A stretch of DNA of 64,000 nucleotides from Agarophyton chilense (Eukaryota; Rhodophyta; Florideophyceae; Gracilariales; Gracilariaceae): contig JARGXX010000088.1 in NCBI GenBank assembly GCA_030374765.1, positions 1,488,001-1,552,000 of the forward strand, given 5' to 3'. Under the pieces are notes generated by a model, which was not told the DNA's origin, ran no database searches, and worked only from the letters and a program-made list of their open reading frames with translations. Positions 1 to 64,000 of this stretch are shown in pieces. Every line of letters starts with the position of its first letter. The first letter of the stretch is position 1. A program made the position numbers and the translations under genes.

Positions 1-141
1 AACGCACTGTATCATGCAGATCGTGTCCACGTAGCGCCACCAATAAATAGTCGCACGACGGCCGCGTAAGCCTGGATGGACGACCATCGATCTAGTCATC
101 TCTCACATTGCTCTCAACAATTTCTGTTTTCTTTTGCGTTT

Positions 142-175
142 CACGTTCCACGTTCCACGTTCCACGTTCCACGTG
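142..175. repeat. 7-bp tandem repeat ending in CACGTG
   Basis: Four head-to-tail copies of CACGTTC are followed by the palindrome CACGTG. This is a short microsatellite downstream of the EMC2-like gene. CACGTG is also an E-box/G-box core, but there is no evidence that it is functional here. Confidence 0.85.
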
Positions 176-541
176 CGCGGTCGTGTTCAGTACCCTTCTT
201 CGCTTTCCTACATCGGAGAAAGTGCCTGCAGGATAGTATCTGTCGATGACACGGCAGTACATCTTCCTACACCAGCCTTTCAAGATCCCCAAGAAGTAGA
301 TGCGCTGCTGTTAGAGTGATGCTCGGCTACGTAGATACTTTGCATTAGAAACATGGTAAACTTCATTTGCTTGACAGCGAGCACTCCTTGTTTTATTTGC
401 CTCTCAAGACATATCAAATGCATAGAATGACATCCCGGGTTGTGCGGCTGTAATGTTTTTATGTACATGTCATCGCTACAGCACTTTTGGATGCAATAGG
501 GGTGCTTGGTGCTGTGCATCGGTGCTGATCTTAAAGTGAAA

Positions 542-1456
542 CTAGTGCTTGCTGATGCGTCTCTTGCCGGTATATACGCTGGATCCGAGAGTGGTGGCAA
601 CAAAAACACCTCCTGAAAGTGCCGAGGGATTGGCATACACAGCGGTAATTCCCTTCCTAGCGACGCTGAGCAAACGGAGAGTAAGGTCGGTTTCAGGTTG
701 GTGTTCAAGAAGGTTGCCGTCAAGCAACTTGGCGCAGACCAACCACAGGCCGTACAAGGCGCGAAGATTAGGAGCCGGACGCAAGGCAAGACTGGCGGCG
801 TAATGCTTGCGTGCCAGACATAGATGTTGAACGCCTCCCACGGTAGCGTACACATCGGCCACAAGCACATGCGCGGCATGGTTTTCCGGATCAATGAGAA
901 GCAGCTCATTGGCAGCAAATATTGCATGCGCGAAGCGTTGTAGCTGCAAAGCGAGGGAGCAGAGCTCAGCCCAGGCGTCAAAGTCGGTGGCAAAGAGGTG
1001 AAGGTAGTGATGCAGCAGAGCGGCGGCCTCCGGAAGCTTTCTCTGCGACTTGAGCAGCGCGATCTGCCTCTTGTACGCGTTGGAGTAGCACGGGTGGTCC
1101 GCAACAATGCGAACGCAGTGATTGGCGGCCGCGACAACATGGCCGCGTGCCTCTAGGTCGAGCGCGACGAGAAGGCGGGAGCGCGCGCTGTGCGGGAACG
1201 CTTTGGTGATACGCGCCAGCGCGGAGGAGGCAGTGGAACGGTCGCGCAGATGACAGGCGGCCACGAAAAGCTGCTCGAGCGCATCCCAATAGACGCGCGA
1301 CGTGTCGCGGTGCGCGCGAAGCGCGGAGGCAGCGTGTTGCACAACGAGCTGCGGAACGAAGAGCACACGCTCGGCGGCGGCGCACAGCAGACGAGCGGCG
1401 ACGGTCGGCGCGCTGTGAGCGGCGCGCGGCAGCAGAGCGACGATGGCAGAGGCCAT
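542..1456 (-). CDS. EMC2: ER membrane protein complex subunit 2-like TPR protein
   Basis: An intron-less 304-residue protein, close to the usual length of EMC2 (about 300 residues). EMC2 is the cytosolic tetratricopeptide subunit of the ER membrane complex, which inserts tail-anchored and multi-pass proteins into the ER membrane. Helical TPR-like repeats run from about residue 60 to 245. Family-like blocks are visible: NAYKRQIALLKSQ, then a stretch ending DFDAWAELCSL, then FAANELLLIDPENHAAHVL, then ARKHYAASLAL followed by NLRALYGL. No signal peptide or membrane span is seen, as expected. The start at 1456 is the first ATG in this frame and gives a normal N-terminus. The gene is divergent from its right neighbour across about 350 bp. 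The coding sequence is GC-rich, unlike the transposon-filled remainder. The family call is made from motifs and length only. Confidence 0.85.
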   Translation of the reverse strand: MASAIVALLPRAAHSAPTVAARLLCAAAERVLFVPQLVVQHAASALRAHRDTSRVYWDALEQLFVAACHLRDRSTASSALARITKAFPHSARSRLLVALDLEARGHVVAAANHCVRIVADHPCYSNAYKRQIALLKSQRKLPEAAALLHHYLHLFATDFDAWAELCSLALQLQRFAHAIFAANELLLIDPENHAAHVLVADVYATVGGVQHLCLARKHYAASLALRPAPNLRALYGLWLVCAKLLDGNLLEHQPETDLTLRLLSVARKGITAVYANPSALSGGVFVATTLGSSVYTGKRRISKH

Positions 1457-1806
1457 GACGACGCTGGCGCGACGCGAAGAGCGCGCCTTTGAAGTAACTT
1501 GACGAAGTAAGTTACGAAGGGAATCTGTGAAAGAGAGTTTGCTTCGTTGAATCGTTTGCTTCGAGTGTTTCGCTTTCGTATCGTGTCGGCTTTCGCTTGG
1601 CGCTGGCTGACATCATCATGACGTTCATTGGTGCGCCAAAAAAGGTACTGCATTTCGAGCCGCGCGCGCCGTGATGACATATTCGGGCAGTGTGCGGCGC
1701 AAGCCTGACGCAGCCGCGGCGTCCTTTCTGTGTGTCTGTCGCCTTTACCGACGTCACTCCCCCTTCGGCTCCCTTCACCCGCTCCCCCGCCGCGCCTCCC
1801 CGTCGC
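1457..1806. promoter_or_regulatory. Shared intergenic region of two divergent genes
   Basis: About 350 bp separate the start codons of the EMC2-like gene (minus) and the 220-residue gene (plus), so this stretch probably holds both promoters. An inverted-CCAAT motif (CATTGG, near 1627) and a GACGTCAC-like site (near 1749) are visible. No clear TATA box is seen. The promoter role is inferred from geometry alone. Confidence 0.4.
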
Positions 1807-2469
1807 ATGGCCGCCTTCACGCCCCACGGCCCGGAGGGAATGGACGAGGTCATGTCCGACGCCCAGTCCGACGGCAACTCCACCGTCGCCGACGACGAAC
1901 TCATACATGTTTCGCGCAGCGCCTTTCAGCCGTGGCGCGCTGAAATCAACCGTCTGGCCCTGGAGCTTACTGCCGAGCAACCGTTTGCAGATCGCACCGA
2001 GACAGAGCGCAACCACAACAGACAGCTCGCCACAATCACCTGCAACTACCAGCTGGTCTGGCTCGACGAGTGCGTCCTCGGCGTTGAAAACTCTTTTCAC
2101 ACCGGAAATGTTCAACAGTCCCCGGCTTACGACTATTTCAACGCCTTGTTCGTTCTGGGGCCGGCGCAGTTCATCAAGTGGACTCAACAGGTCCCAAAAC
2201 CCCAATCCGCCGAACATGTACTTCCGCTCACCCTTCTCACTGACCTCGGCATGATCAACACCCGAATCCTTCTCAAGCGAGCCACGAATGCTGCAGATAA
2301 CCAACTACACCAAAATGTCATCAAGCAACTTATTCTTTTGAACGAGGTGCTGCTTGAACCTCCTGCGCCCACTATTCTTGCTTCTCTAACTCCTGCCACT
2401 GCTCGTATTTTGTACGAGCATCTCAGATCGAAACTCGATCAATTACCTACGTTGCTGCCGCATCTGTAG
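1807..2469 (+). CDS. Conserved-looking protein of unknown function (220 aa)
   Basis: An intact intron-less frame with a GC-rich 5' end like its divergent neighbour. I do not recognise the family. The ATG at 1807 is preferred because the frame upstream to 1690 is Pro/Arg/Ser-rich and looks like untranslated leader. The first 30 or so residues are acidic and probably disordered. The rest is predicted mostly helical and soluble, with segments such as FQPWRAEINRLALELTAEQ, NYQLVWLDECVLGVENSF and YDYFNALFVLGPAQFIKW. It ends in leucine-rich helices. There is no signal peptide, membrane span or catalytic motif I can name. It is convergent with the membrane-protein gene to its right. It is likely a genuine host gene because of its length, composition and position in the gene island. 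Confidence 0.7.
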   Translation: MAAFTPHGPEGMDEVMSDAQSDGNSTVADDELIHVSRSAFQPWRAEINRLALELTAEQPFADRTETERNHNRQLATITCNYQLVWLDECVLGVENSFHTGNVQQSPAYDYFNALFVLGPAQFIKWTQQVPKPQSAEHVLPLTLLTDLGMINTRILLKRATNAADNQLHQNVIKQLILLNEVLLEPPAPTILASLTPATARILYEHLRSKLDQLPTLLPHL

Positions 2470-2769
2470 TGCCCTTTTGTCTTCGATTCACCGACTCTGC
2501 TTCTGCAATGCTTTTTTCCCATGTATACTACTTCACAAGCGTTGAACTTTTACTCCCCTTCAACACCTAATATTACAATGCTATTTCACACGCTTGCACT
2601 GCGCTAATCGTTAAGTATAAACCCACAAACCACCCTTGGCCAGATCCCACACGCACTGTCAGTGCGCTATTGCCCTAGTACATAAAAAGTCAACCACGCC
2701 CCCGCATCCCACATCCGCCCTCCACTACGCTCGTACCCCACGATCTTCACCTCCGAAAGAGCCGCACCT
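2470..2769. other. Convergent intergenic spacer
   Basis: 300 bp between the stop codons of two convergent genes. It is C-rich and A-rich on the plus strand. I see no ORF or RNA gene. It presumably holds both 3' UTRs and polyadenylation sites. Confidence 0.6.
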
Positions 2770-3477
2770 TCAACTATAGTCACCAATCGTCATAGCCAAC
2801 CCAAAAGGATGAACCACGTACCCCAAAACAGCAAGAAACAATGCAACAATTCCAAGTGAGATATACTCCAGCAAAGCGATGACCAAGAACGCCTCATGAA
2901 CAAGCAAACCAACTAGGGAAAGAAGAATGCCCACAAGAGCAAGTAGGAAAACAGGCAACAGCCAGTACGATATTTTCTGCACATTTGTCTCGCGTCCTGA
3001 AACGATTCTCAACATCCATACCACACAGCTGGACCAGATCGCAAACCCAAATGCCGTCAAGCCAACCGCCACGGCATGAACCCGAAGATCTGTGTACAAA
3101 GCAGAGACACATATCATGAACACTGCGGTCGAGTAACCCGCAAAACGAGAGATGTTAGCTAGCCTCCTGAAAGTTGAAATAGAAGAATCGTGTATGTCAT
3201 TTGAATGTCGAAAGTACGCGTTGCTAATAGAAGCATATGTCGTCAGCACATTGAAAAAGAACAGAATCGCAGTCAAGCACAACAAAGCGGAGAATATAGG
3301 ACTCTGCTTCAAATCGTAGTGCGCATCGGAGACAAATGGAATTCTTTCCAGGTCACGCCATTTGGTCTGCCAAGCGTATGTGAGTGCAACTGATAGTGCA
3401 GAAGTCATTGCAATGGCACCGGCCGTGAGAGCTGGAAAGAGGCTCCCTCGAATGTGGAAACGACAACTCCGTTGCAT
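2770..3477 (-). CDS. Frag1/DRAM/Sfk1-type six-span membrane protein
   Basis: A 235-residue polytopic membrane protein; DRAM proteins are of similar length. Six hydrophobic segments lie at roughly residues 13-36, 60-82, 112-130, 134-155, 171-193 and 197-220. Between spans 1 and 2 is RIPFVSDAHYDLKQSPIFS, which resembles the family signature P-x-I-S-D...P...IF. A conserved-position His (VHAVAVG) opens span 4. Family members act in lysosomal or plasma-membrane autophagy/PI signalling (DRAM, Sfk1) or GPI-anchor remodelling (PGAP2/FRAG1). The sequence does not say which applies here. The frame is uninterrupted and starts with MQRSC at 3477. The gene is convergent with the unknown gene to its left. 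The family call is moderate; a specific function is not supported. Confidence 0.65.
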   Translation of the reverse strand: MQRSCRFHIRGSLFPALTAGAIAMTSALSVALTYAWQTKWRDLERIPFVSDAHYDLKQSPIFSALLCLTAILFFFNVLTTYASISNAYFRHSNDIHDSSISTFRRLANISRFAGYSTAVFMICVSALYTDLRVHAVAVGLTAFGFAIWSSCVVWMLRIVSGRETNVQKISYWLLPVFLLALVGILLSLVGLLVHEAFLVIALLEYISLGIVALFLAVLGYVVHPFGLAMTIGDYS

Positions 3478-4704
3478 GCAAGATTAAGAAGTCGGCCGAT
3501 TTTGATGTACCTTGACAGAGCAAGAAGAGACTTTGGCTACAAAGATTGTACAAACCTAAGGGAACGCCGTGGTTCGATCATATTTAATCTTTCGGCGGGA
3601 TAGTTGTTCCAATTGTTTGACCACTAACACAGCCTCGACAAAGCTTTGGCACAAACAGGGCAACCGGTATTTCTGTCGAAAACAGCTCGTCTGAAAATGA
3701 TCTTCGCAGCTTTTTTACGGGGTAGGCCACGATAGCCTCGGTCGTGCCGGGAAAGGATTCAATCCTTCGCAACGACTAGGTCAGATTATTACGCCACGAA
3801 ATAACGGAGAATGAACAGAAAGTCTCCTAAAAAATACTGGACTGGCACTCCTCGATAACAATAAAACCCCGTGTAAAGTTCATGCATCCACAGTATTGTT
3901 GTCTGCGTTCGCCTCGATAGAGCTGCCTAAAAAGTTCGCACCATTTGTCTACCAGTAAGGCTTGTAACTCACGGGTGACTGTGTGATCTGTGTCTCAGAA
4001 ACCTCGCCTTGGATGGAAGCGGTTGATGATGATGCTGTGTGGACTGCGGACTATGAGTTTTTGAGTCTGAATTATTTGCTCTTTTTCTTCTCTTGTCTAT
4101 AGACGGTGTACGGATGAAATGGAACAGCCCATGCACCACGCCAGGCTCACACACCGAACCTGCGTTTATGCAGCTCATTTCGAGCCTGAAGAACGGACTG
4201 GTGCAAATCCCATATTTGCAAGTTAAACTTGCCTGGCAAAACAAGGAAGCATCACCATCACATAGTTTCCCGGCCGTCAAAGGAGTCTAACATGTTTATG
4301 GCCTTGCGGCCCCACACAAACTGAGTCCTCTAGGGCAAACCCACTCGACAGCGCCAAACAGTAAGAACTCTTGAAATGTGGCTCACAAAGACTTGCCCCC
4401 TAAATGACGTGGTTATGTTGCCTTTCTTTGAGGAGACCAATCCACATGACACTCCCGGTTTCGCAACAACATGGAGTCATGCATGGAGATGTACCATCCA
4501 TGCGGCTCACTTTCTTTGTTGCTCATCAATTTTACGGCATTGACTTACGGGCGTTCTACGAGTTGATGCAACTGGAAAGTGTAAACAGGAAACTCCAGAT
4601 CAACCACTAAAGAATATCCACGTGTTCTCCAGACATTTCCAAATCGTCATCATGTAACTGTTCGAACCGTAAGCGCCGGTCTATGCAGTGGGTATTTGGA
4701 TATG
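3478..4704. other. Spacer between host genes and the mariner element
   Basis: About 1.2 kb with only short frames on both strands and no recognisable domain. A plus-strand frame at 4093-4290 (65 codons) matches no family known to me. I see no RNA gene. This is probably upstream DNA of the membrane-protein gene plus eroded sequence. Confidence 0.4.
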
Positions 4705-4706
4705 TA

Positions 4707-4732
4707 CAGTCCCCGCAAAATGAAACGCAACA
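4707..4732 (+). repeat. Left TIR of the Tc1/mariner element
   Basis: Starts CAGTCCCCGCAAAATGAAAC directly after TA at 4705-4706. It pairs with the inverted copy at 15144-15169, with two or three mismatches by eye. Confidence 0.85.
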
Positions 4733-4941
4733 ACTGTCAATTACTTAAGCAGTAGGCCAAACACCTTGAACCAAATCCAACACACCTGTCCAAAGTTTTA
4801 TTCGTAGTGTCCAACACCTCATTCGGTTCCCTACTGCACCATGTCAATATTACCGGAAACAAAGAACCGTATAAACAAGTAATTAAACACCGCAAAACAA
4901 CAACACGCACAAATAAACGAAAAGCTTAGGTCAATACTTTA

Positions 4942-5674
4942 TCAATACTTGGTAGCGTCTTCTTTGGCATCCATAACAACCAAAAGACGCCTTTGCATAC
5001 TGTGGTACAGTTTCAGCAAGTACAAAGTCGCGATTCGTTCCAAAACCTCCTTAAAAGTCTTCTTCAATTCTTTGGCATTTTCGAACTGCTTATAACCAGA
5101 AAAAACTTTCCTAGCCACATCTGCCCAAACGTTCTCGATTATAATAAAATCTGGGGACTTCTTTGGCCATGGTAGCCTCCGAACATAGTGTTCTACCAGC
5201 CAATTCCAAATGAAGTTTGCCTTTTGAATGGAAGCATTGCCCTGCTGAAATAAGTAAGTCGATGATTCTTCAAATACTTCAGCAACAAAAAAAGTAAGCC
5301 ATGCTGCAAAGTTTGGCAATATTTTTCTGCAATCTGAATACCACTTGTAAACATCAGCTGAGAGACTTCATTAAATGATATAGCTCCCCGAAACATGACC
5401 AAATCTCCACCATTTTTACGTGTTGAAAAACGACGCTGTCCTTGTCTCAGATTGTGCCAGTAGTACATCATATCATCTGTACCATCTAATTTAAGCTTCT
5501 TCTCATCTGATAACACAGCTTTAATCCATTAGTGATCGTCTTTAGTGACGTGACTGCGTTCCAATTCAAGGCGGTTCTTTATATGGCCTTCATTCATTTT
5601 TGGGGCCTTTAAAAGTTTTCTGTAAGAGAGATGAGGTGTAAAACGCAGTATCTGTTGAATGTGTCTAACTCTTA
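4942..5674 (-). pseudogene. Tc1/mariner transposase, C-terminal catalytic part
   Basis: Minus-strand remains of a DDE/D transposase, spread over at least two frames. Just inside the gypsy junction is the end of the helix-turn-helix region (HIQQILRF, SYRKLL). The first catalytic block follows (SDEKKLKLDG) with YYWHNLR, then GAISF. After a frame change near 5300 come FQQGNASIQKA and WPKKSPDFIIIENVW, and the protein ends at TKY. The family usually has D in FQQ-D-NA. Here it is G, so the second catalytic Asp is lost. The Glu of IENVW is present. The right-hand end stops exactly at the gypsy TSD. Confidence 0.85.
5670..5674. repeat. Target site duplication of gypsy element 1, left copy
   Basis: TCTTA, repeated at 14563-14567 directly after the 3' LTR. 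Five-base duplications are usual for Ty3/gypsy integrases. Confidence 0.9.
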
Positions 5675-6389
5675 TGTAGTATTCTACTATGTCGGGGAAT
5701 CCGATAGGTTGGTTTTTCGCGAAGTCGCGCCTGGAACTCATAAGTGAGTTTTATCATCAGCATTGTGATATGAAACGGCATCCCGAATAGGATGCTTAGA
5801 ATCAGAATGTCTTAGTGGAACACGTGGCGTCATGGGTCGAGTGGCTTACCACGGAGCGCGCACAGTTGCGACCCTTCCTAGGGGAACGCCATATTGGCAA
5901 CGGCGCATGTAGTGGCGATCGGCGTGGAGGGCTTTACTACCCTTTGTAGCTAGAAGTCCATTAGAAACCATACCCATACAGTGGTCTGGCTAAGTAGGTG
6001 ACCACTGGGTATTATTTATATATTTATTTGGGCACCACCCTGGCACACAGTATATAGTGTACCAGCGGTGAGCACCGACTACAAGTAAAGGAGACAACAT
6101 GGGCATCATGAATATTCTGTTCCTCGCTTAGGATTCCTTAACCGGAGATCCGGACGAGCTATAATAGATAGTCAGCCCCCAACCACTTCACGAGCCGTCT
6201 CGTACCTACGTTCCATCAACGTTTTAAAGTTGCACTGTTCACCCTCGCTGGCTGGTAGTCGCCTTACACCCCACTTCCAGCTCGCTGGTGTTGTAACTCT
6301 ACCACCCCTTTTCCTTCGCCCCTAGCGACCCATCGGCAGTCCGAACGCTGTCGCAGGTGTCTGCTCACTCCGTTAGAGCGGATACTCCA
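5675..6389 (+). repeat. 5' LTR of gypsy element 1
   Basis: Begins TGTAGTATTCTAC and ends GATACTCCA. It is homologous to 13808-14562 throughout, apart from indels. It contains an AT-rich TATTTATATATTTATT stretch (about 6014-6029). Next to it, 6040-6065 is an inverted repeat around TATATA, a likely LTR promoter core. Confidence 0.9.
6014..6065 (+). promoter_or_regulatory. Putative LTR core promoter with hairpin
   Basis: TATTTATATATTTATT is followed by CTGGCACAC-AGTATATA-GTGTACCAG. In the 3' LTR (14125-14150) the two arms, CTGGTACAC and GTGTACCAG, are perfect reverse complements. The arrangement is kept in both LTRs. The promoter role is inferred from position and TATA content. Confidence 0.4.
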
Positions 6390-6391
6390 AG

Positions 6392-6406
6392 TGGTCTCCC
6401 GACTTA
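6392..6406 (+). other. Putative primer-binding site of gypsy element 1
   Basis: TGGTCTCCCGACTTA starts two bases after the 5' LTR, as expected for a PBS matching a tRNA 3' end (TGG pairs with CCA). The same sequence sits at the same place in element 2, and a close variant in element 3. I cannot name the tRNA. Confidence 0.65.
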
Positions 6407-6604
6407 AAACCACTGTGGTCAGCTGCACTGAACAATTCGTTCCTTGAACGTGGAATCGATATCGATACTTGGAAGAAGTGGAATCACAACAGTTATTGTT
6501 TATCGAACCAACTCCGGCAATTGCGGAATTCATCGTGGTTGAACAAGTGGTCGAGAAGTCGAAGACACCATTTCGTTGGCACCTGGACTCAGGTTTGGTC
6601 CAGT

Positions 6605-8758
6605 ATGCCGAAGACGCGAAGCCAGTCGAGTACTGGTCGCCCCGGTCCTGCGGGACCACCCCCGAAACCGAGGCTCGCCTCATCTGTTGAAGCTGGAGAG
6701 CGGCTGTATCGTCAAGCGATGTCGCGTTCACGCTCGGTGAATGATGAACGAGATCTCTCGGATGTACCGGCCCCTGTGGCAGCGGCAGTCGCGCCCACCA
6801 CAGAAGCCGTAGTTGACGTTGAGGTCGTCGGACCTCAAGAAGAGGATGATTTGCGCAGGGAAGTGCGTCGTCTCAAGTCTCATTCAAGCGCTTCGCGTGT
6901 GCGCATGGTTGCGTTGGAATCGCAGATCTCTGCTCTTATCGCTGATGTCGAACAATTACGCAGTGCGCATCAAGCACTCGTTCGTCAAGACGATGGGAAG
7001 CAGGTCTCTGTATCAGTGAAAACACTACGTGAGGATTTGAACCATCTACTGGATAGGTACAGGAATACGCCCGATGCGCTACCCGGCTTAACCGTGGATG
7101 TAGAGAAAGTCCTCACTCGAGTTAACACTCGTTTAGAACGCCTGGAGGCGGCAGTTCATGCGCAGACTGCTGCTAAACCAGTCGTGCTGGAAGAGGAAAA
7201 AGTTCCTTTGAAGGAAGCTCGTTCGAAGAAGTCGAAGGCACGACGTAAGAAGCGGAAGTCCGCACTTGATTCAAGTGATGAATCGTCAAGTACGGAGGGT
7301 TTCAGTTCCAGTACTGATGATTCTGATGATTCAGATACGTCAGATGACGACGACGGTGATGATGGTCATCGAATGTCCCGATCTCGGAAGAAGAACACGT
7401 CTTCGTGGTTAATGAGAAAAAAAGGCTCACCTTACACAGGATTGAAGGTGCTCCCGTGCACGAATCTGCTTTATCGGAAGGTCCTGAATTACAGGTACAA
7501 CCGTCTGAAGGTGAAGAGCAAGAAGCGCTCAGGACGCGAAACCGCGAAGGTGAAGGATCACATCAAACGATTGAAGATCGCCCTTAATGATTTAACATTT
7601 GATGGGAAACCCCCCATTCTCGTTATCCAGTTTCTCACTCGATTCGTTGCCGAAGAAGACACTCTAGAGATGAGTGAACCACAGGCATTTGTGTCTTTGC
7701 CACACTTCCTGAAGGGTTTTGCTTTAGAGCAATATCGTTCCGTTTGCGGATCATTGACAGCCGATGAAGGCGGCGTTACCTCATGGCCAGAGGCCGTGCA
7801 GTATTTGCTGCGCAGTTACGCGACTTCAAACGAGATACCTCAGGCGATCCTGGACCTAAGGGATGTGACCCAAAAGCCTGAGGAGGGCGAAGCTGAGTAC
7901 AGCTCAAGGCTTGACAAAGCTTCAGTCCGCTGTGGAAACGTCCACTCGACGGAGGACAAGATTACCTTGTACATCTACGGGCTGGACTCGAGCATCAAGT
8001 CGTTGATAGCTCGATATCGAGAGAAGCATGGAAGAGTCTCCTTTTTGGAGTTAGTTCAGTTTGCGAAAGCTGAAGGAGACGCTGCCAGAGCGCGTGGTAG
8101 CGCCCGTCGTTCAGTGGCTTTTGGAACCTCAATGGGTAAGGAGAAGATCTCCGCCAGAGTTAATCAGCGTAGCAAACTGCCACATCTGGAATCTTCAGTT
8201 GACTCGCGAGATTCGTCGTTGAAACCCAAAGGGAGTGACTCGCATGAGAAGGCGGTCCATTTAATGGAATATACGGACTCTTCTGTACCTACAGTGGATC
8301 TCCCACACTCGGAGTCTCAGGACGAGGAAGCCCTAATGGCTATGGAGGGCCGTCGCCCTCTGTACCGTCCCTACACGGTGCCACCACAAGGAGGTTTTAA
8401 GAACGGGAAACCCGGATGGGTGGATACTCGCACGACATACCGTTCACAACCTATTTTGACCAACCGTCGTGACGGTTTGATGTGTTATTCATGTTATGGA
8501 AAACACCATTTGAGTGCAGAATGCACGCTTCCTGCAAAGAATCTGAGTCGTATCATGACGAATTATGAAGCACTCTCAGAAGAGGAAAGGAGCCTCGTAC
8601 CGGCGGGCATGTATTGGAAAGCCAAAAGTTGGTTTTCTCAGACACGGATGCGCCGGACGGACAAGCCGGTTGCTCAGAATGCTGAAGTGTTACAACCCGG
8701 AACCCCGGTAGGAAAAGGCGCCTTTGAGGCGAATAAGCCGGTGCAACCGGAAAACTAA
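6605..8758 (+). CDS. gag: gag polyprotein of gypsy element 1
   Basis: An uninterrupted 717-residue frame; the ATG at 6605 (MPKTRSQSS) is chosen over the upstream 6521 because it follows the leader and gives a basic N-terminus like that of element 2. Order: Pro/Ser-rich N-terminus, a probable coiled coil near residues 85-210, a Lys/Arg-rich patch, then an acidic Ser/Asp-rich tract (near 7260-7370). The capsid-like domain follows, with YRKVLNYRYNRL, VSLPHFLKGFALEQYRSVCG, WPEAVQYLLRSYAT and RCGNVHS. Near the C-terminus is a CX2CX4HX4C zinc knuckle (CYSCYGKHHLSAEC, from about 8482) that binds RNA in this family. The frame ends GAA-AAC-TAA, and pol lies open in the -1 frame across this stop. Confidence 0.88.
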   Translation: MPKTRSQSSTGRPGPAGPPPKPRLASSVEAGERLYRQAMSRSRSVNDERDLSDVPAPVAAAVAPTTEAVVDVEVVGPQEEDDLRREVRRLKSHSSASRVRMVALESQISALIADVEQLRSAHQALVRQDDGKQVSVSVKTLREDLNHLLDRYRNTPDALPGLTVDVEKVLTRVNTRLERLEAAVHAQTAAKPVVLEEEKVPLKEARSKKSKARRKKRKSALDSSDESSSTEGFSSSTDDSDDSDTSDDDDGDDGHRMSRSRKKNTSSWLMRKKGSPYTGLKVLPCTNLLYRKVLNYRYNRLKVKSKKRSGRETAKVKDHIKRLKIALNDLTFDGKPPILVIQFLTRFVAEEDTLEMSEPQAFVSLPHFLKGFALEQYRSVCGSLTADEGGVTSWPEAVQYLLRSYATSNEIPQAILDLRDVTQKPEEGEAEYSSRLDKASVRCGNVHSTEDKITLYIYGLDSSIKSLIARYREKHGRVSFLELVQFAKAEGDAARARGSARRSVAFGTSMGKEKISARVNQRSKLPHLESSVDSRDSSLKPKGSDSHEKAVHLMEYTDSSVPTVDLPHSESQDEEALMAMEGRRPLYRPYTVPPQGGFKNGKPGWVDTRTTYRSQPILTNRRDGLMCYSCYGKHHLSAECTLPAKNLSRIMTNYEALSEEERSLVPAGMYWKAKSWFSQTRMRRTDKPVAQNAEVLQPGTPVGKGAFEANKPVQPEN

Positions 8759-8780
8759 GTGAGGGAGCCCCTAGGGGGTC
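8749..8780 (+). promoter_or_regulatory. Putative -1 frameshift site at the gag/pol boundary (element 1)
   Basis: GGAAAAC directly precedes the gag TAA, and a CCCCTAGGGG palindrome follows about 12 nt later. pol is open in the -1 frame through this point. Element 2 has the same layout. The heptamer is not a perfect X-XXY-YYZ site, so recoding is inferred. Confidence 0.45.
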
Positions 8781-11700
8781 GGCACTAGTCGATCCAGTAG
8801 TGCTGACCAGGGAGAGCTCGCCTCCCTGCTCCCGCGCTTGGAAGCCCAAGATTCTCTTGAGGCCTCCCAAATTTCCGCCGTACGGAATCAATCCGCCGCA
8901 CGGAAAGCGAGTACAGTTTGACAGTGAGTTACATCGTCCTTGGAGACGTTATAATTGTCCATCTAAATGGGAAATTTACCTCATGGTAATGTCTAAAAGA
9001 AACTATAAGGACTATGCCGACATCGGCTCTGACAGGAATCTGTTATCTCGTCGATTGACAATCCTGGACACAGGTGCTGGTCCGAACTTTATACGGGAAT
9101 CGGAGCTCGCTCCTGCTGACTTAGAACGTATTCGATACGGTCCTTTACCGGACATCCGGGATGCCAACAAAAATGCTGTGAAGACACTTGGAACCGTTCG
9201 ACTCGTGGTGCGTTTGGGACGCTTTGTAGTCCTAGTCGACTTCATCGTCTGTAAGACGTTAGCTGCACCAGTGGTACTGGGATGTGATTATTGCGACAAG
9301 TTTGTCGAAGCCATTCGCCCGCGAAGAAAACTAGTGGAACTAGCTGATGGATCAATGGTACCAATTTTTCGCAAGCCAATGCGTCGTTGCTATGAAGCAC
9401 CTCCACTTCCACCATCTATGGAATACAGTAAATCCTGAGGACGTGTCTCGCCCAGGATTCGAGTAGCGAAGAGTGCCATGCTGAAGGCGCAAACCCAAAC
9501 TTGGGTTCAATTAAGAACAGAACGACACGGACTCGTAATAATTCAACCGAATACTCGGATATACGAATCCCGTGGATTGCTAGTCGCTAAGGGCATTGTT
9601 CAGGTTGATCCTGGTAGCCCCTTTTGGATACTAGTGAGTAACTTCATCGATAACGATTATCAGAAACCGAAGAATCAGGTTGTTGCAACAGCTTTGCCTC
9701 CTCCCACAGTGGTGGTCCCTACTCATATTTCTACTGCAGAAGTATTGGGATTAACCTATGTCGGTGACACAGACGAAGAACTGCAAACTGCGTTTGGAGA
9801 TCAATTGCAAACGACAAAGGATCCAGAGAGCCTGGTCGATGAGCTAGACTTAGCACATGTGTCGGAAAACTACAGAACGAAGATCAGATCTATGCTGAAG
9901 AAGTATACATCCATGTGGAGTGGAAAACTAGGAGAGATCTTTGCTACGGAACACCACATTGATTTTGTCCCATGGTCACGACCCATCTCCCAACCACCCT
10001 ACAGAGCGGGACCGCAAACTCGACAAATCGAGGAGGAGAATGTCAGCAAAATGCTAAATGAAGGAGAAATCGAAGCAGCTCAATCTGCTTGGGCCTCACC
10101 AGTGGTGCTGCTTCCGAAACCTGATGGTTCTTTACGATTCTGCATCGATTATCGAAAACTGAACAAAGTTACAGTTCGGGATACATACCCGTTGCCTCGA
10201 ATGGACGAATGTATTGACAGCTTAGGAGAAGCGAACGTGTTCACCACGTTGGATGCCAACTCTGGCTATTGGCAGGTGCCTGTAGCGGAAGAAGACCAAG
10301 ACAAAACCGCATTTGCGTGTCACGCCGGTCTCTACCGTTTCAAAAGGATGCCCTTTGGCTTAACAAATGCACCGGCTACGTTCCAGCGTACTCTGGACAT
10401 CTTGCTCTCAAGATACAAGTGGAAGACTTGTTTAGTCTATTTGAACGATGTGATCATCTTTTCCCAGGATGTGGAATGCCATTTACGGCAGGTCGAGGAG
10501 ATCCTCAAAGCACTATAGAGCGCAGGTATCACATTGAAGTTCAAGAAATGCGAATGGTTCGCTGGCACCGTCCGATACTTAGGACACGTGATCAAACCGG
10601 GACAGCTTGCCGTTCAAGAGGCACAGACAGCGGCTCTCCGCGAAGTACAACCTCCGTCGACACAGAAGCAATTGCGTTCTTTCCTCGGCTTGTGCAACGT
10701 CTACCGACGATTTGTGCCGCGATACTCGCATATAGCGGCACCGCTCAACGCAAAGCTGCGTACAGGACAACCAGTACAGCTGAAACAATTCAGACAAGCT
10801 GAAGTGGAAGCATTCGACACGCTGAAGACAAAGATTAGTTCAGCCCCAGTTTTGGCGCTGCCCATCCCCAACCTGCCATACTCAGTGGATATCGACTCTA
10901 GCGAGTACCAAGTATGGTGTGCCCTTTTTCCAACACACCCTGATGGTGAACGCAAACCCATTGGTTACTGGTCAAGATCGCTGAACGCAGCTGAGAAGAA
11001 GTATTCAGTTTCAGAAAAGGAATGCCTTGCAGTCGTTTGGGCTTTAACCAAATTGCGACCGTATCTCCAAGGAGAACGTTTTACTGTCAACACGGATCAT
11101 TCGTCTCTACGATGGTTACTGTCCATTACAGACCCGTCTGGTCGTCTCACACGATGGCGCTTACGCCTTTCTGAATTCGATTTCGAAGTGAAGTATAAGA
11201 AGGGATTGGCCAATGTCCAAGCTGACGCGCTATCGCGACTCAAAACACTGGGCAAAACCCAAGGCAAAATAGATGAAGAAATACCTTGCTTCTACATGGA
11301 GACCCATTCACCATCTTTTGAAGAAGAGGAACAAGAGACCCTTGATGATTATTCGGATGCAGACCCGTTCTTTGCACTAGCAGACACTGACCCTTCAGTT
11401 CAACTCGAGTGACTCTCGTGCACTGCGCTCCTCGATGAGCAACACGCCTATACGTTTTGTGCGTCAATACGCTCTCGTCTTAACGGGGGCTCCCCTTTTC
11501 AATCGATTCACGAGGAATACTGTTAAGACATGTCGAAAAGCATGATCAAATCGTGATTCCACACGTCTTGAAGAGTCGAGTACTCCATCTGGCACACTAC
11601 AACAGGCTGTCTGGTCATACAGGAGGAACGAAGTTGTTCATGACTCTAAGAAGAGATTTTTACTGGCCTACTTTGGCAATGGAATGCCATGCTACAGTGA

Positions 11701-13249
11701 GGTTGTGTAGAACATGTGCGAAGAATCGCGTGAAGCTTTACAGGAAGCGGAAACCGATGACGTTATTCCAGGCGAAAGCGCCTTTACAATACGTCAGTAT
11801 CGACATCCTAGGGGAATTGATTCGCTCAAGGCGAGGTTATCACTACCTATTGGTAATCAACGACTGCTTCTAGAAGCTAGTGTGGACGTGCCGCTGAAGC
11901 GGATAACCTCAGCCGTAATCGCATAGGCGTTTATCAGACACTGGGTATTTATATACGGACCACCGGAAGTTCTGTTATCAGATAATGGGAAGCAATTCGT
12001 TGCGAAGTTCTTTCAGAATTTTTGCTGCATTATGGGCATTCAAAGCGTGTTTACCACGACCTATCATCCACAATGCAACGGTCAGGTGGAGCGTTTCAAC
12101 AGCACGCTAATACCAGCATTACGACACTACATCGCGGACCACCCGAAAGAATGGGGCATGTTTACAGATACTCTGTGCTACGCGTACAATACGCAAGTGC
12201 ATACCTCTACAAAGACGGCACCGCTCAACCTCGTGCTCTCACGTCACCCTCCGGCTTTACCGGTTGCGCTCGACGACGAGACAGAATTGGACTCGCCTGA
12301 CCGGAAAGTGGAATTACAGGTATCTGGTAAAACTAAGGAGGCAAGTGCGACGGAACGTCAAGGCCAAAGCCCAAGTGAATCTGGGGAGACTGAACCGCCA
12401 CCAATGGCTCGAGCGAAAGAGAAAGCTCCTGATCTCCCAGCGCCGGCGGTTGCGTACGCCAATCACGGACAGCTTCCGAAGTATCGGGATATGCCCCGTG
12501 GCACGCGCACCCCCGTAAGTACAGAAATGGAACCTGAAAGCAGGAAAGATGTTTTGGACTTTGGCCCCAAGGACTTGGAAACGAGAGCACGCGAAAACGC
12601 GCCATTGCCGCTTCAGGCTGAACCGTCAGGTGAAGCGTCACTCGCTGTTCCGCCGATATCGGCTCCCATCCTTCGTGGGCAGGAAGGAGAAGAGGTATCG
12701 CCCCCTGTCGTGTTGCAAGCACCATCGTCCACCCAACAGCGGTCAGAATCGGATAAACCGAAGAAAGTTCACCCATGAATGGAATTGAGAAGTAGCAAGA
12801 AGTACGCTTCTGTGGAACCTGGAAAACAGGATAGCTCTTTATCTGAGAAAGGTTCTCAAGGAATGAGTACACTGCCCCTGTTGGCAGAACGACAGTTAGT
12901 CGACGAGCGAACGCTTAGCGACGCTGAGATTGCTAACACAGAGACGCTTGGGTCAGCCTTAAGGCATTTCAAACCTGTTAACAGGAGTCTCGCGCCAACA
13001 GCAAAAGCATTGGGCAACGCCCAGGAATATGTTATGGATCGCATATGTGAACATGGCGAGCATGAAGATACCAGAGAATTACTGTATCGAGTCCGTTGGT
13101 ACGGTTTTCCTCCGGAAGCGAATACGTGGGAACCTATAGCTCATATCCCCCATTCGCAACTTGTGCGATATCATCGACGCATGCGATTACCACTCCCCAG
13201 GGAGAGCGACTCCTCGATAGTCGGGCTCATGGGCACATCCCATTTCTAA
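8759..13249 (+). pseudogene. pol: pol polyprotein of gypsy element 1 (PR-RT-RH-IN-chromodomain)
   Basis: A decayed pol. The protease has LDTGAGPNF (DTG at 9067-9075). RT follows with FCIDYRKLN, TTLDANSGYW, RMPFGLTNAPATFQ and CLVYLNDVIIFS; the YLDD box reads YLND (near 10438), so one catalytic Asp is Asn. RNase H shows DIDSS, SEKECLAVVWAL and NTDHSSLRWLL. The integrase has an HHCC finger (HLAHYNRLSGHTGG...CRTCAK) and catalytic blocks VSIDILGE, LLSDNGKQF and NGQVERFNS. Stops lie at 9436, 10516, 11410, 11923 and 12776. The frame shifts near 11530 and again near 11875. The C-terminal GPY/F part of integrase seems deleted: sequence passes from the LVLSRHPPALPVALDDE region straight to a Pro/Glu-rich linker, then to the chromodomain. 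Confidence 0.9.
13022..13206 (+). other. Chromodomain of gypsy element 1
   Basis: EYVMDRICEHGEHEDTRELL, then YRVRWYGFPPEANTWEPIAH and IPHSQLVRYHRR. This is the chromo fold pattern with its W-x-G-F/Y...TWEP core. In chromoviruses it tethers integrase to histone-methylated chromatin. It is in the same frame as the integrase end, after a single TGA at 12776-12778. Confidence 0.85.
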
Positions 13250-13254
13250 GTATG

Positions 13255-13412
13255 GGCCACAAAGGTAGTAAAAACTCGAAAGGCGAGAAGAAAACAAGAA
13301 ATCACGAAGAGGAAACGTGAAGACACGCAAGCAAAGGACATTTACTGATTATCACCTATGACAAACTCGAGAAGCGAGAAGAAAAAGTTAAGAACTCGAG
13401 AAGCGAGAAGGA
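13255..13412 (+). repeat. Purine-rich tract with CTCGAGAAGCGAGAAG repeats
   Basis: A mostly A/G stretch between the chromodomain stop and the antisense coding remnant. It contains three near-copies of AACTCGARARGCGAGAAG (near 13274, 13366 and 13394). Element 2 has a longer purine tract at the equivalent position (40555-40716). Confidence 0.7.
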
Positions 13413-13783
13413 GCTCGAATCACACCCGCAGAGGCGACGTAAGCCGCGTTCGACATCGGAGCCACGGTTGGCTGAGGTAACGGTACGGACCGGAATCCGG
13501 TGTACGGTGTGGGGAACGAACGGTATGGACCGAGTTGAGCAGTAGGCTGCGACGCATAACCAGCAGTATTGGACGGAGTCCCAGAAGGCACATCCTCAGG
13601 GGAGGGCTGGAACGGGTTGGACCCGACGTTCGGATCCACCGCGAGAGATCGAGCTGAAGAGCGTTGAGGAACAGAATGCTGTTGAGAACTGTAAGAGGTG
13701 GTCGGGCGGCGAGGATTTCGTGATGACGATGAGTACCCGGAACACCGGTCCGACTGCGTATAAACAATTCTTGCGTCCCCCAT
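13388..13783 (-). pseudogene. Antisense coding remnant next to the 3' LTR (element 1)
   Basis: A 131-codon minus-strand frame beginning 25 bp inside the 3' LTR and running toward the chromodomain; an overlapping frame spans 13420-13914. The product is rich in Ser, Pro, Arg and Tyr, with no recognised domain. Its position and direction match the 633-residue antisense ORF of element 2, which also starts just inside its 3' LTR. It is much shorter, so most of the gene has probably been deleted here. By eye only a loose Ser/Thr/Pro-rich resemblance to the N-terminus of the element 2 protein is seen, so homology rests mainly on position. Confidence 0.45.
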
Positions 13784-13807
13784 GGTTCGCGCTTAACGAG
13801 GGGTGTG

Positions 13808-14562
13808 TGTAGTATTCTACTATGTCGGGGAATCCGATAGGATGATTTTTCGCGAAGTCGCTGTTGGAACTCATAAGTGAGTGATGCCATCAAACTTGTG
13901 GTATGAAACGGCACACCGCGCAGAATGCCAGGAGGCAGGGTACATTAGTGGAACACGTGGCATCACGAGTGGAGTGGGTTGCAACGTTGCATGTAGTGGC
14001 GATCCACGTGGAAGGTTTTACTACCCTTTGTAGCTAGACGTCCATTAGGGACCATACCCATACTGTGGTTTGGCTAAGTGGCTGACCACTGCGTATTATT
14101 TATATATTTATTTGGGCACTCACCCTGGTACACAGTATATAGTGTACCAGCTGTGAGCACCGACTCCAAGTAAAGGAGACAACATGGGCATCATGACTAT
14201 TCTGTTCCTCGCTTAGGATTCCTTAACCGGAGATCCGGACGAGCTATAATAGATAGTCAGCCCCCAACCACTTCACGAGCCGTCTCGTACCTACGTTCCA
14301 TCAACGTTTTACAGTTGTACTGTTCACATTCGCTGGCTGGTAGTGGCCTTACACCCCACTTCACGAGCCGTCTCGTACCTACGTTCCATCAACGTTTTAC
14401 AGTTGTACTGTTCACATTCGCTGGCTGGTAGTGGCCTTACACCCCACTTCCAGCTCGCTGGTGTTGTAGCTCTACCACCACTTTTCCTTCGCCGCAAGCG
14501 ACCCATCGGAAGTCCGAACGCTGTCGCAGGTGTCTGCTCTCTCCGTTAGAGCAGATACTACA
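13808..14562 (+). repeat. 3' LTR of gypsy element 1
   Basis: TGTAGTATTCTAC...GATACTACA, homologous to 5675-6389. A G-rich stretch (GAGGGGTG) just before it may be the polypurine tract. It holds an 88-bp tandem duplication (14269-14356 and 14357-14444) absent from the 5' LTR. It also lacks about 50 bp that are present there. Confidence 0.9.
14269..14444 (+). repeat. 88-bp tandem duplication inside the 3' LTR
   Basis: Two almost identical 88-bp copies, each starting CACTTCACGAGCCGTCTCG and ending in ACCC. The 5' LTR has one copy, so the duplication arose after insertion or in the template of this copy. Confidence 0.85.
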
Positions 14563-14567
14563 TCTTA
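14563..14567. repeat. Target site duplication of gypsy element 1, right copy
   Basis: TCTTA, identical to 5670-5674. Confidence 0.9.
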
Positions 14568-14739
14568 CTTTTAAATTAAGACGGGTCTTGAGACCATACG
14601 CGCTGTGTTCCCCTATAGATGTCAGTCGAATGAGTAGCTTTGTCCTTTTTTCAGATATCTTCAATGAATTTTTTGGCGTTGTACGGGGTAGGTGCTGTAA
14701 TGATGCTTTCAGAATCGCGATATGGTAGAAGAAGCTCAA
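14568..14739 (-). pseudogene. Tc1/mariner transposase, N-terminal part
   Basis: Minus-strand fragment containing RTTPKNSLKISEKRTKLL and ending LNLKVR at the gypsy TSD. If the gypsy element and one TSD copy are removed, this frame runs directly into the fragment ending at 5674 with no shift. The two are therefore halves of one gene. The original start codon is uncertain; an Met at 14739 is available, but the family-like sequence begins later. Confidence 0.75.
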
Positions 14740-15143
14740 TTCATATGTGATGCAATGTCTCTGATTAGAATTTGTTCACATCGAAGGGCCACAATCTGTC
14801 CCTTTTCATACTCGAAAAGATACCCAGATGGTGACATGTTCAAGATACGTAGCTTTTACTGTCGATAATGAGGCCAAAGCACTACTTGCGTAGATTACTT
14901 GTACGTGGTTTGGGTATAATTGAGCAACGTTTTCGGCGGGGATGTATAAAACAAATGTTTGTGCGCGTTGAAATTTTGCGGGCTTTCTTGGGCATTTATT
15001 AATGAAGCGCACGTTGCGACAAACAGGCGCATGGAGCGGAAGAAAGATTACATACATGTTGAAAGTGAATGACGTGCTTTTATGTCAGTAGATTCGTTTT
15101 GTGAGTAGAGGAAGTCTTTCATGGTACGATGAAATTTAGTGGA

Positions 15144-15169
15144 CGTTGCGTTTCAATTTTCGGGGACTG
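15144..15169 (-). repeat. Right TIR of the Tc1/mariner element
   Basis: Plus strand reads GTTGCGTTTCAATTTTCGGG then GACTG, followed by TA at 15170-15171. It is the inverted partner of 4707-4732, more than 10 kb away because of the gypsy insertion. Confidence 0.85.
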
Positions 15170-15171
15170 TA

Positions 15172-15892
15172 GCTGCACGTTTGTGATGAGACCAGGAAAT
15201 ATATGGATTCTCATTTGCCAAGAGGGAAGATAACAATACAGATTTAGTTCAGAATCAAACACTTTTTCAGTTCAGGGAAGGAAATGAGCTGGCCTGAAGC
15301 AACGCAACCTGCTTGAAAGCGTGGCACAACCAAGGTAAATTTCCCTGGAACTCGCCTTTTTTGGCGGGATCGGTGTGATTTTCGCACTTCAATGACCGCA
15401 CCTTTATGCCCTCTGCTGACCAAGAACTAGTACCAGCTCGACCCGATTGATTCCTGACAACCAATAATCTACTTGCGAACACAACTTTGTAAATGAAAGT
15501 TACTGATGAACATTTAAACCCCGACAGACCTCATGTTTCCACGGTGTCCAACAACAAGCTCTGGGAGAAGACCCATGTTCATGTTCCGGTAGAAGATGGT
15601 AGAGAAACCAATCGCGACAAAATGTACAGCTATTGACTGTCCCGCGGTGCTACCGTTCCCCTTCTCAGAGCACTTCGCAAACAATATGACATGAAGCAGG
15701 TGGGTAACCAACATGAAATGGCATTAAACTTGGCTCTTCGGTTTAGGCGTGGAGAACGTGAGGAGGTGTCATTCAGCTGGCTTGCAGCTGCAGAGGTAGA
15801 AAACGGTAGCAGTGCGTGACTAATGCTAGAACTCAACACATGTTTCAAAAACTAGCCAGGATTCGAAATGTTGTCAAACTGAAGCTGATCTA
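15172..15892. other. Spacer right of the mariner element
   Basis: About 700 bp with no recognisable protein or RNA. A plus-strand frame from about 15490 to 15830 is open apart from one TGA and may belong to the ORF that follows, but nothing in it identifies a domain. Confidence 0.35.
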
Positions 15893-16419
15893 TTGAATAA
15901 CATGCCTGAAATGTTGAGGGCAAGAGGCGTATTTGATGGCCCGAAAGATTTTGCCTCGACAGCTGCACCGTTTACGCTAAACGAATTTTCAAGACTTATT
16001 TGCGTGTTAAACGCCGTTAAAAAATGCACTCATTCTCTTCTGCAGTCAGAAATGTGCCTTGCTAGTGTCAACACGCCCGGCGGACTGGCCTCACATGAAG
16101 CCAGCTTGGAACAGATACACAATATTATGACAAGTATGGCCGCTTCATTGGGAGGGTTTGTAAAGAAAGGATCCGCTGACATGGAAAGCGCAGTTCGTTC
16201 CTTATTTTGACAGTCGAACGAAGGCGAGTCAGCTGAGGGAAAGGCAATAACGAGACGCGAGTCTTCATTGAAAATGTTAACGCGTGTTTGCAAGGACATG
16301 ACTACCATTCAGAATGAAGTACCAGAGGTTCTACGACTGTTTCAGAGCCAAAGAGATGCCATTGCCATTGTAGAAGATATTGAAAATATCGATACCCTCG
16401 ATATACCGGGCGTTTAGAA
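15893..16419 (+). pseudogene. Unknown ORF with one in-frame stop, possible transposon accessory gene
   Basis: The frame opens near 15893, reads about 105 codons to a TGA at 16208-16210, and continues in the same frame for 69 more codons to TAG at 16417-16419. The whole reads as a helical protein (FTLNEFSRLICVLNAVKKC, SLEQIHNIMTSMAASLGGF, VCKDMTTIQNEVPEVLRLF). I do not recognise the family. It is convergent with the Harbinger-type transposase 300 bp to the right. Harbinger/PIF elements usually encode a transposase plus a separate Myb-like DNA-binding protein. This could be that second gene, but no Myb/SANT motif is visible, so the link is positional. Confidence 0.4.
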
Positions 16420-16696
16420 ATGGCCATTGGCCAGTGCAGAAGAGAACATAGCGTCTTTGTGTCTATTTCATGATTAAGCGCAATTGGCCAATGATAGTTC
16501 CATACGAAACAGGTTCCAGCTACTTCACATAGGTTCAAACAGGTCGGTAAAACCCACTCTGCTGAATTGTAGCAGTAAAAGCGTCTCTGAGCCCTTAAAC
16601 TTCCAGTTCTCTCCACCGCCCTTGCTCTATATTGTCCATGATTTTAGTAGCAGCCTCCCACCAGCATTCAAAAGCTTTTTCGCAAACAGCAACCTC

Positions 16697-17400
16697 CTAA
16701 ACAGACATGGACCGTTTGATGCCAGGGTAATTGTTGTTTATGTAGAAGTTGTGGATGGGCATGCACGAGCCAAGTATTCGAGGGACTCGTCGGAGGGAAT
16801 ATCGCATAGACCTGCACAGAATACCGAAGCGAGCTGTGAGCCTTCCAAACACTTTTTCGACCACTGTCCGCGAAGATAAATGTAGAAACTTGGAACTGTC
16901 GGGTGCTACTGTCAGCTGTTCATGTTGATATTGCGACTCTGAAAACGGCGTTACAATACCATTTCTACACTCGAATGCCGAGTCACCGGCTATCCAGTAC
17001 CCTTGCATAAACTGACCGGCACGAAGGCTTTGTGTTAAGTAGGATACGGTAAACGCGAAGGATTCATGTGTAGAACCAACGGCTCTGGCCGACATTTATA
17101 GAAAGCGGTAAGCAAAATCTGCAATTGCCTGTACAGAGATGGCAACGCATTTTTTACGGCAGTAGTAGCTTCTCGTATTGTAACAGGGCAAGGGCTTCAA
17201 TACTTTCACAGGAATACCGTCAAGTGCTCCAACACAGTCCCATATAAAGCTCACGGCTGACCGTGCGTTTCTAAAGGCTTATGCCATTTTCTGTAGCTGT
17301 TTTTGCATCACTCATTGGCAGTCCAGCTAATTGAAGTTCGCAGAGAATGTCGTCGATAGTAGCTCCGAATAAACCAAATGCAGTGGAGCGTCCTAAACAA
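16697..17400 (-). pseudogene. PIF/Harbinger-type (DDE_Tnp_4) transposase
   Basis: A minus-strand nuclease domain of the DDE_Tnp_4 family. From 17400 downward it reads GLFGATIDDI, CELQLAGLPMSDAK, then LDGIPVKVLKP (first catalytic Asp), NTRSYYCRKKCVAISVQAI and FAYRFL. A TAA follows at about 17094-17096. It resumes with GSTHESFAF, GYWIAGDSAF, then VVEKVFGRLTARFGIL (catalytic Glu) and ends near MPIHNFYI. The family pattern GSxHDSxAF is expected at the second Asp; here Glu replaces it. The internal stop, frame breaks upstream and this substitution indicate a dead copy. No confident TIRs were found. It should act in the nucleus with a DNA-binding partner. Confidence 0.82.
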
Positions 17401-17810
17401 AAGAGCGTTATGAGGTCATTTTAAGACCCCCCCGATAGCATTCGTTATGTCAGACCAAGCTGCATTGCTGGTTCCACACGTTCCCCGCTAGATCTAGTTT
17501 TTATAGAGGCATCCCGCTCCAGCTGCGCGCCAAAAATTATCAGGAGCTAATTAATGCCTTCTCTCGTGAGTCGAAAGGATCTTTGAAATTTCTTATCTGA
17601 AAAGTAGACAAGGCACTCGGAGAAAGATGCCCTCGTCCTTTGAATGCTTCCTCTACTCGTTTTTCTCCTTTTTCTAATCACCCGGTTAGTCATCATTGGT
17701 TCTGAGATTCCCAAACAACTCACAACGGTAGCGACGAGAAGGGGAACGATGACTGATCATGTATCTGCAGCAAGGATCTTGGGGTGTGCTTTGGGGCGTT
17801 CTTCGTCGTC

Positions 17811-17859
17811 CTGTGCGTGCCAAGTATCGAGTTGCCAACTTGATACTTGGCACGCGCAG
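17811..17859. repeat. 49-nt near-perfect palindrome
   Basis: CTGTGCGTGCCAAGTATC (17811-17828) pairs with GATACTTGGCACGCGCAG (17842-17859), with one wobble. The loop AGTTG-C-CAACT is itself an inverted repeat, so almost the whole 49 nt can fold into one stem. Confidence 0.9.
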
Positions 17860-17863
17860 GAGA

Positions 17864-17908
17864 GTTATGAATCCGATGCAGATCAGTGATCCGCATCGAA
17901 TTCATAAC
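17864..17908. repeat. 45-nt near-perfect palindrome
   Basis: GTTATGAATCCGATGCAGATCA pairs with TGATCCGCATCGAATTCATAAC around a central G, with two mismatches. It starts 4 nt after the preceding 49-nt palindrome. Confidence 0.9.
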
Positions 17909-18516
17909 TGTCCAACATCGCGCTAGAAGGGTGCTGTATCGAGAAAGATGGTACGAAGAGCAGTCTCAAGAGCTGTCGCTGTGGGATGCACTGCCGGTTG
18001 CACCCACACTTTTCAGCATGGTCGAGGCCGAGGATCCGAACATCGTCTGCAATATTCACGTGCATAGACCTTTCATTCATTTTAAATGGAAGTATTTTTT
18101 TAATCCCCACAACATTTACAGATTCAGAAGATTCGACAATGTATAGACTGGCTCTAGATCGACTAGAAATGAAATTTCGTTAATCCACACTGGCTCTATC
18201 TATGTGACATTTATATGAGTTCACGCTCATCTTCTCAAATTAGCGACCGGGACCCACTTGAACAAGTGATTTCCAAGGAAAGAACACTTTTAATACCCGT
18301 GCACCTCATTGTCCAATGCATGATTGCCTCCTGGAACAATGCCGCCGGAGCTGCACACTAAACAACACTTTCGCTCCGCACGGAGACACTGGGGATGGAG
18401 GGAAGAAAAGGGGGGTCATCTTGTCTCCGCTCGATTTTCCCGATTCCGCCGCGCAGTTTACAAGCGCACACTACACTTTAAACCAATCGCTATCCCTCTC
18501 TGCGTTCGACTTCCTA

Positions 18517-18690
18517 TAATACTTATTCAAGGCGAAGGCGCAGCACGACACACGAATCAATACATGTGGGCGGCGCCATGTTTCGTAGCTTGCACTAAAA
18601 CAAATAATACGCACAGCCACCGGAGGTGATGCCAGCTACCGTCAGGCAAGGCAAAAGAAAAAGACAGGCTTCAGCGCTGCGATTCCAATA
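18517..18690 (+). repeat. Left copy of diverged direct repeat flanking a copia remnant
   Basis: Shares CAAGGCGAAGGCGCAGCACG, ACACACG.ATCA and TAGCTTGCACT.AAA.AAATA, followed by a similar stretch, with 24242-24408. The same orientation on both sides of copia coding debris suggests LTRs. No TSD was found, and the copies differ clearly. Confidence 0.6.
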
Positions 18691-18758
18691 TTTTACAGTA
18701 ACATTTGCCTGGTTCTGCTCAGCAGTGCAGCGCCACTCGGCGTTTTTTCTACTCTCAT

Positions 18759-18864
18759 CCTCTGCGCTTCCTCAATTGTGCCTCCGCGCTTCCTCGGCTG
18801 GTGCTTCCGCGCATCCTTGGCTTGTGCCTTCGCGCTTCCTCGACTTGTGCCTACACGCTTTCTA
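18759..18864. repeat. 23-bp minisatellite, about 4.6 units
   Basis: Units similar to CCTCCGCGCTTCCTCGGCTG plus GTG repeat at 18759, 18781, 18804, 18827 and 18850. Copies differ at several positions. Confidence 0.8.
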
Positions 18865-19879
18865 AAGTCATATCTCTCTCGAGAGATGAATTCGATCATC
18901 AATATACCGCCCTTTTTCTGACAGGTCGAGAAGCTCCCTTCATTTGAGGGTTGGTAATGAATTCCCCCAATCTCCCCAGTGATCAGCAAAGAGATATGAA
19001 TCAGGGGTAGTGGGAAGTGGCACCTGCCCCTTTTAAGGGTTTCAGTGACCAGGCTGCTAAGAGGTGCTTACACAACTCATGTAACATCATTGGGGTACCC
19101 AAACAATCAAAAAGAGTACCTGAGACTGCTTGGATTTTGATGGGAGTGTGTGACTGTTAGGTTTCGAACCGGGTCAGAAACCGATTGAGAAGTTGAACTA
19201 ATCCGCTTGGGATGTATCACACTGGATAAATAGCTCTGCTGAGGTGTACTCTGCGGAATTACGGTCACATCGTTTCTCTTCGTTCAGTTTCAGTCACAAA
19301 TAATCATTAAAGCGTAGAGAGAAAATATTCAAATGTCGGGTCTTTATGGTCTCAGGTCAGCTGTTCAATTTCGGGGACCTGTACTGCATCGATCGCCTAG
19401 CTCCCTGGGTTGGGCTATGATCACCTTAAGTTTTCATTATTTCCTCCACCCGTAGGGGACGGGAGAAGTTGAAGTCAAAGAAGAAGAAGAATAAAAAACT
19501 TTCGTTTTAAATAAGCCGCGGACTCCTTTCCCGCTGGAGCGAGTTGATTTCGCGGACTCCGTTCCCGCTTAAGTAGGTAGATCTTATATCCCCATCTACG
19601 AACAATTTTTGGTTCTGAAGAGGCTGTTCTTGGAACACTTCCGAATCTCAAGTTTCCCACTGACTACATTCTATGGCATCGTCGTCAACTAGCATACCTT
19701 CGCCGGTACAACGCTTTTCTCCGCGGTTAGCATTCTCGCCCCAGAGGATTCAATCTTCAACAACCGTGAAATGAAATCTTGGTTCGAGAAGTCCGTAAAA
19801 GAAAAGAGTACCATATTACGCCTCTGTGACTTCTCTCTTGCTATCGTCCGTACCTATGTGAACGACGACGAAAAAAACG

Positions 19880-22800
19880 GCCAAGGACCTTTGGGATGAA
19901 CTGCAGGGAGTGTACACCAAATGTAATACGCAAGCTGTTCAGAACATCCGTCATCGCTTAGACACTCCCGTCTTCAAATACAATGAAGACTGGAACAAGC
20001 ACGTGTCGAAGTTCTTGGAAAATCTTGGGGGTCTTGCAACCTTTGACGAAGAGCTTTCGGACATAGCAAAAGTGTCAAATATCATCCGAGGTCTTTCCGA
20101 CTCTTTTGTACCTTTCGCCATGTTGTCCAACATCACGGACGCCGGCTTTGACCTCATCTTAAATGCTGTCGAAGCCGAAGTGGCTCCTAGTTAGAACGCG
20201 AACAACCTGTAATAATCATCCGATCCGAATTTACTCCCTCGTCGTCAACACAACCTAAGGCTAACACGGGAAAAGGAATGGGCGCAGACAGCGTACTTGG
20301 CCGAAAAATTCATCTTAGAATAGGGATCGCGGCGACAACAACTGCTACTGCTGCGGTCTTCATTATCCTTACGCTCGAGACTGCTACAAACGCAAGCGAG
20401 AAGAATCCAACGACAAAAAGTCTTCGCGCAAATCCGACCGTCAAAAATATTCTTGCAATGATAGTGGTGGCAGAAACTCGGAGTACCGATCACAATACAG
20501 CCAAGATGGAAAAAGTCAATCTAACAGTAATTCACGCTTTGAAACAAGAGAGAATGGAAATGGAGGTAAAAACTTCAGCTCCCGATCGTACGTTGTGCAA
20601 AGAGGTGATGATATCCCGCCTTAATCTCCGTAACACTGTAATATGGCAAAATAAAGGAGTAAAATCGCGGTACTGTCACAACATAAAATCGATTCGGCCT
20701 ACATCGACTCTGGCGCTACCCACTCCTTCTTCCCTTCGCGAAAGTCGCTCATCCGCTACAAGCCCATAAAAATTGAGCTTTTACAAGCTGCTCCCTGCCC
20801 TGCTCGTCTTGTCGAGAAAAACTACGTATGGATACCTCTCAAAAATGCGACAGTCGTTGAAGCCTACCACGAACCGGCTTTCGAGGCCGACATACTATCC
20901 GTTGGTTTTCCTATCGTTTACTTCATGGTGTTATTTACCTCTACACAACGTCGTTATAATGGATGTTTCATCATGGACCCCCACCGTAAGCCCAAAGTCA
21001 TCTGGGAGACAACAAATCATAAAGGGCTCTTCACTATGAACCTTACTTTGCACGAAAAGGACAAATAGTCCATAGCCATCAATGCTATCAACATCAAACA
21101 GGACCTTGCTCTTGAATGGCATAGGGGCACTCGTCATTTGCACGCTACGAGATATCAAAACCTCTCAAGGGCTTTCGATTCCGTTCCATATTTACAACGC
21201 TCTATCCTCGATTCCCTAACCTCCATTACTTGCTTAACCTGTAGGATGAAATGGAAGCTACTCGTTCCTAGACCAAATTCCGTGACTCCATACAACCCAT
21301 TTGATCTAATACACATTGATGTATCTGGAAAGGTTTCGCCTTCCTTATCAGGTGCAATCTATGTCATCGCAATCCTAGATGACCTCACATCGAATTCTGA
21401 CGTATTTTTCACGAAGGACCAGAGCGGTCACACTATTCGAAAGCATATAGAATGGTACAAACTCCAATCAGAGGTGGAGCCTAACAGCCTTTTTGGCTTG
21501 AAAAAATGTTCGTATTGAAGGGACAGGCGAACACCGGAGTGAAGATTTGAAATGCTTCTTCTTCGAAAACGGTATCAACCTGGATTAATCTTCCGCATAC
21601 GCCTCTGAAAGCCACGGTGTAGCTGAAAGGCTTATTCAAGAACAATGGACCGGAAATCGCGTGCTCATATATGCAAGAAAGTCACCGATAGCCTTCTGGG
21701 CTGAAGCCATGAACCACGCGAACTGGCTCCGAAATCGTTCTCCTTCCTTGCAGATACCATAAAAAATTCCAATCCTTCAGTAAGACCCTACAAGCACAAT
21801 CAATTTCTCCCATATTCCCAAGGTTTGACCAACCTGATTATGATTTCGTCTACCGCCCTAAGACAGTGGCAACAAAAGTTCCTCCCACGTTCCAAATTTG
21901 CGTATTTTGTCAAATTCAATGCAAAACAACACTTCTTCACGTGTTTTTCGGGGAGAAAAAAAATTTGGTTATCACTGGCCGCTTCTTGGACTTCGAAGCC
22001 GTTAACTGCTCCCCACTTCCCAGTGCATGTCTTCTAGAAGGAATAACAAGAGAAAAGGAGACGGAGGACACAGAACCTTTCGGAAATGAATTGGACGCTC
22101 CCGACATGGAAGAACATCTGACCAAGGCAATAACCACCATGACACACAGGTTCCCCAACGTCTGGATCTCCAAGAAAACTCTAAACGACCCCTCAGTTCT
22201 GAGCAGCTTCAAAGAAGCCTGCACGGATTCCGGCTGGCGCGAAGCCACTGATCATGTAATTAATGCGCTCATTCATCGGAAATCATGAGAACTAGTTCCA
22301 CGTGATTCTTGAATGAAGCCAGTTCCATAGACTTCGGTGTTGAAGGAGAATGATGCTCGATGCGATCGGAAAGATATTTCTGAGGAAGCCACGCTGCTGT
22401 CTAGGTGAAAACAAGCAGAAGCCGTTGGTTGAATTTGATCCTTTGAAAACATACAATCCTGTGGCCTGTCCTGAAGCCCCCCGAATTCTACTTTCCTTTG
22501 CCGCTGCACAATATCTTGTTGTAAAAGTCGCTGACATACCCAAAGCCTACTTGTACGGACAGCTGGACGTAACAATCATCGTGGAACAGCCAACAAACTC
22601 GTGTGGAAAAATCTCGAAAAGCCAGATCACGCATGTAGACCACTCAATTCTTTGTATGGAGCAGTACAGGCTGCCGTGATATAGGGATCTCTCTTCTCAG
22701 ATTCTCTTCTTTCATTGAACTTTTTGACATCTGCATTGGTCTGCAGAGTACCATATTCCGGAAACAACCAAGTTTCATCATCTTGGCTGTTATCGTTGGC

Positions 22801-23785
22801 GATTGTGCGTCCGCCTCTAAAAGTTCAGAGCACCTCAGTCACCTTAAGGAGAATCTTTCGGCAAACTTCGATGTAGTAGTTTATGGGGAACTCAAGGCAT
22901 TCATCGGATGGAGCATTCAACATTCTTCATTCCGCATAAAAGGTCACACAGTACGGATACGCTCTGCAAGTGCTCAAGCAGTTTGGCATGCAGGACTCCA
23001 ACCCAGTAGGGTCACCTTTATTAACTGCAGCAGATCTTCTATCAACCAAGGGAAACGAAAACATACTCTTCGCAAGCGATCATGCGAACTATCGCTCTGG
23101 AATTCGTGGACTTCTTTATATAGCGATATCTACCTGCCCGGATCTTTTTTATTCAATTTTGGCTCTTTCAAAATATATAAACAACCCTTTTGAACGACAC
23201 TACTCTCTACTGAAACGATTTTTCAAGTACCTGTTTGATACTATTAATCATGGACTTAACTTTCCATCTGGTCGTTCCATTTCCTCCGCTTCTCTTCGTT
23301 CGTTTGCTGACACCGATTAGAGAGGATGTATTAAGACAAGTAGATCCACAGTTTGGTATGTAATCGTCTTCAACAACGCAATAATTTTGTGGAAGTCTAA
23401 GCGACAAACTTTGATTGCTCTCTTCTCAGCGGAAGGAGAATATGTCGCGCTTTCTACATGTGCAAAGGAAATTACTTGGACAAGGAAACTGTTTTGGAAA
23501 TTCGCACAACACCAGACTTGGATCGAAGACTGGTGGTACGAAGCTATGAAGGTCCTGATTCACAGCTCGGATACATTGTCCTTGACCATCAACCCACAGA
23601 TTTCTGGTCGAAATAAGTACATTCACTTGAAGATGTACTATGTCAGAGAGTTATCTCGTATAGAAGTTGATGAACTCGAACATATTCCCAGGAGTCTACC
23701 GATAGCTGATAAACTGACAAAGTTTGCATCCCTCCAAATTGTAAGGAGGATGGTCGGATTGATAACACATGAGTCGTTCTTTTGA
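19880..23785 (+). pseudogene. Ty1/copia polyprotein remnant
   Basis: Scattered plus-strand fragments in copia order, integrase before RT. A gag (UBN2-like) piece lies at 19910-20194. GAG-pre-integrase and integrase core lie at 21138-21760 (CLTCRMKWKLLVP, DLIHIDVSGKVSPSLSGAIY, ILDDLTS; later AFWAEAMNHANWLRNRSPS). RT lies at about 22160-23320 (FDPLKTYNPVACPEAPRILL, VKVADIPKAYLYGQLD; then GMQDSNPVGSPL and RSGIRGLLYIA). RNase H lies at 23387-23785 (SAEGEYVALSTCAKEITW; LTINPQISGRNKYIHLKMYY). The YVDD box is IVGD. Many stops and shifts make it inactive. A possible PBS (TGGTTCTGA near 19609) lies upstream, and an LTR-like TGTTAGGTTTCGAACC starts near 19157 with no second copy seen. Confidence 0.85.
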
Positions 23786-24241
23786 ATAATTATAGATATT
23801 TCTAACTACTACTACACTTAGTTTTTGTTCTCCTTTCTTGATTTTGTTTTTATTACAGGGTCTTGTTCTGAATTGTTGTTTTGGTTTTCTTTTGAGTTTT
23901 TGTTTCTTCTTCACAATCCTTATTCTTTTTACACAGAGAACGCTTATATTTGTCCCAATAGGTTTCTATGTGTTCTGGGTTTTGAAGTCTACTGATGTGA
24001 ATGAAATGGTTTCAATGTGCTGTAGCTACGTAAGAAATTTGTTTTACAGTTTGGTCTATGAATTTTTGATCACGATGCCTCTCACTTCTGAAAGATGCTG
24101 CGCAGGGAAGAGACAATTCTCGATAGGAGATGTCTAAGTTGTTTTGTTTATTGTTGTTGGACTGATCCTTAGTTCAATATTTAAAGTGGTGGATGTTGAA
24201 GCCTTGGCGCTTCACGTTTAGGGACGGTGTTAATATTCGTG

Positions 24242-24408
24242 CGTCTCATGCAAGGCGAAAGCGCAGCACGACACACGCATCATTACGGGTGCCCTTCGCC
24301 GTGTTCAGTAGCTTGCACTGAAATAAATAAAATGCACGGGCGCCCGCGGTGGTGACAGCAACAGTCGGTCAAGGCCAAAGGAAGAGAGAGGCATCGGCTC
24401 TCTGATTT
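24242..24408 (+). repeat. Right copy of diverged direct repeat flanking a copia remnant
   Basis: Partner of 18517-18690. TGTTAATATT at 24228 could be the left edge of a 3' LTR. It lies about 460 bp after the copia RNase H stop. Confidence 0.6.
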
Positions 24409-24429
24409 TCAACAAACACATGTTCTATT

Positions 24430-26217
24430 ATGAGGCGCGCTACGAAAAATCAAACTATCATCACATGATTTAAAAAGCTTGTTTCACAAAATCTAACATT
24501 AAATATGCGCGCCTTTGAACAGACGACCGTTTGCGGTCTTCAAACCTTTGAGGATGCCCCACTCTCTCTTCGGGTTAGTGGTCGTCAGCAAGCTCCAAAG
24601 CGTGTTTTTTGGCTCGGCCTAAGTCTCTGCAAGCCTTAGGAGTTTGCATTACACGTGCATGACGAATGTTTCTCTCCAGGGAAAGCTTGATCAGACGTCA
24701 AATGTTAGCATTACGCTCCGTAAACACAGCTGTTGTACATGATGTTCTGCTTCCTTTCACTTTCATGCGCGTGCAATCCCATATTCACAAACAACCTCAA
24801 CTATCGCACCAGAGGTCAAGTGGAAGCCGCTCCTAGTATTATTTCAAACTTATTCGTTTTTATCGACTACAAAAACTCTCGAAAAAGTACGATGCCTCTC
24901 TGAAAAACTATCTTATATTTTCTTAACTATATTTTCACTTACCTCTCTAACGTTGTTTTTTAAAAGGTATTGCTGTAGCGGGGTTAAAATTGGTTCTGTT
25001 AACTCTTAACTATAAATATCTGTCCTGTGAAAACCACAGCGTATGTTTGTTTCTGTGTGCGAGATGAAGTATGCGTTACTGATACCTTGGCCAATATCAA
25101 ATGCCTAAAGTTTCTTGCTTCTGTTGCCCAGCTTCGTACTGCCCACTTTTTACATGTAACTTATGTATGAATTAAAAACTCCCGCATCGAGAGAATTAAT
25201 TATATCCTTAAAGCCCGCTAGGTGCAAAAAGTCGCACCTAATAATAAATGACGATAACAAGGTTTTCCTCTTATGCGCGACAAAGGGAACCTTAGAGCCT
25301 TTATAAGGGCTGTACTATTCGTACTCTGGCTTTTATGTGGCTATCTTTGATCCGATTGTGGGGGTTTCTCTGGATTCGCGATCCCTTTTGGAACATTACA
25401 CACATTGCTGAGTAGCAATCAGACCGAAATTGGCCCCTTAAAACCGTTCTCACTCGCTCGTCCGACCGGACATCCTCCCCCATCGGCGCACCTCAGAATG
25501 TCTCACTTGCGCTTGTTCACGCCATAAGAAGCCCTGTAGTTCGACCCGCAACTGCGAGAAGGCGAACTACAAACGGCGAGATGAGCCCGTTGCATCACAT
25601 AGCTGCTGTGACAAGCGGCGAGGCGCCAAGAGTCCTCGTAAATGAAAGAGTTGGAAGCACTGGCATGGATATTTGAGGCGAAGAAATAGGAGGCTGGTGC
25701 GACCGAAGGGATTTAGGCAGGGTAGAGCTCTAGGAAGAGCTCGAGGGCGTGCATGGTCAGAGCAAGCCGCTTGGTTGAAGATGCTAGCGAAGGCTGGACG
25801 AGTGGTGTGACACAGTGCACAAATTTGGTGATGAAAAAAGAGGTCTCCGACAACATTTTTCAGCACCTTGCGAGGCTGAGATGTAAAGAGGCTTTGACTA
25901 ACATGAAGTTGGAAACGGGAGTGGAAAGACCTTTGCAAACGCGCTGCGGTTTTGTTGTTTTATTAATGAACGGACTACTTCTTCAGCCGTTTGAATGATG
26001 GAATTAGTTTGTACAACTATTCCACATCTCATCACCACTATTTTTATTGTCGGACATGTATCGCTACCTGGCAGTTCTATTTTTTTTCACACGACCGGGT
26101 TCAGCTTTGATAACTCTATTTGGGTGTCACGGCAAGCTGAAAGCACACCACCATCCCTTACTCTAATGTGCTACATAGCCTATAACATTCTCGCGTATAC
26201 ACCAAAAGGAAGAATTT
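24430..26217. other. Low-information intergenic DNA
   Basis: About 1.8 kb, AT-rich to 25300. Short frames overlap on both strands at 25567-25998, but no domain is recognisable and no RNA gene is seen. Confidence 0.4.
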
Positions 26218-26867
26218 GTGATGGGAAATGGACGCGGTCTTCTCAGCAGGATCACACTAGAACTTTTGTCTGAGTTTGAGGCTATTACCTTCCGAGAGAC
26301 CCGCAAGAATTTCTTCGTCTCTCTGCACCAAATGGAATCCTTAGACAGCGAACTCTTCAGAACTCTCGCAGCCGATAATCCGGTCAAGACGTTGAGATAG
26401 CACAAAACTGAAAAAGAAGGCCATTTTGCTGACGCAGTGGCTGACGCCTTATTTCGTTTAATCTTGGCACTTTGGTACGGAAGAAGAGACGAGGCCAATC
26501 GTAGTCAATGAAGAAGTTGTTGGAGATTCTGTTGGATGGAAGGGGTGAGAAATCGTTGGCAGGCTGCATTATTACAGCAGGCAGAGGGTATTTGAAGGAC
26601 TCTTTTATGGAGACGTTAATGGAGTTTGAACTACAGAACTCTTCCGGTGACAATGGATCTCATGAGAAAACATTAGGGGAGTGGTTTAGGATGTTAAGCA
26701 GAGATTTGTTCAGCGTAAAAGTCTCAACGGAGGCCGTGAAGCGCGGTAAAGCGAACGAGGCTGCAGTGATTAGATCACTGGAAGGATTGGAACCTGTAAA
26801 AGCTGTGTTTGATGTCGGGACATTGGCAATGATGTGTAGTCGGTACATTGCATGTTCGCCGGATTGA
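26218..26867 (+). pseudogene. Possible DDE transposase fragment
   Basis: Two neighbouring plus-strand frames. The first (26218-26400) reads SEFEAITFRETRKNFFVSLH. The second (26508-26867) reads KKLLEILLDGRGEKSLAGCI, then ITAGRGYLKDSFMETLMEF. The ITA-x-RGY-x-K pattern resembles the region around a catalytic Asp in several eukaryotic DDE transposases (TADRGYGK-like), with Gly where Asp would stand. The superfamily is not determined. The fragment sits in transposon debris and lacks the rest of a nuclease domain. Confidence 0.35.
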
Positions 26868-27249
26868 ATTCCTTCCTTAGAAATTGTAATATTTTACAAA
26901 TGGTCATATGTCCAGATTTTAGTGGATTTTGAGGACCAAAAGCTTGTCATGGCGTCGATCGAGATTAGGACTAAGGTGAGAGCAACGATTCTTGGTGCAG
27001 TTTTGTATCTGTCGTCGGCGGATGTATTGCGGTGCATATTTCGTATATGCGTGTTTCGGGAGCACATTTGACGAACCATTTACCAGTCATCAGTGTTTCA
27101 GTTGGAACTGTGCGTGTATATTGCGGCTGGAGAGACTGTAGTGCTTTTTGTTCTGGTGATAAGAATACCAGTTCTGTCTCGAGACCTCTTTCAGAGATCG
27201 ATTGTTCTGTTCGCCGAGCCCCTGGTAGAGTGAGCCTTTAGAGATGATA

Positions 27250-28183
27250 TGGTTGACCCGCCTTTTGTCGATGTCGACAATCCGCAGGAGTTGCAGACAA
27301 AGCTGAAATTTGAGAGATTTTTGAAAAGCACGTGAAAGACAACGGCTTTTTTATTCCACTCGAGTTGGTCAAGCATACATGGTAGAGCTTTTACTCAAAG
27401 AATAAAGCAGCCGTTGATGGTGCCACACAACAGCGCGTGATAATGCAAAGCTCTACTTCGTACTTCAAAAGGGAATAGAAGATGGTCTTTCAGATTATCA
27501 AGACCTTAGCAGTCATTTCATTTGTTGCTTCAGAGATGTTTCAGAGGCAGGATAAACTTTAATCTGAAGAGAAAGTCTATCGGATAATACCTCAACTCGT
27601 TAAACAAGGTGCAAAAAGCCCCAGACTTTATGTTCGACGTAGCGCAAGAGAGGTTGAGCTACGCTCTTAGCCTTCAGATGGAAGCCAGAAATTAGGATGG
27701 CGCAGAAAAATTAATGCAACGAGTACCGAGGAAGCCAAGCGGCTCATCAAACTTGCGCATACAAGGAAGCACAATAAGTTGAACTTCTTCAATTCAACTC
27801 ACGACATTGCACTCCAACTTTCTGTCCAAGGTCACTACGCAGGTCAAGGCACACTTCCAAACTGCGCGTTTTGGGAACAGCATAACCAAGGGGGACACTG
27901 CACGACTTTAAAATGCAATTTTGGCTCTGTTCATTGGTGTCTAAAGCTACCACCAGGTTAAAGGAAGAGCTGCTTTCACATATGGCACAGTGCAAAGCCC
28001 TTGAAAGCTCGCAGAATCCCTGCGGGAGCGTCTTTAGCATCAAAAAGCAGTGAAGGGAGAACCACAGCAGAAAATGGGTCATTGAATCAAGAAAAAAGTG
28101 CGGGTCAACCTTATTCTAGAGAATATGAAAGCCGTGTGGCGGACGAGGACTCAGAGAACAAAGAGCCCACATCCGTGGACTGA
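27250..28183 (+). pseudogene. gag-like remnant with zinc-finger pattern
   Basis: Frame-shifted plus-strand pieces reading like a nucleocapsid precursor: a helical segment (IEDGLSDYQDLSSHF near 27475), FMFDVAQERLSYALSLQMEA (near 27625) and FFNSTHDIALQLSVQGHYAG (from 27785). Next comes a Cys/His cluster, CAFWEQHNQGGHCTT...GSVHWC (about 27862-27945). It ends with acidic EYESRVADEDSENKEPTSVD. Spacing of Cys and His is compatible with a degraded CCHC-type knuckle. No matching protease or RT follows before the MITE at 28369. The family is unassigned. Confidence 0.35.
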
Positions 28184-28368
28184 CAATTCATTGCATCAGT
28201 ACCAAGATCGAAAAGGAGGCGGACGAGTGAAGAGGCTGTGCGCTACCGGCTTATACGAGGACTGTATTGGGATAAATTATACGCGTTAGGTACAATGTTT
28301 TGCGAACCGTGTCTGACAATATGATTTTGGGCATTTGTTACGAGGTGTTTGATACGAAACTTGATGAA

Positions 28369-28800
28369 TGGGTCGCTCCTGAAATTCCAAATCGCAAATT
28401 GAGTGCACTCAAATTCAGCGATTCAGACCATTTGAGTGTACTCAATTTGCCCAAAGTGGTTATGGCTGGGCCCCGTCAAAGCATTTGATCAAGGACGCAA
28501 ACATCAAATATGGGGCCATCAAAGCCACCGAAACCCCATACCAACCAGAAATAGAAACTCGCGCCATGTAGCGCCATAAACGGCAAACAGGCCATCTGAG
28601 CGATCAAAACGTCTTCTCTCTAAACAAAAGTTGCTTGGTGGAGTGTTTGTAGGCATCAATTCGCGACTCATGAGACGGTGCTAACATTCAGTGCTCATTT
28701 TGATACTGAATATCAATGACCATTCTTTTAGCGGCAGACTAACCTAATCGCAAATTGAGATTTGCGCAGGGCGCGCAATTTGAAATTCAGGAGCGACCCA
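28369..28800. mobile_element. MITE-like element with inverted termini
   Basis: A 432-bp unit bounded by TGGGTCGCTCCTGAAATTCC on the left and its inverted counterpart GAAATTCAGGAGCGACCCA on the right. Fifteen terminal bases are perfectly inverted and the match continues imperfectly inward. No coding capacity. No clear target duplication was identified, so the superfamily is open. A long internal hairpin lies near the left end. Confidence 0.65.
28395..28449. repeat. 20-bp-stem hairpin inside the MITE
   Basis: CAAATTGAGTGCACTCAAAT (28395-28414) pairs with ATTTGAGTGTACTCAATTTG (28430-28449) at 19 of 20 positions, with a 15-nt loop. TTGAGTGCACTCAA is also a perfect palindrome by itself. Confidence 0.85.
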
Positions 28801-31232
28801 ATAAACGCCGTAAACCACTTTCTTTGAACACCTGTATACAATTATGTCTTTGTTTAACTGAATATTTCTTTAGTTATGAGTCTACAAAGTCAATATGCGT
28901 TTTTTCGCCACTTCAAATCTAACATTTGGTATATGACACGTGTGCGCCTACAGAGAAATGACAATGACATTGTTCTCTTTAGCAGGTTCAATTTTTTTAT
29001 CAGAAGAGAGCGCCATACCAATCCACGAACAGCCAAAGAAGTTGATCGTTTCGAAGAGGCGCTTTTGTTTCTTCCACAAATCCTCGCGCTCAATGGGAGA
29101 CTATATTGTGGTCCTCTACAGGTGGGTTTCGTCGGAGGAGGTAACATGAAGGCAAAATAGAATAAAGAAAGTTTATTCATTCTTGGGGTTTCCTGTAGTG
29201 GGCAAAAATTTCGGGAAATACAATAGCGGGTTTGATCGCAGCTCCGTTTGCAGATACAATATTCATGAACGTGACCCTTTCCAGATATCTTTTCATGGTA
29301 AGAGCTTTATGAAAAAGCCGAGCTCTTGTCAAACCAATACCTTTTTGAAAGCTTCAGCCTTTTAACTTCCTAATGAAGCGCCGAATTGATCAGTGTTGAA
29401 GTTGAACCAAGGATCCTTTATTTTATACCAATTCACAGAAGGCTAAACCCTGTAACTATGCTTTGTCAGGTTTTCAGGACTAGCAGCACGGAATCTTTTG
29501 CCTTCCATCATTTGTGCATGCTGTATGTGCAAGTTGTTTTGATTTAGAAGTAAAGTTACCCATTTTTCGGAAGGGTGGTTGTCAAAGAATCCCATATTCG
29601 CTTGTGGAGCGTTGAGAAAACTGGAGCCGTTCTCCTGGACTACATCACGTAGACCATTATTGGTGGGCGGCGTATTGTGTTCTGTATAGTGACAAAAGCC
29701 TTCTACGTTTCTATTTTCTCCAACTGCAGTCATTGCGGGAATTCATTTTCTTATGGCAAAAGTGAAATGGATGTCTCTTGGATGTATCAGCCGTGACTCT
29801 AGAGTGATATATGTCCAAGACTTTTATGCTCTTTCCAATGTTCCAGCTTTTTCTACATGCTTGTTTGATAGAGTTTGCAACAAAGCATTGCACTGAAATG
29901 GTTCGAACACCGCAATTTACAGAATGGCATTATCCCATGGCATTTTGAGATGGTGGAACGGTTTCCAGCGCAACGCTTTTGTTTGAGAGAAAATTTAAGA
30001 GCCGCAAAATATACTGTTCGAAAGAAGAAAGAAGGCTTTTTAAAAATGTCTTATCGTACCTAATATCTGACAATTTGTCTTCCTCGCTGTGATAGGATTC
30101 TTATTGTTTATATACTTTTTGTTGGACCACTCTCCAAACTCGTGAAAACGTGGAAAGAACTGCGTTGTCGTTTTCAGGATTTTTCTCTATTTATGGTTCG
30201 GAGGGCTAGGCGGCAAGCTTCTTTCCGCTGACCAGAAAAGAACGCTTTTGACGATGTTAAAGCTCTCCATATTCGCAAAAAAGCTTTTGATTTTGTATCA
30301 TTTGAGATGCACTTTGAATCGAATGATCGAAAAGTATCGAAGTCGATATACAGCATGCTTAAGCTATTCCTGATACTACAGTCGGTAACGAGATACTATG
30401 AGAATAATAATTCATGGAAAGATTCGAACTTAGGATTAATTTATTAGCACTATATTACACTAAATTAGTACGGTGTGACCACCAAATACATTATTTTTAG
30501 AATAATTATCTTGTGGCCCACCACAGCGTAGAAATTATACTACAGTAGCTCCTTTTCTTCCAGGCAGAATAAGGGGCACTTTGCCCTGGGTGAGGAAGGC
30601 GAGGCCAACCAACAAACAACTTGTCAGCATCCTGGTGTTCGCCAGGAATCCTGAAGTCACTATCCACTAAGGAGCACCTTTAGCCTCTGTGCTAGTCTCA
30701 TTTGAGCTATAGCTTTTGTGCCGAGGATACCCTCCCCTTTACGCTGTTTATGGCTTCTTTATTGTTTGTGTTGTGTGTTGTTTTCATTGTTTTGTTGTTC
30801 TTTTGTTACTGTCCAGGGTTCATTGAGCCGATCTCGTGTGTCTTACGTACCGCCCTACGTACAGTATTATCTCGTGTTTGCACGTATCTTTCTACTTCTT
30901 AGGCTACCCTGATCATCCCCTTTTGCACAATTTCTTTCAAGGACAGTGGAACGCTTCCTGTGATATCTTCTGTAGACATCCCCCTGCTATCGAGTACGGT
31001 ACAGTTTCTAGAGAAATTCCACAAATAATAGTCTCTCGTCTTAGAAACAAGTGCACTTGTCTGTAAGAATGTGTCAACCAAACCGGAACTTTTTTGTCTC
31101 GCACGTCATTGGATCCTCGTTGAATTCTTTTCTACGAGGTACCTCGATCGATGAACCCACCTTGAAACGTCATCAAAAAATCTCTGTCTTCAGAAGATCT
31201 CCGGAAAGGGATCTGATCTTTTGCTAAGTTCA
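28801..31232. other. Low-information DNA between MITE and old gypsy copy
   Basis: About 2.4 kb with many short frames on both strands and no domain I can name. The part near 30400-30550 is AT-rich. 30750-30830 is T/G-rich, in the style of an LTR leader, but has no partner copy in the window. Confidence 0.4.
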
Positions 31233-31879
31233 TCGGTCAATCTGAAGTATATTTGTGAAAATTTGTGAATTATAGCTTTTTATTATATTTGCTAGAGGTT
31301 TTCTTATCGATATCGTAAGGCTCCAGGATATGAATTGTAGTGGGTCACCACCCAGCAGCTTCTGAAGGTGATTAAAACCGACCTCGAGATTGCAGGCATC
31401 GTTGTCTTAGATATATCAAAAGTTCTGCTGGGGAATGGCCAATATCGGAAAGGGTGTTAACCGCTGTTGGAGCTCATCGAAGGCTTCGTATTAGGGATCA
31501 GTAAGCGTTTTGAAATATGTGGTCTATACTTTCTCCAATTTTCAGTTCAGGGGAGCCAGGTGGTGTGCAAATTTAGAAATAAACCGTTGGAACACGTTAT
31601 AGAGGCCCAGGCACGAATGGGTGTTCGTTTGGTTCGTTGGAGGCTTCGCCTATGGAACTGCATTGTATGCCTTACTAGATAATTCAACGTTTCCAGGTCC
31701 GATGACATGAAATAATTAGTTGACGGTGTTACGGAAGAATTGGAACTTATCTAAGCGGAAGGCAAAACCGGCAGACTGTATCAAATTCAGAACATTATCC
31801 ACATGCTTAGAATGCTCCTTAAACGTATGGGAGTATTCAATGACATCATCCATGTAAAACAAGGCAAACTGCCACTAAA
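31233..31879 (-). pseudogene. Old gypsy element 4: RT catalytic part to RNase H
   Basis: Reading the minus strand from 31879 downward gives WQFALFYMDDVIEYSHTFKE (RT catalytic box YMDD), a cysteine-less thumb, then LFHVIGPGNVELS, CLGLYNVFQRFISKFAHHLA and AFDELQQRLTPFPILAIP. An RNase H start follows (DNDAC...PLQFISWSL). Several in-frame stops are present. The frame is interrupted exactly at the TSD of element 2. The missing N-terminal RT half lies at 43643-44196, on the far side of that insertion. This is the oldest, most eroded gypsy copy in the window. Confidence 0.85.
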
Positions 31880-31884
31880 CTTAT
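31880..31884. repeat. TSD of gypsy element 2, left copy
   Basis: CTTAT, repeated at 43638-43642. Confidence 0.88.
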
Positions 31885-32800
31885 TGTAGAGCAACGCCCA
31901 GTTAGGGGATACTTGAATATGCAACTCATAGAATGAGGATTGAACCCTCCGAGAGTTATGACTATGATCCCCTCTAAGGTGTGCTGAGGTGGCACTGTTT
32001 TCTGGTTATAGTTCGCCTATGAAGTGGATATTCGGATGGCCCATGGTTGGATTGGCCCCGTGATACACGTGGCTTAATTTTGGCACCGGTTTTCGGATAT
32101 TTGTTAGAACGTTGGACTTTTGGGCCCTGACAGTGGGATCTCCACGTGTATGGCCCTGAGCAGGTGTGCACTACTGTAGAGTTTAGTTAGTGGGCCCTAC
32201 TTAGGAGGATGACATCTGACAGTCCGAAGCTCAGAGTAAATGGTAACCAAGGTTGGTCTTCGATACCTTTAGAGGTTCTTCGTCGCCATCGTTTCGGCCT
32301 TACAACCCGGAACGGGCTCTGGTTAGCAACGCCTGCGTAGGGACACGACTCCACTTGGAGAGTGCCCACGTTTGGGTTCCGTGCAACCACCCCTTTGGGA
32401 CCGCTCAGACGACCTGCGTGCACGATACCCCGTGAGGGTTCTGCTTACTTGTTGCGTGCTTTTTGTGTTTCCTTTCGAGGACAGGTTTTCGCCCCTGTAT
32501 TGGGTTTCTTTTGTTGTTTTGCCCCTTTTCTGGTTCTCGGGTCCGGTGCCTGTTAGTGCCCGACCCTCGCCCCGTTTTTCCTCTTCGCCGGATTTTCCCC
32601 CATTCTTTGGGATACTCATACTCATTCCCGATCCAACGGTTTCTACCCCTCACCTCCGTCGGTACTGCCGGAATCCCCCGTGGGAGTTACACCCCACACT
32701 ACGGGTGGAACGGAGGGCTCTGTCTCTGAGTCTGCCTCCCCCAGGGAGCAAGGCTTCGAATACCTTGAGAGCACTTCCCGTTGCCGGGTTTTGCCCCACA
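31885..32800 (+). repeat. 5' LTR of gypsy element 2
   Basis: TGTAGAGCAACGCCCAG...GCCCCACA, 916 bp, aligned with 42722-43637 without net length change. Confidence 0.93.
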
Positions 32801-32802
32801 AG

Positions 32803-32819
32803 TGGTCTCCCGACTTAGA
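32803..32819 (+). other. Putative primer-binding site of gypsy element 2
   Basis: TGGTCTCCCGACTTAGA starts two bases after the LTR; the first 15 bases match the PBS of element 1. Confidence 0.65.
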
Positions 32820-33027
32820 ATCCGTTCTTGGACTTTTGGGTTGGTCATCCACGTGTTGGAATATCTCTTGGAAGAGGAAGCACCGTCGTGAAGATTTGTT
32901 GTAGTGGTCCCCTTTGGAAAGGGTGGAATTGGTTTTTATTTTTGTTTTGTGTTACGTCATCCGTTCTCCGGGAATCTCGTGATCAAATTTCATCGTTACC
33001 CCGAATTGTAGGTGTCTTGTCTGCAGC

Positions 33028-35058
33028 ATGTCGCCGCCTACCCGTGGTTCCAGGACTGGATCGAACCGTCAAGCGGATTCAGTGCCCCCGGCCCCGCCTA
33101 GGCCGAGGAGCTCAATTCCCGAAGGTCGGAACGATTCCGGTATCGATCCGGACACTCGGAGAGCACCCTCAATGGTTTCAGGTCCTCGAGAGGTCGTGGC
33201 TGTGGGCCCAGCTCCAGTGGTGGAGACCCCCTCAGCAGCACCCCGAAGTCGGGCCGACCCTGAATTACAGCGCCTGGAGACTCGAATCGATATCGCCAAC
33301 GCGGCTCACGTCGAGCTCCTTCAGGAGGTTACTACCCTTCGCCTCAAGGTGGAGGACGCCCCGGTGCGGGGAGTTGCCGATGACCTTCGTACCCTGAGGA
33401 GGGATGTGAACTCTCTTTTGGAAAGCTTTGGTACCCCTGGGGTCTTTATCCAAGAGTACCGGAGCCTCGTGGAGGAACACCGCGTGCAAGGGGAACGCTT
33501 CAGAGCTCGGCTGGACACCCTCGAGGCCATTATCCGTATGGACGGAGACACAGAAGCCTCGAAGGATAAACCCGACGTTTCGGAAGACGAAGAACACCGC
33601 TCCGCTAAACGGGACCGCCGCAAGTCCAAGAAGAGGGTTCACCTCCAAGAGGATTTATCGGATTCCGATCCCAATCGCTCGTCATCGAGTTCGTCATCCG
33701 AATCTTCGGATAGTGAAGATGAACGCCGGTCATCCCGGGCGACTCGGTCGAAGGCTACTTACACCTCTCAAGGGGCAATCCGTACCCGGAAGAAGGGTAG
33801 GAAACACCTTGGATTAAGGGAGCTGAAGCCGACGAATCCTCTCTATCGGAAGCTGCTATCGTATCGCTATTACCGGTTGGATAACCCTTCGGGAGAGCGA
33901 ACATCCCGCGGAACGGGTAAGGTCAAGGACTACATCAAAAGGCTGAGCATCACCCTACAGAAGAGGGAGTTCACAGGAACAGACCCAATTCTGGTCCTCG
34001 ATTTCCTTGCGAGGTTCGTCCAGGAGGCTGACATCCTCGGTATGAGTGAAGCGCAAGCGTATTTTGCATTACCCTATTTCTTAACGGGGATGGCTGAAGA
34101 CCAGTTCAACTCCGTCCGTGGATCATCCCGAGCCTCGGAAGGGGGAGTCACGTGCTGGCCCGAAGCGGTGCAGTACCTCTTGAGGTCATACGCTACTGGA
34201 AATGCGATTCAGGAAGCAATCCTTTCATTAAGGGATACGCGGCAGAAGCCGATGGAAACCGAAACGGTGTATTCAACTCGCTTGAATAAAGCGTTTCACC
34301 GATGCGGGAATGTATTCCCCGCCTACGAGAGATGCACCATGTTTGTGGATGGTTTGGACCCCTCGATAAGGGCATTGGTTGCCCGACATCGGGAAGAGAA
34401 GCGCAAGCTGACCTACTTGGAACTGGTTCAGTACGCCCAGGCTGAGGGGGATACTCTCCGTGCCCTGCAGAACCGAAAGAGTCGGCCGACACGTGCACTC
34501 CTCGCCGATGGAGGTAACTCGTCTTTGTCACTCGCAGGAGGCCCTGCCCCTGTGGGGGTCAATGATAACATTCACTTCATGGGAAGTAACCCCGAATCTA
34601 TGGGTACGTCTGAGTTGCCGTCGACATCCGCTCCGACTACGGATGAAGACCCTGCGCTCTATACCCACGGACGGAGGGTGCCAGCCGCATCGCTACCTTT
34701 TGCAAATACCGCTGCTCGGTTCTCTCGCCCCGGATGGAGGGATAAAGCACCACGTCGCGTGGATTCACGTCCACAACCGAACCCGGCAGAGCTGATTTGC
34801 TATTTATGTTACCTCCGTGGTCACAAAGCACCAGACTCCACATTTCCCCTGCGGGAGGGTTCACGAATTATCGCTCAGTACGGGGCTCTGACCCCTGAGG
34901 AGAAAGCTCGAGTCCCGAGTAGGTCCTATGAGGAACAAAGGATACTCCGAGCCCACCTTGCTGATAGGGATACAGAACTTGTACCCGCGAACGGGGAACA
35001 ACCGGTCCCCTTCCAGGCCGCTGCACCGAATTCGGTGGGGTCCTCTTCGAAAAACTAA
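33028..35058 (+). CDS. gag: gag polyprotein of gypsy element 2
   Basis: An intact 676-residue frame; the ATG at 33028 begins MSPPTRGSRTGSNRQ. Same architecture as element 1: disordered Pro/Arg-rich start, coiled coil near residues 80-180, Lys-rich then acidic poly-Ser tract (near 33660-33740), and a capsid-like domain (NPLYRKLLSYRYYRLD, YFALPYFLTGMAEDQFNSVR, WPEAVQYLLRSYATGN, HRCGNVF). The C-terminal knuckle reads CYLCYLRGHKAPDS: the fourth zinc ligand of the element 1 motif (Cys) is Ser here, which should weaken zinc binding. The frame ends AAA-AAC-TAA, and pol continues in the -1 frame. Confidence 0.9.
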   Translation: MSPPTRGSRTGSNRQADSVPPAPPRPRSSIPEGRNDSGIDPDTRRAPSMVSGPREVVAVGPAPVVETPSAAPRSRADPELQRLETRIDIANAAHVELLQEVTTLRLKVEDAPVRGVADDLRTLRRDVNSLLESFGTPGVFIQEYRSLVEEHRVQGERFRARLDTLEAIIRMDGDTEASKDKPDVSEDEEHRSAKRDRRKSKKRVHLQEDLSDSDPNRSSSSSSSESSDSEDERRSSRATRSKATYTSQGAIRTRKKGRKHLGLRELKPTNPLYRKLLSYRYYRLDNPSGERTSRGTGKVKDYIKRLSITLQKREFTGTDPILVLDFLARFVQEADILGMSEAQAYFALPYFLTGMAEDQFNSVRGSSRASEGGVTCWPEAVQYLLRSYATGNAIQEAILSLRDTRQKPMETETVYSTRLNKAFHRCGNVFPAYERCTMFVDGLDPSIRALVARHREEKRKLTYLELVQYAQAEGDTLRALQNRKSRPTRALLADGGNSSLSLAGGPAPVGVNDNIHFMGSNPESMGTSELPSTSAPTTDEDPALYTHGRRVPAASLPFANTAARFSRPGWRDKAPRRVDSRPQPNPAELICYLCYLRGHKAPDSTFPLREGSRIIAQYGALTPEEKARVPSRSYEEQRILRAHLADRDTELVPANGEQPVPFQAAAPNSVGSSSKN

Positions 35059-35085
35059 ACTTGGGAGTCTCCCCTGCGGGAGGGG
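35047..35085 (+). promoter_or_regulatory. Putative -1 frameshift site at the gag/pol boundary (element 2)
   Basis: TCG-AAA-AAC-TAA ends gag. G-AAA-AAC resembles the A-AAA-AAC slippery heptamer. A hairpin CTCCC-CTGC-GGGAG (35069-35082) begins 13 nt after it. pol is open in the -1 frame across the stop, as in element 1. Confidence 0.5.
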
Positions 35086-38000
35086 CGTCTTCTAAGCCGG
35101 AGTTGAAGACGCCCGAGGCGCTCCAGCTTCGCTCCCCAGCTGTGACTATCCTTTCAAGGAGAACGGCTGACACCGACGTTAACTCGGGATACTTTAGTGT
35201 CCTCCGTCGCCCGTGGATACAGTCCCGTAATCTCCGTATTCCGGATCGAGTTATGGTAATGGCCAAGCGGAATTATAAAGTATTCGCCGACTTCGGCCTG
35301 TCCAACCAGTTTATGGTTCGTCAAATATCTGTCCTGGATACAGGAGCCGCTCCTAACCTAATTCATGTTGAATTGTTACCCCCGCTGCTCCGGGTTCAAG
35401 TTCGTACCGGTCCACGTTTGGATATCGCCGATGCGAACAACAACCCGCTACGGACACTGGGTACAATTTCCCTCATGGTGAGGTTAGGCTCCTATCTCGT
35501 TCAGCTAGAGTTTATTGTATGCAAGTCACTTGCAGCACCAGTCATACTGGGTTGTGACTTTTGCGACCGCTTCGTGGAAGCCATTCGTCCTCGGAATAGA
35601 ACTGTGGAACTCGAAGACGGGTCTACGATCCCAATCGTTCGTAAACCCTTACAGGGAGCAGCGCGAACACGCGTTCCTCTCCCTGTCGCGCAGGAAACTG
35701 TGAAGAAGGACCCGGTGTCTACACGGGTAAAGGTTTCGAAGTCAGTGGCTATCCCGCCAGAATCCCAGGTTTGGGTCATAGTTGTTACCAAGCAAATTGG
35801 TGTGAATGTGATACAACCGAACCCGTCTCTGTATACGTGGCGTCAACTCGCCCTTGCGAATGGGGTTGTCTCCGTGGAACCGGATAAACCTTTCAAGGTT
35901 TTGGTAGCCAACTTTGGAAAGACAACGCAGCATTTGGTCAAACACCAGATCCTGGGTTCTGTTCTTCCACACCCGCATGCGGTCGTACCTACAAAGATCT
36001 CTATCGCAGAGGTCCTTGGTGTGGCGGATCCTAAGGAGGGGGAGGACACTGCCGAAATCGCCGAAGACGGTGAGCATACGACTGCAGCTCCACACGCTGA
36101 ACACTTTAAACCTCAGAAGGTTACGGTCCCTATCACAGGAGTAGACCAGACGGATCCTGTTCAGAAATTGGAGAAATGGGATCTCAACCATGTACCCGCA
36201 TCTCATCGGGAGAAGCTGAGGCACATGCTTCGTGAATTTAACCCCATGTGAGATGGCTCCCTTGGAACTATTGGGATTACAGAACACCGCATCGACTTGT
36301 TACCGAACACTCGGCCTATTGCCCAACACCCTTACAGGGCTGGACCGAAAGCTCGGGAAGAGGAGAAATCTCAGGTGGAAAAGATGCTTAAAGCGGGCGT
36401 AATTGAACCTGCCCCGTCCGCTTGGGCCTCACCAGTGGTGTTAGTTCCGAAACCGGATGGATCGTGGCGTTTCTGCATCGATTATAGACGCCTGAACGAG
36501 GTAACCATTAAGGATGTGTACCCGATCCCTCGGATGGACGAATACATCGACTCCCTTGGGAGCGCTACTGTTTTCTCTACCCTCGACGCCAATTCGAGCT
36601 ACTGGCAAGTCCCTATTAGGGAGGACGATCGAGACAAAACGGCTTTCGTGTGTCATCAAGGACTTTTCCGATTCCGGAGGATGCCTTTTGGGTTGACAAA
36701 TGCCCCCGCAACGTTTCAACGGGCGATAGACATTCTGTTGGCTCCCTTCAAGTGGAGGACGTGTCTAGTGTATTTAGACGACATTATCGTCTTCTCCAAC
36801 AACCTGGATGACCACCTCGAACACGTCAGGGACGTAATGAAGATACTCCGCGACGCGGGAATCACCTTGAAACTCAAGAAGTGCGAGTTTTTCACCGATT
36901 CGGTTTAGTATCTGGGTCATATCATCCGTCCCGGGCAGCTTTCAATCGATGAAGTACGAGTGAAATCCTTGAAGGAAGCAAAACACCCGAAAACTCAAAC
37001 GGAGTTGCGATCCTTCTTAGGTCTGTGTAACGTGTATCGCCGATTCGTCCCGAACTTTGCGGATATTGCCACCCCCCTCAACAGGCTCCTGACGAAGGGA
37101 CAACCAGTTGAACTGGAACCTTTTGGCGGCGCGGAAGCGTCTGCCTTCACGGCACTGGTGAATGCCGTAACATCACCGCCAATCTTGGCTCTACCCAATC
37201 CTGGGCTCCCTTACGAAGTGGGCACCGATGCTAGTGCAAACCAAGTAGGGTGTGCACTGTTCCAATTCTCTGAGGATGGTGAACGTCACCCTATTGGGTA
37301 CTGGTCACGTTCCCTGAATGTCCATGAAAGGAACTACTCGGTCTCCGAGAAAGAATTTTTAGCCGTTGTGTGGGCCTTAGCTACACTTCGCCCCTATCTG
37401 ATGGGTACTCGTTTCAAAGTCCATACGGACCACGCATGCTTGCGTTGGCTCCTGGAGATCTCCGAACCCTCGGGCCGCCTTATGCGCTGGCGTCTCCGAC
37501 TGTCGGAATTCGACTTTGAGATCCTGTACAAGAAAGGGAAGCTGAACACTCAGGCTGATGCACTATCCCGCTTGGGAACCACAGCGGAAACGGAACCCTA
37601 CGAGGACGATGACATCCCGTGTTTTATGGTATCGGACCTGGAGGGAGTAGCTCAACCGCTGACGGATGATGTTTGTGGCGATATACTCGGCAACGAGAGT
37701 CTGGATTCGCCGATCGGCTCTTTTATACCTATCTCTCCAGAGGAGATGATACGCGAGCAACAGCTCGACCCATTCTGTACACGGATTCGGGCTCGCCTCA
37801 ACGGAGGATTTCAGTTACCTTTCGAGGACGACGATCAGGGTTACCTAATCAGGACCGTTGGACCTCGCCCGAAGATGGTGGTGCCGCACACCCTACAACA
37901 GAGGTTATTACACCTCACTCACTATGTGAAGGTTGGCACCCACCCCGGGGGAAGAAAACTGTACCTCACGTTGAGAAGGGACTTTTACTGGCCAGCAATG

Positions 38001-39593
38001 GCATTCGATTGTTACGCCGTCAGACGGGCCTGCACCAATTGCGCCAAGAATGACGTCAAACTTCGGAAGCACTCTAAGAAGTTGACGCTGTTCCCGGCAC
38101 GGGCTCCACTCGAATTCGTGGCCATAGACATCCTAGGGGAGTTTATCAGGACGCCCCGAGGTCATCGGTATCTGCTTGTCATTTCTGACAGATTCTCTAA
38201 GTTAACGAGAACTGTGCCGCTGAAGCGGATCACCGCCGCTACCGTCGCGCAAGCGTTCGTGACCCATTGGGTGTTCGTATATGGACCGCCGCTGCAGTTG
38301 TTATCCGACAACGGAGGGCAATTTGCATCAAAGTTCTTTCAGGATGTATGTCGAATCCTTGATGTAAGGAATTTATTTGTTACTACGTATCACCCTCAGG
38401 GGAATGGCCAGGTGGAGAGGTTTAACCGCACGATACTCAACGCTTTGAGATAGTATGTTGCGGATCACCCCAAAAATTGGGACTTGTACACAGACGCTAT
38501 CACGTATGCATACAACACCCAGGTACATCGGGTTACATCGCTATCCCCATTCGAACTGGTACTGTCGAAGACACCGCCGCCGGTCGCCATCGAGGCTCAA
38601 CCGACGCTGTCGACGTACCCGTCACCGGGATTGTACCGAGAAGCCTGGAAGGAGTGGCTTACGAAGATGGTACCGATAGCCCGGAAAGCAATGGACAAAG
38701 CTCAACGCGCCTACAAGAAGGACTTTGACAATCGGGTTCGCAAACCTCTACCTCAGGTGGAGCCCGACGACTTCGTCTTCCTTCGAAAGGAATACTAAAA
38801 TCCTGAAAAGGAACGTAGGCACAAGCTTTCGCCAATTGTGGACGGACCCTATCGTGTGGTTTCTGTAGACCTGGACACGGTGGTATTGGATATCGCTAAC
38901 CGCCACGAACGGATCTCCAGGGACCGCATCACACGAGCGCCCAACCCAAATGTGGAAGTGGTGTCGGCACCAACGCCCTCCACAGGCGATGATTCAACGG
39001 AAGTTAACCCGTCAGGCGGAGATTCGAACACCCGCCCCGTTATACTTCCGCACCCGGAACGTGGTTTAACCGACCTACCGGAAACTTCGGATACTCCCGA
39101 ACCTGGGCCCGCTCCCTCAAGGGCCCAGTCAACGAACTCTTACAGAGTTACTCCCCCACCGGAGGTAATCAAGCCTCCTGGCTCTCCGCCTAAGGAGGGG
39201 GAGGAGGACTTAGTTCCTTCGCAGGACGATGTTTCGGCGTCAGCCAGTCGCCCTAACAGGGAATCTAGTTCTCACAGTGAGACGGCGAGCCCGACCGAGC
39301 CGGCGACAGAGAAGTCAAAACCCCAGCGTATGGGTAGCGACATCACCGCCGACCCAGCCGAGCACGACGTCAGAAAAGATGACGAAACCCCGCCTAGGGA
39401 GAGTCGTGTGGAGAACTCCGCACCCGGAACGCCTACAGAGCCGACGATCACCCGCCGCCGCGGACGAGACACTGAGGTGTCGCACACTCAAACCCCGCTT
39501 TCTCGGGAACGAGCTGTGTCAGCGGACCCGCACGGGGAAGATCTCGACGACGAGGTTGACCAAATTTGGCTCTCCGTCATGGAATGGGAATAG
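35061..39593 (+). pseudogene. pol: pol polyprotein of gypsy element 2 (PR-RT-RH-IN)
   Basis: One continuous reading frame broken by four stops: TGA 36249, TAG 36906, TAG 38451 and TAA 38796. Protease: VLDTGAAPNL (DTG at 35337-35345). RT: FCIDYRRLNEV, STLDANSSYW, RMPFGLTNAPATFQRA and an intact YLDD (36771-36782). RNase H: GTDASANQ, SEKEFLAVVWAL, HTDHACLRWLL. Integrase: HHCC finger (HLTHYVKVGTHPGG...CTNCAK), AIDILGEF, LLSDNGGQF, GNGQVERFNRT. The GPY/F module follows (PIVDGPYRVV...RISRDRITRAP). After it comes a long Pro/Ser/Glu-rich tail. Without the four stops all catalytic residues I can check are present. Three stops look like Trp or Gln codons changed by G-to-A or C-to-T. Confidence 0.92.
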
Positions 39594-40092
39594 AAACTCC
39601 TATGGAGACACTGGAACCCTCTGGAATGGGAAAGAAATGAGTGAGACCCGTCGAGGACATCTCAGGAGAGTGCTAGCGCGTGTCGAAAGCGCCACCTCAC
39701 ATCCGCTTGCGGAGTGGCAACCGGCGCCCGCGCATTTATGTGCCACACGTCGAATGGCACCGAGCCAATCAAAAGGCTCTGACGACCCACCGTCGCGCAA
39801 ACCGCCTCCGTCGCACGGTGCGTTGCACAAGAGCAACCTTCGTCCTCGTAGCTCGGGTTGACGTTGAAGTCTTACCCCCCTGAGATTGGAGACGCTACCG
39901 CGTCGCGGTTTCTCAACCGTCACGGAATCTAAGAACACTGTTGTTATCGGGAAAATCTCAGCTTTAAGAAAAACCCAAAAGTGGGCCGTTTTGACTCCGT
40001 AGACGGAAGTTACAACGTAGCCCACAGGCCACTCGGCGCCGTTTGGACGAAGTGCTGAGACCCGCTCGCAACACGGAAAAGAACCCACCGGG
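39594..40092 (+). other. Linker between pol end and chromodomain (element 2)
   Basis: 500 bp in which the sense frame changes from that of pol to that of the chromodomain. Around 39701-39731 it carries about 31 bp (ATCCGCTTGCGGAGTGGCAA, CCGGCGCC) almost identical to 40929-40959 near the end of the antisense ORF. An open minus-strand frame here (39600-40202) shows no protein-like features. Confidence 0.45.
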
Positions 40093-40383
40093 GTGTGTCT
40101 AGACCCTACGTTGACACCCTCAAGGGAACTAGAGCGTTCCAAGATGGAAGAGAAGCCCGAACAGGGAAAAGTGTACCCGCAGGAATTCGTTATCGATCGC
40201 ATCGTGCGTCACATCTACACCCCCGAGGGAGAAGCCTGCTACCAAGTCCGATGGTACGGATTCTCGCCTGATGAGGATACAGTGGAACCCATTGAGCACC
40301 TTCCGAGGTCTAAGGTTTTATCCTTTCACCGACGCGCTCGGGTAACCTTGCCTCCAAGTCTGGATCGTGTCCAAGTCGGGTAA
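40093..40383 (+). pseudogene. Chromodomain of gypsy element 2
   Basis: EFVIDRIVRHIYTPEGEACY, then QVRWYGFSPDEDTVEPIEHL. This is a chromodomain homologous to that of element 1, but the Trp of TWEP (one wall of the methyl-lysine cage region) is Val. It lies in a different frame from integrase, so it cannot be translated as a fusion in this copy without a frameshift or splice. Confidence 0.8.
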
Positions 40384-40554
40384 GCCACCACGGGAACTGT
40401 TGTGGATGGGACCTCGAAGTGAGGAAGATGTTGGACCTCTGAAGAGGAATTGAGGAGAGTATCCCGAAGAACACGTGTTGAGAGGGAATTTCTACTGGCC
40501 CTCGGCCTAGCGCCGTTAACTGGGGAACATAGCACCGGTTATCGGGACAGTTTA

Positions 40555-40716
40555 TGATGAAAAAAGGAAAAGAAGACCCACGAAGTGGAGAAGAAGATTA
40601 AGAAGAAGATTGGACCCTAGGAAGGGAAGAAGATGAAGAAGAAGATGAAGAAGATCCTAAGAAGGAAGAAGAAAAGAAGTAGAAGTTAAGATCCTAGGAA
40701 GGAAGAAGAAAAGAAG
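40555..40716 (+). repeat. Long purine (GAA/AAG) tract
   Basis: About 160 nt almost free of pyrimidines, with GAAGAAGATGAAGAAGAAG-type repeats and two copies of GATCCTARGAAGGAAGAAG. It lies between the sense chromodomain and the 3' end of the antisense ORF. Confidence 0.85.
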
Positions 40717-40783
40717 TTATGCAAATATCAGAAGTTTACTATTGGCGCCAAGCTATGCACTCCACAATTGCCCGAAGGCGGAA

Positions 40784-42685
40784 CTACGGAAAGCCCGAGG
40801 AGGGACCCGCCCCACCGTTGGGATTCTGGCCCTGACGGTACGCCGAGGCGAAAGCCAACATCTGGCTCACATCCGTCATACCCGGGGGAATCGGAATGCC
40901 TGCGTTCACGAGGCCTTGTCGCACTCTATCCGCTTGCGGAGTGGCAACCGGCGCCTGCGCAAGGGTGTTCACACCCCACCCGGGGGGAGCAGATGGACCG
41001 CCACCGGATGCATTCGTCGCCGCAGCTGAGGTCGTTCCCACTGGTTGGAAGGGTGCAGATGGCTCCACAGGGAGTACTCCACTAGGAGCTGGCATATCGT
41101 TATCCAACGCTGGATCGTCCAGGTCTACTGGAGGCTCGTACTCGTAATCGTCGGTATAAATGAACCCCGTCGGGTGTCCCACCGGCATCGGTCGAGGCGA
41201 GTCAATCAGCGCCCGTGCTTGCGCCGCTCTGATGCGAACCCCTTCGAAGGGATTGTAATACACCCAGTTACCGGAGCCCGGATCGTACCGGCCAGGAGAC
41301 TTGTCTCGCACGGATCCTTCCCCTGCGGGCTGATTTTCCACTGGAACTCGATCCCATTGGGTGTTGTCGATCACGTCCAAGATTGGATACAGGTCCTGCA
41401 CGCTGCTGGCCGAACCCAACGCTGGGACAAGGTCGATCTGACGCATGATGGTCCGTAGCATCGGAGGAATATACCAGATACGGAAATGGTCATGAGCATC
41501 CCAGAGGAGGTGCGCCGCTACGCGGGCTGCCCACTCGGCTGCAACGAGGGCCCAGTATCCCGAGTTCGGGTCGTGCATCAAACGAGACCCGATATAGTAG
41601 ATGCATGGGGGCAGTTCAGCAAAGCACCCTCGGGGGACCTCGACCTTACTCCACCAAGCTGGAAGTGGCACGAATCGCCCAACCTTCGCCGTGTTACGGA
41701 TACGCTCCAGTTCCACGTGAGGAGACGGGACAAGGAACCCGAAACGGGAGCGCGAGCGGAGCTCGAAGCGCACGCGTTGATCGAACCCATACTGGGTAAA
41801 CAGCCGTTGAAGGTACCTGAATTCAGCCCGAAGGATGGGACGACTCCATTGGAGCATATCTGCTCGGAGAGGAAAACCTGGTCCGCGGAACTCGGCTTCG
41901 GGAAAGGCTGCCACGTTATCCCCGTAGGAGACCTCACCGAACGTGCGGTAATAGGCGACATCGAACCCGTACTCCGGGGGAACCAGATGGTCAAAAAGTG
42001 ACCTCTCCAATCGCTGGTAGGCCAGAGCCTCCATCTCTGCGCCCGCCTTGTCCAGGGACTCCCCGCAACCGCGGTATAGATACTGAGGCTCTATGGCTAC
42101 CCGCGCCCTCCAATCGGGAGAACGTACAACCTCGACAGGTAGGCCACCCGGCAATAAGCCGTCCTCCACGTAGGAGTCGATGAGCTCATCGTCGCGAACC
42201 GCTGTCGGATGGAACCACGGAGCGCGGGAATATATCACCGGATCGGTAAGGGGACTCCACCTTCGAAAGGATTCGTTTGAGATCCAACCTCTGGAGTTTG
42301 CTACCAAGAGCATCGCATGAGCGGAGTTCAACGTCACCGCGTTAATGTCCAAATCCTCCTGAGGATGTCGGTTGCTCGCCGAGGCGGAAGGTTCGGTACC
42401 TGACCGAGCCGCATCCAAACCGGAGAAATATCTACCCTGCTGGGGAGCTTCGTTCTCCGCCGGCGCGGAGGCCGATGGCCCCGAGAGTGGGTTGAGGATG
42501 TATGGGTTCATTCCCTTAAGAGGACTGGTTGAGACTGCTGTTGCGAGAAGTTGCTTATCGCCGAAAGTCGGAGGAGTAGAAGAAAGTTGTACCGATGTAC
42601 CGGTTTTGTGGCGATCCTCAGAAGTGGTGAAGGACCCCATTGGGAGAGAAGTATATATAGTGATCGGAAAGTTAGACACCCGCAA
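40784..42685 (-). CDS. 633-residue antisense ORF of gypsy element 2, function unknown
   Basis: An uninterrupted frame on the strand opposite gag-pol, starting 37 bp inside the 3' LTR and running toward the chromodomain. I recognise no family. The N-terminal 110 residues are Ser/Thr/Pro-rich and probably disordered. Residues 110-430 look folded, with many aromatic and charged residues (AVTLNSAHAMLLVANSRGW, DELIDSYVEDGLLPGGLP, ALAYQRLERSLFDHLVPPEY, GFDVAYYRTFGEVSYGDNVA, RFVPLPAWWSKVEVPRGCF, WALVAAEWAARVAAHLLWDA, RIWYIPPMLRTIMRQIDLVP). The tail is Pro/Gly/Ala-rich with an acidic patch. No signal peptide, membrane span, zinc motif or nuclease motif is seen. TATATATA at about 42652-42659 lies inside the first codons; if it is a TATA box, translation may start later (for example MNPYILNPLSG near 42511). 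Elements 1 and 3 have coding remnants in the same place and direction. Confidence 0.7.
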   Translation of the reverse strand: MRVSNFPITIYTSLPMGSFTTSEDRHKTGTSVQLSSTPPTFGDKQLLATAVSTSPLKGMNPYILNPLSGPSASAPAENEAPQQGRYFSGLDAARSGTEPSASASNRHPQEDLDINAVTLNSAHAMLLVANSRGWISNESFRRWSPLTDPVIYSRAPWFHPTAVRDDELIDSYVEDGLLPGGLPVEVVRSPDWRARVAIEPQYLYRGCGESLDKAGAEMEALAYQRLERSLFDHLVPPEYGFDVAYYRTFGEVSYGDNVAAFPEAEFRGPGFPLRADMLQWSRPILRAEFRYLQRLFTQYGFDQRVRFELRSRSRFGFLVPSPHVELERIRNTAKVGRFVPLPAWWSKVEVPRGCFAELPPCIYYIGSRLMHDPNSGYWALVAAEWAARVAAHLLWDAHDHFRIWYIPPMLRTIMRQIDLVPALGSASSVQDLYPILDVIDNTQWDRVPVENQPAGEGSVRDKSPGRYDPGSGNWVYYNPFEGVRIRAAQARALIDSPRPMPVGHPTGFIYTDDYEYEPPVDLDDPALDNDMPAPSGVLPVEPSAPFQPVGTTSAAATNASGGGPSAPPGWGVNTLAQAPVATPQADRVRQGLVNAGIPIPPGMTDVSQMLAFASAYRQGQNPNGGAGPSSGFP

Positions 42686-42710
42686 CTCGGAATGTTCTTC
42701 CTCGTCTTAT

Positions 42711-42721
42711 GGAGGGGGAGA
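42711..42721 (+). other. Polypurine tract of gypsy element 2
   Basis: GGAGGGGGAGA sits directly before the TGTAGAG start of the 3' LTR, where plus-strand synthesis is primed. Confidence 0.75.
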
Positions 42722-43637
42722 TGTAGAGCAACGCCCAGTTAGGGGATACTTGAAGATGCAACTCATAGAATGAGGATTGAACCCTCCGAGAGTTATGACT
42801 ATGATCCCCTCTAAGGTGTGCTGAGGTGGCACTGTTTTCTGGTTAGAGTTCGCCTATGAAGTGAATACTCGGATGGCCCATGGTTGGATTGGCCCCGTGA
42901 TACACGTGGCTTAATTCTGGCACCGATTTTCGGATATTTGTTAGAACGTTGGACTTTTGGGCCCTGATAGTGGGATCTCCACGTGTATGGCCCTGAGCAG
43001 GTGTGCACAACTGTAGAGTTTAGTTAGTGGGCTCTACTTAGGGAGCTGAGATCTGACAGTCCGAAGCGCAGAGTAATTGGAAACCAAGGTTGGTCTTCGA
43101 TACCTTTAGAGGTTCTTCATTGCCATCGTTTCGGCCTTACAACCCGGAACGGGCTCTGATTAGCAACGCCTGCGTAGGGACACGACTCCACTTGGAGAGT
43201 GCCCACGTTTGGGTTCCGTGCAACCACCCCCTTGGGACCGCTCAGACGACCTGCGTGCACGATACCCCGTGGGGGTTCTGCTTACTTGTTGCATGCTTTT
43301 TGTGTTTCCTTTCGAGGACAGGTTTTCGCCCCTGTATTGGGTTTCTTTTGTTGTTTTGCCCCTTTTCTGGTTCTCGGGTCCGGTGCCTGTTAGTGCCCGA
43401 CCCTCGCCCCGTTTTTCCTCTTCGCCGGATTTTCCCCCATTCTTTGGGATACTCATACCCATTCCCGATCCAACGGTTTCTACCCCTCACCTCCGTCGGT
43501 ACTGCCGGAATCCCCCGTGGGAGTTACACCCCACAATACGGGTGGAACGGAGGGCTCTGTCTCTGAGTCTGCCTACCCCAAGGAGCAAGGCTTCGAACAC
43601 CTTGAGAGCACTTCCCGTCGCCGGGTTTTGCTCCATA
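42722..43637 (+). repeat. 3' LTR of gypsy element 2
   Basis: 916 bp, same length as the 5' copy, with a few percent substitutions by eye. The terminal CA is TA here. Confidence 0.93.
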
Positions 43638-43642
43638 CTTAT
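43638..43642. repeat. TSD of gypsy element 2, right copy
   Basis: CTTAT, identical to 31880-31884. Confidence 0.88.
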
Positions 43643-44196
43643 AACAGGATAATGCCCAGTGCTCGTTGGAATGCTGTTGGGGCATCGTTGAACCCGAAAG
43701 GCATTTTAGTGTACCGGAACAGGACCATGTACGGCGTAAAAGTCGGTTTATATCGGTTGGCTTTGTCAATATCGACTTGCCAATGGCTGCTATCGGCATC
43801 CAGTGTAGCAAAAGTCTGTGCATCCCCGAGTGAGTCGATGCCCTCATTAAGGTGCGGCTGTGGGTAGATAACTCGAATGCTACAGACGGTTTTATGGCAC
43901 CTACTCTGTAATACTTCTCAACTTCGGTTTGTTTCTTCTCGCAACGCGAGTGCCCCGCCCGGAATGGAATATTTTAAATGGTATAAGTGCCTGAAGTGAC
44001 CTCGATGCAATTTTTAGGCGAGGTCACTCGGCCTAGGTGTCCACTTCGCATGCCCTAAAACGGCCGAAGCAGCTCCATGACATTATCATGGTGAGATCTA
44101 TATTATGGAGATACCTGGACTTTACTGCTTCTGTCTTCCGTGTCGACTTTTCCTTCATTTGTTGTCTAGGCAGTGTTCTCCGATTGAGAATTCGAA
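43643..44196 (-). pseudogene. Old gypsy element 4: N-terminal half of RT
   Basis: Minus strand from about 43960 downward reads a degraded YRAG-like start (HSGRGTRVARRN), then IRVIYPQPHLNEGIDSLGDA, TFATLDADSSHWQVDIDKAN, LFRYTKMPFGFNDAPTAFQR and GIILL, ending at the element 2 TSD. It continues in frame into the fragment starting at 31879. The segment 43960-44196 probably holds the stretch upstream of RT but is too eroded for certainty. Confidence 0.85.
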
Positions 44197-44201
44197 AGAT
44201 T
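44197..44201. repeat. TSD of gypsy element 3, left copy
   Basis: AGATT, repeated at 54828-54832. Confidence 0.85.
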
Positions 44202-44653
44202 TGTAACGCAATGACTGGTGAGTCAGCGTATTGGTCCCAACCTGAGGTAGCGTGGTAGAGCGGCTCGTAAGGTCCGCACCCTTGACGGTGGGACTTCCAT
44301 AGTACTTTTTGCAATGGGCGGGCGTTTACTGCGTAGTCCTAGAGGTCGGAGATACGGAAACCATGGCATGAAGACCAAATGGTGGAAGTAATATACCAAA
44401 GGGGGTAATTTAAATTTAGTATCTCAACTGTTCCTACACGATTCTAAGGGAAAGGCGTCGCTCGAGCCAAGTAAATATCAACGGCGAGGCGCTGAGATCT
44501 CCCTTGCACTATAAGGCTATTATATCACATTAAAGAAAACATGATAATTCTCTAAATATGTCCAGCTGAAGTCGGACAGTCCACGTGGCCTCTGTAGGAT
44601 ACCTCAGGCTCTAGCGAATTACAGGACTCAACCGTAATAATTTCTCCTTCACA
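44202..44653 (-). repeat. 3' LTR of gypsy element 3
   Basis: Homologous to 54382-54827 over its length. CATCTCCCGCCT at 44654-44665 (AGGCGGGAGATG on the minus strand) is the likely polypurine tract next to it. Confidence 0.9.
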
Positions 44654-45145
44654 CATCTCCCGCCTTAAGATTCGACCGTCGCGACGAAGTCCAAATTGCC
44701 TCACACCTCACTGAATGTCTGGCCGTTATTGAACCTATAGGCGAAGCCCAATCATGCCTTCAGGATCAGAACCTCGTGATCATCGGCACCCTAATGGCAT
44801 GGACACAAGCAGTGCCGTTTCCGACATGTCGACTTCCCATGACCAATCCAGGGGACGTGAGTGGTTAGTTGCTCTTTGTTGCCATTGGGCGCGAAGGGGC
44901 GTCGCATCGCCACCATCTTCGGGGTTATGAGTGCGTATGAGCTGACTCATGGCGCGAGGTTGGCAATTAATTCGCCTAAGGTACTGTACGCGCACCGAGA
45001 GGGTCATCCCCTCTTTCCCTATTCTCCGCTTTTCTTTTGGTGACTCTACGCGCTTCTTCCATCGGTTTTCACGTAGGTCAGCTCGCCGGATTCACTTCCA
45101 TCTTCCCTTCTTCCCGTCGTGGTATTTCTCCATTGGTCGTGCGCA

Positions 45146-45490
45146 ATGCCGAACTCGCCTTATAAGCCCGTCGGATACGCCACTCTCCCTGCGAACTTTG
45201 TCGCTTCCATCGGTTCTCCTATTCATTTACAGACGGATCAACCTGTAGGCATCGAAGCCATATTTTCAAAGAGCCAAACAAGCAGCTCTTCAGGGTACCA
45301 AGTGGCGTATGAGTGTCCCGGAGACCATTACGACCCTACCATCGGACGAAATACGCGTTCACTGCGTCGTGCTATTTTGCCGCCCTCTGTTGAAGAATAC
45401 CAAAGGTTCTGTCACCTGTATCTAGATGCCCGGAGGTTCGCTAAGATCCACGATTTCTGGAAGGGCACAAAGAAAGCTCGCAAAGTCTAA
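45146..45490 (+). pseudogene. Opposite-strand ORF remnant in element 3, 5' part
   Basis: A 114-codon frame from ATG 45146 on the strand opposite to this element's pol, about 490 bp inside its 3' LTR. It reads as a folded protein (YATLPANFVASIGSPIHLQT, SVEEYQRFCHLYLDARRFAK, IHDFWKGTKKARKV). No family is recognised. Its place and direction match the antisense ORF of element 2. The region to 46815 contains further open stretches in shifting frames (for example RVWHDEDIPRPGG...DIMIRILRNLGIQN near 46497-46610), as expected of a decayed long gene. Confidence 0.5.
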
Positions 45491-46815
45491 TGGTATAACT
45501 GTTGGTGGCATTGTCCTGTGGATCCCTGTTCGGCGACGCGCTGTCGTACCCTCATCCAGACGGACATGCCGCATGTCTATTGTGAGGAGGAAGCCGTGTA
45601 TCAGTTTAGAATGAATAAACTTCTTTTGGACCTATACGAGGACTGAATTTTGACTCACGTGAGCTTTCCTCCGGTGGGTCGAAATCTCTTGGCGCTCATG
45701 TGCTTCAGACCGCCGTTTGCCAGCCTGTTTCGGATTTATAATAGGATTTATTGAACGGGGTGCAAGAGCTCGATGGTCTTTTGCATCAATCCCTTGAGAT
45801 GTTCTTCTGTTGGCACCAAGTGAAGTTTCACGACATGAGCGCAGACATACGTCTTCCGCTATACTCTCACTTTCACGCGTGGATGAGAACCAATGGGCTG
45901 TGTACTGCCTTATCTCGCCTCTCCTCTTGGTTTCAATGCCGTCACTAGTGGTGTATCATTCGTCCCAACTGTTGCTCGCGAACACTACGGAGGACGAGAT
46001 CCTACGCGCGCAGTGGGGTCAGGCAAAAGAGAAGGCACAAAGCCCTTGGAAGACTACTCCCAGAGCTGCCTCCCGCTCTCAAAGGTCTGCCAAGGAGAGC
46101 GGGCTTTCATCTTGTAGTTTCCCGCAGCGCGGGAACCGTCGACTGCAACGCTGTGGGTTGCGTTCCAGACGACGGGTCCTTGTTCGCTCTCGTTTGGTCT
46201 GATCTAACAGCCATGATTGTGGTTTTCTTGCCAGGCCAGAGAAAGCTATCAATCTACTAGTTCAAACTACTGAATTTGCTACCTACGGCTTCGTGGGTGG
46301 CCCGCAAAGATAGATATGATACTGTAACAGATAGGATTGCTCGCATAATTAACACCAACTCATGGGCGATGGCAATGACCGAAGCTCTTAGTTGTCCAGC
46401 CAGGTACTCTTCACTGAGGTCGGCGTTATATCCCTTATGGCCTTCCTGGATATCGCGAAGTACGGAGTCCGTGGTAATGTCCGTTTAGATGATTAGAGGG
46501 TATGGCACGACGAGGACATACCCCGTCCTGGAGGCCGTCTAATACCACTTCCAGACATCATGATCCGTATTCTAAGGAATCTGGGAATCCAGAATATTGT
46601 CTGTAGGACCCAGTTCGCCGTCGAGGAGACAGAGACCCTTTTTAATTATGTCCTACAAGTGAAGTGAAACAGGACTCCCGTGTTTTTTTGATGTGACCAC
46701 AATACCCACTCGTTCGCCCCGATACCGCTACATCCTCAGGGTCGGGATGACACTCTTTCTTATCCTGCCAAACCCTTGAGTAGTCAAGTATCAGACATTC
46801 CGAGGCCTCATGTGA

Positions 46816-47616
46816 CTGACTATTACCTGAAAGCCATTGGCTTTTAGCCCCCGTTGCTCGGAGCCTGACTTGGAGGCCACGCCGTTGGCTCCTGATGTTA
46901 TGTCAGATGGAGAATCCTTCGGTGAGAATCCCTTCGTCATACCCGTGGAGGGCGTCAATCCTCCGGTCGAGTCCAATGTTGTGTTGCCGACCGCCTCCCC
47001 ACCTTCAGCTCCTCCAGGCGCTGCTCCTCAGGATGAAATCTCATATGAGCCGCCCGTCGCCCAAGTAGACATCTCTCCTGGAGTTGTTACTATCGAAGCC
47101 GCTAGTCCTGTAGGTGATACGACGGCTCAGACATTCACCGTGGGCGCAAATATCGCTCTGTTCTCTCCATTGCCGCATTTTCCCGCTTCACTCACGACTG
47201 CAGCCACAAATCTCCGTCATGTCTGCCGTACCATTCTTATTACTGCCTAGATGGACATTGCGACAGTCCTAAGGGATGCTTGCCTTTGGGGGCGTCGCTA
47301 GGCGCGCTACGCCGCGGTTCTCCAACAGGGTGAAAATCTAAAGACCGCTATGGTAAATCTCCTGCAGCAGAATGCAAGAATGATGTCCCAGATGATTACT
47401 GCCGACTTGGATGCCCCGTATGGTCTAAACTTGAGCGATCGGGAGGCTTCCGAGGGTGACAATAGTTTTTCAGGGGAATCTACGTCGAAGAAGCGTGCTC
47501 AGCTCGCTGGTGCCGGTCCTACTTGTACAGTAGGCTCCTCGGGTGATCCTAGCCCCGGTTTCGCTTTTTCAGGTTCCAATGAGGACGACGGGGTTACTCC
47601 TGCGCCACCCCAGTGA
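46816..47616 (+). pseudogene. Opposite-strand ORF remnant in element 3, 3' part
   Basis: One plus-strand frame open for 800 bp apart from two TAG codons (47248, 47299). It is Pro/Val/Ala-rich at first (ENPFVIPVEGVNPPVESNVV), then has a Gln/Met-rich helical segment (AVLQQGENLKTAMVNLLQQN, ARMMSQMITADLDAPYG) and a Ser/Gly/Asp-rich end. It stops about 300 bp before the chromodomain of pol, which runs the other way. I take it as the C-terminal part of the element's antisense gene. Sequence similarity to the element 2 protein is not obvious by eye. Confidence 0.45.
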
Positions 47617-47944
47617 GTCCTGTTGGTGTTTGGAGCTCTTTTGCGAACATTGAGGTCGTGGTGGGGGCTGTTAGGTTTCTGCTAGTTAGTCAAATAAAGT
47701 AATGCTTGTGCTTTCCCAAAATCAATGTTGTATTTCTCAAACGTGCGTGCCTCCAGACGCCGTCCCAACTTTGAGAGCTTTCTCAGGTATTTCTTAGCTG
47801 TCGCCTGAGGACTGAAGTTGGTCCCTGAGGCAGTAGCAATGACAAACCGTCGTGTCGGGAGGCGTTTCGAAGAGCTTTTTGGTATTATTCGGGCCAATGG
47901 TTGTCCCATTCTGCAGGCTGCGCTCCTTGCTGCCGATTTCGCGC

Positions 47945-48100
47945 CAAAAGCGGGCGATAAAATTAGCCGGGATGTTTTGAGGCTTTTGACAACTGCCTTC
48001 CTTGGGAGTATACACAAACCAATGGACGCGATAGCGCATTGTTCCATCTTCTCCCCGACCGGCGGAGGTGATTCGTTTAATAACGTATTACTTTTGGTGT
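47945..48100 (-). pseudogene. Chromodomain remnant of gypsy element 3
   Basis: Minus strand reads MRYRVHWFVYTPKEGSCQKP followed by QNIPANFIARFWREIG. It aligns with the chromodomain cores of elements 1 and 2 (YxVRWYGF.P.....EP). The TWEP part is lost. Confidence 0.6.
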
Positions 48101-48207
48101 TCCTCCTCCAGAAGGAGAGTGTGGTCCAGAGAGGCTAGTCCATCGGAGTTGTTTGGGAGAGATGGGTCATCGTCGTGGGCATTGACTAATGAGTCCATGG
48201 GGACAGT

Positions 48208-49752
48208 CTAGTCCGCGTAAATTGCCTTAGGAGCTGTTGGGACCCAAGTCTCGATCTGAGGTCGTGGTGATTCTGGTTCGCCAAGGGGCGGAGACTTTTG
48301 TGGTCCGGAGGAACTGGGAGCTCGTGTCACCCGATCAATAGATACAGTATCCTGTAGGCCGGCAATTTGTATCACAATTGTGTGTTGACTGGCCTTAAGG
48401 ACTTTATATGGTCCCGTCGAGCGATGCAGGAGTTTCTGCGTAGTATCCTCGAGGTCATTACTGGCTTTCGGTGGCCGATCCAGGTAAACTAATTCTCCTT
48501 TCAAAAAGATTAATCTGTCCCAGAACGCCTTTGTCGAAATTAACCTTGTAGCGCCGTTGGGCATGGTCAGTACAACTCTAGCAGATTGGATAATGCTGTA
48601 GATGCGTCGGCGAGAGTAGCGCTTCGCCTCTGTGGGAGTCATTCCTTCGGTTTTGTCCTGGGGTCTTATGAACTCCTTAAGGGCAACAGCTATCGGCGGG
48701 GGCGATCTCGTTAGCCTTAAATTTAAAGGATTTGTCCCCGAGGAAGCGTGTACTTGCGGGTTGTAGGCATAAAACAGTGGCTCAACGTAATTGTCCCAGT
48801 CTAATTGGTGCTCCTATACATATTGTGCCAATCGATCCAGAAGGGTACAATTGAAGCGTTCGGCTTGGCCATTGGTTTGCGAGTGGTATGCCCTTGTGGT
48901 TACATGTTTGATACCTAAGGTAGCCCGAACGTGCGAAAAGAATTTGGATACAAACTTGCTGCCGTTAGCCGAAAGGGGGTAGAGTTGCATGTCATAGGCA
49001 TATACTCACAGCGACAAGAATGCCGTGGCGACATCTGTGGCTGTTGTCTTTCCTAGAGGTAGGGCTTGGGCGAGTTTTGAAAACCTATCGGTAATTACCA
49101 AGACAAATAGTTTCCCATGGGACGACTTGGGCAAAGGTCCAAGTATATCCATTGCGAAGAGTTACATCGGGCCTGCGGCGGGGAAGAGTTTCAATTTGGC
49201 CTGATGATTGGTGCGAGACCCTCGGATTTGTACTCACGAAGTGCAGTTCCGTGCGGTTTTTCATAGGTCCTGCGCCATTATTGGCCATTAGAAGAACTCC
49301 TTTAGGGTCTGGTACATTCCGCGGCCTCCAGGGTGACCAGCAAAGCGAGAGAAATGTGCGAGGTATAGGAATCGCGTCCTCATGGACCTTGGTACTATCC
49401 TTTGGTTTGCGCCATCCAGTGGTGAGCGGCGACACAGTAGTCCGAATTGGTCGTAGTCGACTAAGCGTCCAGGGGTTATTACCAGGTGGGCATTTTCCTT
49501 GCAGTGCTTTTGTTCGACCTGTGCCTGTAAAAGCTCTTCGATAGTTATAGGGAGGAGCTCTCTCTCCTCTGGGGTTATTACATTAACCTGAGGTGGTGTC
49601 GAATTGGGCGGTACTTTCTCCCAGTCCAAAAAGTAGACTTCATTCTCCTTTACCTCAGGATCATCCACTTTGACCGTACCAATAAGGAAATTCGTTTCCG
49701 TACTATCGTGAGGTCCATCATCTCTGAACGGAGTAGGAATGAAGTCGTCCAA
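48208..49752 (-). pseudogene. Integrase of gypsy element 3
   Basis: Starts at about 49752 with an acidic linker. The finger region follows (HFSRFAGHPGGRGMYQTLK near 49330), then an eroded catalytic core in several frames. The C-terminal module is 48642-48208: RLIFLKGELVYLDRPP, then LLHRSTGPYKVLKASQHTIV (GPY/F) and SIDRVTRAPSSSG. The tail is Pro/Ser-rich as in element 2. Frameshifts and stops make it non-functional. Confidence 0.8.
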
Positions 49753-49813
49753 TGGCGTGTCATCAGTCCGTCGGTAATGATTCGCAAGAGAGCATCTGGT
49801 GCCTAGTGCTTGA

Positions 49814-51060
49814 CTACTGGCCTATAGGTATGTAATACTCATACTCTGACAGCCTAAGGCGCCAACGAGCGAGGCGACTTGATGCATTGGGCATATTGAG
49901 TAACCAGCGGAGTGAATCGTGGTCTGTCCTAGTGGTGAACCTAGTTCCCTCGACGTACAGTCGGAGTGTTAATACACACCATACGATGGCGAGACATTCC
50001 TTTTCGGTACTACTGTACTTTCGCTCGGCGCTGGTGAGCGTTCTGCTCCTGTATCCAATAGGTCGATAATCTTTTCGTGAATCTTGTTCCTGTAGCAGTA
50101 CACATTCCACTTGGATATCAGAAGCGTCTGCGTCCAAGACAAATGGCCTAATGGGTTTTGGTAAAGCCAGAATGGGTGGGTTCAGCAATTTGTCCTTTAG
50201 GGTCTGAAATGCCTGGTATTGTCCTCGGTAAGTTTTTCAAACTCCGAAGGATTTTCCTTCTTAAACAATGAGTTGAGAGGGTTCGAGATTTTAGCAAATC
50301 CTTGGACGAAACGTCAGTAAACATTGCACAAGCCCAAGAAGGATCGTAGTTCCATGTGGGTTCTGGGTTTTTTAGCCTGGTGGATCGCATTTGTGGTCCG
50401 TTTGGCTACCTTGAAATTTCCTGGGAGGAAAACGTGACCGAGATAGCCCATTGAGGCCTGAAAGAAGGCCCATTTGCGGAGTTTCAGTGTCAGTCTAGCA
50501 TCTTGTAGGATTTTAGCATCGTCCTCACGAGGCGGAGGTGTTCCTTCGCGGTTCGTGAGAAGATTATTACGTCACCCAAATAGACCAGGGCGAATTTTCG
50601 TTTGACTCTGGACAGTATGATGTCCATTACCCCTTGGAAGGTCGCTGGCGCATTCCTAAAACCAAAAGGCATACGAGTAAATCCGAACAGACCCTCATGG
50701 GTGGTGAGGGTTGTCAGCGCTCTCGCATCCTCAGCCATAGGGATTTGCCAATATTCGGAATTAGCGTCCGGTGGGGTGAATATGGCTGCTTCATCCAAGG
50801 ATTCAAGACAGTCACCCATACGGGGTGTCGGGTGCGAGTCCCTCTTCGTTACGGCGTTCAGCCTCCTATAGTAGACAAAGAACCTGACGGATCCATCCTT
50901 CTTAGCCGCAAGGACAAGGGAACTTGCCCATTCGGATTGGTTAGGAAGCGCCGGCTCTATGACGTGAGCTTTGCGCCTTTTGTCCATCTGTTCGGCGACG
51001 TTTTCTTTACCCTTTAGGCCTGTACGGTATGGGTGCTGGAATTGTAGTGTAGCATTATCC
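49814..51060 (-). pseudogene. RT and RNase H of gypsy element 3
   Basis: RT (50987-50490) reads VIEPALPNQSEWASSLVLAA, FFVYYRRLNAVT, RMPFGFRNAPATFQGVMDII and ALVYLGDVIIFS. The YLDD box is YLGD, so one catalytic Asp is Gly. RNase H (50188-49814) keeps LDADASDIQ, STEKECLAIVW and RTDHDSLRWLL. The two parts are separated by frame breaks between 50490 and 50188. Confidence 0.88.
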
Positions 51061-51153
51061 TGAAGGTCAATGCGGTGTGTATTGACTCTAATTTATCCCA
51101 ATCTACCTGTCCACATGGTCTGGTATTCCCTGAGAAGATCAATTACCTGGGGC

Positions 51154-52240
51154 CTATAGGATTCGAATTCTGCGGCAAAAGCGATTGTCCCCTCCCAAGA
51201 GTCGACGTCCTCTTCCCTCTTCGGGTCTTGTAGTTGAAAAGATATCCAATTGGGCCTCCATAATGGCCACAGGGGCAGGTAGACTTATGGCAATAACTGT
51301 ACCTTTAGGTAGCCGTACGGGTCTCTCTTGGAAGTTGCTGATCGTGACCAAGAAGGGCCTGTTGGGGGGGATGTCCATCATTCCATTGGCCATTAAGGTG
51401 AGGTGCCTGAGAACCGTTTGCGGGTGGATCTGTGTCACCACGAGAGCTGAGGACTGGGAATGGACCGATATGGTGATCTGGGTCACCGGAGGTATCGTTA
51501 TGGCTCTCGGTAAGCAAACCTTAATGGTCTTAGTATCTTCGAAGATAATTGCTCGTTTGAGGTTAGCTTCTGGCTCCATGGCGGAGCCAATTATTGAGAC
51601 GGAAGGTGCGCGATAGAACGCAACTTTGCTAAGGCCTGTATAAATAGCCTTAATGTATCGATCGATAAAGGAGGTCCCTAAGATTGCGTCAGTGCCCATG
51701 TTAGGACATAAAATGAACCACAGGCGGAATTTGAATCGTCCAACGTGTATGTAAAGTTATGCAATCCCTTTGATTTCCATTGGTCTAGGTGATGCATCGG
51801 TAGTCCTGGGGGTCTTCCTTACCTAAACGACATTTCGCCAACCAAATGGGAGTAGCTTAGATTGTACCAAATAGGGACCAACGCCTGTGACCAATAGGGC
51901 TGTGGCCACTTGGAAGCTGTTGAAACGTAGTCCCATGGTTACCCGAACTTTATAATTCTTCTTCCTGAGGATACAGATAGGGTCGTTACTGTCTTCCAGT
52001 TCTGGTCCATTCTGAGTGGTAAAATGGTTGTAGTTTGTATTGGGAGATGAGTAGCTCCTTGGCTCCTGACCGTTCATTTGGTTGGGGAATGGACTTCGAG
52101 AGGGAGGATTGGCCTCGAGTCGACTCTCTAAGCGTTTTCCTGTGGGTTTCCGTTTCTTCCCGAGGATGGGGTTCCTCTTCGGGGTCATCTGTAGAGTCTA
52201 CAATGGCATGGACTTGTGGGTCTTTGACCGAAGTATCCGG
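51154..52240 (-). pseudogene. Protease and linker of gypsy element 3
   Basis: Minus strand from about 52060 reads DPICILRKKNYKVRVTMGLR then VATALLVTGVGPYLVQSKLL. The aspartic-protease DTG motif is VTG, so the catalytic Asp is gone. A frameshift follows, then the linker domain (51699-51154: IGSAMEPEANLKRAIIF, HLTLMANGMMDIPPNRPFLV) that precedes RT in all four gypsy copies here. Confidence 0.8.
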
Positions 52241-52387
52241 AGGCGTGGCATAGTGGAGGCTTCCAGGTGTTCCTGTGGCTCGTTACCGTGCCCTGTTAAA
52301 CATCCCTTCGGATTTTCGCACCTTGTAATTATCTTTCCTTAAGGATAGGAGTGTTTGCGTGCGTCTTCAGGCAGATACCTCGTGCAA

Positions 52388-54064
52388 TCACAGGGTTTGA
52401 CCATGAAAACGCAGAAGACGCACTTTATGAGCGAACAAAAACGTCCTTGTGGAGTGGAAAGGGGGAATACTTGGGTTTGGGTGGTCCAGTGGTCGCTGTA
52501 GTTCCCCGGCAGGTATTTGATGGGGGCTCAGACGGAGGGGCATTGAAATTAACGGCGAGGATATCTCCCGAGTCGGCATAATGAAGTGATGAATCGATGT
52601 CCGATTCCGTGGAGCTAACCCAGTGGGCTTGGTTTGGTTTTCGCAATGGAGTTGCGCATCCTCTGGATATATCAGAATTGCGCCTGGAAGTCCTGTAGAT
52701 TTTTCCATAACCTTCGGCATAGGTCACGAGCCTTCGGAAAGAGTATTGTTGGTTTTCCGTGTGGTAATTTTGGACATGTGTCCGAATGGCAGGGAGTAAT
52801 CCCGTGACGAAATTACGTTTTAGCCGTTCTTCGGAGAATACGTTTCCACAAGGGTAAGCCTTCTTCCATAGGTCGTCTGCGAAAGCCGATTCAGTCCTTT
52901 CACAGCTCTGCCTAAAGGATATCACTTCCTGGGGGGCATCCATCCTAACGTTATCCGTGGCGTATGTTTCGGAGAGGTACTGAACAACATGATGGTATGA
53001 CCTGAAGAGCTCACAGTCTTGAGCATCTACGAGGTCAGTTGTGCCGGGTGTTTTCGAAACCACTCGATCACGCGCCTGCTCTGTGAGAAAAAAATGGAAA
53101 AGGTACAGAGCGCCGCCCTCGTAGACACAGTTCTGACCACATGCCGTACAAAACAAATTAAGAAACCTAAGGACAGCAATGGGATCGAAACCCGAAAACT
53201 TGTCCGTAATGGTTAGTTGCATCCGTTCGGCCCATTTAGCCACTCTTCGAGCCACCGAACCAGAATATTTCGGAGACCTGTCGGCCAGCCGATAATTTCG
53301 GTAGTCTAGAACCTTAAAAAAAGTTCCTTTGTGGTTGTCAGTGATTTGAGGCCTCGAACGGTAGCCTCATTCACTTCCGAGTCGGTCGTTTCGGTCGAGG
53401 CCGATTCGGAATCACTCGTGTCCGAATGGTCTCTTCTTGTACTCGTTCTTTTCTTCTTTTTCCTGCGATTACTTCGTTTGTTTCCAGCGGAGGGGTAACC
53501 CATAAGATTCATCTCTCTATCACATCCCATGGAGCTCTGAGGTCGCTGTACCTCATATGGTCCTTTGGGTAGAGCAATCTGTCTCTCTACTAGACGCCGT
53601 GCTTCTCTTCTGCACCTAGATTGTCTTTCCATTGGATTTTTCGGAAGGTATTCCCGGCGGGAATCGGGTAATTTTGCCTCTCTTGGGGGTCCGGTAGGGA
53701 GTTTCCATATAGGAACCGGATGGTTGACTTGTGGAGTGCTCCTAGGGGCCGCATTTCCTGACTGGCTGATGACTGCTTCTTGAACCGCCTGAATGAGGGA
53801 GTCTATGAATAGCTCAGACTCCATGACCTTGGGGACCATTCGCGTAACGAGGTAATCCGTATGGTCAGCGATCGCCGTGGCGAGTGGCATGTCTACAACG
53901 GAATCCCCATGGGCTGAGCAGAGCTCACGGAGACGAAGCCAGAGAAGGTCTGCAAGCCCTGCGAGAATTCTCTCTCTAATTCCATCCGTCTTACGAGGTT
54001 CTCCTAGGGGTGTTCCTGGCCTAGAGATGGCCCCGGTGAGGCGTTCTCGTAAACGCGTTGTCAT
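52388..54064 (-). pseudogene. gag: gag of gypsy element 3
   Basis: The N-terminal part (54064-53306, from MTTRLRERLTGAISR) includes a Lys/Arg-rich then acidic Ser/Thr tract (53460-53360). Its frame is lost at a run of seven A (T on the coding strand) near 53315-53322. Beyond it, the capsid-like domain resumes in another frame (LDYRNYRLADRSPKYSGSVA, then KWAERMQLTITDKFSGFDPI and VVQYLSETYATDN), running to about 52425. Order and motifs match elements 1 and 2. No intact zinc knuckle is visible at the end. Confidence 0.82.
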
Positions 54065-54361
54065 CGTGGGTTCTCAGCGAATCCATTCGGGGTTGTACAC
54101 GGGAGTCAGTACTTCTTGGGGCTGGATTCTCGTGCTTTTGCGGTCGCTAACGATATCAACCCGAGGGTCGGGCGATATCGTCGGGGTTTAAGTTGCAACT
54201 TGTCTTGCTGTAGGAGTCCTATGGTCTGGTCGGTTGGGTGTTTTTCCTGCATCCATAATGGAGGTTGCTTCTGTACTTCTGGTTGGTTGGGGAATTAAAC
54301 TAAAGGCTAGAATCCGAATAATTCTTCTTTCCAGTTGTCAGCTTAATTATTTTTAGGGGAT

Positions 54362-54378
54362 TCCAAGTCCGGGGACCA
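54362..54378 (-). other. Putative primer-binding site of gypsy element 3
   Basis: Minus strand TGGTCCCCGGACTTGGA lies just inside the 5' LTR and matches the PBS of element 2 at 15 of 17 positions. Confidence 0.6.
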
Positions 54379-54381
54379 AAA

Positions 54382-54827
54382 AGTAACGCAAAGACTAGTG
54401 GGTCCGTGTACTGGTCTCAACCTGGGAGAGCGTGGTAGAGCGGATCTTAAGGTCCGAAACCTTGACGGTGGGACTTCCATAGTACTTGGTGCAATGGGCG
54501 AGCGTTTACTGCGTAGTCCTCTAGGTCGCAGATACGGAAACCATGGCATGAAGACCAATTGGTGGAACTAATATACCAAATGGGGTAATTTAGTATCTCA
54601 CCTGTTCCTACACGATTCTAAAGGAAAAGCGTCGCTCGAGCCAAGTAAATATCAACGGCGAGGCGCTGAGATCTCCCTTGCACTATAAGGCTATTATATC
54701 ACATTAAATAAAACATGATAATTCTCTAAATATGTCCAGCTGAAGTCGCCCAGTCCACGTGGCGTCTGCAAGATACCTCAGGCCCTGGCTGCTTACAGGA
54801 GTCAACCATAATCGTTGCTCCTTCACA
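54382..54827 (-). repeat. 5' LTR of gypsy element 3
   Basis: Partner of 44202-44653. Several substitutions and small indels separate the copies. The plus-strand left terminal TG is AG here. Confidence 0.9.
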
Positions 54828-54832
54828 AGATT
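54828..54832. repeat. TSD of gypsy element 3, right copy
   Basis: AGATT, identical to 44197-44201. Confidence 0.85.
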
Positions 54833-57300
54833 AAGGTCCCCCTCCTCAGCGCCAGTGCATTGGAAAGATCACCGTTCAGTTGTTATGGGCGCGACAGGGG
54901 AAAGAAGCGCGAAACCAATAATGGATCGCTTGTACAAACGTACTTTGCGGTCAGACAAATATGAGATTTGAGCGTGAAAAGGAGCAACCGATTGGAGTTA
55001 CATAACATCATTGGCAATAAGCGTGAGCTCTTACCGGTACGTACGGTGATGGGAATGGATCAAAGAAAGGGCGGAGATCTTGGTGGTGACCTGAACGCGG
55101 AATGCCGACATCGTTGGGAATAAATTTTGGCAAGCGACTCATACCTTTTAAAGAGAGTGTTTTGAACAGTAATCGGTTGAGCCGTATATTGATTAAATGG
55201 TACGTGTGGGCCATAATTAGATGCTAGAAATGCAATTGGTCGAGACTGACACAAGAGGACCGTCTGTTTCGGGCGAAGGACTACCAGAACGTAGCAGTCT
55301 ATGAAAAAGGTACCAACTATGCAGTCGGCAGCCAGGTTGCTGGTTACCAGAAATGGAACTGGAGCTCATAGATTCCCGACTCGTAATTGGATGGTTAAGA
55401 TAACAGTAACATCCATAGTGTTTAGTGAAGCGTATGTGATGTTTGGGACCGAACGAAAAATCAAGTTGGAATTCCATTGAGCTAGGGGATGACTGTCGTG
55501 GTTTAAATTTGGTCCAGTCCCCGTGTCGAGAATTCCAGTGACGAGATACATATGACATTAGATCGCAAATCGACGGAAAACCGAATTTTGTAATTTGCGC
55601 TCTTTAGGATGACGATAGGATCATCCAAATGGTATTCATCTACCATACAAACCGGGTCCGGTTCACGCCAGTCGAGTTTCGGATTCTCGCCGAACGGTTG
55701 TACGAGGCGCTTTGTCCCCGAAAATTTGTGCGCCTCTACGAACCTTCCTGTTTGTTTTCCGAATCTAGTTGGTGTTTTTCGTCAAAGAGGACAGGTTGAG
55801 CGTCTTACACTCCACTGTTCAGATTCTTCTGTACTTTTGAGGCTTATATTTTACCAGGCGGGGTTTCGGATATTAGCGTTCGGGCCAGCAAATGCAGGCC
55901 GGTAGTAACATTTGTCACGAGGTTGCATGTGGCTATTCTTGCAGGTTGCCAGCAGAGCCGAGTGCATTTCTGTAGGAAGCATCTGGCAGTGGTTCGGTTC
56001 TAGTGAAAGGCAAATCCGGCACGGTATGCCCAGCAGTTTTCCAGCGTTTCGTGCGGGTTGCCGGGCGGGCTGCAATGCCGATGCTGGTGACTGAATGGAC
56101 ACTGACCCGGCATGACGAGATGGAATCGACGCTGCGGGCATAGTTGGGGTAAAAGGGAACTCGCTGCTTTAAGAAAAGGCGAACACGTGTTCTTAACTAT
56201 CAGACTCGATGTAGTTTTCTTCGGAGGGGCTGCCAACGCTCAGCACAGACCTCCGAGTGGAATTCTGAGCAGGTGCATCATTTGGGTGAACTCGCACGGA
56301 TTTTCATCTTGACGCGGGGTTATGGTCACGGTACGATTTGTTGTACTTTGTGAAAGCGTTGTAACCAATAACGGGGTGCATCATGAGACGATTTCACACC
56401 TTGAACAGGACGCCCGGAAAAGATCCTTCAACCAAAACGGACCTTTTCTGGGCACATTCTGCTTTGGTCACGCCAAAAGACTGTGGGTAAAAGGAAACTC
56501 GGCGTATGAACGGGCGATGATTTCATCGGGAATATATATATATATATAGTCAAAAAGGGAGTTGACAACTTCTGAATAGGTGCTCCTGTATTCGTGGCGC
56601 CGTATTTATGCAGCACTGAACTCTCCCAGACTCCGGGACTGGACCAGCTCGTGGGCTGGTCTTAGGAAGAAGAACTGAAATATTCAGAGCACTACCGCCT
56701 TGGTAATTTGGTTCTGGTTTTATTCGGTCTCAAATACCTGCAGGAAGTTCAGAACTGATATTACATCTATGCCAGAGGAAAAGTGTACCTTCATTTGGAT
56801 ATTGAACCTCTTCTGGTGGCGTGGGATTTTCGAGCCATGCATGATTCTTAAGTATCGAAATCGCTGAACAGAAGGTATTTGCGGTAGTACACCACACTGG
56901 CGAACAGCTCGTTCTAGGGGTTGATACGCATAAAACCCAACTTACCAAAGCAGTAACAATACCCTTCGGATTGGTCATCTGCAGGACTTCGAGATTCTGC
57001 TTCACTACCCGTTCGGAAATCTGAGTCCAAGAATAGTTTCCGGTCACAGCCGGAGTCCCAGTCGGAATAATTGCGTCTGTGGCGACGCCAGCGATTCTTT
57101 CCTGTACGATTTTTGAAATCCAAATCGAAGGCTGTACTTGACTTGCTGCGCTGGTGTCGGTGGCTGCTCTTGCCTTTGGAGGAACAGGCGAAACAGTCGT
57201 TCGAAACTCGGTGTGATGAGACTGCCGGCAGGTACGAGGTTGGATGAACCATTTTCTGATCTTTCGTTTCCGGTCAGTTCCCATCGGCATTCTTGGGGAC
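54833..57300 (-). pseudogene. Old gypsy element 4: gag and protease remains
   Basis: The protease region is clear: minus strand from about 55665 reads DWREPDPVCMVDEYHLDDPI, VILKSANYKIRFSVDL, then GILDTGTGPNLNHDSHPLAQ (DTG retained, near 55530). It resembles element 3 (DPICILRKKNYKVRV...) more than element 1. A frame-broken continuation runs to about 55020. Upstream, 56141-55851 has GIPCRICLSLEPNHCQMLPT, a possible eroded gag zinc knuckle. 57290-56730 is an open frame of gag-like composition (TDTSAASQVQPSIWISKIVQ). RT of the same element is found at 43643-44196 and 31233-31879. Confidence 0.7.
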
Positions 57301-57995
57301 CATAGAAGTTGGGCCTCAGACGGGATTGATTCTTAGTAAGCCTATCGCTAACGAGTGTACGCAATAAAATTTCATGTCAACGTTCTGACCATGAGTGAGC
57401 CGCAAATCCAAAATGAAGCTCTTTTTTTAAACCATTTATTTGTAAATCACACCTTTAAGTCTAAAAACTAGTGTTAGATAGCACTGAGAAACATGAATAT
57501 CCAAGCGGTTAAAAACAATTCGATAAGAGCGTACCACGAGTAGAACTGGAAGGATCTAGCAGCTGTTGGGATACTGTACGATTAGCTATCGCCAAGAACG
57601 GTTAAAAACGTGCGAAGGGTAGGGGCAGCCTTTAAACCAGGCGAAAAGCCGTTTTAGATAGTCGCTTATCTGTGCATACGACCAAAACAGGAGGTTAGAG
57701 GTGTCTCCTGTTAAACTTCCAAGGGTGGCAGCCAAGTTCGGATACTTTAATGCACCGTAGCTCAGGCCCTACTGTAGTGACTGCCCTATTCTAGCTAAAA
57801 CTAAAAATATTACTAAAGCTGATTTAGGTGACCATCCACGTGTAAGGTTCCAGTTTGTCATTAACACTTGTACATATTCTGCGCCTTGAATCGGTGTTCC
57901 TGCAGCGCCACGTGTGGGGCGGCCTTACCAACCGGCTTTTACAAAACGTGTTCCATTTTGTGCATCTACCTTCCGGTTCACTCCGTCGTCCCTAT
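57301..57995. other. Spacer between element 4 and the copia element
   Basis: About 700 bp without a convincing gene. A short plus-strand frame from 57855 runs into the copia LTR and has no recognisable domain. Confidence 0.4.
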
Positions 57996-58239
57996 TATGA
58001 ATGTAGACACTCTCGTAGACTCTATCGAAAGCGCTGATATACAATGCATCTCCATTTGTATTTGAATCCTGTATTACACGACGCCCGGTCTCACCTTACG
58101 TGACAACCGCTTGTGCATGGAGCCTCATGGCTACAAATACCAGAACTTGCACTCCGTTAAAGACGAGTAAAGACGACCAGACTGTACTTCGACTACACTC
58201 TCTGCTTAGATTCCTGTATCTAACTCCGATCATACTTAG
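57996..58239 (+). repeat. 5' LTR of copia element
   Basis: TATGAATGTAGACACTCTCG...GATCATACTTAG. The first gag ATG (58242) follows almost at once, leaving no ordinary leader. Confidence 0.82.
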
Positions 58240-58241
58240 TT

Positions 58242-58823
58242 ATGGGCCCCCAACCCGCAACCCATACTCTTCCTTCTCGGCCCAAATTCTCATGGGATTC
58301 GAAGTCTCCGCCGTGGACTGACGGCAAAGGAGACCAGGAGGAATATCGCGATGCTGTAAAATTGTGGCAGACGTTCCACAAAGCACTTCCAGTTTACAAC
58401 AATAACAAAATTTCTAACGAGCTACAGGCAATTTGCCTCAAGTCGCAGCTCTACGGACGCGCCAAAGACCTCTGCTCCGGAATCACTGATGAGCAGCTTG
58501 TTGGTGAAGGTGCTGTTGACCTGCTGGTCGGTCAAATTTACAAACGAGATGCACTCTCTGTTGTCAGCGATGCCTATAAGGCATTTAACCAACTCTTGAA
58601 CACCCGTCGTGCCGCATCCGAGAACATGAAGAACTTTGAGTCCCGCTTCAGCGCGCAAGTTGCCAAGTTTAACGCCATATCAACAACGACAAAGCTACCT
58701 GACTGTATCACTGCACTAATGCTGATTTCAAACTCTTCCATCGACGATGTCCAACGTGTATCTCTCATGGCTGCTTCGGCTCCGTCCGCGGCCAATCTGA
58801 GCGCCGAGTCGACAAACGACTAA
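58242..58823 (+). CDS. gag: gag part of the copia element
   Basis: 193 residues resembling copia-type gag (UBN2-like): YRDAVKLWQTFHKALPVYNN, NELQAICLKSQLYGRAKDLC, DAYKAFNQLLNTRRA, NFESRFSAQVAKFNAI. It ends at TAA 58821-58823, beyond which the same frame stays open and continues with the zinc knuckle and protease. The stop may therefore be a mutation, or a readthrough site. A start at 58242 directly after the LTR is unusual, since it overlaps where a PBS should lie. Confidence 0.75.
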   Translation: MGPQPATHTLPSRPKFSWDSKSPPWTDGKGDQEEYRDAVKLWQTFHKALPVYNNNKISNELQAICLKSQLYGRAKDLCSGITDEQLVGEGAVDLLVGQIYKRDALSVVSDAYKAFNQLLNTRRAASENMKNFESRFSAQVAKFNAISTTTKLPDCITALMLISNSSIDDVQRVSLMAASAPSAANLSAESTND

Positions 58824-61800
58824 TTCCTCAGTGCAGTGACCTACAATTCTGTAGCATCTGTTATCAAGCAGTGCGACAAGTCTCGCCCATACACCTCCGA
58901 AAATAACGAAAGCACACTGAGTGCAAGCTCTGGCGGCCTTTCCCATCAGGGAAGCAAGAACCGTAGAAATGGAAACCGCGATAGGTCTGGAACATCACCC
59001 ACAATGAAGTATCCGTGCAACACATGCGGAAAATATGGTCACTGGAAACGAAACCATCGCGCGGACGGTTCGCTGGCACCCGGTGTGAAGTCTTTCGACC
59101 ATCCGTTAAACGCAACCAATTCAACGAACAGCAATGGAAATTCATCGTCGTCTGTATCTGGCTCCGGACCAGCATCGGCTGAAAGTGACAAAAGAGGAAC
59201 CCTTTCCTTCAACAACGCAAACCTTGATCGTTCACTGCAAGACTCAACTCTTCTCGGCCCGCTCGTCGATAGCGGTGCACCATACTCAGCTATCGGTCTA
59301 TTTGAACTAAATGTTCTAGCAGATCACCATGGCCTGTCACACAACCCGACACTCAATGCAATCCCGAAGTCACTTGGGGGATTCACGTGCTCGCAGTATG
59401 GTGTCGGAACGCACGCAAGCCCCGCCCGCAAAATTCTAGGGTCAATTGTGCTGAATGCCATAACCGACAACAGTAACACAGTTTGTATAACTCACCTCGT
59501 ACTCGATGGTTCATCGCAATGGGTAATCGGTCGCAATGTAACCAGTCGAGCGAACATCGAACATATCGGTCGTAACGCACTTGTGTTCCCCTTTCATGGA
59601 GAAGAAGATCTTATCTATCTTGTCGAGCGTCAGTTTCTATCGTTTATAGAGCTATCCAGGTTCCGTCCGTTGACCCAATCAAAGAACGGCTTATCGGTCA
59701 ACTCCGGCTCTACAATGTCATGTCTCTCGGCAGTGTCTGTCAACCACTCTTCATGGCCTCGTGTCAAACACGTGCTTGACAAAGTTCACAAACACGTTTG
59801 CGGACATGCTGCGTTCTCAGACTACAAGGTGTTTCTGGAGCGCAACGGCCTATGGAACAACGTCGTAGCCAAGTATCTTTCAGATGTCGTGAGCACCTGC
59901 AATGCATGCCACTCCACCTCGCTACCGAAACCATCCAGAAAAGTATCCATTAGCTCTCTATTGAAAGAGTTCAACGAAATACTGTGTGTAGACCACTTGT
60001 TACTTGAAGGACTCTGCGTCTTTCATTGCATGGAACTCGTCTCACGGTTCTCCGCCGCACGTGTTGTAAGAACCACCTCTCTCAAAGAGGCAGTCATCGG
60101 CTTCGAATCATGCTGGAACTCGCAATTTTGGTACCCAGACTCATTTCTTGCTGACAAAGCGTTTACCTCCGGTGACTTCCAGTCGTATGCCGACTCTCTC
60201 GGAATTCCGATTAAGCTTGTTCCCAAGCAACTTCATCACAAAAACCCCATTGAGTCAAAGCACAACATCATACGATCGGTGTTCTTGCGCTTGAAAGAAA
60301 GTGCCGGAGATGATTACATCCCGGAGGTTGCTGCCTATCAAGCAGTCACTATCTCAAAAGACTTGTATGGAAACGATGTCATGTCCGCATTCGAACTGGC
60401 AAAGGGCTTTACCAAACCGATCAACACAAAGCCAGCTGACACCGCTGTTTCCCAGGACGTCATCGACGCTCGTGACCAACTGCACGCCCGCCGCAAGTTG
60501 GCACTGATCCTTAGATCGAAATCGACCGACGAAGTACCGATAGCCACTGGTGACACGGTAGAAATCTTTCAAAAGAAAGATACTGAGAAGCGTGGCAGAT
60601 GGTCTGAACAGAAGACAGTACTCGCAGTCGATCGCCATGACCGCTCTATTTCCGTACCTGGCAGCAATGGCCGAGTCATTACTGCCGCGATTGAAGATGC
60701 TCGCCCCGCCATCTCCCCGACATCATTCGCTCAAGTTGTGCAAGATGCAATTGACACTCTCGATGAGTGCATGCCCGTATTATCTGACACTGCTCACGAT
60801 GAAACGCTCTCGACAAACGCCGATGATGACCGAAAGGACGAGTCGCACGTCACACCCGAAGACCCTCAGGACTTTTCCGATGACCGCAATCACAGCCCAG
60901 CTGTTGGTGACCGAGTTGATGTTTTATGGGATGATGATGGTGTGATAAACCCTGGTGCGGTACACTCGCGAGCCGAAAGCGGCAAAGTGACAATACACTA
61001 CGACAATGGGGACATTGAGAACGATGTAGACCTGAACAGTGTACAGTGGACACCATCTGACGCTACCGAAGCCGCGCTTGCTGCTGCCAGCAGCAATCTG
61101 AAAGCTAGGCTACAGGTCACTAGCACTGAAGACACGGTACTCTCATCGATGCTAGAGCACTTTAATAATAAGCCTTTTATGCGGCATCAAGCTCAAGGAT
61201 TTGATCAATACCCGCTCGTCAATGCGTATGCCCGGGAAGAAGAGACCTTTCTGAAGACCGCTCGCGTTGTTTGCATTCGAGATATTCCTAAAGGAGCTAA
61301 CGTCATCAACAGTCATACGCTCTATAAGATCAAGCACAATGACGATGGATCCTTGAAGTTGAAAGCCCGAATCGCGCCGCATGGAAACGAAGACGCTCTC
61401 AAACACACCCTCAGCAAAGACTGCGCCACATGCTCGCCGACTGGGCTTCGTATCCTAGAATCTGTGGCATCTCTTTTTGGCTGGACACTTTATAAGGCAG
61501 ACGTTAAAGCCGCATTCTTACAGACCGGTGCTGCTGAAAGAGATGTGTATGTGAAGCCACCTGCTGAGAGTCACATGCGTGCGACACATGTGTGGCTCCT
61601 TTTAACTGCTGCGTATGGCTTAGTCAACGCCAACGCTAAATGGCAATCAAAGTCAGATGCCGTGATGCCAGAACTTGGACTAGAGAAATCCAAGCACATA
61701 CCCCAGCTTTTCTTCAAGAAAAAGGATGGAAAGCTAGCACTTCTGGTTGCCAAGGTCGTAGATGACCTCAAGGCAGTAGGGGTAGGAGACCATGCCAAAC

Positions 61801-62753
61801 AGTTTCTCTCAGCCTTTGATCACAAGTTCAAGTTCGGCACGGTTAACTGCGGAACAGGTCACATGAGGTATTTCGGAATCAACACAATCCAGAATGAAGA
61901 CTTTTCTATCGCAACCAATGTCGACGACAAGCTTGAGGCGATAGGCGAGTGTCCGATCTCTAGATATCGGCGCAAAGAAAGCTCTGAAATTATCAACGCC
62001 ATCGAGAAAGCTACGTACGCATCTATCAACAGCTCCATTGGCTGGATTGGAACCATTGCTTCTCCTAGTTGTGCATTTTACGCAAGCTATCTCCAGCAGA
62101 AAGCGCCTCAGACCCAAGTTCACCACCTTGTCGAACAGACAACTATTACTCGTCGCTTGAAGAATCTTGGCACTACCATAATGTACTCGCGCCCAAACGA
62201 TAACTCTGACTAAGAGCTTTCGATTCTTGTCTTTGCTGATGCATCTCGAATCGACGATGTAGGACAGATAGGCGTCGTCACTGGACTTCTGCTAGGTCCC
62301 ATGCAAAAAGGGTCCATTTATCATGTCATCTCGTGGATTTCTCACAAGGCTAAGCGTCCTGTTCGCAGTGTTCCCGCGGCAGAAGTTTTTGCCGCCGCAG
62401 AGGGCATCGACGACGGCAAGGTAGTCTGCAATGTGTACAATTAACTACTGAATGTGAAGGTTAAATTGCATATTTGTGTTGACTCAAAGGATCTCTTCAG
62501 TTCTATGTCGACTCAGAAACTATCAATTGATAAGTCGATTCGCGGAGATGTGGGCTCCATCAGGTACGAGTTTCAAACAGGTGCCGTCGACACGATATAC
62601 TGGATTCCTGGCACCACAAACATCGCAGATCCACTCACAAAGAAAGACAGCTGCCTCACCGATGCACTACAACTAACTATGTTCACTCGGAAACTGACGA
62701 TGGACTACGACTCCGTGGCCAAAACACAGAAGTGTGAAAAGAACTTTGGCTAA
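58824..62753 (+). pseudogene. pol: pol of the copia element (PR-IN-RT-RH)
   Basis: Same frame as gag, long open stretch 58824-62210, then TAA at 62211 and TAA at 62442, ending at 62753. Zinc knuckle: CNTCGKYGHWKRNH (the last ligand is His where Cys is usual). Protease: LVDSGAPYSAIG. GAG-pre-integrase HHCC: HKHVCGHAAF...CNACHS. Integrase core: VDHLLLEG, FLADKAFTSGDF and HHKNPIESKHN. RT: INSHTLYKIKHNDDGSLKLK, YKADVKAAFLQTGAAERDVY and VAKVVDDLKAVG (VVDD in the YVDD position). RNase H: VFADASRIDD, AEVFAAAEGI, CVDSKDLF, then YWIPGTTNIADPLTKK. Only three stops in 1,504 codons, all TAA. Confidence 0.9.
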
Positions 62754-62764
62754 AGAGAGAGCGA

Positions 62765-63008
62765 TATGAATGTAGACACTCTCGTAGACTCTATCGAAAG
62801 CGCTGATATAAAATGCATCTCCATTTGTATTTGAATCCTGTATTACACGACGCCCGGTCTCACCTTAAGTGACAACCGCTTGTGCATGGAGCCTCATGGC
62901 TACAAATACCAGAACTTGCACTCTGTTAAAGACGAGTAACGACAACCAGACTGTACTTCGACTACACTCTCTGCTTAGACTCCTGTATCTAACTCCGATC
63001 ATACTTAA
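62765..63008 (+). repeat. 3' LTR of copia element
   Basis: Partner of 57996-58239, followed by CTAT. Confidence 0.82.
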
Positions 63009-64000
63009 CTATGCTACATTCACGAAGGACAGTATCCTTCTCGCTTCAAGGTAATCGCTCCGACGCTGGAGAAGTACACCGGCCTTCAATTTCATCGATT
63101 ACGGGGGCCACTTTGAGTTGAGAGGAAGATCGGAAAATGGAGTTCAAGAGCGATTTGTAGGGTTTTCGTACTATACCAATTCTGACCCAAGTTTTGTTAT
63201 TAGTGCGCCAAGATCGTTTGTGAGACTCCTGTTCTCCTTGCCCGAGATGCCTCTTTTACTTCTGTTCTTGGCTTACCTCCCCATCAGTAATGAAACGCTC
63301 CTCTTCCATTGCCTTACCTCGCTTTTTAAGACCTCAATACGACGCACTTTCACCAACAATTCGTTCTGATGTCGTGTCATATATTACTCTAGACAGTCTT
63401 ATATTATCCTTACACGCTAGAATTTCATCTGATGACCCACAGTGTCTATTGATTTTCCGTTTCTAATTAAGTTGTATTGACCTTGTAATTGGAGTCAGAA
63501 TAAACGCCTTTGCTGTTGCGATCGGAAAAAAAAGTTGGGGGGAACTAAGTGAGTTTTTCAAAGGATTTGATGGGGTTGGATGCCCCAGTTTACATAGGGG
63601 GTGGAAATTTCGCGTCTTAAGTACCGTGACACGGTCTTTTGATTGCGACACACCCAGATCTAGGACATGCCTGCTGTCGTTCTAATTCTCACGTGTTCTA
63701 GGTCAGGGAACCTGTTTTGGTTCGATCCGACCTTAAAAAGCCGAATAAAGCTACATTGTAGGGTTAGAGACGACCTACTAGAGCCGAGTACGACAACAGT
63801 TCTTTCTTTCAAAGAAAGATTTCAATGCAGGCGTCTTTAGGCAAGTTTTTTGGCGGGTTTTTACGCTACAGTAGAGCCTTTAGCATAACAAGGACGTCTT
63901 CGTAAACACTACCGAGCGTTTCCGGAGTTTTTTCGCTAGCGCTTAGTTCTTTCCAAAGTAATTGTACCATATGTCCATTTTCGGTTTTAACTGTTTTCAT
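63009..64000. other. Right-end sequence without recognised gene
   Basis: About 1 kb. A plus-strand frame at 63118-63369 (83 codons, with a leucine-rich stretch) has no known domain. No RNA gene or repeat is evident. Confidence 0.4.

Follow-up and report, generated by a model that had tools for sequence, protein, structure and literature searches.

Does a long open reading frame that runs against gag and pol in a red-algal retrotransposon encode a protein that serves the element, or is it open by chance? The question is raised by a locus in the genome of Agarophyton chilense (80 Mb, 135 contigs), of which we analysed one stretch of 64,000 nucleotides, here called the window. An earlier note on this DNA had described an intact frame of 633 codons at positions 40784–42685, opposite to gag-pol, in the interval that separates the chromodomain of a gypsy element from its 3' LTR. 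Our analysis confirmed this description, and the frame was then followed through the rest of the genome.

The antisense frame and its host element

The host of the frame, element 2 of the window, is a gypsy element that is complete from LTR to LTR (31885–43637) and contains reverse transcriptase (RT), RNase H, integrase and chromodomain sequences recognised by Pfam. Its 5' LTR (31885–32800, + strand), defined by LTR alignment, and its 3' LTR (42722–43637, + strand), both with the last two bases extended by eye, are 96.8% identical across 914 aligned bases. A 5-bp target duplication, CTTAT, was read from the sequence at 31880–31884 and 43638–43642, as was the polypurine tract GGAGGGGGAGA (42711–42721, + strand) that adjoins the 3' LTR. 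An open frame of 691 codons (32983–35055, + strand) was assigned to Gag by its similarity to the Gag of element 1, to which it is 38% identical over 599 columns; the element 1 protein matches Pfam Retrotrans_gag, and the element 2 frame itself has no Pfam match. The RT, RNase H and integrase region spans 36252–38450 (+ strand; Pfam RVT_1, RT_RNaseH, Integrase_H2C2 and rve) and pol ends in a chromodomain at 40021–40380 (+ strand; Pfam Chromo, PF00385, 2.2e-07). This copy of the element is probably inactive, since pol includes at least one in-frame stop, at 36906–36908.

Two further elements lie in the window. Element 1 is bounded by a 5' LTR at 5675–6389 and a 3' LTR at 13808–14562 (both + strand), and element 3, which is itself on the - strand and hence has its antisense gene on the + strand, by a 3' LTR at 44203–44653 and a 5' LTR at 54383–54827 (both - strand); all four were placed by LTR alignment. 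The chromodomain at the end of pol that defines chromoviruses was found in elements 1 and 2 (PF00385; the element 1 frame is at 12779–13246, + strand, 4.5e-09). None was detected by Pfam among the nine frames of element 3 and others that were scanned.

The antisense frame of element 2 comprises 633 codons and a stop on the - strand (40784–42685). It includes no internal stop and is open up to 42706, that is, for 640 codons from stop to stop, for which we estimate a chance probability of about 5e-14 under uniform codons. Each of the remaining five frames over 40787–42640 is interrupted by 9–20 stops. By codon usage the antisense frame did not stand out, since a higher score went to a sense frame that has 20 stops. 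The TTG start given for the frame stems from a bacterial start rule, and two downstream ATG codons are likelier. The ATG at 42640 (codon 16) is kept as ATG in 27 of 30 family-2 copies and gives a product of 618 amino acids, and an alternative ATG at 42511 (codon 59) is kept in 29 of the 30 and gives 575 amino acids. From these comparisons, ATG 42640 is the best-supported start, and the probable extent of the gene is 40784–42640 (- strand), from this ATG to the stop at 40784. An ATG near the N-terminal position was also present in three of four family-1 copies and in all three family-4 copies displayed; L048, an open family-1 copy, has ATT where other copies have ATG.

Copies and counterparts in the genome

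The earlier note had proposed a tBLASTn search of the host genome with the element 2 product, and this search recovered a large family. Of 1886 candidates 70 were scored, namely the window copy and at least 69 others (family 2), these 69 at 92–94% amino acid identity, and all 70 cover at least 625 of the 633 residues. The frame is free of stops in 39 of the 70, window copy included, as counted by eye. Thirty family-2 copies (L009–L038, L009 being that of the window) exhibit 96–98% identity at the DNA level. Using 149 typed RT matches out of 150 listed, we found an RT match in at least 37 of the 70 copies, 2.3–4.1 kb (median 3.87 kb) past the gene's 3' end, the 33 unpaired copies not counting as negatives. 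Gene and RT were on opposite strands in all 37 pairs and on the same strand in none, and on the other flank of the gene a single one of the RT matches listed came within 6 kb.

Elements 1 and 3 were said to carry coding-looking sequence in the same interval and relative direction, with homology to the element 2 protein left in doubt. In element 1, the interval holds a 131-codon N-terminal remnant of a homologous antisense gene (13391–13783, - strand), which starts at ATG 13783 and has the rest of the gene deleted. In element 3 it holds a decayed antisense gene (45146–47616, + strand, the right end being that of the earlier note) with an ATG at 45146 and a broken frame. A tblastn search of the window with the element 2 protein found neither remnant on the right strand at E < 0.3. 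The doubt was thus fair for the remnants themselves, but homology is seen through fuller relatives elsewhere in the genome: both families include homologues of the element 2 gene, with the link to element 3 made by profiles only.

For element 1, 37 of 40 DNA matches to the interval align only inside its first 407 bases, and three (element 1, L040 and L041) span all of its 561 bases. L040 has the same chromodomain C-terminus beside the remnant as element 1; because of this and of the full-length matches, L040 and, from its match, L041 carry the deletion of element 1. L040 and L041 are 7.5 kb apart on one contig, and a segmental duplication could also explain their deletion. Among the 17 family-1 relatives without the deletion that were fetched (L042–L058), L048 and L051 include a single open frame of 611 codons, and the other 15 have stops or frame changes. 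The protein of L048 shows 35% identity to that of element 2 across 469 columns (BLASTP, E 1e-82). A further family, family 4, was first seen as a fragment at L043, a family-1 locus. Eight family-4 loci were fetched, of which five (L065–L069) have open frames of 639–667 codons and three are shorter, and the protein of L068 is 37% identical to that of element 2 (E 2e-109). By these protein alignments, the antisense gene is clearly common to the families of elements 1 and 2 and to family 4.

The family of element 3 is more distant. Forty scored candidates, the interval itself included, gave 78 DNA pieces that match the element 3 interval, and copies are 74–84% identical. Element 3 has about 384 extra bp at 45971–46354 that are absent from all six genome copies fetched. 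Open frames of 748 and 698 codons were found in L073 and L074, two of eight family-3 loci fetched. BLASTP of family 3 against the element 2 protein gave no significant match (E 0.32). We therefore give the comparison of two profiles with hhalign, profile A consisting of 10 sequences (3 of the 30 family-2 copies, 1 of the 17 undeleted family-1 copies and 6 of the 8 family-4 loci) and profile B of 6 of the 14 fetched family-3 sequences. The two aligned with a score of 43 (E 2e-4, probability 46–48%), colinearly across 150–195 columns. This score was reached by none of 400 column-shuffle controls (maximum 32.8) and by none of 60 others (maximum 28.1), and the reversed family-3 profile scored 19.6. 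The profile comparison suggests that the element 3 family is probably a distant fourth carrier of the gene.

Searches of the genome with proteins of the other families scored 113 of 1684 candidates for family 1 (86–100% identity), 150 of 1428 for family 4 (83–100%, with the L043 fragment as query) and 124 of 857 for family 3 (68–100%, with a fragment from L062 as query), each number being a minimum for the matches present. Together the four protein queries yielded at least 457 matches (70 + 150 + 124 + 113), a total that includes the queries' own loci and possible assembly duplicates.

Selection on the frame and its inheritance with pol

A dN/dS near 1 had been named in advance as a result that would speak against a conserved gene. 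Such values were found only among copies of a single recent burst, and the deeper pairs show purifying selection. Fifteen pairs were tested overall. For recent-burst copies, dN/dS was 1.03 and 0.73 in family 2, 0.84 and 0.76 in family 4 and 0.93 in family 1, with 2dlnL against dN/dS = 1 of 0.0–2.0. In agreement, singleton changes in the 30 family-2 copies were close to neutral, 160 of 501 (31.9%) being synonymous vs 27.6% expected. Near-neutral changes among copies of one burst are mainly decay after insertion.

The ten deep pairs were refitted with several starts and a bounded t. Within family 3, dN/dS was 0.38–0.60 in six pairs (2dlnL against 1 of 9.2–46.9), and omega = 1 was rejected in four between-family pairs with 2dlnL of 121–131. 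Between families the fitted omega of about 0.02 comes with t at or near its bound and saturated synonymous sites, so that only the rejection of 1 is usable. Codon position 3 of the antisense frame differs most, both between families and within family 3; in families 2 vs 4, the difference per position is 0.66 at third, 0.50 at first and 0.40 at second positions. These codon patterns indicate that the antisense frame is under long-term purifying selection.

The selection results bear on the idea that what counts is the antisense RNA, as a natural antisense transcript holding the element in check or silencing it, and that the frame is open only incidentally. Such a transcript would overlap with the genomic RNA over the latter's 3' part, and a role of this kind is raised for plant elements in a published review (PMC7264820). 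However, purifying selection on the frame and protein homology over a long range are unexpected of a non-coding RNA, and we regard this explanation as very improbable.

The history of the gene can be compared with that of pol. RT identity is 67% between elements 1 and 2, 77% between element 2 and family 4 and 63% between element 1 and family 4 (the family-4 RT is L081, assigned to L065 by distance and strand), and element 3 is 47–51% identical to the others. The conserved core of the antisense protein is 38% identical between families 1 and 2, 43% between families 2 and 4, 38–39% between families 1 and 4 and 19–25% between family 3 and the others. Core and RT identities rank alike, for which the simplest account is an antisense gene already carried by the common ancestor and inherited with pol. 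The Gags of elements 1 and 2 are likewise 38% identical, so that the antisense protein changes at a rate close to that of Gag. By sequence comparison, the antisense frame is an old protein-coding gene that resides in a Ty3/gypsy lineage with a chromodomain. The proposal of a conserved accessory gene is borne out by homologues in four families, that of element 3 by profiles only, by long-term purifying selection and by divergence that tracks pol.

A host or foreign gene could have been captured once by the ancestor and carried since as a passenger. The searches of public collections would fit an origin of this sort. No Pfam family matched any of seven antisense proteins at E up to 10, PDB sequences gave no relatives (sole rows at E 0.6 or worse), none were found in PHROGs or NCBIfam, and none of the 19 IMG/VR and 143 GTDB contig pattern matches was confirmed; the eukaryote sequence searched for relatives was that of the alga's own genome. 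Against the passenger part stands selection that has been kept across families whose RTs differ at between a quarter and a half of residues, and we judge capture followed by passive carriage to be improbable.

The protein, its expression and its possible role

The proteins of families 1, 2 and 4 begin with a Pro/Ser/Thr-rich, presumably flexible N-terminus that is followed by a core of about 370 amino acids, as delimited by eye. In the element 2 protein, between-family alignments place the conserved core at approximately residues 135–525 (41111–42283, - strand). Numerous Trp, Arg and Pro residues of the core are invariant in the three families, and an Arg-rich segment within it reads by eye ..ERRGRSRFGFLVPY.. 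in family 4; after the core come an acidic stretch and a short conserved C-terminal segment. Family 3 proteins end in a basic cluster of the PPKKRARL type, in which PKKR is invariant in all six aligned copies. Clusters of this type often serve as nuclear import signals. No such NLS-like cluster is present in families 1, 2 and 4.

The usual cut-off for a membrane segment is a 19-residue hydropathy of 1.6. The best such value is 0.97 in the window protein, 0.93 in L048, 1.19 in L065 and 1.32 in L068, and L066 reaches 1.74 only in a tail past the usual end, so that no membrane segment is evident by hydropathy in families 1, 2 and 4. In family 3 the best value is 1.82 in L073, and L074 has 1.36 at the homologous place. 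An envelope-like gene would account for the position, as env genes lie between pol and the 3' LTR, and for the hydrophobic stretch of L073. Yet an env gene is read in the same direction as gag-pol and the present gene in the opposite one, and hydropathy is low in the window protein, L048, L065, L068 and also L074, which makes an envelope role extremely unlikely.

The protein might instead assist the particle in structure or replication, for instance as a second Gag-like protein, a nucleocapsid-like protein or a packaging factor. Its divergence at about the pace of Gag (elements 1 and 2: Gag 38%, core 38%) and the maintenance of full or near-full length in many copies would both be consistent with such a part. 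It has, however, no similarity to the Gags of these elements by BLASTP or profile: BLASTP was negative and hhalign scored 14.9 and 18.7 vs 16.8 for a reversed control, and homology to Gag was rejected. It would moreover be unusual for a particle protein to be translated from an antisense RNA of its own. We consider a particle accessory unlikely.

How would the gene be expressed? The antisense ATG is about 25 bp from the 3' LTR in element 1 and about 81 bp in element 2, and in element 3 the distance to the aligned edge of the LTR is about 490 bp. Because in elements 1 and 2 only about 25–81 bp separate the ATG from the LTR, we infer for these that transcription starts in the LTR or at its edge, which fits the antisense promoter that the earlier note had supposed near the 3' LTR, so that the 3' LTR of element 2 (42722–43637) would hold the antisense start site. 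The gene would then have an antisense transcript of its own, which starts in or beside the 3' LTR; alternatively, host sequence beyond the LTR may provide the promoter. A TATATATA-like (TATA-like) stretch just upstream of the antisense ATG (42650–42660, - strand) is a possible promoter element. It is variable among copies and too near ATG 42640 for usual use, and none was seen by eye upstream of the gene in other families. The antisense gene of HTLV-1 is HBZ. HTLV is described in PMC7264820 as having an antisense promoter inside its 3' LTR, and with a system this unrelated the analogy is one of mechanism only.

Antisense genes near the 3' LTR have long been noted in some plant and fungal elements. 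Plant antisense ORFs between pol and the 3' LTR (aORF-3R) include gene23 of maize Grande and those of rice RIRE2, Silene Retand and PvRetro13, and their proteins are described as having no clear similarity to known database proteins (PMC7264820). The red-algal gene resembles these, as far as they are described there, in position (the chromodomain ends at 40380, the ORF spans 40784–42640 and the LTR starts at 42722), in antisense direction (in the window element and all 37 paired copies), in having many copies per family with conservation comparable to that of other element proteins, and in a protein without clear database relatives. Unlike the plant genes, it resides in chromodomain elements of a red alga, and the likeness described here is one of layout. 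A kinship too remote for profile searches may nevertheless join its protein to the plant or fungal ones. The Tat/Ogre-type plant elements with which this locus had been compared are similar in layout but differ in host lineage, and no domain common to both was detected.

The antisense proteins of Retand, TRP28, carry the domain Transposase_28 (PF04195) and have a proposed regulatory or DNA-binding role (PMC11963269). The red-algal gene is similar in occupying the interval between pol and the 3' LTR in antisense and in being kept across a lineage. It differs in that the seven red-algal proteins have no match to PF04195 at E up to 10, and in that Retand belongs to a non-chromovirus lineage whereas elements 1 and 2 carry a chromodomain. 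Boty elements carry a chromodomain. The Boty-like elements of Botrytis cinerea have an additional antisense gene, brtn (Zhao et al. 2011, cited in PMC8365987; PMC7264820), which is described as also lying between pol and the 3' LTR; the likeness is by description only. For maize Grande gene23, antisense transcription and nuclear localisation are reported (PMC7264820, PMC11963269).

On the evidence of frame, homology and selection, the antisense gene very likely does something for the element. Its product would be a soluble and, with less confidence, probably nuclear regulatory protein which targets the DNA or RNA of the element that encodes it, for example by tuning LTR transcription or by resisting silencing. 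We propose a soluble regulator because of the soluble make-up of the protein, the basic cluster in one family and the analogy with Grande gene23. Taken as a whole, a resident and selected antisense gene with a transcript started in the LTR and a soluble regulator of the element as product is in our view the best explanation, and a reasonably probable one. We put forward more tentatively, as a possibility that may well prove wrong, that these proteins constitute an undescribed red-algal family of self-encoded regulators or anti-silencing factors, convergent with the genes of plant Retand and Grande and fungal Boty elements. In the open-access literature searched, we found no description of an antisense gene of this kind in red-algal elements. 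If this proposal is true, an antisense gene at this spot would have arisen convergently in three host lineages that are deeply separated.

The red-algal case can be traced across three or four families in one compact genome of 80 Mb, where it offers at least 457 scored matches, full-length open frames and measurable selection. It indicates that such an antisense gene can belong to chromodomain elements as an old resident, rather than travel with them as a passenger, and a protein family with invariant residues is now available for testing. Since element 1, L040 and L041 are without most of the gene, the protein may work in trans, or some copies may do without it, as their deletion suggests.

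As a side observation on the same genome that supports a red-algal host, a search for phycobilisome linker genes gave 13 matches, one of them on the window's own contig (C88), and among 14 control genomes the cyanobacterium was the sole match.

Copies of element 1 without most of the antisense gene

The antisense gene is the frame that lies opposite gag-pol between the chromodomain and the 3' LTR. A deletion junction, at which most of this gene is gone, is spanned by matches in three copies: element 1 itself and its relatives L040 and L041. Two of these three copies are located on the same contig of the host assembly (C1), with 7.5 kb between them. The three may represent a small subfamily that transposed without the antisense gene, or a local duplication.

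The interval between pol and the antisense gene in element 2

Element 2 has a 34-nt direct repeat with one mismatch (39701–39734 and 40928–40961) between the end of pol and its antisense gene. When up to three substitutions were permitted, both copies of the repeat were found in each of L010 and L012, genome copies of the element 2 antisense gene family, and a single copy was found in the stretch of a further family member, L020, that was examined. A long purine tract of the GAAGAAGA type (40545–40720) lies between the stop codon of the chromodomain frame and that of the antisense gene, and convergent transcripts would meet at this tract.

Other genes and elements

The window also includes a host gene on the minus strand encoding an EMC2-like TPR protein (545–1612; Pfam TPR_EMC2, 2.6e-13). 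Element 1 is adjoined on its left by a DDE_3-type transposase fragment (4945–5367, minus strand), whose match of 1.1e-05 is under Pfam's cut-off. A Copia-type element at 57996–63013 is apparently young; its LTRs are 97.5% identical across 243 bases, and RVT_2 is encoded in its single open frame, which is 1129 codons long. A decayed Copia-type reverse transcriptase fragment (22639–23190, plus strand) gave a weak RVT_2 match. Elsewhere in the host assembly, phycobilisome linker matches on contig C39 recur every 185,684 bp, as if a plastid genome had been assembled more than one time round.
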